Below are positions 1-64,000 of a stretch of 64,000 nt of DNA, one piece after another (position 1 is the stretch's first letter; every line of letters begins with the position of its first letter). The translations under genes and the position numbers were made by a program. The notes below the pieces were generated by a model. The model had not been told where the DNA came from. It did not search any database and was given only the letters and a program-made list of their open reading frames with translations. Origin of the DNA: Arthrobacter sunyaminii (GTDB lineage Bacteria; Actinomycetota; Actinomycetes; Actinomycetales; Micrococcaceae); assembly GCF_018866305.1 (NCBI RefSeq), contig NZ_CP076456.1, forward strand, positions 868,001-932,000. The letters are read 5' to 3'.

Positions 1-424
1 CGGTGCCCTGGCCATGGGGTTGTGCATCTGGCCCGCATTCACGCTCATCAATACGGGAAACCCGTGGCTTTTCATGCTCGCGGTGGTACTGGTCTTTGGT
101 GTTGCCATGTCTCCCGCCGGTGGAGCAACCGGCGCGTTGTTTTCCATGGTCTTCTCACCGGAGGTGCGCTATACGGGGTCCTCTGTCGGATACACCATTT
201 CTCAGATCTGCGGAGCTGCCTTCGCGCCCATGATTGCCACTGCTCTGCTGGCTTCCACCGGGACCAGCAACTCGATCGTGATCTACATGGTTGTGGCTTC
301 GCTTATTTCGGTGCTCTCCGTAGCAGCGCTCCCTGGCGGTTGGGGCCGCAGGGAAGCCCTTCGGCAGCTGCAGCAGGGTGAAGCGGAAACCTCCGGGGCC
401 GCAGCTTCCCTCAGCAGAGTCTGA
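1..424 (+). CDS. MFS transporter, C-terminal part (5' cut by window edge)
   Basis: The reading frame is open from the window edge and ends at TGA 422-424. About 140 residues are visible. They contain three or four hydrophobic segments and the RYTGSSVGY...GAAFAPMIATALL pattern seen near the end of metabolite:H+ symporters of the major facilitator superfamily (ShiA/ProP-like MHS family). The last 30 residues form a charged cytoplasmic tail. The substrate cannot be read from this fragment, although MHS members usually import organic acids, osmolytes or shikimate-like compounds. A strong hairpin follows directly, so this gene ends its transcription unit. The GntR/FCD gene downstream may regulate it, but that rests only on adjacency. 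Confidence 0.8.
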   Translation, partial: GALAMGLCIWPAFTLINTGNPWLFMLAVVLVFGVAMSPAGGATGALFSMVFSPEVRYTGSSVGYTISQICGAAFAPMIATALLASTGTSNSIVIYMVVASLISVLSVAALPGGWGRREALRQLQQGEAETSGAAASLSRV

Positions 425-449
425 GCATTTCATTCGAGCGCGTCCCAGC

Positions 450-489
450 GTGCGGCGGAAGCGGAGATGTCCGGCTTCCGCCGCACTTT
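450..489 (+). terminator. Rho-independent terminator after the MFS gene
   Basis: A perfect 13-bp stem (GTGCGGCGGAAGC at 450-462, its complement at 474-486) closes an 11-nt loop and is followed by TTT. It starts 25 bases after the MFS stop codon and ends shortly before the GntR start, so the two genes are probably transcribed separately. Confidence 0.85.
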
Positions 490-504
490 GGAGATACTGG
501 TTCC

Positions 505-1236
505 ATGACTCATGAGCTCCAACCGGCATCGCCCAGGCCCTTGCGCACCAGAGGCCGGCTGTCCGGGCACATGTACGAGACCATCAAAACAAGGCTTTTG
601 CAGGGAGCCGTGCCTGCGGGCGGACGGTTGTCCGTGGAAGCACTGCGCCACGAGTTCGGGGTCAGCAAGCAACCGGTAATGGAGGCGCTTCGCCTGCTGG
701 CAGGCGACGGCCTGGTGGAGATTTTTCCCCAGATAGGATGCGTGGTCTCCACCTATTCGGCTCAGGAAGCCAGCGATTTCTTCCTGATGTTTGCAGGGCT
801 GGAGGGGGCCGTTGCTGCCGTTGCAGCCAGTCGCTGCACGCCCGCAGCATTGACGGAGCTCGATTCTGTGTCCGTCCGGATCCGGGAACTGAGCCGGAAT
901 CCTGACCCGCGGGTTCAATCACAGGGCTATCTGACGCTCAACCGGGAGTTTCACGAGAGCATCCACCGGATGTCCGGTTCGCGGATTATTTCCGATACGA
1001 GCCGCCGGATGTGGGATCTCAGCGACTTCCTGATCAACACGGGCGCAGAAACCCCACTGGCCTTCGCTTCCGTTGAGACGCGTCAGGACGATCATGACGG
1101 AATCCGGCAGGCTCTGGCGGCGCGGGATCCTGAAGCTGCGAAGTCAGAAATGGAACGCCACATTCTGGAAACCGTGGATCTCCTTCATCCGCGCTCACTC
1201 CAGGCTGCCGGCAAAGAAGTCACAAACCTCGAGTGA
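505..1236 (+). CDS. GntR family transcriptional regulator with FCD ligand domain
   Basis: A 243-residue regulator. Residues about 15-75 form a winged helix-turn-helix of GntR type (the stretch around LSVEALRHEFGVSKQPVMEA). Residues about 90-225 are an all-helical FCD domain, in which the histidines of LNREFHESIH and of the later HDGIRQAL and ERHI segments fit the metal/carboxylate site of this subfamily. FCD regulators usually sense organic acids and repress neighbouring catabolic or transport genes. The obvious candidate target is the MFS gene just upstream, but no operator was identified. The start at 505 has a GGAG at 491-494. Confidence 0.85.
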   Translation: MTHELQPASPRPLRTRGRLSGHMYETIKTRLLQGAVPAGGRLSVEALRHEFGVSKQPVMEALRLLAGDGLVEIFPQIGCVVSTYSAQEASDFFLMFAGLEGAVAAVAASRCTPAALTELDSVSVRIRELSRNPDPRVQSQGYLTLNREFHESIHRMSGSRIISDTSRRMWDLSDFLINTGAETPLAFASVETRQDDHDGIRQALAARDPEAAKSEMERHILETVDLLHPRSLQAAGKEVTNLE

Positions 1237-1418
1237 GTTCTGGCGCCCGGCAAGACTTTGACACTGGGCGTGTAGCTGAGCCACACCGGCATGCGGGGAC
1301 GAGATTCGCAGTGTCATTCCCGGAAGTTACGGCTCAGGACAGAACCTGTCCGCAACTCTCTCTGCTGCGCCTTCGGGCAGGCCTAGCGTGAATTATCCGG
1401 GCCGAGGAGGTGAGACAG

Positions 1419-1649
1419 ATGGGCCTGATGGAAATAGAAGTGGCGAAGACGCTGCAACAGGAGCACCTGGCGGCAGCGGATCGCCGGCGGAGGCTAAGAG
1501 ACCGCCAGCGCATGGCACATGAGCAGCAGGACCTTGTGGGCGGATCAAACACGAGCACGAGAAGGCCGAAGGTGGACTGGCCGGTGTTCTCCGTCCGGAT
1601 TGGCGGGTTCGAACTGGTTGCGTTCCGAACCGTGCAGCTTGGACCTTGA
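1419..1649 (+). CDS. small protein of unknown function
   Basis: A 76-residue ORF that I do not recognise. The case for it is the very good ribosome binding site GAGGAGGTGAG at 1404-1414, just before ATG 1419, and a clear G/C preference at third codon positions. The first half is charged and helical (VAKTLQQEHLAAADRRRRLRDRQR). The second half is mixed, with a short hydrophobic end (WPVFSVRIGGFELVAF). There is no signal peptide and no membrane segment. It stands alone between the GntR gene and the leader of the zinc-ribbon gene. Confidence 0.5.
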   Translation: MGLMEIEVAKTLQQEHLAAADRRRRLRDRQRMAHEQQDLVGGSNTSTRRPKVDWPVFSVRIGGFELVAFRTVQLGP

Positions 1650-1969
1650 GACCCTCCGGTACAGCAGCGGCCGGCGCATGCATCATTTGCCGACAATTTA
1701 CTTATTCCGATGCTTCTCGAATTCCAGGACGGGTTCCTGCGGCGCCTGTTTTCCTGCTGAGGGGTGGAATCCTGTTAGGCTCCTCGCTGGAATAGTTTTG
1801 TGTTGTTGGGGGAACGCACTCGTCGTTTCCCCGTTTTGCTGGGGAAATGCAAAACGAGTTTCCCCAAGGTGCCTACGCTCAGACGCGGGCGGCTGCCCGG
1901 CTATTCCCCGAAGGTTTTTGTGCGCATGCCGGACCTTCGAATGACCAACCATCATCAAGGGGGATTGCC
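1650..1969 (+). promoter_or_regulatory. 320-base intergenic region: promoter and structured leader of the zinc-ribbon gene
   Basis: No convincing gene lies here. A -10-like TAGGCT sits at 1776-1781 inside CTGTTAGGCTC; the same 11-mer occurs upstream of the second zinc-ribbon gene. The predicted leader is about 180 nt. It contains three mutually exclusive hairpin arms: TTTCCCC 1826-1832, GGGGAAA 1841-1847 and TTTCCCC 1859-1865, interleaved with CGTTTTGC 1832-1839 and GCAAAACG 1849-1856. A 10-codon upstream ORF starts at ATG 1941 and ends in a TGA (1971-1973) that overlaps the main start codon. Confidence 0.5.
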
Positions 1970-3892
1970 ATGAAATTCTGCGGTCAATGCGGGCAACAAC
2001 TGATTCCGGAAGCCCGTTTTTGTGTGAGCTGCGGAGCCGCGGTACTCAAGGTTCCGACGACGGCGTCATCCGCGGCCGGCGCCGCCGACGCAGCCGTTCC
2101 GGACTATCAGCGGCAGCCCGAATATGCCGCTGCCGGCGGTCCCGTCTCAGGACAGGGAGCTGCGATGGGGGAGCGGAGCATTCCGGGGGAAGGATCCACC
2201 GCATCGCAGGATTATTCCCCGGCACAGCCGTCCGCTGCGGGTGCGGCCGGGGTCCGGAAACCAGCCAGCGCCTTCACGGGTATTCCGCTCAGCGACTACG
2301 TCCGCGACGGCGCCGCCGCCCTGGCCCTGATTATGTCCCTGTTCATGGCGTGGAGCTACGGCAGCGACGGAACATCCAAGTCAGCCACGCGGGTGGACGT
2401 AGTTCTGATCACCCTCGTCAGCCTGCTGTCCCTGGGTCTGAGCTATGTCTGGCGGGCGGGCGTTTTTGGGCCCGCGACAGGCTACCGCAGGATCCAGGAC
2501 CTCAAGCTGCTGGCCAATGCACCGTACGTGCTCATGGTTCTGGTCTACACCGCACTCAGTCTGACCACTGCCGACCGTTTCGACCCCGGCGCCGTTGCCG
2601 CTCTCGGTCCGGCTGTGGCCTTCGGGCTTGCCGGAGCACTGCTGGCGGCGCAGCCGCGACGCGCCGAAATTGCGCCGGGGGCCGTGGATGAGTCCCGGAA
2701 CCGGCGCTGGATCCACGTCACCCTGGGTGTTGCCGCGCTGGCGGCCGTGGTGGCCCTGGTTCAGATCATCCGTTACTGGGCGGCCTACAGCGGCTCAGGG
2801 TCCTCCGGCTGGGGAATCGTGGCCACACTGATGGCGCTGGCCAGCCCTGCGGTCCTGTTGATCATCGCCGTCCGGGTTCATCAGCGGTCCGACGGCTGGC
2901 GGCGGGCGGGTGTTGCCCTGGCCCTGGGCTCCGGTTTCCTCTCGCTGCTGGCCCTGTTCGAAGATCTGACCCTTCTGCAGCTGTCCGTCACGGCCTTTGT
3001 CCCCGGCTTCTCCCTCCTTTTCTGGATGGCGTTTGGAGCCGCCGTATCGGCTCCGTCGGTGGCACGTCTTACCGAAGCGTCCCAGGTTGCCTCCACAGAC
3101 ACCCGTAACACTTTGCAGCCGCTGCTCTTTCTGGCGGCAGGCCTCAGCGCTGTCCTCGCCCTGGGATCGGCCGTCACAGTCATTACGGTCGCCGTGGGTG
3201 GCTACTCCGGTGGACTCGTTCCTCAGGTGATTGCACTGTTCTTTGGCCTGCTGCTCACGGCAGGAGCCATCCTCACCCTGCGCCTCACGGGCAAGGATCC
3301 CCGTTCCGCCTACATCATGCCCAGCGGTTACGCCGGACTGCTGGTTGTCCTGGGCCTGGTGCTTCTGATCGTGTGGGTGGTGCAGGACGAAGACTTCTAT
3401 CTTGGCCCGGTCATCATGCTGCTCACCTTTGTGGTTCCGGCCGCACTCCTGGCCGCGCTGTGGCTGCCGGCCGCTTCCCGTGAACAGTTCCGCCGCCTGC
3501 CCGCAGCCGCCGGATCCGAAGCGTCCGGGTTCAGCTTTGCCGGCGCACCTGCCCAAGCGCCTGCCGAACCCCAGCGGCCGGTGACCGAAGCAGAAGCAGG
3601 ATCCCCGGCGGACAAGGGCGACCGTGCATCTGAGGAGACGGCCCCCGTGGACAGAGGCACAAACCCGGCGCAGTCCGCGCCGGCGGCCGCCGCCGTCGTC
3701 GTCGATCCTGACGTTCTGACGGAGGCCGCCAACCCGGGAACTCCGCTGGCACGGCTGCAGGAACTCGCGGCGAACCATCCGCTGGCCCGGCCCGCGGTGG
3801 CGGCCAATCCTTCCACGTATCCGGCCCTTTTGGCCTGGCTTTCAGAGCTGGGCGATCCGGCAGTCGATCAAGCGCTCCGCCAGCGCGGTTGA
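1970..3892 (+). CDS. zinc-ribbon polytopic membrane protein with C-terminal LRV domain
   Basis: A 640-residue protein built in three parts. The N-terminus is a zinc ribbon with cysteines at 4, 7, 18 and 21. A Pro/Ala/Gly-rich linker runs to about residue 105. About 12 hydrophobic segments follow, to about residue 540. An acidic, alanine-rich linker then leads to a final 60 residues of variant leucine-rich repeat type (PGTPLARLQELAANHP, then PAVAANPSTYPALLAWL), a domain common in Micrococcaceae and related Actinobacteria. ATG 1970 was chosen because AAGGGGG at 1958-1964 precedes it; an in-frame upstream extension to 1847 would run through the leader hairpins. The stop overlaps the next start (TGATG), so it is probably co-translated with the SGNH lipoprotein. 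Function unknown. Confidence 0.8.
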   Translation: MKFCGQCGQQLIPEARFCVSCGAAVLKVPTTASSAAGAADAAVPDYQRQPEYAAAGGPVSGQGAAMGERSIPGEGSTASQDYSPAQPSAAGAAGVRKPASAFTGIPLSDYVRDGAAALALIMSLFMAWSYGSDGTSKSATRVDVVLITLVSLLSLGLSYVWRAGVFGPATGYRRIQDLKLLANAPYVLMVLVYTALSLTTADRFDPGAVAALGPAVAFGLAGALLAAQPRRAEIAPGAVDESRNRRWIHVTLGVAALAAVVALVQIIRYWAAYSGSGSSGWGIVATLMALASPAVLLIIAVRVHQRSDGWRRAGVALALGSGFLSLLALFEDLTLLQLSVTAFVPGFSLLFWMAFGAAVSAPSVARLTEASQVASTDTRNTLQPLLFLAAGLSAVLALGSAVTVITVAVGGYSGGLVPQVIALFFGLLLTAGAILTLRLTGKDPRSAYIMPSGYAGLLVVLGLVLLIVWVVQDEDFYLGPVIMLLTFVVPAALLAALWLPAASREQFRRLPAAAGSEASGFSFAGAPAQAPAEPQRPVTEAEAGSPADKGDRASEETAPVDRGTNPAQSAPAAAAVVVDPDVLTEAANPGTPLARLQELAANHPLARPAVAANPSTYPALLAWLSELGDPAVDQALRQRG

Positions 3893-4938
3893 TGAAGAGG
3901 GCTGCGGCCGGTGCGATGCCGCCGCTGCCACGGCTGCCGCTGGGTCTGCTGCTGGCGGGAACGCTGCTGGCCGGTTGCTCGACCGGTCCGGCGGTCGACG
4001 GCGGCACACCGTCAGCGGCTTCCTCAGCGGCTAAAGATATATCTGCCCCCGATGCCGATGCCGATGCCGCTGCCGCGGACACCGGGGAACGCCTGGCGGC
4101 TCTGCTCGGGAATACCGGCGGTCCGGCGGATGTGGTCCTGCTCGGTGATTCCTTCGCCGCAGGTGAAGGCGCCGGCTCCTATCAGCCGGTGGACGGGGTG
4201 GCCGACAGTCTGTGCCACCGCAGTGCGGCCGGGCTGTTGTCCGCACCGGGCAACAGCACCGTTATCCACAACGCCGCCTGCTCGCGTGCCCGGATTTCCG
4301 CCCTGGGCTCGGCCCAGCAGATGCAGGGCCACGGAAACGCTGGCGTTCCCGCGCAGCTGGATCAGCTGCGCGGGGTCCGTCCGGATCTGGTGCTGCTGTA
4401 TATCGGCGGCAATGACGCGGGTTTTGCTGAACTGCTGCAGGCCTGCATAGTCGAGGACACGTCGTGCGCCGGGGACGCCGTGCTCCGGCAGGCAACAAAA
4501 CAGACACTAAGGGATTTGCGGGCTCCGCTCACCCAGCTGTACACCGAGCTTGGCGCGTGGGGGGCACCGGTTCTGGTCCTGCCGTATCCGCGGCTTTTCG
4601 ACGCGGCGCAGAACCCGGGGCAGGACGCCTGCGGGCGGCTCACCCCGGAGGAATTGTCCTTCGGGCTGGACATCACCGATGCCCTGAACAGCACCATCGA
4701 ACAATCGGTGGCGGCTGCCGGGCTGCCCAACGTGCGGTACGTGGACGCGCTGGAGGACTCCTTCGCCGGCCGCGGAGCCTGCAGCGCCGATCCGCTGGTG
4801 GTCACCGCCCGCCTGGGGCCGCTCCTGAACGCGGCAGCATCCGTGTCCGCTGCCCAGGAAGTCCTGCATCCCACCGAGGAAGGTTACCGGGTACTGACCG
4901 GTGATCTCCTGCAGTGGATGGAGGACCACCCGTCGTAG
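3892..4938 (+). CDS. SGNH/GDSL-family hydrolase lipoprotein
   Basis: 348 residues. The signal peptide ends in the lipobox LLAGC with C29, so the mature protein should be lipid-anchored outside the cell. The SGNH blocks are present: block I GDSFAAGEGAG with catalytic serine about S87, block III GGND at 172-175, and block V VLHPTEEGY with catalytic histidine about H326. The cysteine pattern and the layout resemble secreted actinobacterial lipases/esterases of this family. The substrate is unknown; cell-envelope acyl esters are an inference. The start ATG 3892 shares its A with the preceding stop TGA, and a TTG directly before it is the alternative. Confidence 0.88.
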   Translation: MKRAAAGAMPPLPRLPLGLLLAGTLLAGCSTGPAVDGGTPSAASSAAKDISAPDADADAAAADTGERLAALLGNTGGPADVVLLGDSFAAGEGAGSYQPVDGVADSLCHRSAAGLLSAPGNSTVIHNAACSRARISALGSAQQMQGHGNAGVPAQLDQLRGVRPDLVLLYIGGNDAGFAELLQACIVEDTSCAGDAVLRQATKQTLRDLRAPLTQLYTELGAWGAPVLVLPYPRLFDAAQNPGQDACGRLTPEELSFGLDITDALNSTIEQSVAAAGLPNVRYVDALEDSFAGRGACSADPLVVTARLGPLLNAAASVSAAQEVLHPTEEGYRVLTGDLLQWMEDHPS

Positions 4939-5083
4939 ACAATGCGGTTGCTGCCGAAAATGGCCGCGCACAATTCCGGGGACAAATTCCCTTCCGCGGC
5001 GGAACGGTTTCTTCAATGCGGAAGAACGGATTCGGATATCCACAGGCAGCAGACGTGCTTTTCGGGCCCCCATTAGCTTCTGT

Positions 5084-5089
5084 TAGGCT
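5084..5089 (+). promoter_or_regulatory. -10 hexamer TAGGCT for the second zinc-ribbon gene
   Basis: TAGGCT lies within CTGTTAGGCTC (5080-5090), an 11-mer shared with the promoter region of the first zinc-ribbon gene at 1772-1782. The -35 box is not clear. The leader before the start codon is about 70 nt. Confidence 0.5.
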
Positions 5090-5164
5090 CAAAATATTGC
5101 ACTGTAATTTCCGGGGGGTTGTCACTCTGCATGCCCCGGAACTGATCATGGGGGAAACAAAATA

Positions 5165-7459
5165 ATGAACTTCTGTATGTCCTGCGGCACTAAACTGCAG
5201 CCGGAGTGGCAGTTCTGTGCCAACTGCCGGCGGCCCGTCGATACCGCCGGTTCACCGCAGGCCGCGGGGACAGCCACCGGAGCCGTTTCGGTGACGCCGG
5301 TTCCGCCGGAGGCTCCGGAATCCGCCGCGCGCCAGCCGGAAGCAGCATCGCCGGCAGCGGCGCCCCAAACCCAAGCAACCCAACCCGGGCCGCCCCAAAC
5401 CCAAGAGGCCCAGGGTGCAGCTGCCTCCACCGGGGCCACCCGGATCATTGAAACCGGCGGACCGGGCCACGCCGCGCCCGCGCAGCCCGGCGGCGGTTAC
5501 GGGGCTCCGGCCGGCGGGGACGGTCACAGTGGACCGCCCAGCAGCGGCGGGGGAGACGGCGGCGGCTCAGGTCCGGAAGGGCCGGCAGACGGTGACACCC
5601 CGGAATCCGGCAAGAAGACCAACCGCAAGGCCATCATCCTCGGTGCCGTCGCCGTCGTCCTGGTGGCAGTTGGCGTTGGAACCTTCCTCTTCATCCAGAA
5701 CATGATCCGCGGCGGAGCCGGCTCACCCGAGCAGGTTGCGGAGAAACTGATCGAATCCATCGAGACCAAGGACGGCATTCGCCTGGTCACTATGGTGGCA
5801 CCGGCGGAGCGTGAAGCCCTGGACAAGTTCCAGGAAGGATTCATGGACAAGGTCGAGGAATTCGGCATCTTCGAGGCCGCCAACAAGGTGGGCGAAGATT
5901 CCGTTGAGGACGAGTTCGACGACGAGATCAACCTTGACGGCATCAGCGTCACCTTCGAGAACGTGGAACCCACGGTGACCGAAGTGGATGACCAGCTGGC
6001 CGTCCTGAACTTCTCCTCGGGAACCGTGCGGCTGCAAATTGATCCGGAACAGACCACCGGAGCCGTCCGCTCAGGTCTGGAAGCCTCCGGCGAGATGGAA
6101 CCCGTTGACGAGACCGCTGACCTGGCGGATCTGGACATCGAGGGCGAGGGCCTGCGCGTGGCCGCGGTGAAGGACGGCGGACGCTGGTACGTCAGCCCCA
6201 TGTACAGCGGCCTGGAACTGGTTCTCCAGCTCACCGGCAACGAGCGCGGTTCGCTGCCCGAACCCACGGACGGCGCCGACTCGCCGGCCGAAGCGGCCCA
6301 GGCCCTGGTGGGCGCGGTACCGGGAATCCTGGACAGCGGAAAGTTCACGGATCTGGGCAAGTACCTCATGAGCTACGAAGGCAACGCGGTCCACTACTAC
6401 GGCGGCGCCCTGGACGAAGCCATGGACGGCGGCATCGACTCCGGCCTGGAGATCACGGCCAACACTTTCAAGGACGCCGAGAAAGACGGCGACCGCGGCC
6501 GCGCGCTGGTGGAAGAACTGAAAATGGAGGCCGACGGGGACGCCCTGTCCCTGACCGCGGACTGCATGGAATCCGGGCCGGAGAAATACTGCCGCGGCGA
6601 GTCCGGTTATGTGATGACCAACGGAAGCTTCGACGACGAAGCCATCATGCGCGCGTTCCCGCAGCTGGGCCTGTCCAGCGTCAAGGAAGACGGCAAATGG
6701 AAAGTCAGCATCATGGACACCACCACCGACCTGGCCCTGCAGTGGATGGATACCATCACCCGTGAGCAGGCCCTGGCCATGCTGGACCTGGCCCGGAGCG
6801 AGGATGCTGCCGGAACCATGACCCTGGACGAGGAGACGGATCTGGAGTTCAACTCGGCCGGCTACGCCGTGATGACGCTGAAGCTGGAGGAGGACACCGC
6901 GCTGCAGGGCGAGGGCGGCGGGGACAGCTACAGCAGCTACACCGTCTATTCCAAGGACGGCAAGGAAGAGATCACGTCATCGGATGAGCTTTTCGCTGAT
7001 GAAACTCCCGCCGGAGAGTACAAGGTGGTCATCTTCGCCGGTGATGAGTGGGCCGACGAATTCGCCGCCAAGGGCAACGACGTCAAACACTCCGGATCCG
7101 TGACAATCCAGGAACAGGTGGCGCCCTCCGCGATCGACGGTTTCGAGACGCTGCAGTACAACTACCTCACCCTCGACGAATACCCCGGTCCCACCGAGAC
7201 ACACGTCCTGGACGTACCCAAGGGCGCCAACGTGGAACTGGTGGTCACCGCCGAGGGCTACATGGGGGCCTGGGACAAGCCCGGATCCCTCGTGCTGACC
7301 CTTGACGGGAAAACGCACAAGGTACCCGTCACCAATGACGACGAGGAACTGACCATTCCGCTGAGCGCCGGAATGGGACAGGAACTTTCCGTGGAGCTGG
7401 TGAAGGGTGACGGCAGCGGCGAAGAGGTCGACTACACGCTGGAACTTGTCACCAAGTAA
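5165..7459 (+). CDS. zinc-ribbon, single-pass membrane protein with large extracellular domain
   Basis: 764 residues. The zinc ribbon has C4, C7, C18 and C21, the same spacing as in the gene at 1970. A Pro/Gln/Gly-rich linker follows to about residue 150, with the short repeat APQTQ/PPQTQ. One membrane segment lies at about 155-177, and about 585 mostly acidic residues then face outward. The topology (cytoplasmic zinc ribbon, single helix, large extracellular region) resembles TcaA-like envelope stress proteins of Firmicutes, but I see no specific sequence match and assign no function. A ribosome binding site GGGGGAAA precedes the start by 8 nt. A strong terminator closes the unit. Confidence 0.8.
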   Translation: MNFCMSCGTKLQPEWQFCANCRRPVDTAGSPQAAGTATGAVSVTPVPPEAPESAARQPEAASPAAAPQTQATQPGPPQTQEAQGAAASTGATRIIETGGPGHAAPAQPGGGYGAPAGGDGHSGPPSSGGGDGGGSGPEGPADGDTPESGKKTNRKAIILGAVAVVLVAVGVGTFLFIQNMIRGGAGSPEQVAEKLIESIETKDGIRLVTMVAPAEREALDKFQEGFMDKVEEFGIFEAANKVGEDSVEDEFDDEINLDGISVTFENVEPTVTEVDDQLAVLNFSSGTVRLQIDPEQTTGAVRSGLEASGEMEPVDETADLADLDIEGEGLRVAAVKDGGRWYVSPMYSGLELVLQLTGNERGSLPEPTDGADSPAEAAQALVGAVPGILDSGKFTDLGKYLMSYEGNAVHYYGGALDEAMDGGIDSGLEITANTFKDAEKDGDRGRALVEELKMEADGDALSLTADCMESGPEKYCRGESGYVMTNGSFDDEAIMRAFPQLGLSSVKEDGKWKVSIMDTTTDLALQWMDTITREQALAMLDLARSEDAAGTMTLDEETDLEFNSAGYAVMTLKLEEDTALQGEGGGDSYSSYTVYSKDGKEEITSSDELFADETPAGEYKVVIFAGDEWADEFAAKGNDVKHSGSVTIQEQVAPSAIDGFETLQYNYLTLDEYPGPTETHVLDVPKGANVELVVTAEGYMGAWDKPGSLVLTLDGKTHKVPVTNDDEELTIPLSAGMGQELSVELVKGDGSGEEVDYTLELVTK

Positions 7460-7490
7460 GTTGCCGGCTGTCTAGCCGCAGTCCCTCAGG

Positions 7491-7526
7491 AACCGGCCGG
7501 TGCCCTTCGCACCGGCCGGTTCTTTC
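7491..7526 (+). terminator. Rho-independent terminator
   Basis: A perfect 13-bp stem (AACCGGCCGGTGC at 7491-7503, complement at 7509-7521) with a 5-nt loop, followed by CTTTCT. It lies 31 bases after the zinc-ribbon gene stop. Confidence 0.9.
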
Positions 7527-7567
7527 TGTCCGGCGGCATTCCTTTTATCCGGACGCCGTCCTGCCCT

Positions 7568-7573
7568 TAGGGT
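7568..7573 (+). promoter_or_regulatory. -10-like TAGGGT directly before a start codon (possible leaderless transcript)
   Basis: TAGGGT ends 7 nt before ATG 7581 and no Shine-Dalgarno sequence is present. The arrangement matches several other genes in this window where a TANNNT hexamer sits 6-7 nt before the ATG. Confidence 0.45.
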
Positions 7574-7580
7574 TGAACCC

Positions 7581-8546
7581 ATGCAGCCTCAACCCGTCAT
7601 CGCAGTCCTTGCCGGTAACGAACCCGTTCACGGGCTGGCCGCGCTTGAGCAGGTTGCCGAGGTCCGGATCACCGGCGCCGCGGGCCTGCCGGAAGCCCTG
7701 GCCGGGGCGGACATCCTTTACCTCTGGGACTTCTTCGCCGACGGCGTCCGGCAGGCGTGGCCGGCCGCGGACTCGCTGCAGTGGATCCATGTTCCGGCCG
7801 CAGGGGTGGATAAGCTGCTCTTCCCCGAGCTGGTGGCCTCCGACGTTGTGCTGACCAATGCGCGCGGAATCTTTGACCGGGCCATGGCCGAACACGTGCT
7901 GGGAGCGGTGCTGCACTTTGCGAAGGACTTTGGCCGGGCAGCGGCACAGCAGCAGCAACGGCAGTGGCAGCGGTACCCCACCACGGATCTGGCGGGGGCT
8001 TCCGTGCTGGTGGCCGGCACCGGCAGCATTGGCCGCTGCACCGCCGCGCTGCTCACCGCCGTCGGGATGCGGGTGCAGGGCCTTGGCCGCACCGCCCGCA
8101 CCGGCGACCCCGACTTTGGCACGGTCCATGCCAGCGAAGATTTCGCCCCCGTCGCCGGAAACTTTGACTACGTGGTGCTGGCCGCGCCGCTGACGCCGGC
8201 AACCCGGAAGATGCTGGGCCGTGACGTACTGGCGGCGATGAAGCCGACGGCGGTGCTGGTCAACGTGGGCCGGGGAGCCCTGGCCGATGAGGCGGCGCTG
8301 GAGGACGCGCTGCGCGCCGGAAAATTGGCGGGAGCAGCCCTGGATGTCTTCGAGACCGAGCCGCTGCCAGGACACAGCGGGCTGTGGGAACTGCCGAACG
8401 TGCTCGTCACCCCGCACCTCTCCGGAGACGCCAACAAGCAGCTGCCGGCGCTGGCGCAGCAGTTCGCGGACAACCTCGACGCCTGGAAGGCGGGCCGGCC
8501 GCTGATGAACGTTGTGGACAAGAACCTGGGGTTTGTCGCGTCGTAG
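7581..8546 (+). CDS. D-isomer-specific 2-hydroxyacid dehydrogenase
   Basis: 321 residues, a normal length for the family. The NAD(P)-binding Rossmann motif GTGSIG lies at 146-151. The catalytic set is R231 (in NVGRGALADE), E260 (in FETEPLPGHS) and H279 (in VTPHLSGD). The enzyme should interconvert a 2-oxoacid and a D-2-hydroxyacid, most like the glyoxylate/hydroxypyruvate reductase branch, but the exact substrate is open. The start is set at ATG 7581: an in-frame GTG at 7500 lies within the terminator of the previous gene. There is no ribosome binding site, and the promoter -10 abuts the start. Confidence 0.87.
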   Translation: MQPQPVIAVLAGNEPVHGLAALEQVAEVRITGAAGLPEALAGADILYLWDFFADGVRQAWPAADSLQWIHVPAAGVDKLLFPELVASDVVLTNARGIFDRAMAEHVLGAVLHFAKDFGRAAAQQQQRQWQRYPTTDLAGASVLVAGTGSIGRCTAALLTAVGMRVQGLGRTARTGDPDFGTVHASEDFAPVAGNFDYVVLAAPLTPATRKMLGRDVLAAMKPTAVLVNVGRGALADEAALEDALRAGKLAGAALDVFETEPLPGHSGLWELPNVLVTPHLSGDANKQLPALAQQFADNLDAWKAGRPLMNVVDKNLGFVAS

Positions 8547-8655
8547 TCCGTAGTCCGGCCTGGAAGCGGCATTGTCTGCACACTCGGCGGGGTGTGGGGC
8601 ATTTTCTCGACACTCGATTGAGCGCACCACCCGATCCGACAATTTCTCCTACCCG

Positions 8656-8732
8656 TTGACCCTGCACCGCGCCCGGACAAGACTGGGACGGACGCCGACG
8701 TCAATCGCCGGCCAAGTTGAGCCGGCCAACTT
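8656..8732 (+). promoter_or_regulatory. promoter and dyad upstream of the oxidoreductase operon
   Basis: TTGACC at 8656-8661, a 17-nt spacer and AAGACT at 8679-8684 form a plausible sigma-70-type promoter. Downstream, AAGTTG (8714-8719) and CAACTT (8727-8732) form an inverted repeat around a GC-rich centre, followed by a partial repeat of TTGAG. This may be an operator in the leader. No dedicated regulator gene is adjacent. Confidence 0.45.
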
Positions 8733-8767
8733 GAGCTGGCCGAATTCAACGGGGAAGGAAGTGCGGC

Positions 8768-9805
8768 GTGAAAGCTGTCCGGGTGCACCGCTACGGCGAA
8801 GATCCACACATAGACGAGGTACCCGAGCCAAAAATCACCGGCCCCTGGGATGTGATCGTGGACGTGGGCGCCGCAGGCCTGTGCCGCACGGACCTGCACG
8901 TCATCGAAGGCCAGTGGGACGCGATCCAGCATCCGCAGCTGCCCTACATTCTGGGCCATGAAAACGCCGGCTGGGTCCGCGAGGTGGGGTCCGCCGTTTC
9001 CAACGTGGCCCCCGGAGACACCGTCATCATGCATCCGCTGGTGACCTGCGGACTGTGCTCCGCCTGCCGGGAGGGGCAGGACTCGCACTGTGAGAACGCC
9101 CTGTTTCCGGGACTGAACACCGACGGCGGCATGGCTGAACAGCTCAAAACCAACGCCCGCGCCGTGGTGAAGCTGGACCCGTCCCTGCGGCCCGCGGACA
9201 TTGCAGCACTGGCCGACGCCGGCCTGACCGCCTACAACGCGGTCCGCAAGGCAGCGCCGCTGCTGTATCCGGGAACTCAGGCTGTAGCGATCGGCGCCGG
9301 CGGCCTGGGGCACATTGGCGTGCAGTCGCTCAAAGCGCTCACCGCCGCCGCCATCACCGTCATCGACACCTCCGAAGCGGCCCTGGAACTCGCTTCCGGC
9401 CTGGGCGCGGACACCGTGCTGCGCAGCCCGGACACCGCCGCCGTCCGAGAAGCCACCGACGGGGGAGCGCACGTGGTCTTCGACTTCGTGGGAGAGCACG
9501 GCACGGAGGCACAGGGCCTGGAAATGCTCCGCAACCGGGGCAGCTACTACTCCATCGGGTACGGCGGCGAGGTCCGCATTCCCACCATCGAGCTGATCTC
9601 GCGGGAAATCTCCGTGGTGGGCAACCTGGTGGGCACCTATCAGGACCTGGTGGAACTGATGACCCTCACCGCCCAGGGGGACATCACCCTGCACACCACC
9701 GCCTACGACCTGGACGACGCCGTCCAGGCCATGCATGACCTCGACGCCGGAAAACTCACCGGCCGCGGCATCCTCATCCCGCCAGCAGGAGGAAGAAGCA
9801 CATGA
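8768..9805 (+). CDS. zinc-dependent alcohol dehydrogenase, NAD(P)-binding
   Basis: 345 residues, medium-chain dehydrogenase family. The catalytic zinc ligands are C39 (GLCRTDLH) and the H64-E65 pair (GHENAG). The structural zinc site has C94, C97, C100 and C108. The cofactor loop GAGGLGHIG lies at 176-184. It oxidises an alcohol to an aldehyde or ketone; the substrate is unknown. The GTG start at 8768 follows GGGGAAGGAAG. It is the first gene of a four-gene operon: its stop overlaps the next start by ATGA, which argues that the product works with the GMC dehydrogenase. Confidence 0.9.
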   Translation: MKAVRVHRYGEDPHIDEVPEPKITGPWDVIVDVGAAGLCRTDLHVIEGQWDAIQHPQLPYILGHENAGWVREVGSAVSNVAPGDTVIMHPLVTCGLCSACREGQDSHCENALFPGLNTDGGMAEQLKTNARAVVKLDPSLRPADIAALADAGLTAYNAVRKAAPLLYPGTQAVAIGAGGLGHIGVQSLKALTAAAITVIDTSEAALELASGLGADTVLRSPDTAAVREATDGGAHVVFDFVGEHGTEAQGLEMLRNRGSYYSIGYGGEVRIPTIELISREISVVGNLVGTYQDLVELMTLTAQGDITLHTTAYDLDDAVQAMHDLDAGKLTGRGILIPPAGGRST

Positions 9806-10482
9806 CATACCCGGCCAAATACCCCACCCTGAACGAAACCACCCTCACCCCGGAAGCCCGCGCGATCCTCAAACGCATCATCAAAACAGCCTTTCCGCAT
9901 CCGGACTTCCCCGATGAAGCCTATGAGCGGATGACCAGCCGGATTGTCACGGAAGCCGACGCCTCCACCTGGTTCCGGGTAGTCCTGACCCAGGGGCTTA
10001 TTGCGCTGGGAGCCCAGTCGGAGGAACCGTTCCTGGACCTGACCGACGAGCGGGCGCTGGCCGTGCTGCGCCGGGTGGCCGACCTGGAGTTCTTCGGCTT
10101 CATCCGCCGCACCACGGTACTGAACCTCTACGACGATCCGCAGGTCTGGGAAGTGCTCGGCTACGAGGGACCGTCCTTTGACAAGGGCGGGTACCTGCAC
10201 CGCGGCTTCGCCGACCTGGACTGGCTGCCCACCCCCCGGATCGAAGCGCCGGACGGCTCCGTTCCCGACACCGGGCCGCTGCCGTATCCGGTGCTGCGGC
10301 CCGGCCAGTCAGGAACAGCCGGCACAGGCGCAGGCGGCAGCGAAACCACCGCCGGAAACGCCGACAGCGCCCCGGACCGCGATGCCGCGGCAGGTTCGGC
10401 GGCCGCCAGAGCGGCAGGACCGGCTCCGGAATCGGGTACCGGAGCCCAGGCATCCCGGCAGCGCGGAGGAGGAAGCAAATGA
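9802..10482 (+). CDS. gluconate 2-dehydrogenase subunit 3-like small subunit
   Basis: 226 residues. The first ~165 residues match the pattern of the gluconate 2-dehydrogenase subunit 3 family, the small partner that accompanies membrane or periplasmic GMC flavoprotein dehydrogenases (helical, with LTPEARAILKRII near the start and a GYEGPSFDKGGY segment). The last ~55 residues are a low-complexity Gly/Ala/Pro tail. Unlike many relatives it has no visible Tat signal, so the complex probably stays cytoplasmic or is carried by a partner. ATGA overlaps join it to both neighbours, and the next gene encodes the expected large subunit. Confidence 0.75.
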   Translation: MTYPAKYPTLNETTLTPEARAILKRIIKTAFPHPDFPDEAYERMTSRIVTEADASTWFRVVLTQGLIALGAQSEEPFLDLTDERALAVLRRVADLEFFGFIRRTTVLNLYDDPQVWEVLGYEGPSFDKGGYLHRGFADLDWLPTPRIEAPDGSVPDTGPLPYPVLRPGQSGTAGTGAGGSETTAGNADSAPDRDAAAGSAAARAAGPAPESGTGAQASRQRGGGSK

Positions 10483-12104
10483 GCGAGGGCATCAGCAGTT
10501 TCCGGCCGACGGGGTCCGCGGATCCGCTGGCGGAGTCGGCGCACTTTGAGCTCGACGACGACTCCGTCGTCGTCGTCATTGGTTCCGGAGCCGGCGGCGG
10601 CACGCTTGCCCACGAACTGGTGGAAAAGGGCGTGAAGGTGGTGCTGCTCGAAGCCGGACCGTTCCTGACCAACGCGGATTACGTGAACAACGAGTGGGAA
10701 GCATTCAACCAGATGGCCTGGCTGGATCCGCGCACCACCTCCGGGACCTGGCGCATCGCCCGCGACTTCCCGAACCTGCCCGCCTGGATCGTCAAGGCCG
10801 TGGGCGGCTCCACCACGCACTGGTCCGGAGCCACGCCGCGGTTCAAGGCGCACGAGTTCACCTCGCGCACCACGTATGGGCGGATCGACGGCGCGAACCT
10901 GCTGGACTGGCCGCTCACCCTGGAGGACCTGGAACCCTACTACGACCGCGCCGAGCGGAAGATGGGTTCCACCCATGTGCACGGCAGGCCGCCGCTGCCG
11001 GCGAACAACAACTACAAGGTGTTCGCCAACGGTGCCGAAAAGCTGGGCTACCGTCACTTTGCCACCGGCCCCTACGCCACCAACGCCGAACCCTATGACG
11101 GACGGCCGGCCTCGGTGCAGGACGGCTTCAACTTCCAGGGCGACAAGTCCGGCGCCAAATGGTCCACGCTGGTGTCCGAGATTCCCAAGTCCTTGAAGAC
11201 CGGCCGGCTGGACCTGCGCCCGGACAGCCAGGCCGTGCAGATCACCTCCACCCCCGAGGGTCGGGTGGACGGGGTGGTGTACGCCGACGGCGACGGGCAG
11301 CTGCATCATCAAAAGGCGCGGGTGGTGGCGGTGGCGGGCAACGCGATCGAAACGCCGCGGCTGCTGCTGCTCTCGGGCTCGCCGCTGTTTCCCGACGGGC
11401 TGGCGAATTCCTCGGGCCAGGTGGGGCGGAACTACATGCGCCACACCACCGGTTCGGTGTATGCCCAGTTCGAGGCGCCGGTGCACATGTACCGCGGCGA
11501 GACCATGGCAGGTCTGATCGCGGACGAGTCCCGGCATGACCCGGACCGCGGGTTCGCCGGCGGCTATTACATGGAGACCATTTCGCTCGGTCCGGCGTTT
11601 CTGGCGTCCTTCGTGGATCCCGGGGCGTGGGGCCCGGGCTTTGCCTCCATCCTGGACGGCTACCGGCGCACCGCCGGCATGTGGATTGTGGGGGAGGACA
11701 TGCCGCAGGAAACCAACCGGGTCACGCTGAACACCACGGTCACCGACCCGCTGGGACTCCCGGTGCCCAACGTGCACTTCGACGACCATCCCAACGACGT
11801 CGCCATGCGCGAACACGGCTACGGGCAGGGACAGGCGCTGTATGAAGCGGTGGGGTCGACCTCGGTGGTGCGGACCCCGCCGTATCCCTCCACCCACAAC
11901 ATGGGCACCGCGCGGATGAGCCTGCGGCCGGAGGACGGGGTGTGCAACGGGTTCGGGCAGACCCATGACGTGCCGAACCTGTTCATTTCCGACGGCTCGC
12001 AGTTCACCACGGGGGCCGCGGCAAACCCCACGCTGACCATTGTGGCTCTGGCGATCCGGCAGGCGGAGTACCTGTCGGCGCAGATGGCCCTGGGCGAGAT
12101 CTGA
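10479..12104 (+). CDS. GMC family FAD-dependent oxidoreductase (large subunit)
   Basis: 541 residues. The FAD-binding GSGAGGG lies at 35-41, followed by the acidic end of the second strand (LLEAG). The GMC segment GGSTTHWSGATPRF follows near residue 108. The C-terminal block contains STHNMGTARM with the active-site histidine and the ANPTLT motif. Such enzymes oxidise sugars, polyols or other alcohols and pass electrons to a partner or the respiratory chain rather than to oxygen. Pairing with the small subunit encoded just upstream supports a dehydrogenase complex. Substrate unknown. Confidence 0.9.
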   Translation: MSEGISSFRPTGSADPLAESAHFELDDDSVVVVIGSGAGGGTLAHELVEKGVKVVLLEAGPFLTNADYVNNEWEAFNQMAWLDPRTTSGTWRIARDFPNLPAWIVKAVGGSTTHWSGATPRFKAHEFTSRTTYGRIDGANLLDWPLTLEDLEPYYDRAERKMGSTHVHGRPPLPANNNYKVFANGAEKLGYRHFATGPYATNAEPYDGRPASVQDGFNFQGDKSGAKWSTLVSEIPKSLKTGRLDLRPDSQAVQITSTPEGRVDGVVYADGDGQLHHQKARVVAVAGNAIETPRLLLLSGSPLFPDGLANSSGQVGRNYMRHTTGSVYAQFEAPVHMYRGETMAGLIADESRHDPDRGFAGGYYMETISLGPAFLASFVDPGAWGPGFASILDGYRRTAGMWIVGEDMPQETNRVTLNTTVTDPLGLPVPNVHFDDHPNDVAMREHGYGQGQALYEAVGSTSVVRTPPYPSTHNMGTARMSLRPEDGVCNGFGQTHDVPNLFISDGSQFTTGAAANPTLTIVALAIRQAEYLSAQMALGEI

Positions 12105-12113
12105 GGTGCGGCT

Positions 12114-13301
12114 GTGAGTTCTTCCGCTGCCGGGGGCACCGCGGCCGGGAGTGCCGGGAGCGGGCCGCAGATCGCCGTGCTCGGCGCCGGGATCCTGGGG
12201 GTGTCCGCGGCGGTGCAGCTGCTGCGCGGCGGCGCATCCGTCACCCTGGTGACGGACGCGCATCCTGCCAGCGGCGCATCGGGTCGCTCCCTTTCGTGGT
12301 TGAACTCCGGCGGCGGCTATCCGCCGGAGTATCACCAGCTGCGGCTGGCCGGCATGGACCGTTACCGGACCCTGCTCGCGGAAAACCCTGACCTCGACTG
12401 GCTCCGCTTCGACGGCGGCGTGTACTGGGACGGCGGTGCGCTCGCGGACAGGTGCGAGGCGCAGCGGGACCGCGGATATGACGCACGGCTGGTTCCGGCG
12501 AGCGGCGTGGCCGGCGTGGCCCCCGGCCTGGACCCGGCGGCTCTGCCGGCGGAAGTGCTGTTCAATCCCGGCGAGGGCTGGGTGAGCCTGCCACACCTCA
12601 TCCGGCACCTGCTGGCAGAATTCGCGCTGCTCGGCGGAACCTTGGTCACCGCAGCGGGACCTGCCTCCGTGATCGTGGAAGGAGGCGCCGCCGTCGGGCT
12701 CCGCACTGAATCCGGGGAAGTGTGTCCGGCTGACGTGGTGCTGGTGGCCGCCGGTGCCGGCACTCCCGCCCTGCTTGATGGGCTGGGCGTGCAGCTGCAG
12801 GACGGATCGGATCTGGCCATGCTGGTGGTGACCGAGCCCAAGGCGCACGGCCTCAGGGCAGTGCTGAACACTCCGCGGGTATCCGTGCGGCCGCATCCGG
12901 GCTCCCGGCTCGCGATGGATTCCACCTGGTATCTGGATCAGATCACACCCAACGACGACGGCGGCTGGTCGGTGGATCCGCAGGTGGTGCTGGACCTGGT
13001 GGACGAGGCCTCGGCTCTGCTTGCCGGCCACCCGCGGCTGGTGGCACAGAGCTGGCGGATCGGGTTGAAGCCGGTGCCCGGCGACGGCCGGCCCGTGCTG
13101 GGGGAGCTGACCGGGCTGCCCGGATGCTACGTGGCGTTTACGCATTCCGGAGCGACTCTCGGGTTGATTGCCGGTGAGCTGCTGGCGCGGGAAATCCTCA
13201 GCGGACGGCGGCATCCGATGCTGGCTCCGTTCCGGCCGGAGCGGATGGCAGGCGACGTTCCGGTGCGGGCCGGGCACGCCGGGATCTTCGGCCAACTTTG
13301 A
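12114..13301 (+). CDS. FAD-dependent oxidoreductase, D-amino acid oxidase (DAO) family
   Basis: 395 residues. The dinucleotide-binding motif GAGILG lies at 24-29, preceded by a Ser/Gly-rich N-terminus that is probably disordered. The C-terminus has the GLKPVPGDGRPVLGEL and TLGLIAGELLAREI blocks typical of DAO/glycine-oxidase-like flavoproteins. GTG 12114 follows GAGGTG, nine bases after the GMC stop, so it belongs to the same operon. It could oxidise an amine or amino acid, but no residue pattern fixes the substrate. The mix of a zinc alcohol dehydrogenase, a GMC complex and a DAO enzyme suggests a pathway for an amino-alcohol or amino-polyol. Confidence 0.85.
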   Translation: MSSSAAGGTAAGSAGSGPQIAVLGAGILGVSAAVQLLRGGASVTLVTDAHPASGASGRSLSWLNSGGGYPPEYHQLRLAGMDRYRTLLAENPDLDWLRFDGGVYWDGGALADRCEAQRDRGYDARLVPASGVAGVAPGLDPAALPAEVLFNPGEGWVSLPHLIRHLLAEFALLGGTLVTAAGPASVIVEGGAAVGLRTESGEVCPADVVLVAAGAGTPALLDGLGVQLQDGSDLAMLVVTEPKAHGLRAVLNTPRVSVRPHPGSRLAMDSTWYLDQITPNDDGGWSVDPQVVLDLVDEASALLAGHPRLVAQSWRIGLKPVPGDGRPVLGELTGLPGCYVAFTHSGATLGLIAGELLAREILSGRRHPMLAPFRPERMAGDVPVRAGHAGIFGQL

Positions 13302-13449
13302 AACACTACGCAGCCGGTGAGCGGCTTTCAAGAGAGAACTTCGTGCAGGTCACGCTTTGTTTTCGCTTGGACATGGCTTACGCGGTTTCTGTGTCACGCT
13401 TTCGAGTTCAGACAGTGCCGCCTGGGCAGCCATGAATCCGGAGGATGGA

Positions 13450-14436
13450 ATGAGTCACACCACGATACCGAGGACAGTTGAAGGGTCAGCGGACAGATCC
13501 GGCAGGCAGCGGGCCGGAAAGACCAGCCTTTGGTGGGCCATGACTATTGAACCGGAGGAGAAGGGGTCGTGTGACGGGTGGGTCAAGCATGTTGTTGCGC
13601 CGCTGAGCGCGCAGGCGCGGAACTGGGGTGCCGGCCGGGTGGGCTTCTCACGCAGCGAAGATGAGAACAGCCCCTCCCTAAACATGAATGTGGTGGCCCC
13701 CGCCGACGTGGTGGACCGTGTGTGGGACTTTGCCAACGCGCTGGCTCTCCGGTCCGGCCCGACGCTTGGCTCCGTAAAGCTTGCTCAAACCCAAACCAAG
13801 GCATTCACCCCGCCATGGGCGGGGCCGGTGCCACGGCAACTGGAACCACTAGTGGCAAAGTACGGTGGCATACAAGGTATGGAGCTGGCGGGCGAGATCG
13901 CGGAGGTTTCCTCTGACCTGGCTATTTGGGCGGTCGGCCGTTTCCCCGGCAGCAACATGCGCTCGCCGCTGGCCGCACTGCTGCTCTTCGACACGTGCCA
14001 CAGCATGATGCGGGGGCCGCGGTCAGCTGTGTGGGCTGACCGTCGGACAGTGAGCTGGACGTACTACTGGGACACGCACCTGCGCAGCTGCACTGCTTCC
14101 TACGGCCTCCGCTCGGAGCACGCGCGCCAGATGCTGAAGGACCAGCTTGCTCCGCGGATTGTTCCTGCCCACCGGATCATGGCCGCCCTTGCCTCTGAGC
14201 CTTCCGTTGACGTTTGGCGCAAGCGCTGGGTGCGTGCTGTCGACCAGTACCTCTACGGCGCGTACAAGGCGCGGGTCAGCCGCAGTGCGCAGCAGATGAG
14301 CATGACCCAGGGCAGGCATCTGCTCAACCGCCTGGGCATCTCCGTGCGTGATGAGGCTGCACTCGGCTTGTACGCCCGTGCCTGGAGCAAGGAACTTGAG
14401 GATGACCTTGCGCGAAAGGACGCTCCGAGACAGTAA
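13450..14436 (+). CDS. orphan lantibiotic dehydratase C-terminal domain-like protein
   Basis: 328 residues from ATG 13450, which has GGAGG at 13440-13444. The pattern resembles the stand-alone SpaB_C / thiopeptide-type bacteriocin biosynthesis domain: an N-terminal SLWWAMTIEP strand, then CDGWVKHVVAPLSAQ, a strand FSRSEDENSPSLNMNV where relatives have a FIRY...HLRLR motif, a middle segment with AEVSSDLAIW, and a terminal HLLNRLGISVRDEA (H290-E302) matching the family's HM-NRLG motif. The basic HLRLR residues are replaced, so the activity may differ. No LanB N-terminal domain, cyclase or recognised precursor is nearby. Assignment is by motif reading only. Confidence 0.55.
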   Translation: MSHTTIPRTVEGSADRSGRQRAGKTSLWWAMTIEPEEKGSCDGWVKHVVAPLSAQARNWGAGRVGFSRSEDENSPSLNMNVVAPADVVDRVWDFANALALRSGPTLGSVKLAQTQTKAFTPPWAGPVPRQLEPLVAKYGGIQGMELAGEIAEVSSDLAIWAVGRFPGSNMRSPLAALLLFDTCHSMMRGPRSAVWADRRTVSWTYYWDTHLRSCTASYGLRSEHARQMLKDQLAPRIVPAHRIMAALASEPSVDVWRKRWVRAVDQYLYGAYKARVSRSAQQMSMTQGRHLLNRLGISVRDEAALGLYARAWSKELEDDLARKDAPRQ

Positions 14437-14459
14437 GCCGGACGGCCTCCGGACCCTGT

Positions 14460-14810
14460 CTACCGCGGTGAGAGGACGGCGGCAACCCGTTCCAGTGCCC
14501 CCGGGATGATGGAGTAGTAGGCCCAGACTCCCCGCTTTTCGCGGTGCAGGATGCCGGCGTCCACGAGGATCTTCAGGTGATGCGACACGGTGGGCTGGCC
14601 CAGGCCGACCGGCTCGGTGAGATCGCAGACGCACGCTTCCTTGTTCTCCTGTGCGGCGATCAGGGAGACCAGGCGCAGCCGCGTCGGTTCCGCCACGGCT
14701 TTGAGCAGCTGGGCGAAACGCTGGGCATCCTCGGCACTGAGCGCTTCGGATGTTACCGGCGTGCAGCAGGCTTCGGCGACGGGATCGGTGGCTGTCTGAA
14801 CGGTGGTCAC
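14460..14810 (-). CDS. arsR: ArsR family As(III)-responsive repressor
   Basis: 116 residues from GTG 14810. A winged helix-turn-helix (LGQPTVSHHLKILVDAG) carries the ACVCDL metal motif at about C60/C62. With this start the vicinal cysteines fall at C15 and C16, matching my recollection of the As(III) site of the Corynebacterium glutamicum ArsR group (C15, C16 and a third cysteine in the DNA-binding domain). An alternative GTG at 14825 would add five residues. The gene is divergent from acr3, and the intergenic dyad is the likely operator. Release by arsenite would derepress the efflux operon. Confidence 0.92.
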   Translation of the reverse strand: MTTVQTATDPVAEACCTPVTSEALSAEDAQRFAQLLKAVAEPTRLRLVSLIAAQENKEACVCDLTEPVGLGQPTVSHHLKILVDAGILHREKRGVWAYYSIIPGALERVAAVLSPR

Positions 14811-14830
14811 TCGTCCATTATGCACCTAGA

Positions 14831-14860
14831 TTGACATCCGTCGATGTCTGGGAGAATACT
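14831..14860 (+). promoter_or_regulatory. acr3 promoter with overlapping ArsR operator
   Basis: TTGACA at 14831-14836 and AATACT at 14855-14860 are 18 nt apart. The palindrome GACATC-cgtc-GATGTC (14833-14848) covers the -35 box and spacer, a position suited to repression. A second ATCGAT...TCGAT element follows at 14875-14890. Confidence 0.7.
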
Positions 14861-14921
14861 CGGGATTGAAGGATATCGATCTTTCTCGATGCCTGCTGTC
14901 TCAATTGCCTCAAGGAGTTAC

Positions 14922-16025
14922 GTGAGCATCCCCGCCACACCACCCCAAACCGGTCAGGTCACTGCCCGGCTGTCGACCCTGGACCGCTTCCTGCCCGTGT
15001 GGATCCTGACCGCCATGGTGACCGGCCTGCTGCTGGGCCGTCTGGTCCCCGGCATCGGCCCAGCCCTGGACTCGGTCAAGGTCGCCAACGTGTCCCTGCC
15101 CATCGCCGTCGGCCTGCTGGTGATGATGTATCCGGTGCTGGCCAAGGTCCGCTACAACGAAACCTCCAAGGTGGTGGCAGACCGGAAGCTGATGGTCACC
15201 TCGCTGGTGCTGAACTGGGTGGCCGCGCCGGCCTTCATGTTTGCGCTGGCCTGGATTTTCCTGCCGGACCTGCCCGAGTACCGCACCGGACTGATTATTG
15301 TGGGCCTGGCCCGCTGCATCGCCATGGTGATGATCTGGAATGACCTGGCCTGCGGGGACCGCGAAGCCGCCGCCGTGCTGGTGGCGATCAACTCCGTCTT
15401 CCAGGTCCTGGCCTTTGGTGCCCTGGGCTGGTTCTACCTGCAGGTGCTGCCCGGCTGGCTGGGACTGGAAACCACCAGTGTTGAGTTCTCCTTCTGGGCC
15501 ATCACGTTCAGCGTCCTGATCTTCCTGGGCATCCCGCTGCTCGCTGGATTCCTGACCCGCACCTTCGGCGAAAAAGCGAAGGGCCGCGACTGGTACGAGG
15601 GTACGTTCCTGCCGAAGCTGGGACCGTGGGCTCTCTACGGACTGCTGTTCACCATCGTGCTGCTGTTCGCCCTGCAGGGGGACGAAATCACCTCGAACCC
15701 GCTCGACGTCGCCCGGATCGCACTGCCGCTGCTGGTGTACTTCGTGGTTGTCTTCAGCGTCGGCATGCTGCTCGGCAAGATCCTGAACCTGGGCTACCCG
15801 CGCACCACTACACTGGCGTTCACCGCCGCCGGCAACAACTTCGAACTGGCTATCGCCGTGGCCATCGGCACCTACGGGGTGACCTCCGGGCAGGCCCTGG
15901 CCGGCGTCGTTGGGCCCCTGATCGAAGTCCCGGTGCTGGTGGCCCTGGTTTACGTTGCCCTGTGGGCGCAGAAAAAGTACTGGCCCTCCGCCGCACCCGC
16001 CTCTCCAGAAATGACGAACCGATGA
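14922..16025 (+). CDS. acr3: ACR3 family arsenite efflux permease
   Basis: 367 residues with ten predicted membrane helices. The segment LARCIAMVMIWNDLA contains the conserved cysteine of the ACR3 family essential for As(III) transport, and TLAFTAAGNNFELAIA is the other hallmark block. It exports arsenite across the cytoplasmic membrane using the proton motive force. GTG 14922 has AAGGAG nine bases upstream; a longer in-frame start would begin inside the ArsR operator. The stop overlaps arsC by ATGA, giving translational coupling with the reductase that makes its substrate. Confidence 0.94.
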   Translation: MSIPATPPQTGQVTARLSTLDRFLPVWILTAMVTGLLLGRLVPGIGPALDSVKVANVSLPIAVGLLVMMYPVLAKVRYNETSKVVADRKLMVTSLVLNWVAAPAFMFALAWIFLPDLPEYRTGLIIVGLARCIAMVMIWNDLACGDREAAAVLVAINSVFQVLAFGALGWFYLQVLPGWLGLETTSVEFSFWAITFSVLIFLGIPLLAGFLTRTFGEKAKGRDWYEGTFLPKLGPWALYGLLFTIVLLFALQGDEITSNPLDVARIALPLLVYFVVVFSVGMLLGKILNLGYPRTTTLAFTAAGNNFELAIAVAIGTYGVTSGQALAGVVGPLIEVPVLVALVYVALWAQKKYWPSAAPASPEMTNR

Positions 16026-16447
16026 GCACCACCGAAACCACAGCCAAGCCCTCCGTTCTGTTTGTCTGCGTACACAACGCCGGCCGGTCGCAAATGGCCG
16101 CCGCATACCTGCGCACCCTGGGCCAGGGGCGGATCGAGGTCCGCTCCGCCGGCTCCGCACCCGCAGACTCCGTTAACCCCGCCGCCGTGGCGGCCATGGC
16201 AGAGGACGGGATCGATATGTCCGCGGAACTGCCGAAGGTCCTGACCACCGAGGCCGTGCAGGAGTCCGACGTCGTGATCACCATGGGCTGCGGCGATGCC
16301 TGCCCGATCTTCCCCGGCAAACGCTACGAGGACTGGAAACTCGAGGATCCCGCCGGACAGGGCGTGGAAGCGGTCCGGCCCATCCGGGACGACATCAAGG
16401 CCCGGATTCAGGATCTGATTGCAGACCTGCTGCCCGAGCACGCATAA
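16022..16447 (+). CDS. arsC: arsenate reductase, low-molecular-weight phosphatase type
   Basis: 141 residues. The phosphate-binding loop CVHNAGR (C16 to R22) holds the nucleophilic cysteine. Further cysteines lie at C90 and C94 (MGCGDAC), and DWKLEDP carries the general acid D110. The enzyme reduces arsenate to arsenite. In Actinobacteria this class is commonly coupled to mycothiol/mycoredoxin or thioredoxin; the choice cannot be read here. It is overlapped with acr3 and followed after 11 bases by a flavoprotein gene. Confidence 0.94.
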   Translation: MSTTETTAKPSVLFVCVHNAGRSQMAAAYLRTLGQGRIEVRSAGSAPADSVNPAAVAAMAEDGIDMSAELPKVLTTEAVQESDVVITMGCGDACPIFPGKRYEDWKLEDPAGQGVEAVRPIRDDIKARIQDLIADLLPEHA

Positions 16448-16458
16448 AGGAGAACACC

Positions 16459-17949
16459 ATGCCTGAGAACACCGACATTTCCGAACTTCCCGTCGCCGTG
16501 ATCGGCGCCGGACCCGTGGGCCTAGCCGCCGCCGCAGAGCTGCTCGAACGCGGCCTGACCCCGATCATCTTCGAAGCCGGCGCCACACCCGCTTCCGCCG
16601 TCGCATCCTGGGGCCACATCCGCCTGTTCTCGCCGTGGCAGTACGACGTGGACGCCGCTGCCCGCCGCCTGCTCGTCCCCACGGGGTGGCAGGAACCGGA
16701 CGCCGAAACCCTTCCCACCGGCGCCGAGCTCCATGAGCAGTATCTGTCACCGCTGGCCGCCGTCCCCGCGATCGCCGACGCACTGCACACCTCCACCCGG
16801 GTTCTCGCCGTCAGCCGCGAGGGACTGGACAAGACCCGCACCGGCGGCCGGGAGAACACGCCGTTCCTTCTCCGGGTGCAAGACGCAGAGGGTGCGGTCA
16901 CCGATTACCGGGCACGCGCCGTCATCGACGCCTCCGGCACCTGGCACACTCCGAACCCGCTGGGCCAGGCAGGGCTGCGGGCCGTCGGGGAAACCGACGC
17001 GTTTGAGGCAGGGCTGATCACCGGCCCGCTGCCCGACGTCGTTGGCCGCGACCGCGCCCGGTTTGCCGGCAAACACGTCCTGGTGGTCGGCGCCGGCCAT
17101 TCAGCCGCGAACACCCTGCTGGCGCTGGGCGAACTGGCGGAGCAGGAACCCGGCACCCGGATCAGCTGGGCCATCCGCAGCGCCTCCGCTAACGGGGTTT
17201 ACGGCGGCGGCGACCTGGACGGCCTGCCCGCCCGCGGCGCGCTGGGAAGCCGGCTGCGCACCCTGGTGTCGGACGGCCGGATCGAGCTCCACACCTCCTT
17301 CACCATCACCGGCTTCAAAACCTCCGATACCCTCGCCGTGATCGGTAATACGCCCGACGGCGAGAAGCAGCTGGACGTGGACCTGCTGGTGCCCGCCACC
17401 GGTTTCCGTCCGGATCTGGACCTGCTGCGCGAAATCCGGCTGGACCTTGACCCTGCCGTTGAGGCACCCAGGGAACTCGGTCCGCTGATCGACCCCGAGT
17501 TCCACAGCTGCGGAACCGTGGCACCGCACGGCGCCAAGATGCTCTCCCATCCGGAGAAGGACTTCTACATTGTCGGCATGAAGTCCTACGGACGTGCCCC
17601 CACGTTCCTGATGGCCACCGGCTACGAGCAGGTCCGTTCCATCGCCGCCGCCCTGGCCGGAGACCAGCAGGCCGCCGACGACGTTCAGCTGGTCCTGCCC
17701 GAAACCGGCGTCTGCTCCACGGACCTTGGCGGCAGCTGTGATGCGCCTGCTGACGGGGCAGCGGAAGCAGTGGCCTGCTGCGGTGTACCCGAAGCGGAAC
17801 CGGAAGCGTCGTCGTCGTGCTGCGGCGCTCCCGAAGCGGCACCGGAACCTGCCCCGGCGGCGTCGTCCTGCTGCAGCGCACCCGAACCGCAGTTCCTGGG
17901 TATTCCCACCGGACTGGAACACGGCCGCTCCGCGGCTCGGGAGAGCTGA
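16459..17949 (+). CDS. flavoprotein oxidoreductase of the ars operon with cysteine-pair tail
   Basis: 496 residues. The N-terminal FAD motif GAGPVGLAAA is followed by a second nucleotide-binding motif GAGHSAANTL, and the ATGFRPD segment is typical of pyridine-nucleotide flavoprotein monooxygenases/reductases. The last ~80 residues are unusual: a Pro/Ala/Glu-rich tail with three vicinal cysteine pairs at about 440-441, 454-455 and 471-472, each as CC(G/S)-x-PE, plus C419 and C427. Such pairs suit As(III) binding (inference). It lies in the ars operon, 11 bases after arsC with AAAGGAGAA before the ATG. Related to ArsO-type proteins of actinobacterial ars islands; the reaction is unknown. Confidence 0.8.
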   Translation: MPENTDISELPVAVIGAGPVGLAAAAELLERGLTPIIFEAGATPASAVASWGHIRLFSPWQYDVDAAARRLLVPTGWQEPDAETLPTGAELHEQYLSPLAAVPAIADALHTSTRVLAVSREGLDKTRTGGRENTPFLLRVQDAEGAVTDYRARAVIDASGTWHTPNPLGQAGLRAVGETDAFEAGLITGPLPDVVGRDRARFAGKHVLVVGAGHSAANTLLALGELAEQEPGTRISWAIRSASANGVYGGGDLDGLPARGALGSRLRTLVSDGRIELHTSFTITGFKTSDTLAVIGNTPDGEKQLDVDLLVPATGFRPDLDLLREIRLDLDPAVEAPRELGPLIDPEFHSCGTVAPHGAKMLSHPEKDFYIVGMKSYGRAPTFLMATGYEQVRSIAAALAGDQQAADDVQLVLPETGVCSTDLGGSCDAPADGAAEAVACCGVPEAEPEASSSCCGAPEAAPEPAPAASSCCSAPEPQFLGIPTGLEHGRSAARES

Positions 17950-19065
17950 TTGCCCGTCAACTCGGGGCGGGATGTTGATGTCCTGGTGATCGGGGGCGGC
18001 CAGGCCGGTCTCGCCGCGGGGTTCTACCTGAACCGGCTGCGGCGGGACGAGGCCTCGGGCCGCTCCGGTCCGGCTCCAACCTTTGCCATCCTGGACGCCA
18101 ACGCGGAGCCCGGAGGTGCGTGGCAGCACTACTGGAACAGTCTGGAACTGTTCTCCCCGGCCGCCTACAGCTCCCTGCCCGGCTACCAGATGCCTGCCTG
18201 GCAGGGCGAAGGCAACCCCTCCGCCGACCATGTCGCGAACTATCTTCGCACCTATGAATCGCGCTATGACCTGCCGGTGCACCGCCCGGTCCGGGTGGAA
18301 GCTGTTCGCATGGGTGAGGGCGGCGGATACATCGTTGATACCGACCACGGGCGGTGGACCAGCCGGGTGGTCATCAACGCCACCGGAAGCTGGAACACCC
18401 CGGACATTCCGCGGTTGCCTGGAAGTGACGGGTTCACCGGACAGCAGCTGCACACCGCCGGCTACCGGGGTCCGGAGTCTTACGCGGGACGAAACGTCGT
18501 GGTGGTGGGCGGCGGCAATTCCGGAGCTCAGATCGCCGCGGACCTTGTCCCGACCGCCCATGTCACTTGGGTGACCCGGACGCCGCCGCGGTACCTGCCC
18601 GACGACGTCGACGGCCGGGCACTGTTCGACATCGCCACCCGCCGGGTGAAAGCTCTCGCTGCCGGGGAACCCGGAACCGGCGGGGTCGCTTCCTTGGGAG
18701 ACATTGTTGCCGTTCCGGCGGTGCGGAAGGCCCGTGACGCCGGGCTGTTGGACGCCCGGCCGATGTTTGCCCGCCTTCTTCCCGGGGGAGTGCAGGAGGA
18801 GGACGGAGGCAAGCTGGATGCAGACGTCATCATCTGGTGCACCGGCTTCCGGCCGGACCTGCAGCACTTGCAGCCTTTGGGCCTGACCCTGCGGAACGGT
18901 GTTCCGGCGACTGATGCCCAGCTGCCCGCCCAATCCGTCGACAGCCCCGGGTTGTTCTTCCTTGGCTACGGAGACTGGTGCGGACCGGCATCAGCCACGC
19001 TGATCGGCGTGGGAGCAACAGCCCGTGACTCCGTGGCCGCGGCCGCAGGTATGCCGGTTCGGTAA
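17950..19065 (+). CDS. ArsO-like NAD(P)/FAD-dependent oxidoreductase
   Basis: 371 residues. GGGQAGLAAGFYL is the N-terminal FAD motif. The WQHYWNSLELFSP segment and the second motif GGGNSGAQIA are typical of the flavin-containing monooxygenase-like proteins called ArsO or CzcO-like in metal resistance clusters. The predicted start is TTG 17950, directly adjoining the stop of the previous flavoprotein gene, with GGGAGAG just upstream. It is therefore the last gene of the ars operon. Two flavoproteins in tandem suggest an electron transfer or oxidation step on an arsenic species, but no activity can be assigned from sequence. Confidence 0.8.
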   Translation: MPVNSGRDVDVLVIGGGQAGLAAGFYLNRLRRDEASGRSGPAPTFAILDANAEPGGAWQHYWNSLELFSPAAYSSLPGYQMPAWQGEGNPSADHVANYLRTYESRYDLPVHRPVRVEAVRMGEGGGYIVDTDHGRWTSRVVINATGSWNTPDIPRLPGSDGFTGQQLHTAGYRGPESYAGRNVVVVGGGNSGAQIAADLVPTAHVTWVTRTPPRYLPDDVDGRALFDIATRRVKALAAGEPGTGGVASLGDIVAVPAVRKARDAGLLDARPMFARLLPGGVQEEDGGKLDADVIIWCTGFRPDLQHLQPLGLTLRNGVPATDAQLPAQSVDSPGLFFLGYGDWCGPASATLIGVGATARDSVAAAAGMPVR

Positions 19066-19135
19066 CGGATACCGTCCCTCCAGGATGCTCGCGTGTTGGA
19101 GCTGGCCCCGGAGCGCTTTGGGCTAGGCTCCCCGC

Positions 19136-19627
19136 ATGGGAAACCAACAGCGCACACCGGAAGAGGAATACCGACGCTACGCCCGGCCTGAACCGGGACG
19201 CGCCGGAGACTGGGTGGAAGTGATCGATGATGGCGGCGGACGGCAGGTCGAAGCCGGCCACACCGCGGGTCCGCCGTACGGGGCCGTCGATAATCCGGAC
19301 TCCACCGGCATGGCGAACGTCACCGCTTCGGCGTCTGCGGATCCTTCGCCGCAGCAGCGCCGCAATTGGAGCCTTTGGGCAGCCTGGGCCCTGGTCGCAC
19401 TGATGCTGGTCCTGGGGTTGGGGTGGCTCTTCGGGTTCGTCGCTTCCCCGTGGGACGATTACCAGGCTCAGGCCTCGGGTTCCGGACTGCCCGAGACACA
19501 ATCCCAGGAGCTGCGGCTGAACCTGTATACGCTGGGGCCTTCCATGACCGCTGCTGGAGTGCTGGGAGCCGTCATCCTGCTGGCCGTGCAGGCGACAATG
19601 TTCCATCGGACCCCGCGGGCGCACTAA
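19136..19627 (+). CDS. predicted membrane protein, unknown function
   Basis: 163 residues. The first ~75 are hydrophilic and acidic. Two hydrophobic helices follow (WSLWAAWALVALMLVLGLGW, and TAAGVLGAVILLAVQATMF near the C-terminus) with a short outside loop between them. The architecture is common in Micrococcaceae hypothetical proteins. The -10-like TAGGCT at 19124-19129 ends six bases before the ATG and there is no ribosome binding site, so the mRNA is probably leaderless. Confidence 0.75.
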   Translation: MGNQQRTPEEEYRRYARPEPGRAGDWVEVIDDGGGRQVEAGHTAGPPYGAVDNPDSTGMANVTASASADPSPQQRRNWSLWAAWALVALMLVLGLGWLFGFVASPWDDYQAQASGSGLPETQSQELRLNLYTLGPSMTAAGVLGAVILLAVQATMFHRTPRAH

Positions 19628-19665
19628 GTCCAGAACTCGCTCGAGGCACTATCCGGCTAAACGGC

Positions 19666-20508
19666 CTATGGGCGCCTGGCGCTCCTCAGCGGATCAGCCA
19701 GAGCTGCGAACTCACCGGGAGTCCATCCGGTGGCACGGCGGAAGTCGCGGGAGAAGTGGGCCTGGTCCGAATAGCCCAGGCCTGCTGCAATTCCGCTGAG
19801 TGAACCGCAGCCTGACCTCAGCTCCTGCCCGGCGTCCTGCAGCCGCCGCTGGCGGATCAGCCACTGAGGAGTGACACCCAAAAACCGGCCGCACAGCCGC
19901 TGCAGGGTCCGCTCGTTCAAACCGACGGCGTCAGCGAGGGATGCAACACTGACGATGCCCGGGTCTTCTTCCACCCGGGCCGCCACGCGGTTGGCCAGGT
20001 CGGCCTCACGGGTGTCCGGGCCAAGCAACATGAACCGTTCCTCCACCAGCTGCTGCACGGCAACATGCACCTCGGGAACGGCGGGATGCTCCCGCATCAG
20101 CTCACGCACGCCGGGCACCAGATCAGCCAGGAGGGGGACGTCCGCCAGATCCAGGTGGCGGTTTGCCAGCGTGGAAACATCCCGGCCGAGCAGCGTCCGG
20201 CCAGCACCGGGCCGGACCATCACTCCGAAGGTCCATCCGCTGCCCTTCAGCGTCACCCGGGCCGCCGTCGTCCGGGGTCCAATCAGCCGCGCATATTCTG
20301 CGGAGATGCTCAGCAGGCACAGGGGATAGGTAAGGATCCGCTGTTCGCGGGACTCTCCTTCGGGCACCTCCCACACCGGAATCCAGAAGACGCGCAACCA
20401 ATGCTGCACCGCCGGGTCCGGCTCGTAGCGGTAGATGGTGAATGACCGGTCGTTCGCGTCGCGCAGGTGACCTCTGCTGATTTCGCTTCCGCCGCCGTCG
20501 TCGAACAT
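19666..20508 (-). CDS. AraC family transcriptional regulator
   Basis: 280 residues. The C-terminal ~100 residues contain the two helix-turn-helix motifs of the AraC/XylS family (SLADAVGLNERTLQRLCGRF and LSGIAAGLGYSDQAHFSRDF). The N-terminal ~150 residues are a sensor region of the DUF6597-like type often seen in actinobacterial AraC proteins. The ligand is unknown. A GGGGTGTG precedes the ATG. It is divergent from the DinB-like gene 103 bases away, which is its most likely target. Confidence 0.88.
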   Translation of the reverse strand: MFDDGGGSEISRGHLRDANDRSFTIYRYEPDPAVQHWLRVFWIPVWEVPEGESREQRILTYPLCLLSISAEYARLIGPRTTAARVTLKGSGWTFGVMVRPGAGRTLLGRDVSTLANRHLDLADVPLLADLVPGVRELMREHPAVPEVHVAVQQLVEERFMLLGPDTREADLANRVAARVEEDPGIVSVASLADAVGLNERTLQRLCGRFLGVTPQWLIRQRRLQDAGQELRSGCGSLSGIAAGLGYSDQAHFSRDFRRATGWTPGEFAALADPLRSARRP

Positions 20509-20611
20509 GTTTCACACCCCGGTCGCTGTCGGATTTGTTCAAGACACCCTGCAGGGCGCCGAGTAGGTTGAGGAAAACCTAGCCCAGGACAGGCGATACG
20601 TGGAGGGAATC

Positions 20612-21151
20612 ATGGAAACAGCTTTGCAGGTGTGGCGCAGCCGCGCGGATTTGTTCAGCTCGGTGGCCGCCCGGACCAGTGATTGGAACGCGGCTACACC
20701 GTGCACGGAATGGACCGCCCGAGACGTCGTGGACCACGTGGTGTCCACCCAGCGGGAATTCCTGGACCAGCACGGACTCGCCGGCCGAATGCCCGACGGC
20801 GGCGATCCGGGGGAGATCTGGCGCAGCCATGAACGGCTCGTGTCCGGGCTGCTGGCCGATCCTGCCATCGCCGGGCGGGCATTTGACGGCTATTTCGGGC
20901 CCGATACCGTTGGCGGGACACTCGCCGGGTTTTACGGCGTCGACCTTATTGTGCACCGCTGGGATCTCGCCGTGTCCCAAGGGCTGGACGCCGAGCTGAC
21001 CGGCCCGGATCTGGAGGCCGTGGACGCGGCGATGGATGTGTTTGGCCGGCAGGCCTATGCGCCCGGGCTCTTCGGCCCGCCGGTTTTGGTTCCGGACGGC
21101 GTCGTCGACCGCTGCAGCCGGGTTCTCGCCCGGACGGGGCGGCGGGCTTAG
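20612..21151 (+). CDS. TIGR03086-like DinB-fold protein (mycothiol-dependent enzyme type)
   Basis: 179 residues. The TPCTEWTARDVVDHVV motif near residue 30 and the VDLIVHRWDLA motif near residue 120 provide the three-histidine metal site of the DinB/maleylpyruvate isomerase superfamily, whose actinobacterial members often use mycothiol. The specific reaction is unknown. ATG 20612 was chosen because GGAGGG at 20602-20607 precedes it; a GTG at 20600 lies inside that ribosome binding site. The divergent AraC gene may control it. Confidence 0.75.
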   Translation: METALQVWRSRADLFSSVAARTSDWNAATPCTEWTARDVVDHVVSTQREFLDQHGLAGRMPDGGDPGEIWRSHERLVSGLLADPAIAGRAFDGYFGPDTVGGTLAGFYGVDLIVHRWDLAVSQGLDAELTGPDLEAVDAAMDVFGRQAYAPGLFGPPVLVPDGVVDRCSRVLARTGRRA

Positions 21152-21195
21152 GCCCGGACCAGTGGGGCTTGTGCTGTCTCCTCAGGTCCGGACCC

Positions 21196-22374
21196 CTAAA
21201 GCGAACCCGCCGACGCCGGATCGGCCAGCAGCCCGGAGAACACGAGCTCGGCAGCACCCACGAGCAGGAGATCCGTGCCCAGGGCGGCGCGGCGGATGGA
21301 CACTTTGCTGCCCAATCCGCCGATGGCACCGGCCGACACCCCGGACTCCAGACGGCCGGGGACGAAAGAGTGCAGCACGCCCAGGAAGCCGCCGAGCACT
21401 ATGGTGCCCGGGTTGAAGATGTTCACGAAGTTGGCCAGGGCCTCCGCGAGCAGGTCCAGCTGCCGGTTGGCTTCGGCGATCAGCGCGGGGGAGCTGTTCT
21501 GCGTCATGGCGTCTTCGAGCTGGTCCTGATCAGCATGGTCCAGCCCCAAAAGCGCCAGCAGCCTGCCCAGGCTGACCTCCGTTTCCAGACACCCGCGGCG
21601 CCCGCAATGGCAGGGTGTGCCTCCGGGGGTCACCACGGTGTGGCCGAGTTCCCCGGCGAAGCCCGCCGCCCCGCGGAGCGGAACGCCGCCCACCATTGCG
21701 CCGCCGCCGATGCCGCTGGCGCTGCCGTTGAGATACACGACGTCGGACGCTCCCACCGCTGCACCGAACAGGCTTTCGGCCAGGGAGCCGAGATTGGCAT
21801 CATTTGCGGCGCGCGCCGGTAATCCCAGGCCGGTGCTCAGGGCTGCCGCGAGCGGCTCGTTGGCCCATTGCAGGTGCGGGGCGAGCAGGACGGAACCGTC
21901 GGTGCTGTTGACCAGTCCCGGCACGGCTGCGCCCACTCCGATTACGCGGGTCATGCCCGCCAGCTCGGTCTGCATGCCTTCGACCACTGCCTTGGAAATG
22001 TTGACGGTCTCCGTCACCGACGGCAGGGACCCGGCGTCGTACCGGACCCTGCGGTGGACCTTGCCGCCCAGCCCCACCACGCCCACCGTGACCGCATCGA
22101 CGTCGGGATGCACGGAAATGGCCGCAATGCGATTGTTCGCGTGAACCAGCGGACTGGGCCGGCCCACCCGTTTGAGGGCCGGCGGCTCCGTCTCATACGC
22201 GAGTCCCAGTTCGCCGAGTTCGGCCACGAGCGCGCCCACGGTGGAGCGGTTAAAACCGCACAGGCGGGTCAGATCGGCACGGGAGAGCGGTCCGCGGCGG
22301 TGCAGGAGGGTCAGGACACGGGAGAGGTTCTGCGCGCGGATACTCTCCGTGCCGGAGGGGGTGCCGTTGTGCAT
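21196..22374 (-). CDS. xylR: ROK family repressor, xylose regulator
   Basis: 392 residues. An N-terminal winged helix (LSRADLTRLCGFNRSTVGALVAEL) is joined to a ROK sugar-kinase-like domain. The CHCGRRGCLE zinc motif and the glycine-rich ASGIGGGAMVGG block are present. It lies divergent from xylA and is the expected XylR repressor, releasing DNA in the presence of xylose. An upstream in-frame extension was rejected because it crosses the xylA promoter; ATG 22374 is the first start that leaves the intergenic region free. The ribosome binding site is weak. Confidence 0.9.
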   Translation of the reverse strand: MHNGTPSGTESIRAQNLSRVLTLLHRRGPLSRADLTRLCGFNRSTVGALVAELGELGLAYETEPPALKRVGRPSPLVHANNRIAAISVHPDVDAVTVGVVGLGGKVHRRVRYDAGSLPSVTETVNISKAVVEGMQTELAGMTRVIGVGAAVPGLVNSTDGSVLLAPHLQWANEPLAAALSTGLGLPARAANDANLGSLAESLFGAAVGASDVVYLNGSASGIGGGAMVGGVPLRGAAGFAGELGHTVVTPGGTPCHCGRRGCLETEVSLGRLLALLGLDHADQDQLEDAMTQNSSPALIAEANRQLDLLAEALANFVNIFNPGTIVLGGFLGVLHSFVPGRLESGVSAGAIGGLGSKVSIRRAALGTDLLLVGAAELVFSGLLADPASAGSL

Positions 22375-22541
22375 GCTCTGCCGTTTCTGCCGGGAAGTTG
22401 TTTGCCTGCGTTGTTCCGGACCGCAAACCGGACCGTTTCTCAGCGTAACCCCATGTGGACGCGGATGTCCGGTTTTGTTGTGGGGAGACAGAAATATGGT
22501 CCAGGGAGGGTTGACGGGCGCATCTAAGGAAGCAGAAGGCA

Positions 22542-22583
22542 TTGACAGCGGAGCCCGGGAGCCATAAGTTGTTGTTCCCAACT
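22542..22583 (+). promoter_or_regulatory. xylA promoter with XylR-type operator
   Basis: TTGACA at 22542-22547, a 17-nt spacer and TAAGTT at 22565-22570 make a near-consensus promoter. The dyad AGTTG-N7-CAACT (22567-22583) overlaps the -10 box and resembles xyl operators of ROK repressors, which fits repression in the absence of xylose. Confidence 0.65.
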
Positions 22584-22606
22584 AATATCGGCTTTTGGAG
22601 TGAATT

Positions 22607-23794
22607 GTGACAACGACGCCCTCACCTTCCGACCGTTTTACCTTTGGCCTCTGGACAGTGGGCTGGACCGGCAATGACCCGTTCGGTGTTCCCACCCGTG
22701 CGGAGCTGGATCCGGTGGAGGCCGTCCACCGGCTCGCCGATCTGGGTGCGTACGGCATCACGTTCCACGACAATGACCTGATTCCGTTCAACGCCACGGC
22801 CTCCGAACGCGAGCAGATCCTCAAGAACTTCCGGGCAGCCCTGGCCGAAACCGGCCTCAAGGTTCCCATGGTCACCACCAACCTCTTCAGCCATCCGGTG
22901 TTCAAGGACGGCGGTTTCACCTCCAATGACCGCTCCATCCGCCGTTTCGCGCTGCGCAAGGTCATGGCCAACATGGACCTGGCCGCCGAAATGGGTGCTG
23001 AAACCTTCGTCATGTGGGGCGGGCGTGAAGGCTCCGAGTATGACGGCTCCAAGGACTTCGCCGCCGCCTACGACCGGATGAAGGAAGGCGTCGACACCGT
23101 CGCCGGCTACGTCAAGGAGAAGGGCTACAACCTCCGCCTTGCGCTGGAGCCCAAGCCCAACGAACCCCGCGGCGACATCTTCCTGCCCACCGTCGGCCAC
23201 GCGCTGGCCTTCATCAACGAGCTGGAGCACGGCGACATCGTCGGCCTGAACCCGGAAACAGGCCACGAACAGATGGCCGGGCTGAACTTCAACCACGGCA
23301 TCGCCCAGGCACTGTGGGCCGGCAAGCTCTTCCACATTGACCTCAACGGGCAGAAGTCCATCAAGTTCGACCAGGATCTGGTGTTCGGCCACGGCGACCT
23401 GACCAGCGCCTTCTTCACGGTGGACCTGCTCGAAAACGGCTTCCCCAACGGCGGCCCGCACTACGAGGGTCCCCGCCACTTCGACTACAAGCCTTCCCGC
23501 ACCGAAGGCTATGACGGCGTCTGGGAATCCGCGAAGGCCAACATGTCCATGTACCTCCTGCTCAAGGAACGTGCCCTCTCCTTCCGCGAAGACCCCGAGG
23601 TCCAGGAAGCGCTGACCACCTCCGGTGTATTCGAGCTGGGCCAGCCCACGCTGGCCGCAGGGGAAAGCACCGCGGACCTCCTGGCCGACACCTCGTCCTT
23701 CGAAGACTTCGACGCCGACAAGGCCGCCGAACGCTCCTTCGGATTTGTTCGGTTGAACCAGCTCGCGCTGGAACACCTCATGGGCGCCCGCTAA
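22607..23794 (+). CDS. xylA: xylose isomerase
   Basis: 395 residues, the length of the actinobacterial class I enzyme. The catalytic FHDNDLIPF block has H54 and D57, and [11 protein letters not shown] carries metal-binding glutamate and lysine residues. It isomerises D-xylose to D-xylulose in the cytoplasm. GTG 22607 has GGAG at 22597-22600. xylB follows 126 bases downstream after a strong hairpin. No xylose transporter is present in the cluster. Confidence 0.97.
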
Positions 23795-23805
23795 AGAGCC
23801 GCCGT

Positions 23806-23847
23806 ACTGCAACGCCGGGTCCGTTGCCACGGGCCCGGCGTTGCAGT
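23806..23847 (+). terminator. strong hairpin between xylA and xylB
   Basis: A 17-bp stem with one G-U pair (arms 23806-23822 and 23831-23847) and an 8-nt loop. No T-run follows, so it may act as a partial terminator or an mRNA-stabilising element that sets a higher xylA to xylB ratio. Confidence 0.65.
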
Positions 23848-23920
23848 GTCAAAAGATAAGCAGCGTTTAAAGAGAAGCAGTGTTTGCAGAGTTGCACCGA
23901 AAACTATGAAAGGTACCGCC

Positions 23921-25327
23921 ATGGCACTGGTCGCCGGAGTGGACAGCTCCACTCAGTCCTGCAAAGTGGTCATTCGGGATTCCGCCACCGGCGCCCTGGT
24001 CCGCTCCGGAACCGCTCGGCATGCCGAGGGCACCGAAATCGATCCCGAAATCTGGTGGCGGGCCCTGCAGGAAGCGATCCAGGCAGCGGGCGGGCTCGAC
24101 GACGTCGAGGCCGTGGCGGTTTCCGGCCAGCAGCACGGCATGGTGTGCCTCGACGAGGACGGTGCGGTCGTCCGCCCGGCCCTGCTGTGGAACGACGTGC
24201 GTTCCGCGGCGGCGGCAGACAAGATGGTCTCCGAGGCCGGACCCGACGGCGCGGCCTACTGGGCGGAAGAGACCGGCACCGTGCCGGTGGCCTCGATTAC
24301 TGCGGCCAAGCTGCGCTGGCTGGCGGAGAACGAACCGGAAAATGCTGCCCGAACGGCCGCGGTCTGCCTGCCGCACGACTGGCTGAGCTGGCGGCTGGCC
24401 GGCTACGGCCCGGGCAGCGGCCGCGCCGGGCTCGAGGCGCTGCGCACCGACCGCTCGGATGCGTCAGGAACCGGTTACTGGTCACCGGCCACCGGCGAAT
24501 ATCTTCCCGCCGTGCTGGAACAGACTCTGGGGCATGTACCGCTGCTGCCTCGGGTGCTCGGGCCGCTGGAAGCGGACCAGCGGACGCCGTCGGGCGCTCT
24601 CATTGCACCGGGCACCGGGGACAACGCCGGGGCCGCCCTGGGCGTGGGAGCCGGGGTGGGCGACGTCGTCGTGTCCGTAGGCACCTCCGGCACCGTGTTT
24701 GCGGTGACCGACGATCCTTCCGCCGACGCCACCGGTCTGGTGGCCGGATTTGCCGATGCCACCGGCCACTTCCTGCCGCTAACAGCCACGCTCAATGCCT
24801 CACGGGTCCTGGATGCCACCGCAGCGCTGCTGTCCGTAAGCCTTCCGGAACTGACCCGGCTGGCATTGACGGCCCCGGCCGGCGCCGGCGGGCTGAGCCT
24901 GGTGCCCTACTTTGAAGGGGAACGGACCCCGAACCTTCCCGACGCCACGGGATCGCTGCACGGAATGACCCTGGCCAACTTCACGCGGGAGAATCTGGCG
25001 CGCGCCGCCGTTGAAGGAATCGCCTGTTCCCTGGCAGATGGCTTGCAGGCGCTGCGCAATCTGGGCATTGAAGCCCGCCGCGTCATCCTGGTGGGCGGAG
25101 GGGCCCGCTCCGAAGCGCTCCAGCACGCTGTTTCCGCAGTGTTCGGTCTTCCCGTGACCGTGCCCTCTCCGGGGGAGTATGTGGCCGACGGGGCCGCCCG
25201 GCAGGCGGCGGCCGTGCTCACCGGTGCATGGCCGAAGTGGACGGCGGCAAGCGAATCCGTGGTGAAGGCAGACGCCGCACCGGAGGTCCTGGCGCGCTAC
25301 CGGCGGGCCGCGGCCACGGCAGGGTGA
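23921..25327 (+). CDS. xylB: xylulokinase
   Basis: 468 residues, FGGY carbohydrate kinase family. The N-terminal phosphate loop [10 protein letters not shown], the substrate segment SGQQHGMV and LLWNDVRS, and the second ATP-binding motif [11 protein letters not shown] are all visible, with the [10 protein letters not shown] motif near the C-terminus. It phosphorylates D-xylulose to xylulose 5-phosphate, feeding the pentose phosphate pathway. ATG 23921 is preceded by GAAAGG at the right distance; an ATG at 23906 and a longer frame from 23846 are less likely. Transcribed after xylA. Confidence 0.95.
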
Positions 25328-25429
25328 ACTGAAGCCTGCGCAACCGCGGTGTGACCGGTAGGTAGAGCCCATGAAACGGCAGCGTCCGTTATTTACGACG
25401 TCGAGAGGTGGACGCTCGCCCGGCAAACG

Positions 25430-25654
25430 ATGGTTCACTTTGCCGTGATGATCGGAACCGTCCTGCCGCTGCTTTTTCTCAGCGGCTGGTACCCCACACG
25501 GACGGCCGCGGACTATTCCGCCATTGTGGGGATGTTTCTGCTGGTGGGGCTCGGGCTCTGGACTGCCGCATTTGTGGTGTTTGGCGTGCTGGTTCCCCGG
25601 TTCCAGGCACGGTCCACGCGTGACGTGGGCACCCGTCAAGAGCCGACTTTCTGA
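25430..25654 (+). CDS. small two-helix membrane protein
   Basis: 74 residues, with hydrophobic segments at about 4-18 and 28-52 and a short basic tail. I do not recognise it. No ribosome binding site precedes ATG 25430, and ATG 25448 in the same frame is an alternative start. It lies alone between xylB and the operon at 25.7 kb, and is supported only by its membrane-protein composition. Confidence 0.45.
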   Translation: MVHFAVMIGTVLPLLFLSGWYPTRTAADYSAIVGMFLLVGLGLWTAAFVVFGVLVPRFQARSTRDVGTRQEPTF

Positions 25655-25679
25655 AATTTCGCGAATAATTCCGGAATCC

Positions 25680-25707
25680 TTGTAAAAGTTCTGGAATTAC
25701 GTAATTA
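25680..25707 (+). promoter_or_regulatory. promoter with 12-bp palindrome for the regulator/hydrolase operon
   Basis: TTGTAA (25680-25685) and TAATTA (25702-25707) are 16 nt apart. The perfect palindrome AATTACGTAATT (25695-25706) covers the -10 box, and the region is much more AT-rich than its surroundings. ATG 25714 lies six bases after the -10 box, so the transcript is probably leaderless. The palindrome is a good candidate for autoregulation. Confidence 0.6.
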
Positions 25708-25713
25708 TTGGGC

Positions 25714-26247
25714 ATGGCCAAAGAACAAGATGCCGGGCGGGAAGCACTCGAGGCGCGGGTGGAAGCTCTGGAGACGAGGCTTGGCGCCCTCGAGCAGCAA
25801 ATTGAGTCGCGGCAGCAATCGCCGGACGCAGACCCAGCGGACGTGTTCTGGGCGCTCAACGGACTGCGGGACCGCTACCCAGACCCCGGCGCCGTCCTTT
25901 TCGCCGGCACCGCCAGCACTGCGGGCGGTGCGCGCTATGAGTATCAGTACGGACTGGAAACGGGGCATCTGCTCGACGTCGACTGGGCCCAATTCGCCGA
26001 CTCGCTGGCCTCGCTGGGACATCCTGTCCGGCTGGCTGTTTTGCAGGCGGTCCTCGGCGGAACGGAAACCGTGGCCGGTCTGGTGGAGGACCTGAGGCTG
26101 GGAACCTCCGGACAGATGTACCACCACATCCACCAACTGACGGCTGCGGGCTGGCTGACACCGCACGCCCGGTCCCGCTATTCGATTCCCCCGGCACGGG
26201 TCATTCCGCTGCTGGCCATTCTCACCGCTGCCTCCGGAGGTAACTGA
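25714..26247 (+). CDS. winged-helix regulator, ArsR-like, with N-terminal coiled coil
   Basis: 177 residues. Residues 8-40 form a probable coiled coil (EALEARVEALETRLGALEQQ). A middle region follows, then an ArsR-like winged helix from about residue 90 (SLGHPVRLAVLQAVLGG, then LGTSGQMYHHIHQLTAAGWL). No metal-binding cysteines are seen. It heads an operon with a serine hydrolase and a membrane protein. The AATTACGTAATT palindrome over its own promoter suggests autorepression. A TTG two codons upstream is a possible alternative start. Confidence 0.78.
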   Translation: MAKEQDAGREALEARVEALETRLGALEQQIESRQQSPDADPADVFWALNGLRDRYPDPGAVLFAGTASTAGGARYEYQYGLETGHLLDVDWAQFADSLASLGHPVRLAVLQAVLGGTETVAGLVEDLRLGTSGQMYHHIHQLTAAGWLTPHARSRYSIPPARVIPLLAILTAASGGN

Positions 26248-26248
26248 A

Positions 26249-27334
26249 ATGGGAAATCAACGACGAAAGATCCTGGGGATCCTGACGGCGGCCGCGGTTT
26301 TGGCCTGCGGGCTCCTGGCCGCACCCTGGACGCCTCGGTTGTCCTCCGACGTTTCCGGGGACAGAGCCTTGGCCGAAGCCATCAGGCCCCTTCTGCAGAA
26401 ACCTGCCGACAAAGTCAGCGTGGTCTACCTGGAGGACGGCGCTGCCGGGTTCGCCGGGTTCGGCGCCGACGAACACACCGAATTCGAAATTGGCTCGATA
26501 TCCAAGACCTTCACGGCTGCGCTGCTGGCGGACGCCGTCGAGCGCGGTGAGTTGACCCTGGAAACGACCGTCGCGGACATCCTGGGACCGGAGCTGGCCG
26601 ACTCTGACGCCGAAATCGGCACAGTCACCCTTGCAGAGCTGGCGAGCCACCGCTCCGGACTTCCCCGCCTGGCTACGGATCCGATGTCGGTGGCATCGCT
26701 CTTGCTGGGAAACGCTTTGCACCGCGACCCGTATCCGGCCTCACCGGCCGCGGTGCTGGAGCACGCCCAGTCGGCCCCGGTGGGCGGGCGGGGCAGCGTA
26801 AGCTACTCCAATCTCGGCTACGCCTTCCTGGGTCAGCTTCTCGCCAAAGCAGCAGGCATGACTTACGCCGATCTACTGCAGCAGCGCATCCTGGATCCGC
26901 TGGATATGAAGGACACGTACGTGCCGGTGACAGCTGACAACCTGCGTGCAGGTGCCCCGACAGGCCGAAGCGCCAGCGGGCTGGGCCAGGGAGCCTGGAC
27001 AGGCAACGGCACCGCTCCGGCCGGCGGAATCCGGTCAACCGCCGCAGACATGGCGCGGTATACCCGGGCTCTCTTGGCGGGCACCGCACCAGGTTCGAAG
27101 GCGCTTGATCCGCAGTGGGGTGCCGGCGACGGCGAACAGGTGGGACTGGCCTGGTTCACCCAGGTCTCATCCGAGGCACCGGACCGGGCCGTGACGTGGC
27201 ACAACGGCATGACCGGCGGGTTCGCTGCCATGGCGGCACTGGAGCGCGACGCCGGCCGGGCAGTGCTCATCTTCTCCAACGTGGCAACAGGCCAGGAAGA
27301 AGCCGCCCTGACACTGCTGAAGGAGGGCATCTGA
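26249..27334 (+). CDS. serine hydrolase, class C beta-lactamase family
   Basis: 361 residues with an N-terminal signal peptide or membrane anchor (about residues 8-26). The catalytic S83-x-x-K86 is in GSISKTF, the YSN motif lies near residue 190, and the third box appears as WHNGMTGG. These define the beta-lactamase/DD-peptidase (class C, esterase EstB) fold. Whether it acts on beta-lactams, peptidoglycan or esters cannot be told. It starts one base after the regulator stop, with GGAGG in the end of that gene, and it overlaps the following membrane gene (TGATG). Confidence 0.88.
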   Translation: MGNQRRKILGILTAAAVLACGLLAAPWTPRLSSDVSGDRALAEAIRPLLQKPADKVSVVYLEDGAAGFAGFGADEHTEFEIGSISKTFTAALLADAVERGELTLETTVADILGPELADSDAEIGTVTLAELASHRSGLPRLATDPMSVASLLLGNALHRDPYPASPAAVLEHAQSAPVGGRGSVSYSNLGYAFLGQLLAKAAGMTYADLLQQRILDPLDMKDTYVPVTADNLRAGAPTGRSASGLGQGAWTGNGTAPAGGIRSTAADMARYTRALLAGTAPGSKALDPQWGAGDGEQVGLAWFTQVSSEAPDRAVTWHNGMTGGFAAMAALERDAGRAVLIFSNVATGQEEAALTLLKEGI

Positions 27335-27813
27335 TGGCCTTCTCCCTTCTCGCCTGGCTGCTGGCCGGAGTTCTGGCGGTGACCTGTCTGGCCGTGGCCC
27401 GGTCCGCGTGGAACTTCGGCGGCCGGGGTCCCGGCATCAGCCGCATGGCCCTGCTGTCCAGCATGCTGGAGACAGCAGCGACCGCGGCATTCTTCCGGCT
27501 GGTGGTGCCGTGGAGTCCTGGAACAACACTGCTGTGGGTGGTGGCCATGGCTGCTCTGGCAGTGGCGGTCGCCGGGGCAGTCATCCGCTGGCCGGAGCTG
27601 CCGTCGCATGCCGGGCTGCTGGACTTCGAGGAACCCGAACCGGGCACCACGGAATCCGACAGTCCCGAGCCCGGCAGCGGAGTCACGCTCCGGACCAAGC
27701 CGTCGCGAAAGGTGAAGAAGAAGTCCACAAAGAAGGAACCAGGACGGAGAGCAGTGGCAGTGCGCGCGGGCGTGCTGGCCGCCGTCGTCGTTCTCTCCTT
27801 TGCCGTGGGGTAG
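27334..27813 (+). CDS. membrane protein partner of the serine hydrolase
   Basis: 159 residues. Three N-terminal helices are followed by an acidic stretch (EEPEPGTTESDSPEPGSG), a lysine-rich stretch (KPSRKVKKKSTKKEPG) and a last hydrophobic helix. I do not recognise the family. ATG 27334 overlaps the hydrolase stop and follows AAGGAGGG, so the two are co-translated. The arrangement of regulator, extracytoplasmic hydrolase and membrane protein recalls a sensor/effector set such as blaI-blaR, but no zinc-peptidase motif is present. Confidence 0.75.
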   Translation: MAFSLLAWLLAGVLAVTCLAVARSAWNFGGRGPGISRMALLSSMLETAATAAFFRLVVPWSPGTTLLWVVAMAALAVAVAGAVIRWPELPSHAGLLDFEEPEPGTTESDSPEPGSGVTLRTKPSRKVKKKSTKKEPGRRAVAVRAGVLAAVVVLSFAVG

Positions 27814-27817
27814 GCAG

Positions 27818-28789
27818 TTAGCCGGCGGCGGTCATCTCGCGCAGGAAGCGGACGGCGGCGAGGTCGTCCTCGGGACCGCCGCCCTCGTGCCCGTTGAACG
27901 GCCACGCCGTGATCTGCTTGGGCCCGGCGTAGGCGTTGTACGCGGCATACACGGTGGACGGGGGAGTGATGGTATCCATGAGGCCGGCCCTGAACAGAGC
28001 CGGAACCGTGGCCTGGGCGGCGAAGTTCACGCCGTCGAAATAGCGCAGCGTCTGTTGCGCACGGTCGGCTTCGGTACGGTGGACGGCGAGGAAATCACAC
28101 ACTTCGCGGTAGGGATACGCATCGGTGATCTGCAGGGCGCGCGGAAAATCGGACAGGAACGGCACCCGCAGCACGGCACCCCGCAGGTCCGGGCAAAGTC
28201 CGGCAACAGCCAGGGCGACGCCGCCGCCCTGGCTGATCCCGGTCACCGCCACCCGGTCCGGGTCCACCACGGTCAGCTCGCGGGCGGCCTGAACAGCCCG
28301 GACGGCATCGGTAAACAACCGGCGGTAATAATAGGTCTGCGGATCCAGGATGCCGCGGGTCATGACCCCGGGGACCTGGGGTCCGCCGCTGCCGGCACCG
28401 TCCGGCGTGGCACCCCGGCTCCAGGAAGCACCCTGGCCGCGCGTGTCCATGTACAGGTGGGCAAATCCGGCGCCCGCCCACAGCAGGTTCTCGTGCGCTT
28501 CGCCGCGCCCGCCGCCGTAACCGACATACTCCACCACGCACGGCAGCGGCCCGGCGGCACCGTGCGGCACCCGCAGCCAGGCCCGCACCGGTTCACCATT
28601 CCAGCCGGCGAACTGCACGTCGTAGACATCGATCGCGTCCAGCACCGTGGGTTCTGCAGTGACCTGCAGGTCCAGGGGGTGCGAGCGTGCCTGTGCCAGG
28701 GTTTCGGACCAGAAATCGGTGAAGTCCTCCGGCCGGGTCTGGGTGGAAGTGTAGGCCGCGAGCTCGTCAGCGGGCAGATCGGTATACAT
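27818..28789 (-). CDS. acetylxylan esterase / cephalosporin-C deacetylase family hydrolase
   Basis: 323 residues, normal for the AXE1 family. The catalytic serine is in GISQGGG, the aspartate in GLMDTITPPST and the histidine in NGHEGGG. The N-terminal half has the family's YVGYGGGRG and DTRGQGASWS segments. It should remove acetyl groups from xylo-oligosaccharides or related esters in the cytoplasm, as no signal peptide is seen. Its position some 2.5 kb from xylAB fits use of plant-derived xylan fragments. The -10-like TAGGCT ends six bases before the ATG (leaderless). Confidence 0.9.
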   Translation of the reverse strand: MYTDLPADELAAYTSTQTRPEDFTDFWSETLAQARSHPLDLQVTAEPTVLDAIDVYDVQFAGWNGEPVRAWLRVPHGAAGPLPCVVEYVGYGGGRGEAHENLLWAGAGFAHLYMDTRGQGASWSRGATPDGAGSGGPQVPGVMTRGILDPQTYYYRRLFTDAVRAVQAARELTVVDPDRVAVTGISQGGGVALAVAGLCPDLRGAVLRVPFLSDFPRALQITDAYPYREVCDFLAVHRTEADRAQQTLRYFDGVNFAAQATVPALFRAGLMDTITPPSTVYAAYNAYAGPKQITAWPFNGHEGGGPEDDLAAVRFLREMTAAG

Positions 28790-28795
28790 GCGGCA

Positions 28796-28801
28796 AGCCT
28801 A
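28796..28801 (-). promoter_or_regulatory. -10 TAGGCT six bases before the esterase start
   Basis: Reading the minus strand, TAGGCT is followed by TGCCGC and then ATG 28789. No Shine-Dalgarno sequence is present. The layout is the same as at 19124-19136. Confidence 0.5.
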
Positions 28802-28842
28802 GCGGGTGACCCGGACGGCGCAGTGCAGCCGCGGGGTGTGGT

Positions 28843-29064
28843 TCACCGGCCGCCATGGCCGGGATGCCGAACCGGGTTGGCAGCAACGATCCGCTGCTGT
28901 GTGCGTATCAGGGACAGGGCGCCGACGGCGGCATCCACGGGTTTGGTGCCGAAGGGCCGGGTCAGCTGGCCCAGACCGTGCGGCAGGATTTCGGCCAGAT
29001 CCGGTGCCGGGGTCATGTCGTGCTGGTGCGGGGCCACTTCACCGCCCTCGCTGGAAACCCCCAC
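28843..29064 (-). CDS. short ORF with coding-like composition, possibly a gene remnant
   Basis: A 73-codon frame from GTG 29064 that I do not recognise. Third codon positions are clearly G/C-rich and the protein looks ordinary (LTRPFGTKPVDAAVGALSL), which argues for real or recently real coding sequence. It has no good ribosome binding site. It lies just downstream of the exporter gene on the same strand and could be a separate small gene or a truncated remnant. Confidence 0.3.
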   Translation of the reverse strand: MGVSSEGGEVAPHQHDMTPAPDLAEILPHGLGQLTRPFGTKPVDAAVGALSLIRTQQRIVAANPVRHPGHGGR

Positions 29065-29086
29065 CCAGGGAGCGGACTGACGGACG

Positions 29087-30412
29087 TTAGCGCTCCGGCA
29101 GTTCGGCCTCGGTAGCGGGCCGGGCTGCGGCATCGGGCTGGTCTGCAGTGTCCGGTTCCGGTGAAGCGGCTGCGCCTTCCAGGGCCGCCGGGCCGCCCCG
29201 CCGGTAGGCCGGCGTGGCGATCGCAAGAACCAGGAACATGACGGCGCAGCAGGCAATGATCACGCCGGACATGGCAAGCGCCCCGCCGCCGAACACGCCC
29301 ACGAGGGGGCTGACGACGCCGGCCACGCCCACCTGCAGCGCACCGATCATGGCTGCGGCCGAGCCGGCCATGTGGCCGTAATTACCCAGCGCAATGACGG
29401 TGGCGTTGGCCGCGATCAGCCCGTGCATGCCCAGCACCAGCCAGAGTCCGGCGGCCAGTCCGAAGACGCCGCCGATCCCGGTGATGACCACGACAGGCAA
29501 CAACAGGGACAGCCCCAGAATTACCGGCACGGTCACCCGGAGGATGCGGGTGGGCGAGGAGCGGTGGACCAGGGCGGCGTTGACCTGGGCGGAGATGACC
29601 ATGCCGGCGCCATTGATGGCGAACACCAGGGCATACTGGCCGGGCGTCAGGCCGTATTCATCCTGGAACACGAACGGCGAACCCACCACATAGCTCATGA
29701 TGACGGCCATGCCCAGGCCGGGGATGAAGGCCAGGGCCAGGAAATGCCGGTCCCGCAGCAGGACCTTGTAGCCGCGGAAGACGCTCGGACCCCCGCGGGT
29801 GCGCCGGCGCTCCGCAGGCAGTGTTTCGGGCATGAACCGCCAGACAATAAGGACCAGCACCAGGCCAATGAGGGCGAGGGCAACAAAGACCGCCCGCCAC
29901 TGCCAGATGCCGGCCACCGCCTGGCCGATGGTTGGTGCCAGCAGCGGTGCCAGCCCGATGACCAGCATCAGCCGCGACAGCAGCCGGGCGGCATCCGAAC
30001 CGACGAAGCGGTCCCGGATGACGGCGATCGCCACCACGCCGGCCGCCGCATTGAAGAATCCCTGCAGCACCCGCAGGCCGATCAGCGTTCCGATTCCGGG
30101 CGCCACGGCACACAGCAGCGAAACAATGATGTGAAGGCTGATGCCGATCAGCAACGGCAGGCGGCGTCCGAACCGGTCCGAGAAGGGGCCGATCACCAGC
30201 TGCCCGACGGCGGCGCCAATCAGAGTGCCCGACATGGTGAACTGGGCTGCGGCCTGGCTGGTGTTCAGCTCCGAGGCAACGGTTGGCAGCGATGGCAGGT
30301 ACATGTCCGTGGTGACCGCCGGAAGCGCCGCGAGGGCACCCAGCATCAGGATGTACTTGATCCCTGGACGGTAGCTGGGGCGGACGCCCGGGGTCCTGGG
30401 GGAAGTGCTCAA
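29087..30412 (-). CDS. Bcr/CflA-type multidrug efflux MFS transporter
   Basis: 441 residues with twelve predicted membrane helices and a 45-residue acidic tail. The DMYLPSLPTVASELNTS segment in the first helix region and GPFSDRFGRRLPLL in the first loop are signatures of the DHA1 Bcr/CflA drug:H+ antiporter group. It should export drugs or metabolites from the cytoplasm. TTG 30412 is chosen as the start because GAAGGAA lies seven bases before it; an upstream in-frame ATG at 30481 would begin in the promoter region. Confidence 0.88.
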   Translation of the reverse strand: MSTSPRTPGVRPSYRPGIKYILMLGALAALPAVTTDMYLPSLPTVASELNTSQAAAQFTMSGTLIGAAVGQLVIGPFSDRFGRRLPLLIGISLHIIVSLLCAVAPGIGTLIGLRVLQGFFNAAAGVVAIAVIRDRFVGSDAARLLSRLMLVIGLAPLLAPTIGQAVAGIWQWRAVFVALALIGLVLVLIVWRFMPETLPAERRRTRGGPSVFRGYKVLLRDRHFLALAFIPGLGMAVIMSYVVGSPFVFQDEYGLTPGQYALVFAINGAGMVISAQVNAALVHRSSPTRILRVTVPVILGLSLLLPVVVITGIGGVFGLAAGLWLVLGMHGLIAANATVIALGNYGHMAGSAAAMIGALQVGVAGVVSPLVGVFGGGALAMSGVIIACCAVMFLVLAIATPAYRRGGPAALEGAAASPEPDTADQPDAAARPATEAELPER

Positions 30413-30492
30413 CGGGTTCCTTCGAAGTGTGTGGGGGAGAGTGTGGGGAGAGTGGCGGAAAAATGTGCGCGCAGGCAACAAACTCCCCGTTC

Positions 30493-30522
30493 AGCCTAGG
30501 CGCCTAGGGTGCAGCGGAACAA
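30493..30522 (-). promoter_or_regulatory. promoter of the Bcr/CflA gene with a perfect 14-bp palindrome
   Basis: On the minus strand TTGTTC (30522-30517), an 18-nt spacer and TAGGCT (30498-30493) form a promoter. The palindrome CCTAGGCGCCTAGG at 30495-30508 overlaps the -10 box. It could be a repressor site, but no regulator gene is adjacent. Confidence 0.5.
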
Positions 30523-30566
30523 GGGTGCCGGGCAGTGGCGTGCACCACTGACGGCCGGCACTCCAG

Positions 30567-31559
30567 TTAGTGCAACCGTTCGGCCCGCAGCTGCACGGTG
30601 TCCAGAAAGGCTTGCACCATGAGCGGGTGATCCAGGCCGAGCGCCACCTCGATGACCGGTACGGGACCGGCGTCGCCGTGGTGCTCGCTTTCTCCCGGCT
30701 GCAGCCGCCGGTCCACCAGTGTCTGGCCGCGGCTGTGCCCGGAGAGTTCAACCCGTACCGGGTACCGCAGCAGCTCCACCGTCTGCGGAACGGCAACGAG
30801 GCAGGCAGCTCCGGCGTCGCCGATGGTTACCGGCTTCGGATCGGTTCCGCCGCCGCGGAGCCCGCCCACGGTGAGGATATCTCCGACCAGACGGACGTCG
30901 TCGTCGTTGGACCGGGCGAGCGGAAGGTACTGGGCGGGTTCCAGCGTCGCCTGGACAAACACGTCCAAGCCGTACATGACGGTGGGAATGCCGCTGTGGA
31001 TCACCATGGCCAGGGCTTCGGGGTCATGCCAGGCGTTGAACTCGGCATGTGAGGTTGCGTTGCCGATGCCGGCCGAGCCGCCCATGAACACGATGCGGCC
31101 CAGTTTGCGGGCAGTGGCGGGGTAGGCCCGCAGGAACAGCGCCACGTTGGTTAACGGCCCCAGTGCCAGCAGTGTGACGGGAACCGGAGAGTCCTCAACG
31201 GTGCGGTGCAGCAGTTCGACGGCGGCCATGGCGGCGGGGGAGTGGGGGCTGCGCGGAAGCTCGAGTCCGCCCAATCCGTTGGCGCCGTGGAAGGCGTGGG
31301 CGTTCCGTGGCTCGTTGAGCAGCGGCCGCTCCGCACCCCGGGCCACGGGAACGCTACCGGCTCCGGCGGCGTGCAGCACGTCCAAGGTGTTCCGGACCAC
31401 CTGGTCCACATCGGTGTTGCCGGCCACGCAGGTTACGGCCAGCAGGTCGATGCGCGGGTCGCGGGCCAGGAACACCAGTGCCAGGGCATCGTCCATTCCG
31501 GTGTCGACGTCGGCGATTACGGCTGCGGGAACGGCAGCGTTTTCGGGGGCGGGATTCAT
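30567..31559 (-). CDS. nucleoside hydrolase (inosine/uridine-preferring family)
   Basis: 330 residues. The calcium-binding DVDTGMDDAL motif lies at 17-26. LLALGPLTNVAL and the HAEFNAWHDPEA segment with the active-site histidine region are also present. It cleaves the N-glycosidic bond of ribonucleosides to a base and ribose. GGAG precedes the ATG. The promoter region is shared with the divergent DUF5996 gene and contains a perfect GTGAAAC/GTTTCAC dyad, which may control it. Confidence 0.92.
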   Translation of the reverse strand: MNPAPENAAVPAAVIADVDTGMDDALALVFLARDPRIDLLAVTCVAGNTDVDQVVRNTLDVLHAAGAGSVPVARGAERPLLNEPRNAHAFHGANGLGGLELPRSPHSPAAMAAVELLHRTVEDSPVPVTLLALGPLTNVALFLRAYPATARKLGRIVFMGGSAGIGNATSHAEFNAWHDPEALAMVIHSGIPTVMYGLDVFVQATLEPAQYLPLARSNDDDVRLVGDILTVGGLRGGGTDPKPVTIGDAGAACLVAVPQTVELLRYPVRVELSGHSRGQTLVDRRLQPGESEHHGDAGPVPVIEVALGLDHPLMVQAFLDTVQLRAERLH

Positions 31560-31616
31560 CAGTGCTCCGTCGGGTTTGGGATTTCAGTCTAGCCAGCGTC
31601 CCGCTGGTCATTGACC

Positions 31617-31636
31617 GTGAAACAGGCACGTTTCAC
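31617..31636. promoter_or_regulatory. GTGAAAC-N6-GTTTCAC inverted repeat, LacI-like operator
   Basis: Perfect 7-bp arms at 31617-31623 and 31630-31636 lie between the divergent nucleoside hydrolase and DUF5996 genes. The arms resemble half-sites of LacI-family operators, though the 6-nt gap is longer than usual. The regulator is not encoded nearby. Confidence 0.5.
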
Positions 31637-31700
31637 ACTGGGAGGAACCCGGCGCGGCAGGTCCGGCCGCTGGCTCCGCCACCGTGAGAAGGCTTCTCCC

Positions 31701-32609
31701 ATGGATCAGAGATTTCGAAATTACACCGAATGGCAGGACACCGCCGACACCCTGCATCTGTTCCTGCAGATGGCCGGAAAGGTGAAGCTGGGGCGCAGCT
31801 ACAAACGGCCGGAGTGGGCGCACGTCCGGATGGACTGCACCATTCAGGGCATCGGCACCGGCATCATTCCGGCGGATGCCTGCAACTTTGAGATTTACTT
31901 CAACCTTGCGCAGCATCACGTGGATGTGCAGAACAGTCTGGGCGCGCGGGTACGAATACCGCTGGTGGACGGACTCAGCGTCGCGGATTTTTACGGGCAG
32001 CTCATGGAGGCGCTGGAGGTCTTAGGCACTCCCACGCCGATAAACACGGTTCCGCAGGAGTTCCACGATCCCGTTCCTTTTGACCAGGACGCCAAGCATC
32101 ATTCCTATGACCGGGAAGCTGTGGAACTTTTTCTGGCGAACCTGCAGTTCGCCTACCGGTGCCTGGCCGGCTTCCTCGCCCCGATGCGCGGGAAGGTGGA
32201 CATGCCGGCGTACTGGTTCGGCACCATGGACCTCTCCGGCAACGTCTTCAGTGGGCAGCCGGCACCGTATTCGGGTACGGATGTGATTGGAAGGAACGGT
32301 TTCGACGAGAAGTTCTTCGAGGTGGGTTTCTGGCCCGGCGACACCAAGAACACAGCGCCGTCGTTCTACGCATTGCCCTATCCGTTCCTGGCGGACATCG
32401 GCACGTACGGATCCCTGCTGGAACCGTCTATGGCACAGTTTTTACCTGAGGAGAGCGAGTTTGTCCTGCGGCTGGAGGATGCCTTTGCCGCGCGTGACCC
32501 GCAAAAGGCGGTGGAGGACTTCTTCCGCTCCAGCTTCGGAATCCTGCAGCGGGTGGATCGCTGGAAGGATTTGGACTGGATCACGGAACCGCTGACCTAC
32601 GGGGGATAG
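31701..32609 (+). CDS. DUF5996 family protein
   Basis: 302 residues, soluble, without signal peptide or membrane segment. The opening WQDTADTLHLFLQMAGKVKLGRS-type block, a central AYRCLAGFLAPMRGKVDMPAYWFG and FWPGD...FYALPYPFL are the recognisable blocks of the DUF5996 family, which has no known function. ATG 31701 was chosen because AGAAGG lies about nine bases upstream. It is transcribed alone, divergent from the nucleoside hydrolase. Confidence 0.8.
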   Translation: MDQRFRNYTEWQDTADTLHLFLQMAGKVKLGRSYKRPEWAHVRMDCTIQGIGTGIIPADACNFEIYFNLAQHHVDVQNSLGARVRIPLVDGLSVADFYGQLMEALEVLGTPTPINTVPQEFHDPVPFDQDAKHHSYDREAVELFLANLQFAYRCLAGFLAPMRGKVDMPAYWFGTMDLSGNVFSGQPAPYSGTDVIGRNGFDEKFFEVGFWPGDTKNTAPSFYALPYPFLADIGTYGSLLEPSMAQFLPEESEFVLRLEDAFAARDPQKAVEDFFRSSFGILQRVDRWKDLDWITEPLTYGG

Positions 32610-32753
32610 CGGCTGGCCGCAAAAGACCCGGTGTCTGCGGCAGGAACTGCTGGCCCAAACCCAGGGGTGAAAGACGCCGGCGGCGATTGGCCACCGCCCG
32701 CGCGATGCTGACATACTGTTGGCAAGACCCCTGCGGAAGGTAAGCGCACCATC

Positions 32754-33209
32754 ATGACCCCCCGAAAACTCTTCACCTCCCTGGCCTTTGCGGAGGCCGT
32801 GACGTGGACCCTGCTCATCGCCGCCCTGGTGGCCAAATACGGCTTCGACAATGAAAGCTTCACCCCCATAGCAGGCGGCCTGCACGGATTCGTGTTCCTG
32901 TCCTATGCAGCGGTGACCCTCTTTGTCTGGGCCAACCAGAAGTGGCCGGCGCGCACCGGCATCCTGGGCGTGGTGCTCGCCGTCGTTCCCTGGGCGACCA
33001 TTCCGTTTGAACGCTCCGTGGACCGCCGCGGCCTCTTGGACGGCGGCTGGCGCATGGCGCCGGGCGGCGAGGAACCCGCCAACCCGGTGGACAAGGTTGC
33101 CGCCCTGGTGCTGCGCCGTCCGGTGGCAGCTGCCCTGGTGACGTTGGTGCTGGTGGCCGTGGTCTTCATTGTGCTCCTGATCCTCGGCCCGCCCATTCCG
33201 AAGGGCTGA
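32754..33209 (+). CDS. DUF3817-like integral membrane protein
   Basis: 151 residues. The N-terminal half fits the DUF3817 pattern (LAFAEAVTWTLLIAALVAKY, then PIAGGLHGFVFLSYA), followed by two further helices and a C-terminal helix (AALVTLVLVAVVFIVLLIL). Function unknown. GGAAGG is 11 bases before the ATG. Its 3' end (the GPPIPKG codons and stop) is part of a 92-bp tandem duplication that continues to the neighbouring response regulator gene. Confidence 0.8.
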   Translation: MTPRKLFTSLAFAEAVTWTLLIAALVAKYGFDNESFTPIAGGLHGFVFLSYAAVTLFVWANQKWPARTGILGVVLAVVPWATIPFERSVDRRGLLDGGWRMAPGGEEPANPVDKVAALVLRRPVAAALVTLVLVAVVFIVLLILGPPIPKG

Positions 33210-33373
33210 GCCAAGACAACGCCAATCTTCGGTCAGCTCAGCGAGTGGAGAGCGTCCGGAGAAGATACCTGCGCTCCGGCCCGCCCATTCCGAAGGGCTG
33301 AGCCAAGACAACGCCAATCTTCGGTCAGCTCAGCGAGTGGAGAGCGTCCGGAGAAGATACCTGCGCTCCGGCC
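33185..33373. repeat. 92-bp perfect tandem duplication across a convergent gene junction
   Basis: Positions 33185-33281 are identical to 33277-33373 (97 bases, period 92). The first copy holds the last codons of the DUF3817 gene; the second copy holds the last codons of the response regulator gene read on the other strand. Each copy has a GCTGAGC...GCTCAGC inverted repeat (33205-33211 with 33235-33241, and the same 92 bases later). The most economical reading is a recent slippage or unequal exchange event. Confidence 0.9.
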
Positions 33374-34010
33374 GCCCCGGCCCGTACCGCAGGTTCACCT
33401 CCACGCTTCCAATCTCGGCCAGGTACTCCAGATACCGGCGGGTACTTACCCTGGACATGCCCAGCATGTCAGCAGTTTCGGTGGAGGACAGATCCCCGTT
33501 CGCGTCCGTCAATGCGGCTTCGACCAAACGCAGGGTCTCCGCACTGCAGCCCTTGGGCAGCGGCACCTTGAGCGGCCGGCCGCTGCCGAACACCTGATCC
33601 ATATCCGTCTGTGTCACATTCCGCATGCCTGAGACCAACGGCTGATAAGTGAGCCGGTAATGCTCCAGCCGTTCGCGCAGATCTGCGCCCGTAAACGGCT
33701 TCATCAGATAGTGGACAATTCCGCCGCGCAGTGCCCGCCGCACCATGTCCGTTTCCCTGGCGGCACTGATGACGAGAACATCGAGCTCCGGGGCAACGTC
33801 CCGGAGCCGCTGCAGCAGGTCCAGGCCGTTGATGTCCGGCAGATGGATGTCCAGCAGCACCAGGTCCGGACGAAGCCTGACCACTTCATTCAGCGCAGCA
33901 GCCCCGGTGTGCGCGACGCCGACGGCTTGAAATCCCTCTGCCTGCTGGACAAATCCGGCGTGCACTTTGGCGACCATGAAGTCATCGTCAATGATGAGCA
34001 CTCTGATCAT
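33330..34010 (-). CDS. CitB/DcuR-type response regulator
   Basis: 226 residues. The receiver domain has the acidic pair D8-D9, phospho-acceptor D54 in LLDIHLP and the conserved lysine in LMKPF. The C-terminal helix-turn-helix (SSTETADMLGMSRVSTRRYLEYL) is of the CitB/DcuR type. It overlaps the histidine kinase gene by 23 bases and should activate the divergent tctCBA transporter genes. Three GAACACAA repeats upstream of tctC are its candidate binding sites. Its last codons lie in the second copy of the 92-bp tandem repeat. Confidence 0.92.
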   Translation of the reverse strand: MIRVLIIDDDFMVAKVHAGFVQQAEGFQAVGVAHTGAAALNEVVRLRPDLVLLDIHLPDINGLDLLQRLRDVAPELDVLVISAARETDMVRRALRGGIVHYLMKPFTGADLRERLEHYRLTYQPLVSGMRNVTQTDMDQVFGSGRPLKVPLPKGCSAETLRLVEAALTDANGDLSSTETADMLGMSRVSTRRYLEYLAEIGSVEVNLRYGPGRPERRYLLRTLSTR

Positions 34011-35646
34011 GGGTTATTCCCTTCTCCAGTGACGGTGCTTCCATGGGCAAGCGGGCGAAGAAGACGGCACCGTCCTCATTCCAGACCCGAACGTCACCTC
34101 CACGGCGCAGGCAGGCAAGTCTGGTGAGTGCCAGCCCGAAGCCCCGTCCGCCCAGTGTGGTGTCGCTTTTAGTCGTGAATCCCTGCCGGAAAATCTCGTC
34201 TGCAACGCCGGCGTCGATCCCGGGCCCCGAGTCTTTGACTGTGATCTCCAATGACCCTTCAGTCTCCAGAATCCGCACCCGGACCCGGGAATCCTGCTGC
34301 CCGGCGGCTGCGTCAATGGCGTTGTCCACGAGATTTCCGACGATGGTGGTGAGGTCCCGGGTGAGGCTTTCACCGGTGCGTCCAAGCCGGGAGTCCTGGT
34401 CCAGCTGCAACGCCACTCCGCGTTCAGCCGCCTGGCTGGTTTTCGCGATGAGGAGCGCGGCCAGGGTGGGGTCCTCGATGCAGGAGGTGATGCCCTGGTG
34501 AAGGCTGCTTCTGCTGTGACTAACCCCGTTCACGAACTTCACGACGTCGTCATATTCGTGCAACTGGATCAGTCCGGAAATGGTGTGCAGCTGGTTCGCG
34601 AACTCGTGCGTCTGTGCGCGGAGGGTTTCAGTGATCCTCTTAGTAGTGCCCAGCTCCGCCTTCAGCGAGGACAGCTCTGTACGATCGCGCAGCGTGGTGA
34701 CCGACCCCAGGGCACGCCCGCGGGAGGTCAGGGGTTTTCGGTTGAAAACCACTACACGGTCATTTACCAGGACCAGCCGGTCAGCTTCATCCTGTTTTTG
34801 GGTGAGAACATCATGCAGCACCGGTTCGATGTCCAGCTCTTTCAGGGTGCGTCCCACCGAATCCCGCGGCAAACCCAACAGGGTCCGGGCGCCGTCGTTG
34901 GCCAAGGTAATCCGGTGCTGGGTGTCCAAGGCCAGCACGCCTTCCTTCACCCCGTGAAGCATCGCTTCCCGGTGCTCCACCAGGGACGTGATTTCCTGCG
35001 GTTCAAGGCCCAGCGTCTGGCGTTTGACCCGTGCGGCCAGCAGCAGGGACCCCACCGTCCCCAGAACCCCGGCCAAGAAGAAATAAATCAGTGCGTTTGG
35101 GGCGGCGGTGCGCAGCCGTTCCCACGCTGAGGGGTACTCCATTCCCACGGCGGCGAGCCCCACGATGGCACCGTGGTCATCCATGACCGGCACGTGAGCG
35201 GAGGCGTAGGACTGACCGTCGATGATTGACAGCCCAGTCCAGGCCTGCCCGGCCAGAACAGTGCTGGCGCCGAGATCCAGCGGGTTTCCCACCTGCGCCG
35301 GGTCCGGGGACGTAAGAATTCGCAGGTCCCGGGTGGCCAGGATGACTGACTGCGCGCCGGAGACGGTGCGGACGGATTCAGCAACAGCGGGCAGGGCGGC
35401 ACCGATCTTTGGCTCAGCGCCGGGAACAAGGGCCCGTACCGCAGGCATGGATGCCAGGCTCTCGGCGGCGGACAGGGCTTTGCGGGACTCCACCCGCAGT
35501 GTAGAGGCAGCGGACTGGGCAATCGACAGGCCTACAACAGCAACCAGGACGGCGATGACGATGAGGAACTGGAGCCCCAGATACTGGGACGCCAGGGACA
35601 TCCTCCAGTGCGGCTTCTTTGCCGCGTCTTCGTGCTTTTTCAGCAC
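33988..35646 (-). CDS. CitA/DcuS-type sensor histidine kinase
   Basis: 552 residues from GTG 35646, which has GGAGGA seven bases upstream. A first membrane helix at about 25-45 and a second near 180-205 enclose an extracellular Cache-like sensor domain of about 135 residues. A PAS domain follows (LALDTQHRITLANDGARTLLG), then the phospho-acceptor histidine in QTHEFANQLHTISG and an ATPase domain (NLVDNAIDAA, DSGPGI, GRGFGLAL). This layout is typical of di- and tricarboxylate sensors. Placement beside tctCBA suggests it senses citrate or a related acid. A longer in-frame N-terminus was rejected as it runs through the promoter region. Confidence 0.93.
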   Translation of the reverse strand: MLKKHEDAAKKPHWRMSLASQYLGLQFLIVIAVLVAVVGLSIAQSAASTLRVESRKALSAAESLASMPAVRALVPGAEPKIGAALPAVAESVRTVSGAQSVILATRDLRILTSPDPAQVGNPLDLGASTVLAGQAWTGLSIIDGQSYASAHVPVMDDHGAIVGLAAVGMEYPSAWERLRTAAPNALIYFFLAGVLGTVGSLLLAARVKRQTLGLEPQEITSLVEHREAMLHGVKEGVLALDTQHRITLANDGARTLLGLPRDSVGRTLKELDIEPVLHDVLTQKQDEADRLVLVNDRVVVFNRKPLTSRGRALGSVTTLRDRTELSSLKAELGTTKRITETLRAQTHEFANQLHTISGLIQLHEYDDVVKFVNGVSHSRSSLHQGITSCIEDPTLAALLIAKTSQAAERGVALQLDQDSRLGRTGESLTRDLTTIVGNLVDNAIDAAAGQQDSRVRVRILETEGSLEITVKDSGPGIDAGVADEIFRQGFTTKSDTTLGGRGFGLALTRLACLRRGGDVRVWNEDGAVFFARLPMEAPSLEKGITHDQSAHH

Positions 35647-35757
35647 AGATTGTCCTCCGGTCCATAGACCACCGTTGGCGGCGGGCCTCCCTCTGTGTCC
35701 GGATGCCCGGTGCGAAGAAACTATACCGCTCACGCACTGCCGGGTCCGGATCTGCGT

Positions 35758-35792
35758 GAACACAATGAACACAACGTACTCAGAGAACACAA
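35758..35792 (+). promoter_or_regulatory. three GAACACAA direct repeats upstream of tctC
   Basis: GAACACAA occurs at 35758-35765, 35767-35774 and 35785-35792, with spacings of 9 and 18 bases. They lie between the divergent sensor kinase and tctC genes, about 70-100 bases before the tctC start. Direct repeats of this sort fit binding of a CitB-type response regulator dimer. Confidence 0.6.
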
Positions 35793-35860
35793 GAGTGACG
35801 GCACTCACATTAAATCCGTACCGTGATGAGGCTTGCACATCACTATGAGAAGAGGACCAA

Positions 35861-36874
35861 ATGCGCCCAATGAAGGGTTTGCGGCTGGCTGCAGTCGCCA
35901 CCGGACTTGTACTCGCGGCATCAGCCTGCGGAGTCACCGGCGGTGCCGAGACTGGAGAAGGCTCCGACACGTCGTCGTCCGCGGAAGCGTTAACCGGCCT
36001 GCGTATTCTCGTTCCCAATTCCCCGGGCGGCGGTTATGACACCACGGCGCGGGTGGCAGCCAAGGTCATGGATGAGACCGACGTCGCTACGGGCACCGAG
36101 GTGTTCAATCTTGCCGGTGCCGGCGGTACCGTGGGCCTGGCCCGCATGGTCAATGAAAAGGGCAACGCGGATCTCACCATGCTCATGGGTTTGGGGGTTG
36201 TGGGAGCCAGCTACACCAATGACTCCGAAGCCAAACTCACCGAAACCACCCCGTTGGCGCGCCTGATCGAAGAGCCCGGCGCCATCATGGTTTCCAAGGA
36301 TTCCCCCTATAACACCATTGATGATCTGGTCCAGGCCTGGAAGAAGGACCCGTCCTCCATCGCGGTGGGCGGAGGGTCCTCGCCCGGCGGACCCGACCAC
36401 CTGCTTCCCATGCAGCTGGCTGACACCGTTGGCATCAATCCGGCAGAGGTGAACTTCGTTTCCTACGACGGCGGCGGCGATCTCCTCCCGGCGATCCTGG
36501 GCAACAAGCTGGGCTTCGCGGCCTCCGGCGCCGGTGAGTACCTCGACCAGATCAAGACCGGCGAGATCCGGGTCCTGGCCACGAGCGGCGAAGAGCGGCT
36601 CGAGGGCGTGGACGCTCCCACACTGACGGAGTCCGACATTGATCTGGTCTTCAGCAACTGGCGCGGCATCGTGGCGCCTCCCGGAATCGACGACGCTGAA
36701 CGTGAGCAACTGGTTGCCGCACTGGAGCAGATGCATGGCACCGAGGAATGGCAGGAAGCGCTGACCACCAACGGGTGGAGCGACGCGTTCATCACCGGTG
36801 ATGAATTCACCTCCTTCCTCACGGAGCAGGACCAGCGGGTCTCCGACGTGCTGTCCAAGCTTGGGTTGGCATGA
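35861..36874 (+). CDS. tctC: tripartite tricarboxylate transporter substrate-binding lipoprotein
   Basis: 337 residues. The signal peptide ends with lipobox AASAC (C23). The mature protein begins with the TctC-type LRILVPNSPGGGYDTTAR block, which contributes to the carboxylate site. It captures a tri- or dicarboxylate outside the membrane and delivers it to TctAB. AAGAGGA precedes the ATG, and the stop overlaps tctB by ATGA. The true substrate (citrate, tartrate, another acid) cannot be fixed. Confidence 0.93.
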   Translation: MRPMKGLRLAAVATGLVLAASACGVTGGAETGEGSDTSSSAEALTGLRILVPNSPGGGYDTTARVAAKVMDETDVATGTEVFNLAGAGGTVGLARMVNEKGNADLTMLMGLGVVGASYTNDSEAKLTETTPLARLIEEPGAIMVSKDSPYNTIDDLVQAWKKDPSSIAVGGGSSPGGPDHLLPMQLADTVGINPAEVNFVSYDGGGDLLPAILGNKLGFAASGAGEYLDQIKTGEIRVLATSGEERLEGVDAPTLTESDIDLVFSNWRGIVAPPGIDDAEREQLVAALEQMHGTEEWQEALTTNGWSDAFITGDEFTSFLTEQDQRVSDVLSKLGLA

Positions 36875-37374
36875 GCCAACAGATCAGCCGGCTCAAGGGC
36901 CGCTCCGAGCTGGGCATGGCCCTCCTGCTGGGAGTGGTCGGAGCTGTTGTCATCTGGGACGCCTCAACACTGAATGTCTCCTATTCAAACTCGGATCCTG
37001 TGGGCCCAAAAACCCTGCCGTACATTGTGGGCGGTCTACTGCTGGTCTGCGCCGCCCTGCTCACCGTGCAGGTTCTGAGGGGCGGCCACGGCGAGGTAGA
37101 GGGTGGAGAGGATATCGATCTGACGCACGGCACGGATTGGCGAACGGTTGTTCCCCTGATTGCCGCGTTCATTGTGAATATTCTCCTCATCGACACCCTC
37201 GGCTGGGTTATATCCGGCACGCTGCTCTTCTGGGGCAGCGTCTGGGCACTGGGCAGCCGGCACTATGTGCGTGACGGCATAGTGTCACTGGTCCTCGCCC
37301 TGCTCACCTTTTACGGTTTCTACCTCGGCCTGGGCATCAAACTCCCCGCCGGCGTCCTGGAAGGGGTGCTCTGA
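36871..37374 (+). CDS. tctB: tripartite tricarboxylate transporter small membrane subunit
   Basis: 167 residues with four predicted membrane helices and a charged loop between helices 2 and 3, the standard TctB layout. It has little sequence conservation in the family; the assignment rests on size, topology and position between tctC and tctA. Its start overlaps the tctC stop and its own stop abuts the tctA start. Confidence 0.88.
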
Positions 37375-39032
37375 TGGATAGTTTCAATCTCCTGATGTCC
37401 GGGTTCGCGACCGCAGCCACCCCCATGAACCTGCTGTATGCGTTCATCGGGGTACTCCTCGGAACGGCTGTTGGCGTGCTGCCCGGCATCGGACCGGCCA
37501 TGGCCGTGGCCCTGCTGCTGCCCGTGACCTACGGCATGGAACCCACGAGCGCCTTCATCATGTTCGCCGGCATCTACTACGGCGGCATGTACGGCGGTTC
37601 CACCACGTCCATCCTGCTCAACACTCCGGGTGAATCCTCGACCGTCATCACGGCGATCGAAGGACACAAAATGGCCAAGAGCGGCCGGGCGGCACAGGCG
37701 CTGGCCACCGCCGCCATCGGCTCCTTTGTTGCGGGCACCATTGGCACGGCGCTTCTGGTGGCGTTTGCACCTCTGGTGGTCAAATTCGCCGTTAGCCTCG
37801 GGGCGCCCAGCTATCTGGCAATCATGGTGCTGGCGCTGCTGGCGGTCACTGCCGTCCTGGGAAGCTCCAAGCTGCGGGGCTTTGCCTCACTTGGCCTCGG
37901 CCTGGCCATTGGACTGGTGGGCATGGATCCGGTCACAGGCCAGCAGCGGCTGATCTTTGGTTTGCCGCTGCTGGTGGACGGACTCGACATCGTGGTGGTG
38001 GCAGTGGCGATCTTCGCTGTCGGTGAAGCCCTGTGGATCGCTGCGCACCTGCGCCGGACCGCCATGCACGTGATACCCGTCGGCCGGCCGTGGATGGGGA
38101 AGCAGGACTGGAAACGGTCGTGGAAGCCCTGGCTCCGCGGCACCGCCTTTGGCTTCCCGTTCGGAGCACTGCCGGCAGGCGGAGCCGAGATCCCCACCTT
38201 CCTTTCCTACGTCACCGAAAAGAAGCTCTCTAAGCACCCTGAGGAATTTGGCCATGGGGCTATTGAGGGTGTTGCCGGACCGGAAGCGGCCAACAACGCA
38301 GCCGCAGCCGGAACCCTGACACCCATGCTGGCCCTCGGCCTGCCGACCAACGCCACGGCCGCTGTCATGCTGGCCGCGTTTGTGCAGTACGGCATCCAGC
38401 CCGGACCGCTCTTGTTTGAGAGTGAACCTCAGCTCGTCTGGGCCCTGATCGCGAGCCTCTTCATCGGCAATACCCTGCTGCTGCTGATCAACTTGCCGCT
38501 GGCACCCATGTGGGCAAAGCTGCTGCGGCTGCCGCGCCCCTACCTGTACGCCGGCATTCTCTTCTTTGCCACCCTGGGCGCGTATGCGGTGAACCTGCAG
38601 GCGTTTGACCTGATGATCCTGCTGGTGCTGGGCCTGCTGGGCTTTGCCATGCGCCGGTTCGGGTATCCGATCCTGCCGCTGGTGATCGGGCTGATTCTTG
38701 GGCCGCGGGCCGAGGGACAGCTGCGCAAATCGCTGCAGCTGTCCGGCGGCGACATCTCCGGACTGTGGAACGAACCGATCGCCGTCGTGGTCTATGCGAT
38801 TGCAGCGGTGATCCTGGTGTGGCCGCTCGTTTTGAAGCTGTGGCACCGCAGCCACCCGAAACCCCTGCTGCCTGTCTTGTCCGAGGACAGCACGGGGTCC
38901 GTCGCAGTGGGACCCCGTGACCCTGCCGGACAGTCAGACGAATCCGGGGCAGTGGCAACAGCGCCGGTTTCCCGCGGGCGGCGCACCGCCCGGCCTTTTA
39001 CTGACGACGAGCGCGGAGAGGACAAGGCATGA
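37374..39032 (+). CDS. tctA: tripartite tricarboxylate transporter large membrane subunit
   Basis: 552 residues with about twelve helices. Family hallmarks are [17 protein letters not shown] near residue 26, [21 protein letters not shown] near residue 65 and the second PGE-like block around [10 protein letters not shown]. The hydrophilic C-terminal ~60 residues (Ser/Pro/Arg-rich) are longer than usual. It is the channel of the secondary, ion-driven carboxylate importer. The stop overlaps the usp gene by ATGA. Confidence 0.94.
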
Positions 39033-39424
39033 GCGTACTGGTGGGATACATAGAAACCCCGGAAGGGCTCGCTGCCCTGAACCGGGCAGTGGAGGAAGCC
39101 AAGCTCCGAAACACGCCGCTGCTGATCCTAAACACCTCCCGCGGCGACGCCCTGGTGGATGAGCGGTACCTGCAACCTGAGAGTGTCCGGGCCCTCCGGC
39201 AGCGCCTGGACCAAAGCGGCGTCAAGTATGAGCTGGAGCAGGAACTGCGGGGCAACGATGCAGCGGCGGAGATTCTCACCGCTGCGGAGGACCGGAGCGT
39301 CGAGCTCATAGTCATCGGCATGCGCCAGCGCACTCCCGTGGGCAAGCTGATCATGGGCAGCACCGCCCAGCGCATCCTCCTGCAGGCTGAGTGCCCGGTG
39401 CTGGCGGTGAAAGCGGGCAACTAA
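39029..39424 (+). CDS. universal stress protein (UspA family), single domain
   Basis: 131 residues. The ATP-binding pattern [21 protein letters not shown] (glycines and GS-T of the UspA loop) and the ending CPVLAVK are typical. UspA-domain proteins are commonly coded next to tctA and may bind nucleotides to modulate the transporter or stress response. It is coupled by ATGA to tctA, so it belongs to the operon. Confidence 0.9.
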
Positions 39425-39446
39425 CGACTTCGCCGCTGATATGCCC

Positions 39447-39490
39447 AGTCCGGCACCTCCCGCGCTTCCAAAGGTGGCAGGTGCCGGACT
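39447..39490. terminator. bidirectional terminator hairpin
   Basis: Perfect 12-bp arms (AGTCCGGCACCT at 39447-39458, complement at 39479-39490) with a 20-nt loop lie between the convergent usp and epimerase genes. A T-run is lacking. Confidence 0.65.
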
Positions 39491-39504
39491 GACGCGTTAA
39501 AGCG

Positions 39505-40362
39505 TTAGCCGTGGCGGACGCCGTACCCGGAGAGCACCGCACGGTAGCCTTCGCGGAACGTGGGATAGGCGAACTCGAAGCCGGTGCCCCGCAGCCGGGC
39601 GTTGGAAAGCAACCGGTCTCCGCCGCGGCTCGACCCGCCGGGACCCGAAGGAGCCGGCAGGTCCCGTCCGAGTTCCGTGGCCAGAAACCGCAGCACGTCG
39701 GCCAGGTCCGCCGGCTCATCGTCAACGCCCACATACAGCGGCTCAGGTGCCGGGTCCCGGGTCATCAGATGCACAATCGCCGCCGCAGCGTCGTCGCGGT
39801 GGATGCGGTTGGTCAGATGCGGGGCGGCCGGAACCGCGGCGGTGCCGGCCGTGACGGAATCGATCAGCCGGGTGCGGCCCGGTCCGTAGATTCCGGACAG
39901 CCGGAGCACGACGGCGTCCGGCCGGCGCGAGTGCAGCAGCTCCTCGGCCTCGAGGATCACGGCGGCGGTGGCGGACGGCGGTGCCGCCGGAGTGTTCTCG
40001 TCCACCCAGGCACCTCCGGCATCGCCATACACGGCTGTGGAGGACACGAACAGGATCCGCTGCGGGTGCACGCCGTCGCGTTCCAGTGCGTCCAGGACGT
40101 TGGCGGTGCCGTCCACATAGGCGGCGCGGTACGCGTCCTCGCTGCGCCGGCCGGCGGCCACGGCAATGACGACGACGTCGGTGTCCGCAGGAATGCGCGG
40201 CAGCTCACCGCTGGAACCGGTCAGGTCGGCGGCCCGGCCCGTGATCGGGGCGGGAATCTTCTCGGGGGAGCGGCGCCATCCGAGCACGGAAAAGCCGGCC
40301 GCGGCGAACCGCAGGCCGGCTTCCGTGCCCAGATCACCGCAGCCGGCGATCAGGACCGTCAT
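39505..40362 (-). CDS. NAD(P)-dependent epimerase/dehydratase-like SDR protein
   Basis: 285 residues. The N-terminal nucleotide motif is GCGDLGTEAG (an atypical GxxGxxG). VSSTAVYGD contains the SDR serine/tyrosine region, followed by LRLSGIYGPGR. It resembles extended SDRs of the YeeZ type, which act on unknown substrates. It starts four bases after the stop of the DJ-1-like gene, so both are in one transcription unit with the aldo/keto reductase upstream. Confidence 0.82.
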   Translation of the reverse strand: MTVLIAGCGDLGTEAGLRFAAAGFSVLGWRRSPEKIPAPITGRAADLTGSSGELPRIPADTDVVVIAVAAGRRSEDAYRAAYVDGTANVLDALERDGVHPQRILFVSSTAVYGDAGGAWVDENTPAAPPSATAAVILEAEELLHSRRPDAVVLRLSGIYGPGRTRLIDSVTAGTAAVPAAPHLTNRIHRDDAAAAIVHLMTRDPAPEPLYVGVDDEPADLADVLRFLATELGRDLPAPSGPGGSSRGGDRLLSNARLRGTGFEFAYPTFREGYRAVLSGYGVRHG

Positions 40363-40366
40363 GGTT

Positions 40367-41068
40367 CTACTCAGCCAGGGCGGAGAGCACGGCCTTGGCC
40401 ACGTCTTCGCTGGACTGGGGGTTCTGGCCGGAAATCAGGTTCCGGTCGCGGACCACATGGCTGGTCCAGGCCGGGCCGGACTCCACGACGGCGCCCTTGT
40501 TGCGCAGCACGTCCTCGCAGAACCACGGAGTATTTTCTCCGGTTCCGCCGCCCAGTTCCTCTTCATCCGTGAAGACGGTGAGCTTGCGGCCGGCAAAGAC
40601 GAAGTCGCCGTTCTCGGTCTCGGCGCTCAGCAAACCTGCCGGGCCGTGACAGAACGGAGCGATGATCTTTCCGTCGTTGTCGGCTGCAATGAGGATCCGT
40701 CCCAGGTCCTTGTCGAAGGCCAGATCCGCCATGGGGCCGTGCCCGCCCGGCATGACGACGGCGTCGTACTCGGAGATGTCAGCGTCGGCGAGCACCAGCG
40801 GAGAGGATAGCTCGGCGTCGATGAAGGAGATGTACTGGGTGAAGGCGGCGGCCTTCTCCGGGCTGCCGGCGGACTCGGGTGCCAGGGACACCTGGTCGAC
40901 CGTCGGCTTGGTGCCGCCCGGGGTGGCGATGCGGACGGTGTGCCCGGCTTCGCGCAGCACGCGGTGGGATTCCACGAGCTCTTCGGCCCAGTAGCCGGTG
41001 GGGTGTTCGCTGCCGTCTTTCATGGTGAGGGAATCGGCGGCTGATACGACCATCAGAATGTTAGCCAT
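40367..41068 (-). CDS. DJ-1/PfpI family protein (glutamine amidotransferase-like class 1)
   Basis: 233 residues. The nucleophile elbow AFCHGPAGLL holds the reactive cysteine, and the VVMPGGHGPMADL block provides the oxyanion region. The SGQNPQSSEDVAKAVL ending is typical of Hsp31/HchA-like members that repair glyoxal damage or act as chaperones. ATG 41068 has AAAGGAG upstream; a long Pro-rich N-terminal extension in the same frame was rejected. It is flanked by an aldo/keto reductase and an SDR, which together suggest carbonyl stress defence. Confidence 0.87.
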   Translation of the reverse strand: MANILMVVSAADSLTMKDGSEHPTGYWAEELVESHRVLREAGHTVRIATPGGTKPTVDQVSLAPESAGSPEKAAAFTQYISFIDAELSSPLVLADADISEYDAVVMPGGHGPMADLAFDKDLGRILIAADNDGKIIAPFCHGPAGLLSAETENGDFVFAGRKLTVFTDEEELGGGTGENTPWFCEDVLRNKGAVVESGPAWTSHVVRDRNLISGQNPQSSEDVAKAVLSALAE

Positions 41069-41120
41069 GCGTTGCGGCTCCTTTGCTTGGCGGAAATGCG
41101 GAACAGTGGGGAAAGTCTGT

Positions 41121-42008
41121 TTACTTGGCGGCTGCGGCGGCGCCGGCGGCGTCGAGCTCCGCGAAGGTGGCGTCGTCGAGTGCGATGTTGGCGGCACCCA
41201 GGTTGTCTTCGAGGTGGGCGATGGAACCGGTGCCCGGGATGGGCATTATGACCGGGGACCGGCGCAGGAGCCATGCCAGGGCCACCTGCGAGGTGCTGGC
41301 ACCGAGGCACTTGGCTGCCTCATCAACGGGGCCGCCCTGCTTTGCCAGCTCGCCGGCGGAAATCGGTGCCCACGGGATGAAGCCGATGCCGTTGTCCTCG
41401 GAATACTTCAGGACATCCTCGGAGGAACGGTCGGTGAGGTTGTAGCGGTTCTGCACAGTGGAGACGGTGAAGAACCTGGCGGCGGCTTCCAGATCCTCGA
41501 CGGAGACCTGGGACAGGCCCAGGGCCTTGACCTTGCCCTCCTGCTGCAGGTCGCGCAGCACGGCGAACTGCTCGTCGCGGTCCACCTTCGGATCAATGCG
41601 GTGCAGCTGCAGCAGGTCAAGGGAGTCGACCTTGAGCTTGCGCAGCGACAGCTCGGTCTGCTGGCGCAGGTACTCCGGGCGGCCCACCGGAACCCAGACG
41701 TCCGGTCCGGTGCGGACAAAGCCGACCTTGGTGGCAATCCGCACGCCGTCCGGGTAGGGGTAGAGCGCCTCGGCGATGATCTCTTCGCTGATGTTCGGGC
41801 CGTAGGAGTCGGCGGTGTCGATGAAGTCAACGCCCAGCTCGACGGCGCGGCGCACCACGTCGACGGCGGTGCCCCGGCTTTCCGGTTCGCCCCAGACGCC
41901 GGGTCCCACAATCCGCATGGCGCCGAAGCCCAGGCGGTGTACGGTGCCGAGGTCCTTGAGGTCGATGGTGGGGGACAGGGCGGGTGAGGTTTCCGTCGTA
42001 TCAGTCAT
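41121..42008 (-). CDS. aldo/keto reductase
   Basis: 295 residues. The catalytic tetrad is visible: D and Y in DTADSYGPNISEE, K in IATKVGF, H in LLQLHRIDP. The C-terminal GSIAHLEDNLGAA binds NADPH. It reduces aldehydes or ketones in the cytoplasm. It is the first gene of the minus-strand unit with the DJ-1 and SDR genes. No clear ribosome binding site is seen before the ATG. Confidence 0.9.
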   Translation of the reverse strand: MTDTTETSPALSPTIDLKDLGTVHRLGFGAMRIVGPGVWGEPESRGTAVDVVRRAVELGVDFIDTADSYGPNISEEIIAEALYPYPDGVRIATKVGFVRTGPDVWVPVGRPEYLRQQTELSLRKLKVDSLDLLQLHRIDPKVDRDEQFAVLRDLQQEGKVKALGLSQVSVEDLEAAARFFTVSTVQNRYNLTDRSSEDVLKYSEDNGIGFIPWAPISAGELAKQGGPVDEAAKCLGASTSQVALAWLLRRSPVIMPIPGTGSIAHLEDNLGAANIALDDATFAELDAAGAAAAAK

Positions 42009-42148
42009 GTAGGCGTCAACAAGGCCCGCAACGGGGTTTATTCCTCAGCACCCTGATGTTTCATGTGGCGGGGAGGCGACCGGCGGCTGTAGGGACGAGC
42101 GTGGGGCATCCCGAAATAAGTACGATTCCTGAGACAGGATGGTTGACT

Positions 42149-42176
42149 CACAATGTGGGTTCGTGTTCATACTGTG
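42149..42176. promoter_or_regulatory. paired IclR-type operator upstream of the CoA-transferase gene
   Basis: CACAATGTG (42149-42157, a perfect CACA-N-TGTG dyad) and CATACTGTG (42168-42176, seven of nine matches) are 19 bases apart, about two helical turns. The same pair with the same 19-base spacing occurs upstream of the ABC transporter at 45363-45390. TTGACT at 42143-42148 could be a -35 box. Confidence 0.65.
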
Positions 42177-42245
42177 GGAGCGCATCGAATGTACTCTCAT
42201 CCGGCGTCATCATGATCCTTCGTCTCTTCCTTAAGAAAGGGCATT

Positions 42246-43493
42246 GTGGCTTCCACCCATCAGGCCGCGCCGCTGAGAGGTATCCGTGTCCTCGAGCTCG
42301 GTAACTATATCGCCGCCCCTACAGCAGGTCGGCTCCTTGCCGACTTCGGAGCCGAGGTGATCAAGATCGAGCGGCCCCGAACCGGTGATGAAATCAGGAA
42401 CTGGCGTCTAGGGTCGGGCACCACATCAATGCTGTATCGAACGATAAACCGCAACAAGAAGTCCATGGTGGTGGACCTCCGGACTGAAGAAGGTCGGCGC
42501 TGCGTCCTCGAACTGGTGGAGCAGTGCGACATAGTGCTGGAGAATTTCCGTCCCGGAACCCTTGAGAAATGGGGTCTTGGCCCGGCGGACCTGGAAGCGG
42601 CAAAACCAGGCATCATCGTCACCAGAATCTCGGCATTTGGCCAGACCGGTCCCATGTCCTCACGTCCAGGCTTCGCTGCCGTAGCCGAAGCCTACGGGGG
42701 ATTCAGGAATCTTGTTGGCGATGCGGATCGTCCCCCGGTCCGCGTGGGTGTATCCATCGGCGACTCGATCGCCGGACTCTATGCGGCCTTCGGATCAGTC
42801 ATGGCGCTCTTCGCCCGCCAGCGGGAACAAGGCGTGGCGCGACCACCAATCGACGACCGAATCATAGATGTCGCACTAAATGAGGCCATGCTCTCCGTCA
42901 TGGAATCACTGATACCCGACTACAGTGCCTACGGGCTACACCGTGAACGCACCGGCGGCCGGATGGAGGGAATCGCCCCGTCCAATGCCTATATCTGCGC
43001 TGATGGGGCCAGCATTGTGGTTGCGGGAAACGGGGACGGAATCTTCAAGCGGTACATGCACACCATCGGGCGCCCGGATCTCGCTAGCGATCCGGGCCTC
43101 GAATCCAATGCCCAACGCTGGTTGCAGCGCGAGGAACTGGATGAGGCGATAGGTACTTGGACGGCGCAGCACACGGCCGAGGATGCGCTGGCGCAGTTGG
43201 AACAGGCAGGAGTCCCTTCCGGGCCCATCTACACTGCGGAAGACATCGTCAATGACGAGCAGTACAGGGCCCGAAATATGATTCAGCATTTGGACGTCTC
43301 GGACGGCGAAAAAACCTTCCACGATGTCGCATTCCCCGGAATTACCCCCGTCATCGGCGGAGCATCACTGCCGATCCGGAACCTGGGCCCGGACCTCGGT
43401 GCCGATACGTATGACATCCTCGTCGGGCTGCTCGGCAAGACACCGGTGGAGGCCAGCGCTTTCATCGAGCAAACGGAACTGGAGAAAACATGA
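42246..43493 (+). CDS. class III CoA-transferase (CaiB/BaiF family)
   Basis: 415 residues. The N-terminal LRGIRVLELGNYIAAPTAGRLLADFGAEVIKIE block and the SIGDSIAGLYAAFG block with the likely catalytic aspartate D173 are typical of formyl-CoA/carnitine-type transferases, which pass CoA from one acyl-CoA to a carboxylic acid. It would activate the acid imported by the nearby ABC transporter. GTG 42246 follows AAGAAAGGG. The stop overlaps the lyase gene by ATGA, so the two enzymes are co-translated and probably act in sequence. Confidence 0.93.
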   Translation: MASTHQAAPLRGIRVLELGNYIAAPTAGRLLADFGAEVIKIERPRTGDEIRNWRLGSGTTSMLYRTINRNKKSMVVDLRTEEGRRCVLELVEQCDIVLENFRPGTLEKWGLGPADLEAAKPGIIVTRISAFGQTGPMSSRPGFAAVAEAYGGFRNLVGDADRPPVRVGVSIGDSIAGLYAAFGSVMALFARQREQGVARPPIDDRIIDVALNEAMLSVMESLIPDYSAYGLHRERTGGRMEGIAPSNAYICADGASIVVAGNGDGIFKRYMHTIGRPDLASDPGLESNAQRWLQREELDEAIGTWTAQHTAEDALAQLEQAGVPSGPIYTAEDIVNDEQYRARNMIQHLDVSDGEKTFHDVAFPGITPVIGGASLPIRNLGPDLGADTYDILVGLLGKTPVEASAFIEQTELEKT

Positions 43494-44428
43494 ATCCCGC
43501 CGGTAACAGAATAGTTCTCCGCGATGTCACCCTGCGCGACGGACTTCAGCTTACGGGCGGAATCCTGCCGGTGGAAAGGAAAGCACAAATTGTGCGGGAC
43601 CTTCTGGCTGCCGGGGTTACCGCCATCGAGGTGGGCTCCATGGCGCGCCCCGACTTGGTCCCGTCCATGGCCAACACGGTCGAGCTTCTGACTGAACTTA
43701 CTCCGGAGGAACGTGAGCACTGCTACGTCTGGGTCGCGACGCCGGGTAACGTCCGCAGGGCGGTGGCTGCAGGAGCAAGGCACCTGCAGTACTGCCTGAG
43801 CGTCACCGACGCGCACAACCTGGAAAACATTGGACGGACAACGGAGGCGAGCATGGATGCCCTGCCGGAAGCCGTTGAGCTCGCTCATGCAGCCGGAGCG
43901 ACCATCCAGCTGTGCCTGGCCACGTCCTTTACCTGTCCCTTCGACGGAAATGTCGACCCGGAGCGCGTACTTGAACTGGTGCTGGACCCCAGGGCCGAGG
44001 GCACGGACGGGGTCGTCATCTGCGATACGCTGGGGCAGGCATTCCCCGGCGACGTGGAGGCACTGATTAAAAAGGTTCGCGGCACTGGTGTCTTCGCGGA
44101 AATCGTCTTCCACGGACATGACACGTGGGGGATGGGAGTGGCCAACGCGATGGCCGCAATCAGCTCAGGTGCCACCATGGTTGATGGTGCCCTCGGAGGA
44201 CTTGGCGGATGCCCGTTCGCTCCGGGCGCTTCGGGAAACACTGCCACGGAAGACCTGCTCTTCGCGCTCCGCCCTGCATGGCTGACAACGGAAGCGTTTG
44301 CCGCGGTGGTACGCCTGGGCGAGAAGGTCACGGCAGAGGTCGATGAACCGAGCCGCTCAAAAGCCGCACAGGGAGCACGGTCGGAAGCCAAGGCGTTTAG
44401 CTGGGTTCTCGAGGGCGAGGGCCGTTAG
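43490..44428 (+). CDS. hydroxymethylglutaryl-CoA lyase-like enzyme
   Basis: 312 residues. All catalytic positions of HMG-CoA lyase are readable: R16-D17 in VTLRDGLQ, E47 in IEVGS, D179 in ICDTLG, H208 and H210 in FHGHDTWG, C241 in GLGGCPFAPG and N250 in GASGN. It should cleave a 3-hydroxy-3-methyl (or related) acyl-CoA into acetyl-CoA plus a ketoacid. Coupling to a CoA-transferase and an acid importer suggests degradation of a free 3-hydroxyacid such as 3-hydroxy-3-methylglutarate rather than leucine breakdown. The stop codon overlaps the convergent iclR stop. Confidence 0.9.
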   Translation: MNPAGNRIVLRDVTLRDGLQLTGGILPVERKAQIVRDLLAAGVTAIEVGSMARPDLVPSMANTVELLTELTPEEREHCYVWVATPGNVRRAVAAGARHLQYCLSVTDAHNLENIGRTTEASMDALPEAVELAHAAGATIQLCLATSFTCPFDGNVDPERVLELVLDPRAEGTDGVVICDTLGQAFPGDVEALIKKVRGTGVFAEIVFHGHDTWGMGVANAMAAISSGATMVDGALGGLGGCPFAPGASGNTATEDLLFALRPAWLTTEAFAAVVRLGEKVTAEVDEPSRSKAAQGARSEAKAFSWVLEGEGR

Positions 44429-45231
44429 GAGGTCGCATCGCGAGGGGACGCGGCATCCTGGGGATGCCTGCCGCCAAGCATCCTGGTGATCTGTTCGGCC
44501 GCTGCCAACAGGTCCTCAACCCACTGTTCGCACACATCCAGCGGCATGCGCAGCGTCGGCCCCATGACGGTGACGGCTCCAACGATGTCACCCTGGGAAT
44601 CGAATACCGGTGCAGACAGGCCACTGGCACCGGACTGCCTTTCGCCCGTGGTGATCGCATAGCCGTCCCGCCGGGTCTGAATGACGGCTTCCTCCAGTAG
44701 TTTCCGGTCCGTGATGGTGGTTTCAGTGAGTTGGTCCAGGGACTCCGTGACCATTTCATCCATGAGTCCTGCGGTCCAGGCGAGCAGCACGCGGCCGGCT
44801 GATCCGGCATGGAGGGGCAGGATCCTGCCAACCTTCATTTCGCGGCGCAGCATGTGCCGGGTTTCCGCCATGGCAACGCAGACACGGTAGTGCATAGAGG
44901 ATTCAAAAAAACAGACGGTTTCACCCAGTCGGTCCCGCAGATCCGCCAGCACCGGCTTCAGGATCTGTAGTCGATCGAGGTCGTGGGTGGCCGGCGCGGC
45001 CCAGAAAGCCATCTTCAGCCCCACCCGGTAATGATCTCCCGTCCGGTCTAGGAATCCATTTGCCACCAGATTCCCCACCAGGCGCTGAACGGTCGACGTC
45101 GGGAGCCCGGTCGCCTCCCGGATGTCCGTGAGCGTCAGCTCGGGGCGGCGCAGCGAGAAGGCATCGAGAATGTCGCTGATCTTCCTCAGTACAAGCAAAG
45201 GGGCAGGGGCGGACGATCCGGTAGCAACCAT
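44425..45231 (-). CDS. IclR family transcriptional regulator
   Basis: 268 residues. The N-terminal winged helix (LTDIREATGLPTSTVQRLVGNLVANGF) is followed by the IclR effector domain with GRILPLHAGSAGRVLLA and SAPVFDSQGDIVGAV blocks. It lies between the CoA-transferase/lyase pair and the ABC transporter genes, and it is the only regulator in the block. Paired CACAATGTG sites in front of both flanking units mark it as the likely controller of both. The effector is probably the imported acid or its CoA ester. Confidence 0.93.
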   Translation of the reverse strand: MVATGSSAPAPLLVLRKISDILDAFSLRRPELTLTDIREATGLPTSTVQRLVGNLVANGFLDRTGDHYRVGLKMAFWAAPATHDLDRLQILKPVLADLRDRLGETVCFFESSMHYRVCVAMAETRHMLRREMKVGRILPLHAGSAGRVLLAWTAGLMDEMVTESLDQLTETTITDRKLLEEAVIQTRRDGYAITTGERQSGASGLSAPVFDSQGDIVGAVTVMGPTLRMPLDVCEQWVEDLLAAAEQITRMLGGRHPQDAASPRDATS

Positions 45232-45362
45232 AGACCCATCCTAGGCACGCCGGCGGCCGCCCAGTCCAACAGTTCAGTTGCGCATAAGGCGGGGAGCGGG
45301 CAGGGCCGAAACCTCGATTTATAACGCTGTGCAGATTGCCCACTTACTGTTAGCCTGTCTTT

Positions 45363-45390
45363 CACCATGTGAGACATAGCCCACAATGTG
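45363..45390. promoter_or_regulatory. paired IclR-type operator upstream of the ABC transporter
   Basis: CACCATGTG (45363-45371) and CACAATGTG (45382-45390) are 19 bases apart, as at 42149-42176. A -10-like TAGCCT at 45351-45356 lies just upstream, so the sites fall at or after the transcription start, as expected of a repressor. The region also separates the divergent iclR gene, so it may serve autoregulation. Confidence 0.65.
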
Positions 45391-45406
45391 GTTCAGGAGA
45401 TGAGCA

Positions 45407-46249
45407 ATGACGCATCCTGCACGAGCACAACCGTCACCGTATGCGGTTGACCTGAGCGCCTGCACGAAGGAGTTCGCAACTCCCGGCGGCGGGTCGTATT
45501 TCGCAGTTCGGGACATAGACCTGAAGGTCGAGCCCGGCAGGTTCGTATCGATCGTCGGTCCAACCGGCTCGGGAAAATCGACCATTCTGAACATGGCAGC
45601 GGGACTTCTTTCACCGACGTCGGGCACTGTGCGGAGCTTTGGTGAACCCGTGAATGGTGTCAACCGCCGTGCGTCCTACATGTTCCAGCAAGATGCCCTG
45701 CTTCCGTGGAAATCGGTGATCGACAACGTCAGCCTTGGCCTGACAATGGCGGGCGTTCCGAAAGTGGAGGCGCGCTCGGAATCTCTGCGCTGGCTCGAAA
45801 AGGTCGGCATGAGGAAGTTCGCCGATCACTATCCGCACCAGCTCAGCGGCGGGATGAAGAAACGTACGGCAATAGCGCAGGCGTGGATTGTCGACCCCGA
45901 CATCCTCCTCATGGACGAACCCTTTTCGGCTCTCGACGTCCAAACCCGCCAGATTATGGAGAATGAACTTCTTCAGCTGTGGTCAGAGTCAGGAAAAGCG
46001 GTTGTGTTTATCACCCACGACCTTGATGAGGCCATCGCGCTGTCGGACGAGGTGATCATCCTTGGTGCCGGACCGGGAAGCACTGTGGTCGGAAGCTATG
46101 ACATCACCATTCCCCGGCCCCGCGATCTGCTGGATATTAGGGACGATCCGAAATTCGTGGAAATCCACCGTGAGATCTGGGGTCGCCTGAAAGTTGAGGT
46201 CTCAAAGACTTACGCATCAGCCCAGAACGACGAAAGTGATGTTGCATGA
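45407..46249 (+). CDS. ABC transporter ATPase, NitT/TauT (SsuB-like) family
   Basis: 280 residues. Walker A GPTGSGKST at 51-59, the Q-loop MFQQDALLPW, signature LSGGMKKR, Walker B ILLMDEPFSALD and the H-loop THDLDEA are present. The family drives import of nitrate, sulfonates, taurine, thiamine precursors or aromatic/aliphatic acids. ATG 45407 follows AGGAG; an out-of-frame ATG lies at 45400. It overlaps the permease gene by ATGA. Confidence 0.95.
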   Translation: MTHPARAQPSPYAVDLSACTKEFATPGGGSYFAVRDIDLKVEPGRFVSIVGPTGSGKSTILNMAAGLLSPTSGTVRSFGEPVNGVNRRASYMFQQDALLPWKSVIDNVSLGLTMAGVPKVEARSESLRWLEKVGMRKFADHYPHQLSGGMKKRTAIAQAWIVDPDILLMDEPFSALDVQTRQIMENELLQLWSESGKAVVFITHDLDEAIALSDEVIILGAGPGSTVVGSYDITIPRPRDLLDIRDDPKFVEIHREIWGRLKVEVSKTYASAQNDESDVA

Positions 46250-47082
46250 CTCTGGCCCCAGCCCGTCGTAACGCCGGCACCGCTCCGCAACGCCGCCCCG
46301 CCAGGAAGAATCTCGACGCGTCAGGGTTATCCATTCGCCTGGGACAACTGGCCATCACCATCACTGTGCTCGGTTCGTGGGAGCTGCTGGCCCGGGCCGG
46401 CATCATTGATGAATTCTTCTTCCCGCTTCCTTCCGACATCCTCGTGACGGTCTGGGAATGGATATCAACGGGTTACGTTTTTCCGCACCTGTGGGTGACT
46501 ATGCAGGAAGCGATTCTGGCCTTCATAACCGGAGCCGCAGCCGGCCTGTTCCTGGGCTTCCTGCTCGCACGCGTCACCGTCCTGGAACGGCTCCTGGACC
46601 CCTTTCTTAAGGCCTTCAATGCCCTGCCCCGCGTGGTGCTGGCGCCCATCTTCCTGCTGTGGTTCGGGCTGGGCATTTGGTCAAAAGTCGCATTCGGATT
46701 CACGCTTGTTTTCTTCATCGTTTTCTTCAACACCCTCGAAGGCGTCAAGAGCGTTGACCGCGTCCTTGTTAATAACGCCAGGATGCTCGGAGCCAGCGAG
46801 AAGCAGCTGCTCCGCCACGTTTTTATTCCCAGCGCGCTCACCTGGATCTTTTCGAGCCTGCACATCAGTGTTGGATTCGCTATCACCGGTGCTGTGGTCG
46901 GCGAGTATCTTGGTGCCTCTGCTGGCGTCGGCTATGCCATTGCTCAGGCCCAGGGTGTCTTCGATACCCAAGGTGTATTTGCCGGAATGTTCATTCTCAT
47001 GATCGTTGTACTCATCATCGACATCCTCGTGAACCGGTTGGAGCGTCACCTCCTCCGCTGGCGTCCTAACCAGTCTCAGTAA
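46246..47082 (+). CDS. ABC transporter permease, NitT/TauT family
   Basis: 278 residues with six predicted helices. The EAA loop that contacts the ATPase is seen as NNARMLGASEKQLLRHVFIPSA. It forms the membrane channel, as a homodimer, for the importer coded by the flanking genes. The start overlaps the ATPase stop by four bases. Confidence 0.94.
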   Translation: MTLAPARRNAGTAPQRRPARKNLDASGLSIRLGQLAITITVLGSWELLARAGIIDEFFFPLPSDILVTVWEWISTGYVFPHLWVTMQEAILAFITGAAAGLFLGFLLARVTVLERLLDPFLKAFNALPRVVLAPIFLLWFGLGIWSKVAFGFTLVFFIVFFNTLEGVKSVDRVLVNNARMLGASEKQLLRHVFIPSALTWIFSSLHISVGFAITGAVVGEYLGASAGVGYAIAQAQGVFDTQGVFAGMFILMIVVLIIDILVNRLERHLLRWRPNQSQ

Positions 47083-47137
47083 CTTCATCGCGTCAAACCC
47101 GGTCTAATCACTATCCGCACCTCGAAGGGGAAACTCC

Positions 47138-48214
47138 ATGAATACCGTTGAAAACAGGCGCCGAAGCCTCAGCCGGGGAATCCGGGGTTCTGCGTTTTTG
47201 GCCGGATTGGCCCTGGCGGTTTCCGCCTGCGGCACGCCGTCTTCGGCTCCGCCAGGGCAGGCAGGCGGCGATGAGGGCGGGGAAGGCCAGAAAGTGGTCA
47301 TCGGCATTGGCGGCCAAACGCTGCTGACTTACCTTCCAACGACCCTGGCCGACGAGTTGGGCTACTTCGAAGAGGAGGGTCTCGACGTTGACTTGCAGGA
47401 CCTTCAGGGCGGATCCAAGGCACTGACCGCCATGATCGGAGGAAGCACCGAGGTCACGAGCGGTTACTACGAGCACACGATCCAGATGCAGGCAAAAAAC
47501 CAGCCGGTTAAGGCGTTCGTCAACATGAACCTCTCCTCCGGACTCGCTCTGGTGGTGTCGGAGAAGAATAAGGACACTATCAAGTCTGTTGCCGATCTGA
47601 AGGGCAAAAACGTCGGAGTCACGGCGCCGGGGTCTTCAACGGACATGTTCGTGAAGTACCTGCTGTCCCAAAACGGCATGGAGATTGACGCCGCAGCCGT
47701 CTCCGCCATAGGTGCCGGTTCCTCCGCGGTTGCCGCAGTGGAGCAGGGCCAAGTGGACGCAGCAATCATGCTGGAACCGGACATAACCGTGCTGGAAAAG
47801 CGGATCGGGGTGAAGCCGACAATCCTGGAGGACGTCCGGACCCCGGAGGGGCTGCAGGAAGTGTTCGGCACCGATGCATGGCCGTCCTCAAGCCTGTATG
47901 CCACCGAGGCCTGGTTGGAGAAGAATCCCGAGACGGCGGAAAAACTGGCGACAGCGATCAGGCGCACCCTTGAGTATGTCGCCGAGCACTCCGGGGAGCA
48001 GATTGCCGCCGAAATGCCCGAGACATTCGCCGGAGGAGACCCGTCTCAGTACGCAGCCGTCATTGAGGAACTAAAACTGACCCTCAGCAAAGACGGCGTT
48101 TTCACCGAGTCGGGTGCTGAAGCAGTTCTCGAGACCCAACGGATAGCCAACCCCGAGGTGGGGGAAGCGGAGATAGATCTCTCCCAGACGTATACGAATG
48201 ATTTTCTCAACTAA
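47138..48214 (+). CDS. ABC transporter substrate-binding lipoprotein, NitT/TauT family
   Basis: 358 residues. The signal peptide ends at lipobox AVSAC (C31), followed by a Gly/Pro-rich linker. The TTLADELGYFEEEGLDVDLQDLQGG block is the usual opening of the SsuA/TauA/NMT1-like fold, and DLKGKNVGVTAPGSSTD is the second recognisable block. It binds the substrate outside the membrane. Co-regulation with a CoA-transferase and HMG-CoA-lyase-like enzyme points to a carboxylic acid rather than a sulfonate. GAAGGGGAAA precedes the ATG. Confidence 0.93.
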   Translation: MNTVENRRRSLSRGIRGSAFLAGLALAVSACGTPSSAPPGQAGGDEGGEGQKVVIGIGGQTLLTYLPTTLADELGYFEEEGLDVDLQDLQGGSKALTAMIGGSTEVTSGYYEHTIQMQAKNQPVKAFVNMNLSSGLALVVSEKNKDTIKSVADLKGKNVGVTAPGSSTDMFVKYLLSQNGMEIDAAAVSAIGAGSSAVAAVEQGQVDAAIMLEPDITVLEKRIGVKPTILEDVRTPEGLQEVFGTDAWPSSSLYATEAWLEKNPETAEKLATAIRRTLEYVAEHSGEQIAAEMPETFAGGDPSQYAAVIEELKLTLSKDGVFTESGAEAVLETQRIANPEVGEAEIDLSQTYTNDFLN

Positions 48215-48261
48215 TCCGTGACGTTTTCGGGATGAAAGGGTAGTGGGTGAAGCGGGGGAGG

Positions 48262-48286
48262 TCTGCGGACAACACCTGACCGCAGA
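48262..48286 (+). terminator. possible terminator hairpin after the ABC operon
   Basis: TCTGCGG (48262-48268) and CCGCAGA (48280-48286) form a 7-bp stem with an 11-nt loop. No T-run follows. It is the only clear hairpin between the substrate-binding protein gene and the next gene. Confidence 0.4.
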
Positions 48287-48325
48287 ACAGTTCAACGCTT
48301 CCAACGGTGGCTTTAGCGTGAAGGC

Positions 48326-48724
48326 ATGGACTGGAAGATCGAACTTGTACCCGTACCGGTGTCCGACGTAGACGCAGCTAAGGCGTTCTACGTGGACCAG
48401 CTCGGTTTCAATGCGGACTTCGATGAGCGCGTGAATCCGGAGCTGCGCTTCGTGCAGCTGACGCCGCCGGGATCGGCCTGTTCCGTGGTCATCGGCCCGG
48501 GGACCACGGACATGGTCCCCGGTACGCAGCGGATCCAGGTGGTGGTTCCCAGCGCAGCGGATGCACGGCAGCATCTGGTGGACCATGGCGTGGCCGTCAG
48601 CGACATCACCCCGCTGGATTGGGGGACCTTCGTGTATTTCAGCGGTCCGGACGGCAACCAGTGGTCGCTGCAGGAGCTCCCCGAGATTCCGCCCACGCTG
48701 CCGTCGGAGTCCCAGCATCCCTGA
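48326..48724 (+). CDS. VOC (glyoxalase/bleomycin resistance fold) family protein
   Basis: 132 residues. VPVSDVDAAKAFYVDQLGFN and the closing TFVYFSGPDGNQWSLQE form the two βαβββ modules of the vicinal oxygen chelate fold, with the usual C-terminal metal glutamate. Function (lyase, resistance or binding) is open. A -10-like TAGCGT at 48314-48319 lies six bases before ATG with no ribosome binding site, suggesting a leaderless mRNA. Confidence 0.88.
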   Translation: MDWKIELVPVPVSDVDAAKAFYVDQLGFNADFDERVNPELRFVQLTPPGSACSVVIGPGTTDMVPGTQRIQVVVPSAADARQHLVDHGVAVSDITPLDWGTFVYFSGPDGNQWSLQELPEIPPTLPSESQHP

Positions 48725-48743
48725 GCGACAACGAACGCGCGAC

Positions 48744-51557
48744 TTACCGCGTGGCTTCGGCCAGGTACTCCAGCACATGACGGTAGGTGTGGCCCGTGGC
48801 CTTGGACATGCCGATCTCACAGGTCCGGTTCACGGAGGCATAGGCAGCGAACTCGCGTTCGTTGATTTCCGCCGCCTGCTTGTCCGTGGCTGAAGCCGTC
48901 AGCTCCGGATGCAGCAGCCCGCGGTCACCCGCAAAGGCGCAGCAGCCCCAGCTTGGCGGCACAAACACTTCCTCCGCCGCAGCCCGGGCAATCGCCTGCA
49001 GGGCATCGTTGGCCCCGAGCTGGGTGGAAGAACACGTGGGATGCAGGGCCATCGAGGGCAGCTTCCGGGTCACGGTCAGCTGCGGCAGGACGGTGTCCCG
49101 GACGAAGTCCACTGAATCGATGAACTGCAGCCCGGGATAGTCCGGGCTTTCTCCGGCCAGCCGTTTCATGGTGTCCAGGCCCTCGGTGCAGGAGGCCGCG
49201 TCGCAGACCACGGGCAGCGCGCCGCCGCCGGTGGCTTCCCACAGGTTCGCGAGCACGCGTTCGGTCATGACCGCATAGCCCTTGCCGTAGCCCTTGGACT
49301 TCCAGGGCGTGCCGCAGCACAGGTCTTCGATGCCCGCCGGAATCCGCACACCGATGTCCGCGCGCCCGCACAGCTCCAGGAAGGCCGCGGAGACGCCCTC
49401 CCCTTTGCCGGCCGGACCGAACATGGTGCCGATGCAGGCCGGGAAGTAGACGGCCACGGCGGCCGGGTCCTCCCGCGGTGTGCGTTTGGTGCCGCCGGCG
49501 GGCAGCACGGTTTCATAGGCGGGAACGTTTTCGGTGCCGGCCACGGCGCGGGCGACGGCGGTGGCCGCCTTGGGCAGCAGCGCCGGCATGGCGTTGGCCA
49601 GGCTCAGTGCCTTGCCGCCGGCCACCGTGACGGTGGACCAGTGCTCGGCGGCGGTCTTCCATCCGGCATCGGCAACTGCATTGGCGTTTTCCTTGCGCAG
49701 CCGGCGCACCAGGTCGCCGGTGTTAATCAGCACCGGGCACGCCGTGACGCACATGCCGTCCGCAGCGCACGTCTGGACGCCGTCGTACTCATAGTCCTTG
49801 CGCAGTTCCTTGGCCAGGACAGTGTCCCCGCGGGCTTCGGCGGCAGCGATTTCCCGGCGCAGCACAATGCGCTGGCGCGGCGTGGTGGTGAGGTCCTTGC
49901 TGGGGCAGACCGGCTCGCAGTAGCCGCACTCCACGCAGCGGTCCACCTCGGCTTCAACTGTGGGGGCCACCTTGAGGTCTGCGATGTAGGACGCCGGGTC
50001 ATCGTTGATGATGACGCCGGGGTTGAGCAGGTTCGGTGCATCAACCAGGGCCTTCAGCTCGCACATGACCTCATACAGCTCGTCGCCGTACTGCCGGCGG
50101 ACAAAGGGGGCCATGATCCGGCCGGTGCCGTGCTCGGCCTTCAGCGAGCCGCCGTTGTCCAGCACCAGGTCCACCATCTCCTCGGTAAACGCCTGGTAGC
50201 GGGCCAGTTCCACCGGATCATCGAAGCGCTCGTTGAGCATGAAGTGGATGTTGCCGTCCTTGGCGTGGCCGAAGATGACCGAGTCCTGGTAGCGGTGCTC
50301 GGCGAAGAGCCGTGACAGTTCCTTGCAGGTGGAAGCCAGTGACGGCACCGGAACCACAATGTCCTCCAGCAGGGCGTTGGTGCCCGAAGGACGGGCGCCG
50401 GCCACAGTGGTGTAAAGGCCCTTGCGCAGGTGCCACATGGCAGCGCGGTCCTTGGCGTTGTCCGTCATGGCAAACGGAGCCGCCAGCGCCAGCGATTCAA
50501 AAAGGCCCCGCGAGGCTTCGCGCTTATCGGCCAGCTCTTCCGCGGTGCGTCCCTGGTGCTCCACCAGCAGAGCGGCATGGGAGACGATGTCCAGATTCCG
50601 CAGTTCCGGCGGAGCGGCGGGATCCGCCGCGGCCACGCGCAGCGACGTCGAGTCCATCAGTTCGATAGTGGCCAGTCCGGAGGCCACCAGCTCGGGAAGG
50701 GCGGTGGCGGCACGGTCCAGCGAGTCGAAGAACATCAGCCCGGTGGCCACCTTGGGCAGCGCCGGAATGGTGCGGAAGGTTGCTTCGGCCACGAAGCCCA
50801 GGGTTCCCTCGCTGCCGACCATGAGGTGGGTCAGGATGTCCACCGGACTTTCGTAGTCCAGGAACGCGTTCAGGCCGTAGCCCATGGTGTTCTTCATGGA
50901 GAACAGCCGCTCGATGGTGGCCACGGAGTGCGGGTTGGCCACAATGCGTCCGCGCAGGCGCAGCAAACCTTCGAAAAGTTCCGGTTCCAGGGTCCGCAGC
51001 TTGGTCTCGGCGTCGGGGGCGGCAGTGTCGATCACGGTGCCCGAGGGCAGCACCATCACCATGGACTCGATGGTCTGGTAGGTGTTGAATTCCGTGCCGC
51101 AGGCCATGCCTGAAGAATTGTTGGCGACGACGCCGCCAATGGTGCAGGCGATTTCCGACGCCGGGTCGGGGCCAAGTTTGCGTCCGTGGGCTGCCAGCCG
51201 GGAGTTGACCGCGCGCACCGTGGCGCCGGGCTGCACCCGGACCCGGCCACCGCCGTCGAGCACCTCGATGCCGCGGAAATGCTGGCGGGTGTTAATCAGC
51301 AGGCTGTCGCTCTGGCTTTGGCCGGACAGGGAGGTGCCGCCGGAGCGGAAGGTGGCCGGAATCCCCAGTTCACGGCTGCGGCGCAGGAGGGAGCCGACGT
51401 CGTCTGCCGTGCGGGGCGTGGCCACCGCTTCCGGAATCAGCAGGTAGTGCGAGGCATCGTGGGCCATTTTGCGGCGGTCGATGTCCCGGGTGCTGATGTC
51501 CTTTGTGCCAAGCGCCGCAAAGGACGCCGCTGTCGGAACTGCTGTTTGAACGCTCAT
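48744..51557 (-). CDS. FAD-binding and Fe-S-binding oxidoreductase, D-lactate dehydrogenase (Dld-II) type
   Basis: 937 residues. An N-terminal FAD-binding domain (STRDIDRRKMAHDASHY; TFRSGGTSLSGQSQSD; IGGVVANNSSGM) and FAD-oxidase C-terminal domain are fused to two ferredoxin-like clusters (CVECGYCEPVCP and CAADGMCVTACP) and CCG-type domains (DLCCGTPWKSKGYG; WGCCAFAGDRG). This is the layout of bacterial D-2-hydroxyacid/D-lactate dehydrogenases of the Dld-II/YdiJ type, which feed electrons to quinone. Placement with a lactate permease, an LldR-type regulator and lutABC supports D-lactate as substrate, while D-2-hydroxyglutarate is an alternative. Confidence 0.88.
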   Translation of the reverse strand: MSVQTAVPTAASFAALGTKDISTRDIDRRKMAHDASHYLLIPEAVATPRTADDVGSLLRRSRELGIPATFRSGGTSLSGQSQSDSLLINTRQHFRGIEVLDGGGRVRVQPGATVRAVNSRLAAHGRKLGPDPASEIACTIGGVVANNSSGMACGTEFNTYQTIESMVMVLPSGTVIDTAAPDAETKLRTLEPELFEGLLRLRGRIVANPHSVATIERLFSMKNTMGYGLNAFLDYESPVDILTHLMVGSEGTLGFVAEATFRTIPALPKVATGLMFFDSLDRAATALPELVASGLATIELMDSTSLRVAAADPAAPPELRNLDIVSHAALLVEHQGRTAEELADKREASRGLFESLALAAPFAMTDNAKDRAAMWHLRKGLYTTVAGARPSGTNALLEDIVVPVPSLASTCKELSRLFAEHRYQDSVIFGHAKDGNIHFMLNERFDDPVELARYQAFTEEMVDLVLDNGGSLKAEHGTGRIMAPFVRRQYGDELYEVMCELKALVDAPNLLNPGVIINDDPASYIADLKVAPTVEAEVDRCVECGYCEPVCPSKDLTTTPRQRIVLRREIAAAEARGDTVLAKELRKDYEYDGVQTCAADGMCVTACPVLINTGDLVRRLRKENANAVADAGWKTAAEHWSTVTVAGGKALSLANAMPALLPKAATAVARAVAGTENVPAYETVLPAGGTKRTPREDPAAVAVYFPACIGTMFGPAGKGEGVSAAFLELCGRADIGVRIPAGIEDLCCGTPWKSKGYGKGYAVMTERVLANLWEATGGGALPVVCDAASCTEGLDTMKRLAGESPDYPGLQFIDSVDFVRDTVLPQLTVTRKLPSMALHPTCSSTQLGANDALQAIARAAAEEVFVPPSWGCCAFAGDRGLLHPELTASATDKQAAEINEREFAAYASVNRTCEIGMSKATGHTYRHVLEYLAEATR

Positions 51558-51718
51558 CTAATCCTGATCCAACCATCCAGAGGGAACGACGGTGCTCCCG
51601 CCTTCAAATGTAGGCGGGAACACGTCCGGAGGAAAGTTGGTCAGGCCACAGCCGCGGTCCGTCCTCGGCAGCCGGCAGGGATACTCGAGTAGCCGCCGGG
51701 GCAGGGCAGGGCCGGATG

Positions 51719-52453
51719 TTACGAGGAGCCGTCCTTCTCTTCCCGCGGAATCTGCAGATAGAACCACTGGATGTGCTCGCGCAGAAGTTTGGCGGCGTCG
51801 TCTCCGCGCCGGGCGGCCACGGCGTCATAGATTCCGTGGTGGTGGTGCTGGAGCTGTGTCATGACGGCGGGCCAGTCATCCATGCTGTCCACGGCTTTCT
51901 GCACATATCCGCTGATCGCGCCGCTGAGGGAGGCCATCATGGTTTCAATGACCGCGTTGCCGGCCAGGGAGCTGAGCACCACATGGAACTGTGCGTCCAG
52001 CAGGTGGTAGGCCTCGCGCTCAATGCCCGGGGCATCCATGGCCTCCAGGAGTGCGGCGGCGCTCGCCAGGGCGGTGTCCGCAGCGTCCGACGGCGGTTGG
52101 GCGGCACCCGCTGCTGCCGCCCAGGTTTCAAGCAGAATCCGGGTCTGGACAATATCGGCTACCGGAAGCCTGCTGCTTGCCATGTGCAGGCGCAGTGCGG
52201 AGGAAAGTCCGGCCGACGGCTCGGAGATGATGATCGCTCCGGATTTGGGTCCTGAGCCCGAGGAGGAACGCAGCACACCCATGGCATCCAGGATGCGGAT
52301 GCCCTCCCGCACGGAGGCCCGGGAGATGCCGTACGTCTCGGCAAGTGTCCGTTCGCCGGGGAGCTGGTCACCGAGGGAGATGGCGCCGGACCGGAGGTCG
52401 GCTTCAATGTTTTCCAGCAGCAGGTCATAACTGCGCCGCGGTTGATCTGTCAC
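51719..52453 (-). CDS. lldR: GntR/FCD family regulator, LldR-type
   Basis: 244 residues. The winged helix (LPGERTLAETYGISRASVREGIRILDAMGVL) is followed by an FCD domain with the aspartate/histidine metal residues (HLLDAQFHVVLS, then HHHGIYDAV and LREHIQWF). It sits between the permease and Dld genes and is the probable lactate-responsive repressor. TGGTCAGACCA sites of FadR-subfamily form (TGGT-N3-ACCA) lie between lldP and lutA. GTG 52453 has GGAG upstream. Not coupled to lldP because a terminator separates them. Confidence 0.85.
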   Translation of the reverse strand: MTDQPRRSYDLLLENIEADLRSGAISLGDQLPGERTLAETYGISRASVREGIRILDAMGVLRSSSGSGPKSGAIIISEPSAGLSSALRLHMASSRLPVADIVQTRILLETWAAAAGAAQPPSDAADTALASAAALLEAMDAPGIEREAYHLLDAQFHVVLSSLAGNAVIETMMASLSGAISGYVQKAVDSMDDWPAVMTQLQHHHHGIYDAVAARRGDDAAKLLREHIQWFYLQIPREEKDGSS

Positions 52454-52522
52454 CGCTCCATCCTGCCATGTGCCGGAACCGGAAAACGACCCTCATGACT
52501 TCCGGTAGCCGGACAGCAAAGG

Positions 52523-52549
52523 GCGGGGCCGGAGAAGCTCCGGCCCCGC
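52523..52549 (-). terminator. terminator after lldP
   Basis: Perfect 12-bp arms (GCGGGGCCGGAG at 52523-52534, complement at 52538-52549) with a 3-nt loop. On the minus strand the stem is followed by CCTTT. It lies 55 bases after the lldP stop. Confidence 0.85.
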
Positions 52550-52603
52550 ACTTGTGCTGCATCCGCAGCCTGCTGCAGCTGCTTCCCGAAACAGGAAGTC
52601 CGG

Positions 52604-54337
52604 CTACGGCAGCATCCACCCCAGGATCGGCGTGGACTGCAGGTAGACCAGGGTGCACAGCACCAGCAGCAGGCCAACGCTCCAGCCCACCACCTTGCGC
52701 AGCAGCACCGATTCCTGGCCGTCCAGTTTCACGGCGGTGACTGCAATGGCGAGGTTCTGCGGGCTGATCAGCTTGCCCACCACGCCGCCGGTGGTGTTGG
52801 CCGCCACGAGGAGGTTCGGATCGATGCCGGCCTCAAGCCCGGCGGTCTGCTGGAGCCGGGCAAACAGGGCGTTGGCCGAGGTGTCCGAGCCGGTGACGGC
52901 AGTGCCGATCCACCCCAGCACGGGGGAGAGGAAGGCAAAGAATGCCCCGGTTCCGGCGAGCCAGGTGCCGATGGACACTGTCTGTCCGGAGAAGTTCATG
53001 ACGTAGGCCAGGGACAGTACGGAGAGGATGGTCAAGCCGGCCCAGCGCATGTTCCAGATGGTCCGGAAGATCTCCGCCACACCGTTGCCCACGGTCATGG
53101 AGTAGCGGCCGCCGTCGTCGTACTTTGCGTAGACCGCACACACAATAAGCCCCGTGATCAGCAGCAGCGTGCCCGGGCTGGAGAGCCAGTTAAAGGTGTA
53201 AATGGTGGAGGAGACGGGCTCGCCGGCGTCACTGAGCAGGCGGTCGTGCAGCCAGAGCCAGGGCACCTTGATGTCCGTGGAGGCCAGGAAAGCGGGAACG
53301 TCCGCGCCCCACTTCCACAGCTTGGCGATGCCGAAGATCAGGATCACCAGGAAATACGGGAAGAGGGCCAGCAGGGTGCGCGAACGGGTCAGCGAGTCCC
53401 CGTCCTTGACGGCTGCGGCGCTGCGGCTGCGGTTTCCGGAACCGCCGGCGTTGACGGAAGCGGAGCCGACGGCGAGGGCCGGCAGGCCCATGCGCTCGCG
53501 GGCAGCTTCCAGGCCGCGGGGCTGCCAGAACTTCAGGAAGACGACGGCGGCACCCAGACCTGCCAGTGCAGCCACGATGTCGGTGAGTTCGTAGGAGAAG
53601 AAGGTGGAGCAGAGCACCTGTGCAACGGCGAAGGCAACACCGGTGATCACGGCGGCGGGCCAGGTGTCCCGGACACCGCGGCGGCCGTCGAGGATGAAGA
53701 CCAGGATCAGCGGCACGACGACGGCCAGCACCGGTGCCTGCCGCCCAACAACTGCGCCGATGTGGCCGGCATCGAGTCCGGTCAGCGAGGCTGCGGTGGT
53801 GATCGGAATGGCCATGGCCCCGAAGGCAACCGGTGCGGTGTTGGCCACGAGCACGGCGGCAGCGGCCTTGAGCGGCTTGATGCCCAGCGCCACGAGCATG
53901 GTGGCCGTGATGGCCACGGGTGCGCCGAAGCCGGCAAGCGCCTCCAGGAGGCCGCCGAAGCAGAACGCCACCAGGATGGCCTGCACGCGCACGTCACCGC
54001 CGCCGATGACGTCAAAGACCCGGCGCAGGTCCTCGAACCGACCGCTCAGGACGGTGATCTGGTAGAGCCAGATGGCCATGATGACAATCCACAGCACCGG
54101 AAAGGCTCCAAAGACGGCGCCCTGGGTGGCGGACAGTACGGCCAGGCCCGCCGGCATCTCAAAAGCGAAGACGGCAACGGCGAGCGCCACCAGCAGGGCC
54201 ACCCCGCCCGCTACATGCGCCTTGACCTTTACGTAGGCAAGCAGCACAAAGAAGGTCAGCAGCGGCACAAGGGCTACCAGTGCCGACACGGCAACACTGT
54301 TGAGCACCGGATCAGTGCTGGGAATGAACGACTCCAC
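52604..54337 (-). CDS. lldP: L-lactate permease
   Basis: 577 residues, slightly longer than usual, with about 13-14 membrane helices. GLLEALAGFGAPVAITATMLVALG and the C-terminal NTTGGVVGKLISPQNLAIA block are hallmarks of the LctP/LldP family of lactate (and glycolate):H+ symporters. GTG 54337 has GGAGGA upstream. The promoter on the minus strand carries two TGGTCAGRCCA operators just after a -10-like TAGACT, consistent with LldR repression. Confidence 0.94.
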   Translation of the reverse strand: MESFIPSTDPVLNSVAVSALVALVPLLTFFVLLAYVKVKAHVAGGVALLVALAVAVFAFEMPAGLAVLSATQGAVFGAFPVLWIVIMAIWLYQITVLSGRFEDLRRVFDVIGGGDVRVQAILVAFCFGGLLEALAGFGAPVAITATMLVALGIKPLKAAAAVLVANTAPVAFGAMAIPITTAASLTGLDAGHIGAVVGRQAPVLAVVVPLILVFILDGRRGVRDTWPAAVITGVAFAVAQVLCSTFFSYELTDIVAALAGLGAAVVFLKFWQPRGLEAARERMGLPALAVGSASVNAGGSGNRSRSAAAVKDGDSLTRSRTLLALFPYFLVILIFGIAKLWKWGADVPAFLASTDIKVPWLWLHDRLLSDAGEPVSSTIYTFNWLSSPGTLLLITGLIVCAVYAKYDDGGRYSMTVGNGVAEIFRTIWNMRWAGLTILSVLSLAYVMNFSGQTVSIGTWLAGTGAFFAFLSPVLGWIGTAVTGSDTSANALFARLQQTAGLEAGIDPNLLVAANTTGGVVGKLISPQNLAIAVTAVKLDGQESVLLRKVVGWSVGLLLVLCTLVYLQSTPILGWMLP

Positions 54338-54366
54338 GGGGTTCCTCCGCTTTGAGGGGCAAGGTA

Positions 54367-54391
54367 TGGTCAGGCCACAGTGGTCAGACCA
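54367..54391. promoter_or_regulatory. two LldR-type operators in the lldP promoter
   Basis: TGGTCAGGCCA (54367-54377) and TGGTCAGACCA (54381-54391) are 14 bases apart. Both fit the FadR-subfamily TGGT-N3-ACCA form. They lie directly downstream of TAGACT (minus strand, 54401-54396), where a bound repressor would block lldP transcription. Confidence 0.75.
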
Positions 54392-54474
54392 AAGGAGTCT
54401 AGCGCAAATTGCGGATGTCTGTGATGGTGGTCACCAGCACCGGCGGGCTTGGATGTGTCCGCCGCAACATGTTC

Positions 54475-54490
54475 TACTATGGTCAGACCA
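54475..54490 (+). promoter_or_regulatory. lutA promoter with LldR-type operator
   Basis: A -10-like TACTAT (54475-54480) is followed immediately by TGGTCAGACCA (54480-54490), identical to the perfect site in front of lldP. This places both divergent units under one regulator. Confidence 0.75.
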
Positions 54491-54524
54491 CACGTTCGGG
54501 GCATTGCCCCGCTGAAAGGCAGCC

Positions 54525-55325
54525 ATGAGAATCGCTCTATTCGCCACCTGCATCGTGGACGCGATGTATCCGCGCACCGCCCGGGCAACGGTGGCCATCC
54601 TCGAGCGGCTGGGGCACGAAGTGGTGTTCCCCGCCGGGCAGGCCTGCTGCGGGCAGATGCATGTGAACTCCGGATACCTGCCCGAGGCCGTTCCCGTGGT
54701 CCGCAACCACATTGAAGCCTTCGAATCGCAGGACTACGACGTCGCAGTCGCGCCTTCCGGTTCCTGTGTCGCCTCGGTGAAACACCAGCATGCAATGGTG
54801 GCCCGGTCCTGCGGCGACGCAGCCCTGGAAGCTCGGGCGGAAGCCGTCGGCGCCAAGACCTATGAGCTTTCCGCACTCCTGACCGACGTTCTCGGCATCA
54901 CCAACGCCGCCGAACAGCTGGGATCCTGGTTCCCGCACAATGTCACCTACCACCCCAGCTGCCACGGCATGCGCCTGCTGCGGCTGGGTGACCGGCAGCT
55001 GAACCTGCTCCAGACCGTTGGCGGGATCACCGTGCAGCCGCTGCCCCAGGCTGACCAGTGCTGCGGCTTCGGCGGCACCTTCTCGATGAAGAACGCGGAT
55101 GTTTCCACCGCCATGCTCGAGGACAAAACAGCCAACATTAGAGCCACCGGAGCCGAGCTGTGCTCCGGCGGAGACGCTTCCTGCCTGCTGCACATTGGCG
55201 GCGGGCTTTCCCGGGAAGGCAGCAGCGTCACCACCCTGCACCTCGCCGATATCCTCGCCAGCACCCGTGAAAATCCGGTGTCCGTCACCGGAGACGTTCT
55301 CGTGAGCGGAAAGGCTTCCCGATGA
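54525..55325 (+). CDS. lutA: lactate utilization protein A, (Fe-S)-binding
   Basis: 266 residues. Two CCG domains are seen: QACCGQMHVN and the later DQCCGFGGTFSMKNADVS, together with YHPSCHGMRLLRLG. With LutB and LutC it forms the L-lactate oxidising complex that makes pyruvate. AAAGGCAG precedes the ATG. It is the first gene of the lutABC operon, overlapped with lutB by ATGA. Confidence 0.95.
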   Translation: MRIALFATCIVDAMYPRTARATVAILERLGHEVVFPAGQACCGQMHVNSGYLPEAVPVVRNHIEAFESQDYDVAVAPSGSCVASVKHQHAMVARSCGDAALEARAEAVGAKTYELSALLTDVLGITNAAEQLGSWFPHNVTYHPSCHGMRLLRLGDRQLNLLQTVGGITVQPLPQADQCCGFGGTFSMKNADVSTAMLEDKTANIRATGAELCSGGDASCLLHIGGGLSREGSSVTTLHLADILASTRENPVSVTGDVLVSGKASR

Positions 55326-56851
55326 GCACCACCTACCTGGGCATGCCAACACTGCCCGTCTTCGGGCAGGGCAACCTCAACGCCACCGAGTCCTTCCCTG
55401 CGGCGGCCAAGCGCGAGCTGGGCAACAGCCAGCTGCGCGCCAATCTGGGCCACGCCACCCACACCATCCGCGACAAGCGGCTGCGGGTGGTGGGGGAACT
55501 GCCGGACTGGGAGGACCTGCGCAGCGCCGGAAGCGCCACCAAACAGGCCGTCATGGCGCGGCTGCCCGAGCTGCTGGAACAGTTTGAGCAGAACTTCACG
55601 GCCCGCGGCGGCATCATCCACTGGGCCCGGGACGCTGCTGAAGCCAATGAGATTGTCCGCGACCTGATCCGCGAACAGGGCGTGGATGAAGTGGTCAAGG
55701 TGAAGTCCATGGCCACCCAGGAAATCGGCCTGAACGAGTACCTGGAAGAACAGGGCATTGCCGCCTTTGAAACCGACCTGGCCGAGCTGATTGTTCAGCT
55801 GGACCATGACAAGCCCAGCCACATCCTGGTCCCTGCCATCCACAAAAACCGCACCCAGGTCCGGGACATCTTCCTGCGGGAAATGCCCGGCGTGGACCCG
55901 GACCTCACCGACAACCCGGCCAAGCTGGCCGAAGCTGCGCGTGCCCACCTGCGCCGGAAGTTCCTTTCCGCCAAGGTGGCCATCTCCGGTGCCAACTTTG
56001 CGATCGCAGACGCCGGGACCCTCGCCGTCGTCGAATCAGAAGGCAACGGGCGCATGTGCCTGACCCTGCCCGAAACCCTGATCACCGTCATGGGCGTGGA
56101 AAAGCTGCTGCCGTCCTGGCAGGACCTTGAAGTGTTCATGCAGCTGCTGCCGCGCTCCTCCACCGGGGAACGGATGAATCCCTACACCTCGCTGTGGACC
56201 GGCGTCACCGAAGGCGACGGTCCGCAGAACGTGCACCTGGTGCTCCTGGACAACGGCCGCAGCGCCGCCCTGGCCGATGAAATGGGCCGCTCGGCCCTGC
56301 ACTGCATCCGCTGCTCGGCGTGCATGAATGTGTGCCCGGTGTACGAACGCACCGGAGGCCATGCCTACGGCTCCACCTATCCGGGGCCCATCGGCGCCAT
56401 CCTGTCGCCGCTGATGACCGGCATCACTTCCGAGGAAAACAGTTCGCTGCCGTATGCCTCCTCGCTCTGCGGCGCCTGCTATGACGCCTGCCCGGTCAAA
56501 ATCAACATCCCGGAAATTCTGGTGCACCTGCGCGCGGAGGACGTGGACAGCAAGCGGGGCAAGAAGAAGCTGCCCTCCCAGATGGACTTGATGATGAAGG
56601 GTGCCTCCTGGGCGTTCTCCTCCGGGAAGCATCTTGGATTGCTGGAAAAGGGACTGCCCCTGGGCCGGATTGCCGCCGGCCGCAAAAAGAAGATCACCAA
56701 GCTGCCCGGCCTTGTGGGCGGCTGGACACAGAGCCGGGACATCCCGGCTCCGCCCGCCGCATCGTTCCGCGACTGGTGGGCCAAGGAACACAAGGATCCC
56801 GCTGCGGGGTCCACCCCCACGGATTCCGCGAACACGGGAGAACAGGCATGA
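55322..56851 (+). CDS. lutB: lactate utilization protein B, iron-sulfur subunit
   Basis: 509 residues. An N-terminal LUD domain is followed by two [4Fe-4S] ferredoxin motifs (CIRCSACMNVCPVYERTGG and CGACYDACPVKINIP). The C-terminal extension is Lys/Pro-rich (GRKKKITKLPG). It is the electron-transferring core of the LutABC L-lactate dehydrogenase. ATGA overlaps couple it to lutA and lutC. Confidence 0.95.
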   Translation: MSTTYLGMPTLPVFGQGNLNATESFPAAAKRELGNSQLRANLGHATHTIRDKRLRVVGELPDWEDLRSAGSATKQAVMARLPELLEQFEQNFTARGGIIHWARDAAEANEIVRDLIREQGVDEVVKVKSMATQEIGLNEYLEEQGIAAFETDLAELIVQLDHDKPSHILVPAIHKNRTQVRDIFLREMPGVDPDLTDNPAKLAEAARAHLRRKFLSAKVAISGANFAIADAGTLAVVESEGNGRMCLTLPETLITVMGVEKLLPSWQDLEVFMQLLPRSSTGERMNPYTSLWTGVTEGDGPQNVHLVLLDNGRSAALADEMGRSALHCIRCSACMNVCPVYERTGGHAYGSTYPGPIGAILSPLMTGITSEENSSLPYASSLCGACYDACPVKINIPEILVHLRAEDVDSKRGKKKLPSQMDLMMKGASWAFSSGKHLGLLEKGLPLGRIAAGRKKKITKLPGLVGGWTQSRDIPAPPAASFRDWWAKEHKDPAAGSTPTDSANTGEQA

Positions 56852-57483
56852 GCGCACGGACAGACATCCTGGACCGGCTGCGCTCAGCGCTGCGGGATCA
56901 CCCTGCGGTGCCGGAGATTCCGCGGACCTACCGCGAAGACTCCGGCATGAGCGTCGAAGAACGCATTGAACTGCTGGTGGACCGGCTGGTGGATTACAAG
57001 GCCGGAGTCACCGTGGTGGATGAAGCGGGGCTGGCTCCGCGGATCGCCGAGCTGCTCCGGGACGCCGCCAGTTACGTGGTTCCCGCCGGGATCGACGGCG
57101 CCTGGCTGGCGGACGCGGAAGCAGCGGCCCCCGGGCGCCGCCGGATCGACGCCGCAGACGCGCCGCTGAGCGTGGCGGAGCTGGATGCGGTGGACGCCGT
57201 CGTCACCGGCAGCGCCGTCTCCGTGGCGGAGACCGGAACAATCATTCTGGACGGCAGCCCGAACCAGGGCCGGCGCGCCATCACGCTGGTTCCGGACCAC
57301 CACATTTGTGTGGTGCGGGAGGGGGACATCGCCGGGATTCTTCCCGAAGCGCTGCGCCGGCTGGACGGCACCCGTCCGCTGACCTGGATCAGTGGTCCCA
57401 GCGCCACCTCGGACATTGAGCTGGAACGGGTCGAAGGAGTGCACGGGCCGCGGAACCTGGACGTCGTTATCGTCCGCAGCTGA
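56848..57483 (+). CDS. lutC: lactate utilization protein C, LUD domain
   Basis: 211 residues from ATG 56848, overlapping the lutB stop. The LUD domain shows VTGSAVSVAETGTIILDGSPNQGRRA and VPDHHICVV, the conserved strand and glycine-rich blocks. It is the third subunit of the L-lactate oxidation complex. A longer in-frame start at 56776 lies within lutB and is not needed. Confidence 0.94.
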   Translation: MSARTDILDRLRSALRDHPAVPEIPRTYREDSGMSVEERIELLVDRLVDYKAGVTVVDEAGLAPRIAELLRDAASYVVPAGIDGAWLADAEAAAPGRRRIDAADAPLSVAELDAVDAVVTGSAVSVAETGTIILDGSPNQGRRAITLVPDHHICVVREGDIAGILPEALRRLDGTRPLTWISGPSATSDIELERVEGVHGPRNLDVVIVRS

Positions 57484-57497
57484 GGCTGCGGTTACCG

Positions 57498-58601
57498 CTA
57501 CGCTGCGAGTTTCTCCTCGATCTCCGGAAGTTCCGCCAGCAGGTCCTCCTCCAGGGCGATGACCTTCTCGAGCGGCCGCCGGGGCAGGGCGGAAACGCCG
57601 GTCACATCTTCCAGGAAGGCAACGGTCTGCTGCAGTGATTCCCTTGCCTCGGGACGGTGCAGCTGGAACTGGTACTCGTGGCCCAGAGCCGGCTTGTAAT
57701 CCTGGGGCCAAAAGCTGCGGACCACCGGCACGCCAAGTTCCTCCAGCCGGTCCGCCAGGGGAAGGGACTGGGTGAGGGTCAGATTGTCGCCGTTGCCGCC
57801 GGAAATGTAGGTGGGCGGAAAGCGGTGGTCCACGTGCGCCGGGATGGACATGTGGGCTGCGGCCGAGGTTGCTGCCCAGTCCCTGGATCCGGTGTAGGAC
57901 CAGAGTGCCTTCCGCAGGCCCCAGCCCACGGGGCCTGCCATGCTGGCCACGGCATCCAAATCGAAAACGCCGCAGTTCAGCAGGATTCCGCGCAGCTGAC
58001 CGGGTGCGGCCGCGGGGACAACACCGGTGTCCCGGGCGTACTCCGGGTTGGTGACTGCCAGTGCCAGCTGGGCGGCCAGCTGTGCCCCGGCGGAATCACC
58101 GGCGAGAACAATGCGGTTCGGGTCCAGCCCGTAGCGGTCCGCATGTTCGCGTATGAAAGCCAGCGCCGCGTTCAGCTCTTTTACCGCGGTGGGATAGACC
58201 GCTTCGGGCGAGATGGAATACCCCACGCCCACCACCGCGTAGCCGTAACCGGCGAGGACCTTCAGGTAGGGTGCCACGTCTTCCTTGGAGCCTGAGATCC
58301 AGGCACCGCCATGGATCCACATCACCACGGGAAGCGGTTTTCGGTCTGTGGCCGGAAGGAACAGGTCCAGGGACGGTTTGCCGGTCCCCAGATAGTGCAG
58401 TCCGCGGTGGCGCGTGACGCGGAAACCGGGAATATGGGGCTGGATTTTCGTCGCCTGGAATTTGTTGGCACTGGAGAAAACCCCGCGAATAAGCAGTACC
58501 GACGGCAGGGGGTGCCGGTGCAGCGCCACAGCTGCGGCCAATCCGGCAGCGGCGGCTGCGCCTGCCGCCAGTCCCACCGCGGGAAGCGAGAAGATCTTCA
58601 T
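57498..58601 (-). CDS. alpha/beta hydrolase (carboxylesterase type), membrane-anchored
   Basis: 367 residues. An N-terminal hydrophobic stretch (about 6-28) is a signal anchor. The oxyanion motif IHGGAW, the nucleophile GDSAGAQ, the aspartate in GNGDNLTL and histidine in GHEYQFQ define the HSL-like esterase fold. Substrate unknown. A -10-like TAGCTT (minus strand 58613-58608) lies six bases before the ATG with no ribosome binding site, another leaderless candidate. Confidence 0.87.
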   Translation of the reverse strand: MKIFSLPAVGLAAGAAAAAGLAAAVALHRHPLPSVLLIRGVFSSANKFQATKIQPHIPGFRVTRHRGLHYLGTGKPSLDLFLPATDRKPLPVVMWIHGGAWISGSKEDVAPYLKVLAGYGYAVVGVGYSISPEAVYPTAVKELNAALAFIREHADRYGLDPNRIVLAGDSAGAQLAAQLALAVTNPEYARDTGVVPAAAPGQLRGILLNCGVFDLDAVASMAGPVGWGLRKALWSYTGSRDWAATSAAAHMSIPAHVDHRFPPTYISGGNGDNLTLTQSLPLADRLEELGVPVVRSFWPQDYKPALGHEYQFQLHRPEARESLQQTVAFLEDVTGVSALPRRPLEKVIALEEDLLAELPEIEEKLAA

Positions 58602-58607
58602 CTTTTT

Positions 58608-58613
58608 AAGCTA
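58608..58613 (-). promoter_or_regulatory. -10-like TAGCTT six bases before the hydrolase start
   Basis: On the minus strand TAGCTT-AAAAAG-ATG. No Shine-Dalgarno sequence is seen. Confidence 0.45.
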
Positions 58614-58827
58614 GGACGCGCTTCTGGACGCCAAACGGCGCGTTTACCGCCAGCTGGCGGGTCCCGGCCGGCTGCTGCGAGGAATCTCATGCCCCGTGGT
58701 GTTTGGCGGCACAGGTGCAAGCAGCTGCTACCCGTTTCACGAATCTCTCTGGTGCACCGGCCGATGTGTTCGTATTCTTCCCTTTCAGCGGCGGAACGGG
58801 AGCCGCATCCTGGGGGAGGGACAAAAC

Positions 58828-59493
58828 ATGTGGTGGTTTTTTCTGGTGGGAAGCCTGATTGGCGTGGTTCTCGGCGTCGCCGCCGCCGTGCCGGGGCTGC
58901 GCTGGCTTCAGGGCGCGCGCGAGAGAAGGGCGCTGCAGGCACTGATCACCCAGGTGCACCTGAAACGGGCACTAGCCGAAAACGGTCCCGGCACCGCTGA
59001 GTCCGGGCTAGATCCTGTGCGGTGCCGTTCCAGCGTTATTGATATCCGTCTGCAGGTGCGCGAGACCCTGAGCGAGCTTCGTCCCGGCTCTTCTGCCTCC
59101 GCGAATACTTTGCTGGAGATGCATCGGGCCTGTGACACCTACCTGGATGCAACGGAGCGCCCCGGCGGAAGCGTTGAAGCCCGGTTGCGTGATCTGCGGC
59201 TTGTGCTCAACCAGGGTGCACGCCGCCTGAGCAGCGGCCGCCATGTGCAGTATCTGGCTCCGGGGGAGCGCGCGGCGGTCCGCCGGGAAATGCTGCTTGC
59301 CGCGCGTGCCAAAACCGAAGCACGGCGCAATCCAGGGACGGTTTCCCGGCCTCACACCGACAGCCCGGCGACGGTGCCGGGTCCACGGCGCGCGGCCCTG
59401 CTTGAATCGGACCGGCAGAACGCTGAAGCCTCCGCCCATGCTCGAGCGGCCCGCCGGCTTGTTGATCATTCGGACGCCCGGGTTCCCCTGTAG
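58828..59493 (+). CDS. membrane-anchored protein of unknown function
   Basis: 221 residues. ATG 58828 has GGGGGAGGG nine bases upstream. One N-terminal membrane helix (about residues 2-22) is followed by a mostly helical, arginine-rich cytoplasmic region (ERRALQALITQVHLKRAL, RLRDLRLVLNQGARRL, MLLAARAKTEARRN). I do not recognise it. It is transcribed alone. A longer in-frame frame from 58696 lacks a ribosome binding site. Confidence 0.68.
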   Translation: MWWFFLVGSLIGVVLGVAAAVPGLRWLQGARERRALQALITQVHLKRALAENGPGTAESGLDPVRCRSSVIDIRLQVRETLSELRPGSSASANTLLEMHRACDTYLDATERPGGSVEARLRDLRLVLNQGARRLSSGRHVQYLAPGERAAVRREMLLAARAKTEARRNPGTVSRPHTDSPATVPGPRRAALLESDRQNAEASAHARAARRLVDHSDARVPL

Positions 59494-59547
59494 GTCAGTC
59501 CAAGTCGGAGGGTGTGAGACGCACGGGAGGGAGCTGCTGCAGGTCAG

Positions 59548-61005
59548 TCAGAACCTTCCGGAACTGCCCGCCCCGGAAAAGCTGCCGCCCGAGCCGCCGT
59601 ACCCGGTGGAGCCGGACGCGGAGCTGCGGGCCGATTCCACGCTGCTGGTGCCGTGCTGGATGCCGGTGTTGAAGCTTCCCACCGAGTAGTAGAAGTAGGC
59701 GGGGAAGGCCGTGTCCACGATTCCGGGACGGTAGCTACGGTCCCGGCGGCCCGGCGCGGAGGCCTTGTCCAGTTCCTTCTGCATGAGCTTGCGCTCGCTG
59801 TCCGTCTTGGCCTGCGCCGAGATGACGGTTTGGGCGTGCTTGTCCAGCAGATCCGAGAGCTTTTCCCGGGCGGCCTTGATACGGTCCAGCGCCTGTTCGG
59901 GGGTAATACGGTCCTCAGCCAGTTCCGTGGCGGCGGCGGCAAGGTCCTCTTGGGTCTGGTGCCGGAAGGCCAGCAGTGCGCGGGCGGTCGCGGAATCCCT
60001 GGCCACGGCGTCCTTGCCTTCCAGCAGGTCATCCAGGCGGCCCAGATCCTCCTGCAGCGGATCGGTCTGGCGGTCCCAGGCCCGTTCCCAGCCCGGAGCC
60101 TTGTTGAGCAGCGCATTGGTGTCCGCGATGACGTCATCCAGGCCGTCCAGTTCAAGGGCGGCATCCGCGTACTCTTCCACCGTCACCGTGCTGCTGCGGT
60201 TCATCAGGTCCTTGTCGGAGAGGGCGTGGGCGGCGTTGTTCAGCGCCGTGGCCTTGTTGTAGCGCGTCATGAACGTGCGGTATTCCTCCAGCACCCGCGA
60301 CCCGTAGGAGGAATCATCCGGAATGGTGTTGGCGTTGACCTCCGTAGCGTCCAGGTCCCGGGTCACGCTGGAATAGCTGGCGTCGGCCTCGGTCAGCAGC
60401 TTCCGGTTTTTGGTCCGGCGGTTCCGCCGCACCACCACGTAGGTGACGACCGATCCCGCCGCGGCCACCCCGGCAACGATGAATCCGATGATGGCGCCGG
60501 GGGAGAGGTACCAGGGACGGTTGATCAGCTTGGCCGCTTCTTCGACGGCGGCAATGGTTCCTTCGGTCCAGTTGGCCTCGGCGAACAGCTCATTGGTTTC
60601 GCTCCGGATGTCCTCCTGCTGATCGAGGGATATCTTGCGGTCCTCGCCGTAGTACGTACCGGTCCACCGGCCCGTGGGATCCAGGGCGAAGATGAACAGG
60701 CCGTCCGCCCATTTCTGGCCGTCTTCGCTGAGCCACTCGGGGTGCTCTTCCCGGGCGAAGCGCAGCACTTCGGCGTTAAGAACGGTTCCGTCCTCATTGT
60801 CCGCAGGCCCGTTGTAGGTATAGACGGCAACCGTGGTGGGTTCCCGGAACTCAATATTTTCCAGTGCCGGCAGGAGCGTATTGCTGTCCAGGACTCCTGC
60901 GGTGTCTTCGACGATCACCTCGTCCGGCGTAACGGCAGCGGCAGCGGCGGCACCCCCGGTCAGCGTGATCAGGACCAGCAGCAGCGTAGTCAGTGCCCGG
61001 CGCAT
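59548..61005 (-). CDS. TPM/DUF5129-like secreted, membrane-anchored protein
   Basis: 485 residues. A signal peptide (about 1-25) is followed by a TPM-like domain (VEDTAGVLDSNTLLPALENI near residue 32, then the DGQKWADGLFIFALDP segment), a membrane helix at about 168-190, a long coiled-coil region rich in Asp, Leu and Glu, and a C-terminal Ser/Gly tail (SGGSFSGAGSSGRF). This is the layout of actinobacterial DUF5129 proteins, whose role is unknown. GGGGGAAA precedes the ATG, and TAGGCT on the minus strand may be its -10 box. Confidence 0.75.
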   Translation of the reverse strand: MRRALTTLLLVLITLTGGAAAAAAVTPDEVIVEDTAGVLDSNTLLPALENIEFREPTTVAVYTYNGPADNEDGTVLNAEVLRFAREEHPEWLSEDGQKWADGLFIFALDPTGRWTGTYYGEDRKISLDQQEDIRSETNELFAEANWTEGTIAAVEEAAKLINRPWYLSPGAIIGFIVAGVAAAGSVVTYVVVRRNRRTKNRKLLTEADASYSSVTRDLDATEVNANTIPDDSSYGSRVLEEYRTFMTRYNKATALNNAAHALSDKDLMNRSSTVTVEEYADAALELDGLDDVIADTNALLNKAPGWERAWDRQTDPLQEDLGRLDDLLEGKDAVARDSATARALLAFRHQTQEDLAAAATELAEDRITPEQALDRIKAAREKLSDLLDKHAQTVISAQAKTDSERKLMQKELDKASAPGRRDRSYRPGIVDTAFPAYFYYSVGSFNTGIQHGTSSVESARSSASGSTGYGGSGGSFSGAGSSGRF

Positions 61006-61110
61006 CGTTTCCCCCTGTTGACGACTAATTTGGGCACGAGCCTAGCGCGGATCCGGGCGGGGGTCAGCCCGCCGCCGATCCTGCACCGGAGATGATGATG
61101 CGGCTGCGCC

Positions 61111-61803
61111 TCAGATCAACATGGCCGTGCGGACTGTTTCCGCAGCTGATGCACCGCCGCGGCCGCTTGAGCTGACCCGCCCGGCCGCCAGGACGTAGTA
61201 CGTGTCCGCGGCCCGCAGTGCGAAGCCGATGTGCTGTTCCACCAGGAGTACCCGCATGCCGGACCGCGAGGCGAGGTTCATGATGGTCTGCTCAATCTCG
61301 GCCACAACGTTGGGCTGGATGCCCTCCGTCGGTTCGTCCAGAATCAGCAGGGTGGGTTCGGTGATCAGTGCGCGGGCAATGGCCAGCTGCTGCCGCTGCC
61401 CGCCGGAAAGCAGTCCCGCGCGTCGGGCCAGCAGCGGTTTCAGCGCCGGAAACATGTCCAGCGCTTCATCCACCAGTGCCTTGCCGCGCTTGCGCCCGTC
61501 CGCCACCAGCCGCAGGTTTTCCAGCGTGGTCAGCGGACCGAAGGACTGCTGGCCCTGCGGAACGTAGGCCAGTCCGCGTGCCACCCGCTGATGCGGGCGC
61601 AGTCCTGCGATGTCTTCGCCGTTGAACAGGATGCTTCCGGCTGTGGGCTTGATGATGCCGACGACGGCGCGCAGCAGTGTGGATTTGCCGGCACCGTTGT
61701 GTCCCAGGACGGAGGCGACGGCGTCATCGGGCACCGTCACGGAGACCCCGTGCAGCACTTCGGTGCGTCCGTACCCTGCCTTGAGGTCCTTGATTTCCAG
61801 CAT
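61111..61803 (-). CDS. urtE: urea ABC transporter ATP-binding subunit UrtE
   Basis: 230 residues. Walker A GHNGAGKST, signature LLSGGQRQQL and Walker B LLILDEPTEGIQPN are seen; the EPTEGIQPN stretch and YGRTEVLHGV opening are typical of UrtE among branched-chain-type ATPases. The stop is at 61111. The start abuts urtD (one-base overlap). It powers urea import. Confidence 0.92.
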   Translation of the reverse strand: MLEIKDLKAGYGRTEVLHGVSVTVPDDAVASVLGHNGAGKSTLLRAVVGIIKPTAGSILFNGEDIAGLRPHQRVARGLAYVPQGQQSFGPLTTLENLRLVADGRKRGKALVDEALDMFPALKPLLARRAGLLSGGQRQQLAIARALITEPTLLILDEPTEGIQPNVVAEIEQTIMNLASRSGMRVLLVEQHIGFALRAADTYYVLAAGRVSSSGRGGASAAETVRTAMLI

Positions 61804-62630
61804 CAGTGTCCTTTCGCGGGCGTGGTGCCCAAATAGACTTCCTGCACGCGAGGGTCCGCCTGCACCTGTGCCACGCTGCCCTCGCTCAGGACCTTGCCGG
61901 CGGCCAGGACGGTCACCGAGGTGGCGTACTCACGGACAAAATCCATGTCGTGCTCAATGACGAGCGTGATCCGGTTGGCGCCGATCCGGCGCAGGAGCTC
62001 GCCGGTCTGGGCGCGCTCGTCCTGGCTCATGCCGGCGATCGGTTCATCCAGGAGCAGCAGTTCCGAGTTCTGCACCAGCAGCATTCCGATTTCCAGCCAC
62101 TGTTTCTGCCCGTGCGCGAGGGTTCCCGCCTGCTTGGACGCCAGACGCTCCAAACCGATGATTTCCAGGGCCTCATCCACGGCCGGGTCGGTGCCGCGGC
62201 CCCGGCGCAGCAACTCCAACGGCCGCCGCCGGGCACCGGCCGCAATGTCCAGGTTCTGCAGCACCGAGAGGTTCTCAAAGACGCTGGCTGTCTGGAACGT
62301 GCGGCCGACGCCGAGCTTGGCGATTTGGTGGACCTTTCGGCCGAGAATCTCGATACCGGTGTGGTTGACGGATCCGGTGGCCGGAACCAGTCCGGTCATC
62401 GCGTCAATGATGGTGGTCTTGCCGGCGCCGTTGGGACCGATCAGGAACCGCAGGTCGCCCTGCGTGACGTCAAGGTTGACCCCGTCGACAGCGGTGAACC
62501 CGTCAAACACCACCCGCAGGTTTCGGACCTCCAGGTACTGCGGCCGTCCGGAGCGCCGGCCGCCGGCCTGCGGCTCTCCCTGGGGCAGCAGCAGGTGCGG
62601 CTGTTCCGCGGCAATCATCTGGTGTTTCAC
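61803..62630 (-). CDS. urtD: urea ABC transporter ATP-binding subunit UrtD
   Basis: 275 residues. The extended N-terminus precedes the ATPase domain, with Walker A GPNGAGKTT, DLRFLIGPNGAGK context, LAHGQKQWLEIGM signature (UrtD/LivG form) and LLLLDEPIAGMS. It is the second ATPase of the urea importer. It overlaps urtC by ATGA and urtE by one base. Confidence 0.92.
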   Translation of the reverse strand: MKHQMIAAEQPHLLLPQGEPQAGGRRSGRPQYLEVRNLRVVFDGFTAVDGVNLDVTQGDLRFLIGPNGAGKTTIIDAMTGLVPATGSVNHTGIEILGRKVHQIAKLGVGRTFQTASVFENLSVLQNLDIAAGARRRPLELLRRGRGTDPAVDEALEIIGLERLASKQAGTLAHGQKQWLEIGMLLVQNSELLLLDEPIAGMSQDERAQTGELLRRIGANRITLVIEHDMDFVREYATSVTVLAAGKVLSEGSVAQVQADPRVQEVYLGTTPAKGH

Positions 62631-63871
62631 GGGCGGAGCTCCTTAGCTGCGGGAACAGTGGCAAGCGGTGAAGCAACGGCGGAGACTGCCGGCGCCGGGG
62701 GCACGGCCGGCGGGACAGGCGGTGCACTTGTCGGCGGGCCGGACTCCCGGGCGGCTCCGCCGTCGTCGTTCCTCTTCCGCCGCAGCCTGCCCAGGACGGC
62801 GGGCAGCGAGGCCAGGCCGCCGGGCAGGAACCCGATGACCAGGACAAACAGCAGTCCCTGGAAGTAGACCCAGAAGGACGGAAAGGAGGACGCGAGCGAG
62901 GTTTGCGCGATGGCCACCCCCAGCGCGCCGAGGACCGGGCCCAGCACCGTGGACCGGCCGCCGATTGCCACCCCGATGAGGAACGCGATGGAGGGGGTGA
63001 CGCCAACATCGGCAGGGGAAATGATGCCCACGAGCGGCACGAACAGCGCGCCCGCCACGCCGGCCATCACTGCAGCCAGCACGTAGACCACGGTTTTGAC
63101 GGTCGCGGGGTCGTAGCCCAGGAACCGAACCCGTTCCTCCTGGTCGCGCACGGCCACCAGCAGTTCACCGAACCGGCTGTGCATCAGCTGCCGTGCCGCA
63201 GCAACGACCAGCAGCAGCACCACGGCGGTCAGCAGGTACAGCATCCGCTTGTTGGCCGGATCCGCCAGGTCGAAGCCGAAGAAGGACCGGAAACCGCTGA
63301 GCCCGTTGGATCCTCCGGTGGTGGCCTGCTGCCCGATGAGCAGGACGGCAAACGCGGCGGCCAGGGCCTGGCTGAGGATGGCGAAGTAGGCGCCCTTGAC
63401 CCGGCGCTTGAAGATGGCCAGACCCAGGACCAGCGCCACCAGCCCGGGCACCAGCACGACGGCGAGAACGGTCACCACGGGGCTGCGGAACGGCTCCCAC
63501 CAGCCGGGAACGGTGCCGGTGCCGTACAGGGCCATGAAGTCCGGTACGCCGGAACCGCCGAACAGCGCGGCGTCGGCCAGCTTCATATGCATGGCCATGA
63601 TGTAGGCGCCGAGACCGAAGAACACGCCCTGGCCAAGGGTCAGCATCCCGCCGCGGCCCCAGGCCAGACCGATGCCCACGGCCACAATGGCGAAGCAGAG
63701 GAATTTTCCGAACAGCCCCAGGCTGAAAACCGGCAGCAGCGCGGGCGCAGCCACCAGCAGCAGGACTGCCGCGGCGGCGAAGCCGGCCAGGACCCCTGCC
63801 CGGGACTGCCGTACGGAGGAAAGGCGGGCGGCGAAACCGCCGGTGGTGCTGCGGACTGTATCGGTGCTCAT
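62627..63871 (-). CDS. urtC: urea ABC transporter permease UrtC
   Basis: 414 residues with eight to ten membrane helices, ending in a Pro/Ala/Ser-rich tail of about 50 residues. GRGGMLTLGQGVFFGLGAYIMAMH, SGVPDFMALYG and LSGFRSFFGFDL are UrtC-type blocks of the branched-chain/urea permease family. It forms the channel with UrtB. The start overlaps the urtB stop by ATGA. Confidence 0.92.
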   Translation of the reverse strand: MSTDTVRSTTGGFAARLSSVRQSRAGVLAGFAAAAVLLLVAAPALLPVFSLGLFGKFLCFAIVAVGIGLAWGRGGMLTLGQGVFFGLGAYIMAMHMKLADAALFGGSGVPDFMALYGTGTVPGWWEPFRSPVVTVLAVVLVPGLVALVLGLAIFKRRVKGAYFAILSQALAAAFAVLLIGQQATTGGSNGLSGFRSFFGFDLADPANKRMLYLLTAVVLLLVVAAARQLMHSRFGELLVAVRDQEERVRFLGYDPATVKTVVYVLAAVMAGVAGALFVPLVGIISPADVGVTPSIAFLIGVAIGGRSTVLGPVLGALGVAIAQTSLASSFPSFWVYFQGLLFVLVIGFLPGGLASLPAVLGRLRRKRNDDGGAARESGPPTSAPPVPPAVPPAPAVSAVASPLATVPAAKELRP

Positions 63872-64000
63872 GCCAGGCTCCTCGTCTTGAGGGTGAAGAT
63901 GCCCTGCGGGCGGACCTGCAGGAAAATCACGATGGCCGCGAGGATCAGCACTTTGCCGATGCTGGCGGTGGTGGAGAATTCGAACACCGATTGCAGCACG
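63868..64000 (-). CDS. urtB: urea ABC transporter permease UrtB (3' end, cut by window)
   Basis: Only the last 43 codons are inside the window. The ending VLQSVFEFSTTASIGKVLI plus VRPQGIFTLKTRSLA is characteristic of UrtB. Its stop TGA overlaps the urtC start. The binding protein urtA and the rest of urtB should lie beyond the right edge. Confidence 0.9.
   Translation of the reverse strand, partial: VLQSVFEFSTTASIGKVLILAAIVIFLQVRPQGIFTLKTRSLA

Follow-up and report, generated by a model that had tools for sequence, protein, structure and literature searches.

The (R)-citramalate pair of Chloroflexus consists of two adjoining genes, one for a CoA-transferase and one for a lyase that resembles HMG-CoA lyase, and we know of no dedicated importer or IclR operator that belongs to it. 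The itaconate/methylsuccinate cluster of Pseudomonas and Cupriavidus contains a lyase of the CitE family. The transferase (EC 2.8.3.20) and then the lyase (EC 4.1.3.46) are described as acting on (R)-citramalate (PMC8307300), and the cluster (ict, ich, ccl, mcd, mmgE) as converting citramalyl-CoA to acetyl-CoA and pyruvate (PMC12290011; PMC9875883). The Pseudomonas itaconate route engineered in P. putida KT2440 did not use (R)-citramalate (PMC9875883).

A six-gene module of Arthrobacter sunyaminii was compared with these and two further systems. Judged by description, it appears to be like the (R)-citramalate pair in kind, with a class III transferase adjoining an HMG-CoA-lyase-like lyase, but adds a dedicated importer and IclR operator-like sites. 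With the itaconate/methylsuccinate cluster, the likeness lies in the type of route, a CoA-transferase with a citramalyl-CoA lyase, whereas the lyase of the cluster is (S)-specific and the cluster has a hydratase, which the module lacks. The lyase shares its fold family and catalytic residues with the HMG-CoA lyase of leucine catabolism (EC 4.1.3.4) but belongs to a subfamily that scores below the family model and is found together with a CoA-transferase and an importer. Similarly, the importer has the ATPase, permease and NMT1-fold binding protein of the NitT/TauT systems (SsuABC, TauABC, NrtABCD, ThiXYZ) but stays under the sulfonate, taurine and nitrate cut-offs and lies beside CoA-activating catabolic enzymes. 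No description of the six-gene set was found among the titles and abstract beginnings of the papers listed from the open-licence PMC literature. The statement of the original prediction that no such system is described appears to hold for the set as a whole but not for the enzyme pair, which matches EC 2.8.3.20 and EC 4.1.3.46 in kind; what seems new is a dedicated importer that shares an IclR operator with the enzymes, and the pair seems to resemble a described one.

The module comprises six open reading frames at positions 42246-48214 of the window, the 64,000-nucleotide stretch of NZ_CP076456.1 that was analyzed (table 1), and has a GC content of 60.1% compared with 65.4% for the window. 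The six genes, their coupling by ATGA (at both the transferase/lyase and the ATPase/permease junctions) and the eight HMG-CoA lyase residues that had been predicted are all confirmed in the sequence, and Pfam agrees with the assignments of a class III CoA-transferase, an IclR regulator and a NitT/TauT importer. The stop codons of the lyase and IclR genes overlap. The gene content, the conservation of the catalytic residues, the linkage of the genes and the operator-like sites were computed directly.

Table 1. Features of the six-gene module and its operator-like boxes (window positions).
Feature	Position	Strand	Evidence
Class III (CaiB/BaiF) CoA-transferase	42246..43493	+	PF02515, 364 bits
HMG-CoA-lyase-like retro-Claisen lyase, divergent subfamily	43490..44428	+	PF00682, 133 bits
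IclR-family transcriptional regulator	44425..45231	-	PF01614 and PF09339
ABC importer ATPase, NitT/TauT type	45407..46249	+	PF00005, 110 bits
ABC importer permease	46246..47082	+	PF00528, 112 bits
ABC importer substrate-binding protein (NMT1/SsuA fold)	47138..48214	+	PF09084, 104 bits
Tandem operator-like boxes, 19 bp apart, before CoA-transferase	42148..42177 (42148-42158, 42167-42177)	.	1 and 2 mismatches to CCACANTGTGG
Tandem operator-like boxes, 19 bp apart, between iclR and ABC operon	45362..45391 (45362-45372 weak, 45381-45391 perfect)	.	3 and 0 mismatches

The transferase adjoins the lyase on the same strand in 49 out of 49 family loci, and a further count covering 80 loci places it a short way upstream of the lyase in 76, an adjacency that is more than chance. 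Close relatives of the binding protein (at least 61% identity) are found in 15 sampled genomes, 14 of which have a transferase/lyase pair next to it; in these, importer and pair are arranged in five gene orders and the pairs represent close orthologues in 11 genomes and distant paralogues in three. Enzymes and transporter co-occur (Fisher p = 5e-7, a statistic that ignores phylogeny), so that the lack of co-occurrence named in the original prediction as a refuting result is not observed. Since the synteny extends over five gene orders and is accompanied by an operator-like palindrome, there is good support for the core claim of the original prediction, a module for import, activation and cleavage under an IclR switch of its own, and a functional unit of this kind is highly probable. 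The six genes form one unit; the kit itself is real, and it is the acid it uses that we infer. Nocardia pairs have no importer of this kind; an endonuclease-IV-like gene found there is probably housekeeping, and a TauD gene is also present. A GntP permease is frequent in relatives (31/49 loci) and was rejected as a general importer, as the window genome contains only GntP matches of 25-34% identity, located elsewhere. In some relatives a reductase and a glycerate kinase adjoin the lyase.

The importer might alternatively be an unrelated transporter of sulfonate, nitrate or a vitamin precursor that merely adjoins the enzyme pair. An AlphaFold model of the binding protein (mean pLDDT 87) has 3qsl as its best PDB match (39% identity), which confirms the fold but does not reveal the ligand because the uncharacterized 3qsl carries no function, and the fold also matches Thi5, TauA, SsuA and NrtA. 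Moreover, some of the more distant binding-protein relatives lack the pair. Among three distant plasmid importers examined, only that of Paracoccus lies beside a pair (P. denitrificans carries the same set, with a LysR gene), whereas its place is taken in Thermus by a TRAP transporter and in Agrobacterium by an oxalomesaconate tautomerase; L203 and L204, both wider importer relatives examined in the family, also lack the pair and lie beside DcuS-like sensor kinases (matches below the cut-off). An unrelated transporter is nevertheless very improbable: in addition to the linkage in 14 of the 15 genomes, importer and pair apparently constitute one operon in L119, L134, L146, L160, L216 and L217, and most loci have the palindrome in common. 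The curated cut-offs are missed by the binding protein (SsuA_fam 92.0 vs 163.5; taurine binding protein 39.5 vs 304) and by the ATPase (taurine 206.8 vs 357; nitrate 201.5 vs 292), and on these misses together with the linkage to the enzyme pair we reject sulfonate or nitrate uptake. Cys31 of the binding protein, presumably the lipoprotein cysteine, is invariant (31/31).

Both domains of the regulator score above their cut-offs (HTH PF09339, 46.6 bits; effector domain PF01614, 106.2 bits), and 41 of the 49 family loci have an IclR homologue no more than 6.5 kb from the pair. The palindrome CCACANTGTGG (at most one mismatch) is located upstream of the importer in 15 out of 18 loci; before the ATPase, such a box is present in 15/16 loci compared with 0.19 expected. 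L055, L216 and L217 have no box within one mismatch upstream of their ABC operon. In the window the palindrome precedes the transferase as well as the importer, and L198, L199 and L201 have similar 19-bp tandems, placed either in the gap from iclR to the transferase or overlapping the end of iclR. The exact palindrome occurs 10 times in the genome and the reversed pattern three times. IclR would control both operons through these paired palindromes, which are predicted operators. An operator before GntP genes is not supported, as the palindrome shows no enrichment there (1/38 vs 0.58 expected); a CCATAATATGG variant precedes several GntP genes.

The PF02515 match of the transferase spans residues 10-388, and D173, which we take to be the catalytic aspartate of the family, is invariant in 129 out of 129 aligned rows; the proposed role of the transferase is CoA activation of the imported acid. 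In the lyase, R16, D17, E47, D179, H208, H210, C241 and N250 are all present, invariant in 127/127 aligned relatives (some rows being copies of one genome) and aligned with the catalytic residues of HMG-CoA lyases of known structure. These lyase residues accord with the lead substrate of the original prediction, 3-hydroxy-3-methylglutarate, which would be taken up, converted to HMG-CoA and split into acetyl-CoA and acetoacetate. Furthermore, among proteins of solved structure those closest to the lyase are HMG-CoA lyases, and the relatives of the transferase include a succinate-hydroxymethylglutarate CoA-transferase (179 bits); the solved lyase and transferase are of human origin. On the other hand, the window lyase reaches 191.3 bits and a scan of four close orthologues gave 193-198 bits, all below the cut-off of 246 bits set for the HMG-CoA lyase model (NF004283/PRK05692), and the subfamily signatures RDGLQLT and HGHDTWG, almost invariant throughout the subfamily, replace the sequence of the aligned HMG-CoA lyases. 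The window lyase belongs to a divergent subfamily. No thiolase or enoyl-CoA hydratase, a pathway context of HMG-CoA lyase rather than a strict requirement, turned up within 6.5 kb in any of 49 loci (one query each). The missed cut-off was dropped as a decisive argument since the importer-linked paralogous lyases of L198, L199 and L201 (279-292 bits) and the Paracoccus paralogue beside the same importer (343 bits) pass it. The model is broad, however, and also accepts the lyase of L165 (252 bits), which lies beside a citrate-symporter-family gene. Because paralogues linked to the importer pass the model that the window lyase fails, 3-hydroxy-3-methylglutarate is possible and stays a serious rival, though not favored; the same result moved it from distinctly to somewhat unlikely and took our best explanation from an even chance to slightly less.

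That best explanation is a catabolic module for one free acid, a malate-like diacid with (R)-citramalate as the best candidate, and we hold it with a little less than even confidence. The ABC importer would take up the acid, the transferase would form its CoA thioester from an abundant acyl-CoA, probably succinyl-CoA, and the lyase, in a metal-dependent retro-Claisen reaction, would cleave the resulting 3-hydroxyacyl-CoA to acetyl-CoA and a 2-oxoacid. We infer the direction of transport, the CoA donor, the chemistry, the substrate and the binding of IclR. The likeliest substrate class would be a 2-hydroxy-2-substituted succinate, and on the sequence evidence a malate/citramalate-type diacid is evenly balanced between right and wrong, while (R)-citramalate itself, yielding acetyl-CoA and pyruvate, is a tentative assignment. 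Aconitase-type hydratases make (R)-2-hydroxy-diacids, and hydration of citraconate gives (R)-citramalate. A malate-like 2-hydroxy-diacid is favored because such hydratases, or a 2-hydroxyacid dehydrogenase with a glycerate kinase, accompany the genes in some relatives: an aconitase-family gene follows the importer in L006 and L011 and immediately precedes the pair in L162, and in Sphingobium, whose lyase also has the HGHDT-GVAN motif, LeuC-LeuD directly follow the pair. The distant pair of L165 is accompanied by a 2-hydroxyacid dehydrogenase and an isocitrate/isopropylmalate-dehydrogenase-family gene besides the symporter-family gene. The DcuS-like sensor kinases next to the importer relatives of L203 and L204 likewise speak for this substrate class. 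Against citramalate, only one of the 49 family loci has an aconitase-type gene close to the pair, the glycerate kinase of some loci is at odds with a pyruvate product, and 5 kb beyond the Sphingobium lyase there is an acetyl-CoA acetyltransferase. An aconitase partner in the window genome was rejected, with matches of only 30-42%, elsewhere. Among the 120 matches listed for each enzyme, a single lyase relative (67% identical) carries the name (R)-citramalyl-CoA lyase, the other named ones bearing generic names such as hydroxymethylglutaryl-CoA lyase, and no transferase relative is named for citramalate. The original prediction, partly supported as a whole, had listed citramalate as an alternative; the recurrent neighbors point towards its class of malate-like 2-hydroxy-diacids, although citramalate itself is still a candidate. 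If true, the CoA-transferase/lyase route for hydroxy-diacids would gain a dedicated importer and regulator, and a substrate class could be assigned both to the binding-protein subfamily and to a lyase subfamily mostly named hydroxymethylglutaryl-CoA lyase among the matches listed.

A substrate with a hydroxymethyl group or without the methyl group would instead give hydroxypyruvate or glyoxylate and then glycerate, as in itatartarate or (R)-malate catabolism. Itatartarate (2-hydroxy-2-hydroxymethylsuccinate) is a fungal itaconate derivative that proved a dead end both in engineered P. putida and in P. aeruginosa. It is quite improbable that the subfamily represents the missing bacterial itatartarate route, comprising import, CoA transfer, a split to acetyl-CoA and hydroxypyruvate, a reductase and glycerate kinase, and the wider reading of a glycerate-yielding substrate is unlikely. 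The dehydrogenase and glycerate kinase are absent from the window module and most relatives, and the dehydrogenase representative scores below every cut-off. Conversely, the near-invariant lyase motifs suggest one substrate across the subfamily, and a dehydrogenase of the glyoxylate/hydroxypyruvate reductase type is encoded on the same strand in 13/49 loci and a glycerate kinase in 7/49 (each family assigned from one representative), the two genes overlapping in an operon-like manner in L148.

The six-gene module is real, coherent and conserved. ORF calling and a domain search confirmed the coordinates of the six ORFs in the original prediction, with the expected domains, and the ATGA coupling of the class III CoA-transferase to the HMG-CoA-lyase-like lyase at position 43490. 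A second ATGA overlap at 46246 couples the ATPase and permease genes of the NitT/TauT-type importer, and the stop codons of the lyase and IclR genes overlap. The host genome is a single contig of 3.9 Mb. GC content is lower in the module (60.1%) than across the window (65.4%), and within the genus the lyase was found in only one other sampled genome (G194) and the binding protein in no other, at least 20 genomes of the genus sample being without a match. The lower GC content and the rarity of both proteins suggest a putative lateral gain. Genes for a tripartite tricarboxylate transporter (TctC-TctB-TctA) and an adjoining DcuS/DcuR-like two-component system lie 3 kb upstream of the module, and behind the module lies a FAD-oxidase/iron-sulfur fusion, which we take to be of the D-2-hydroxyacid dehydrogenase kind.

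Genes of the module and its flanks, and genes surveyed near the transferase/lyase pair at 49 close loci
Feature	Position in window	Strand	Distance from pair	Close loci
DcuS/DcuR-like system and TctC-TctB-TctA	33330-39032
CoA-transferase	42246-43493	+
Lyase	43490-44428	+
IclR gene	44425-45231	-	≤6.5 kb	41/49
ATPase	45407-46249	+
Permease	46246-47082	+
Binding protein	47138-48214	+
FAD-oxidase/iron-sulfur fusion (937 aa)	48744-51557	-
ABC trio			≤6.5 kb	7/49
GntP permease			≤6.5 kb	31/49
2-hydroxyacid dehydrogenase			≤6.5 kb	13/49
Glycerate kinase			≤6.5 kb	7/49
Aconitase-type gene			≤6.5 kb	1/49
AMP-ligase query			near pair	13/49 (8 strong)

Lyase matches at 1e-40 were present in 62 of 295 family genomes, 51 of which carry close orthologues (52 matches, 59-100% identity, two partial) and 11 of which match at only 36-39%. 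Excluding the window's own match and the two partial ones left 49 close loci, and the transferase is adjacent to the lyase on the same strand in every one. Their neighbours were surveyed with a single query for each gene, accepting E-values up to 1e-15; for the ABC genes, identity limits of 50-65% also applied. A transferase also adjoins the lyase at each of five weaker loci opened and beside all four plasmid relatives opened (of 140 records); the lyase stands without a transferase in 4 of 80 loci (L049, L063, L066, and L075). The pair recurs without the window-type importer in Nocardia (loci L013-L085), often behind an endonuclease-IV-like gene and a TauD-type dioxygenase that might make the hydroxy acid.

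In the family sample, 12 of the 295 genomes encode a relative of the binding protein with at least 70% identity. A close lyase is present in 10 of these 12 compared with 41 of the 283 others (Fisher p = 5e-7, an optimistic value as the sampled genomes are related), and binding protein and close pair adjoin in eight. Three further genomes (G123, G039, and G009) have a distant transferase/lyase pair next to importer and IclR gene (44% and 34-35% identical to that of the window), leaving G017 as the only one of the 12 with no pair beside the importer. Searching 396 genomes sampled across the order (E up to 1e-90) added three importers (61-69% identity), each adjoining a close pair. Importer and pair thus lie side by side in 14 of 15 genomes, in five gene orders, indicating that the association outlasts rearrangement. 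Three distant plasmid importers were opened, of 232 records: Paracoccus denitrificans PD1222 carries importer, LysR, CoA transferase, and lyase together (binding protein 43%, enzymes 30-31% identity to the window's), while the pair is absent beside the Thermus importer, which adjoins a TRAP transporter, and the Agrobacterium importer, which adjoins a 4-oxalomesaconate tautomerase. Three importer loci (L198, L199, and L201) have a short-chain dehydrogenase and a LysR gene nearby, the first two also an MFS transporter; homologues of these importer-side genes sit near the pair in L125.

A shared regulatory site was sought with CCACANTGTGG, a pattern derived from the window's own sequence. Of the 18 loci searched, 16 have a window-type ATPase, the window among them, and in 15 of these a box with no more than one mismatch precedes the ATPase gene (0.19 expected from shuffled sequence; several loci are close relatives and hence not independent). 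The exception is L055. In L216 and L217, two additional loci with an IclR of just 39-41% identity, no such box was found there either, giving 15 of 18 in total. In the window, boxes paired at 19-bp spacing precede both operons; at the ABC promoter the weaker box has three mismatches. In L198, L199, and L201 a 19-bp pair likewise sits ahead of the transferase, either between that gene and iclR or across the iclR end, and a box within one mismatch lies upstream of the transferase in 3 of 17 loci (0.12 expected). We infer that IclR binds these palindromic boxes. The motif alone is not specific: genome-wide the exact motif occurs 10 times and the reversed pattern 3 times, with no excess in the window and no enrichment before GntP genes (1/38, 0.58 expected).

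The eight HMG-CoA lyase catalytic residues originally named are all present and line up with those of HMG-CoA lyases of known structure. None of them varies across the 127 aligned rows, a set that includes five distant relatives and in which some rows are copies from a single genome; the subfamily signatures RDGLQLT and HGHDTWG occur in about 95% of rows. The closest named relatives of the lyase among the matches listed are Arthrobacter, the exception being a contig recorded as Vibrio cholerae strain 35D (WNZI01000005.1). All of the module is present on it, 84-91% identical to that of the window, so the record probably stems from an Arthrobacter-like assembly that was mislabelled or contaminated.

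The substrate is tentatively taken to be a malate-like diacid, a reading given somewhat less than an even chance. (R)-citramalate is put first because a like enzyme pair has EC numbers for it (EC 2.8.3.20 and EC 4.1.3.46; PMC8307300) and one of 120 lyase relatives listed is named (R)-citramalyl-CoA lyase. The name was probably transferred automatically, and no citramalate name occurs among the transferase relatives listed. Aconitase-family genes behind the importer (L006 and L011) or before the pair (L162) count for a malate-like diacid. So do LeuC-LeuD directly behind the Sphingobium pair, whose lyase shares the HGHDT-GVAN motif with the window's, and the neighbours of a distant pair in L165 (citrate-symporter-family, 2-hydroxyacid dehydrogenase, and isocitrate/isopropylmalate-dehydrogenase-family genes). 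Eighteen further family genomes hold binding-protein relatives of only 29-37%, and both importers opened among them adjoin DcuS-like sensor kinases, counted on the same side, without the pair.

3-hydroxy-3-methylglutarate, the lead example of the original prediction, is less likely, though a serious contender. The catalytic residues, a transferase similar to succinate-HMG CoA-transferase and an acetyl-CoA acetyltransferase 5 kb behind the Sphingobium lyase fit it, but enoyl-CoA hydratase and thiolase genes are absent within 6.5 kb of the pair at all 49 close loci (one query each, E up to 1e-15). Scores against the HMG-CoA lyase model (NF004283/PRK05692; cut-off 246 bits) are too low for the window's lyase and for four close orthologues that were scanned (191-198 bits), whereas the importer-linked paralogous lyases of L198, L199, L201, and Paracoccus pass (279-343 bits), which gives this acid more weight and the malate-like diacid less. 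The L165 lyase passes too (252 bits), so the model is broad and its score is not decisive. Hydroxypyruvate or glyoxylate as the product, suggested by the overlapping, operon-like reductase and glycerate kinase genes of L148, is a little less likely again.

The chemistry of the module is of a known kind; the original work on the citramalate enzyme pair was reportedly done in Chloroflexus. No description of the six-gene set was found in the literature searched, where the combination of the pair with a dedicated NitT/TauT-type importer and a putative IclR operator appears undescribed, and the module is of moderate interest pending its substrate. Cupriavidus and Pseudomonas clusters are described in PMC12290011. 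For Pseudomonas, PMC9875883 gives an (S)-specific lyase, an engineered strain that did not use (R)-citramalate, and itatartarate as a dead end. The window's genome holds a second lyase/transferase locus (L202, G000:C1:816000-830000, 2809-12356) with genes for an MFS transporter, acyl-CoA dehydrogenase, MmgE/PrpD, HMG-CoA-lyase-like protein, CoA-transferase, enoyl-CoA hydratase, aldehyde dehydrogenase, and IclR. It resembles itaconate/methylsuccinate clusters but its lyase, which is extended at the N-terminus and has E in place of D in the RD motif, is of a different family.
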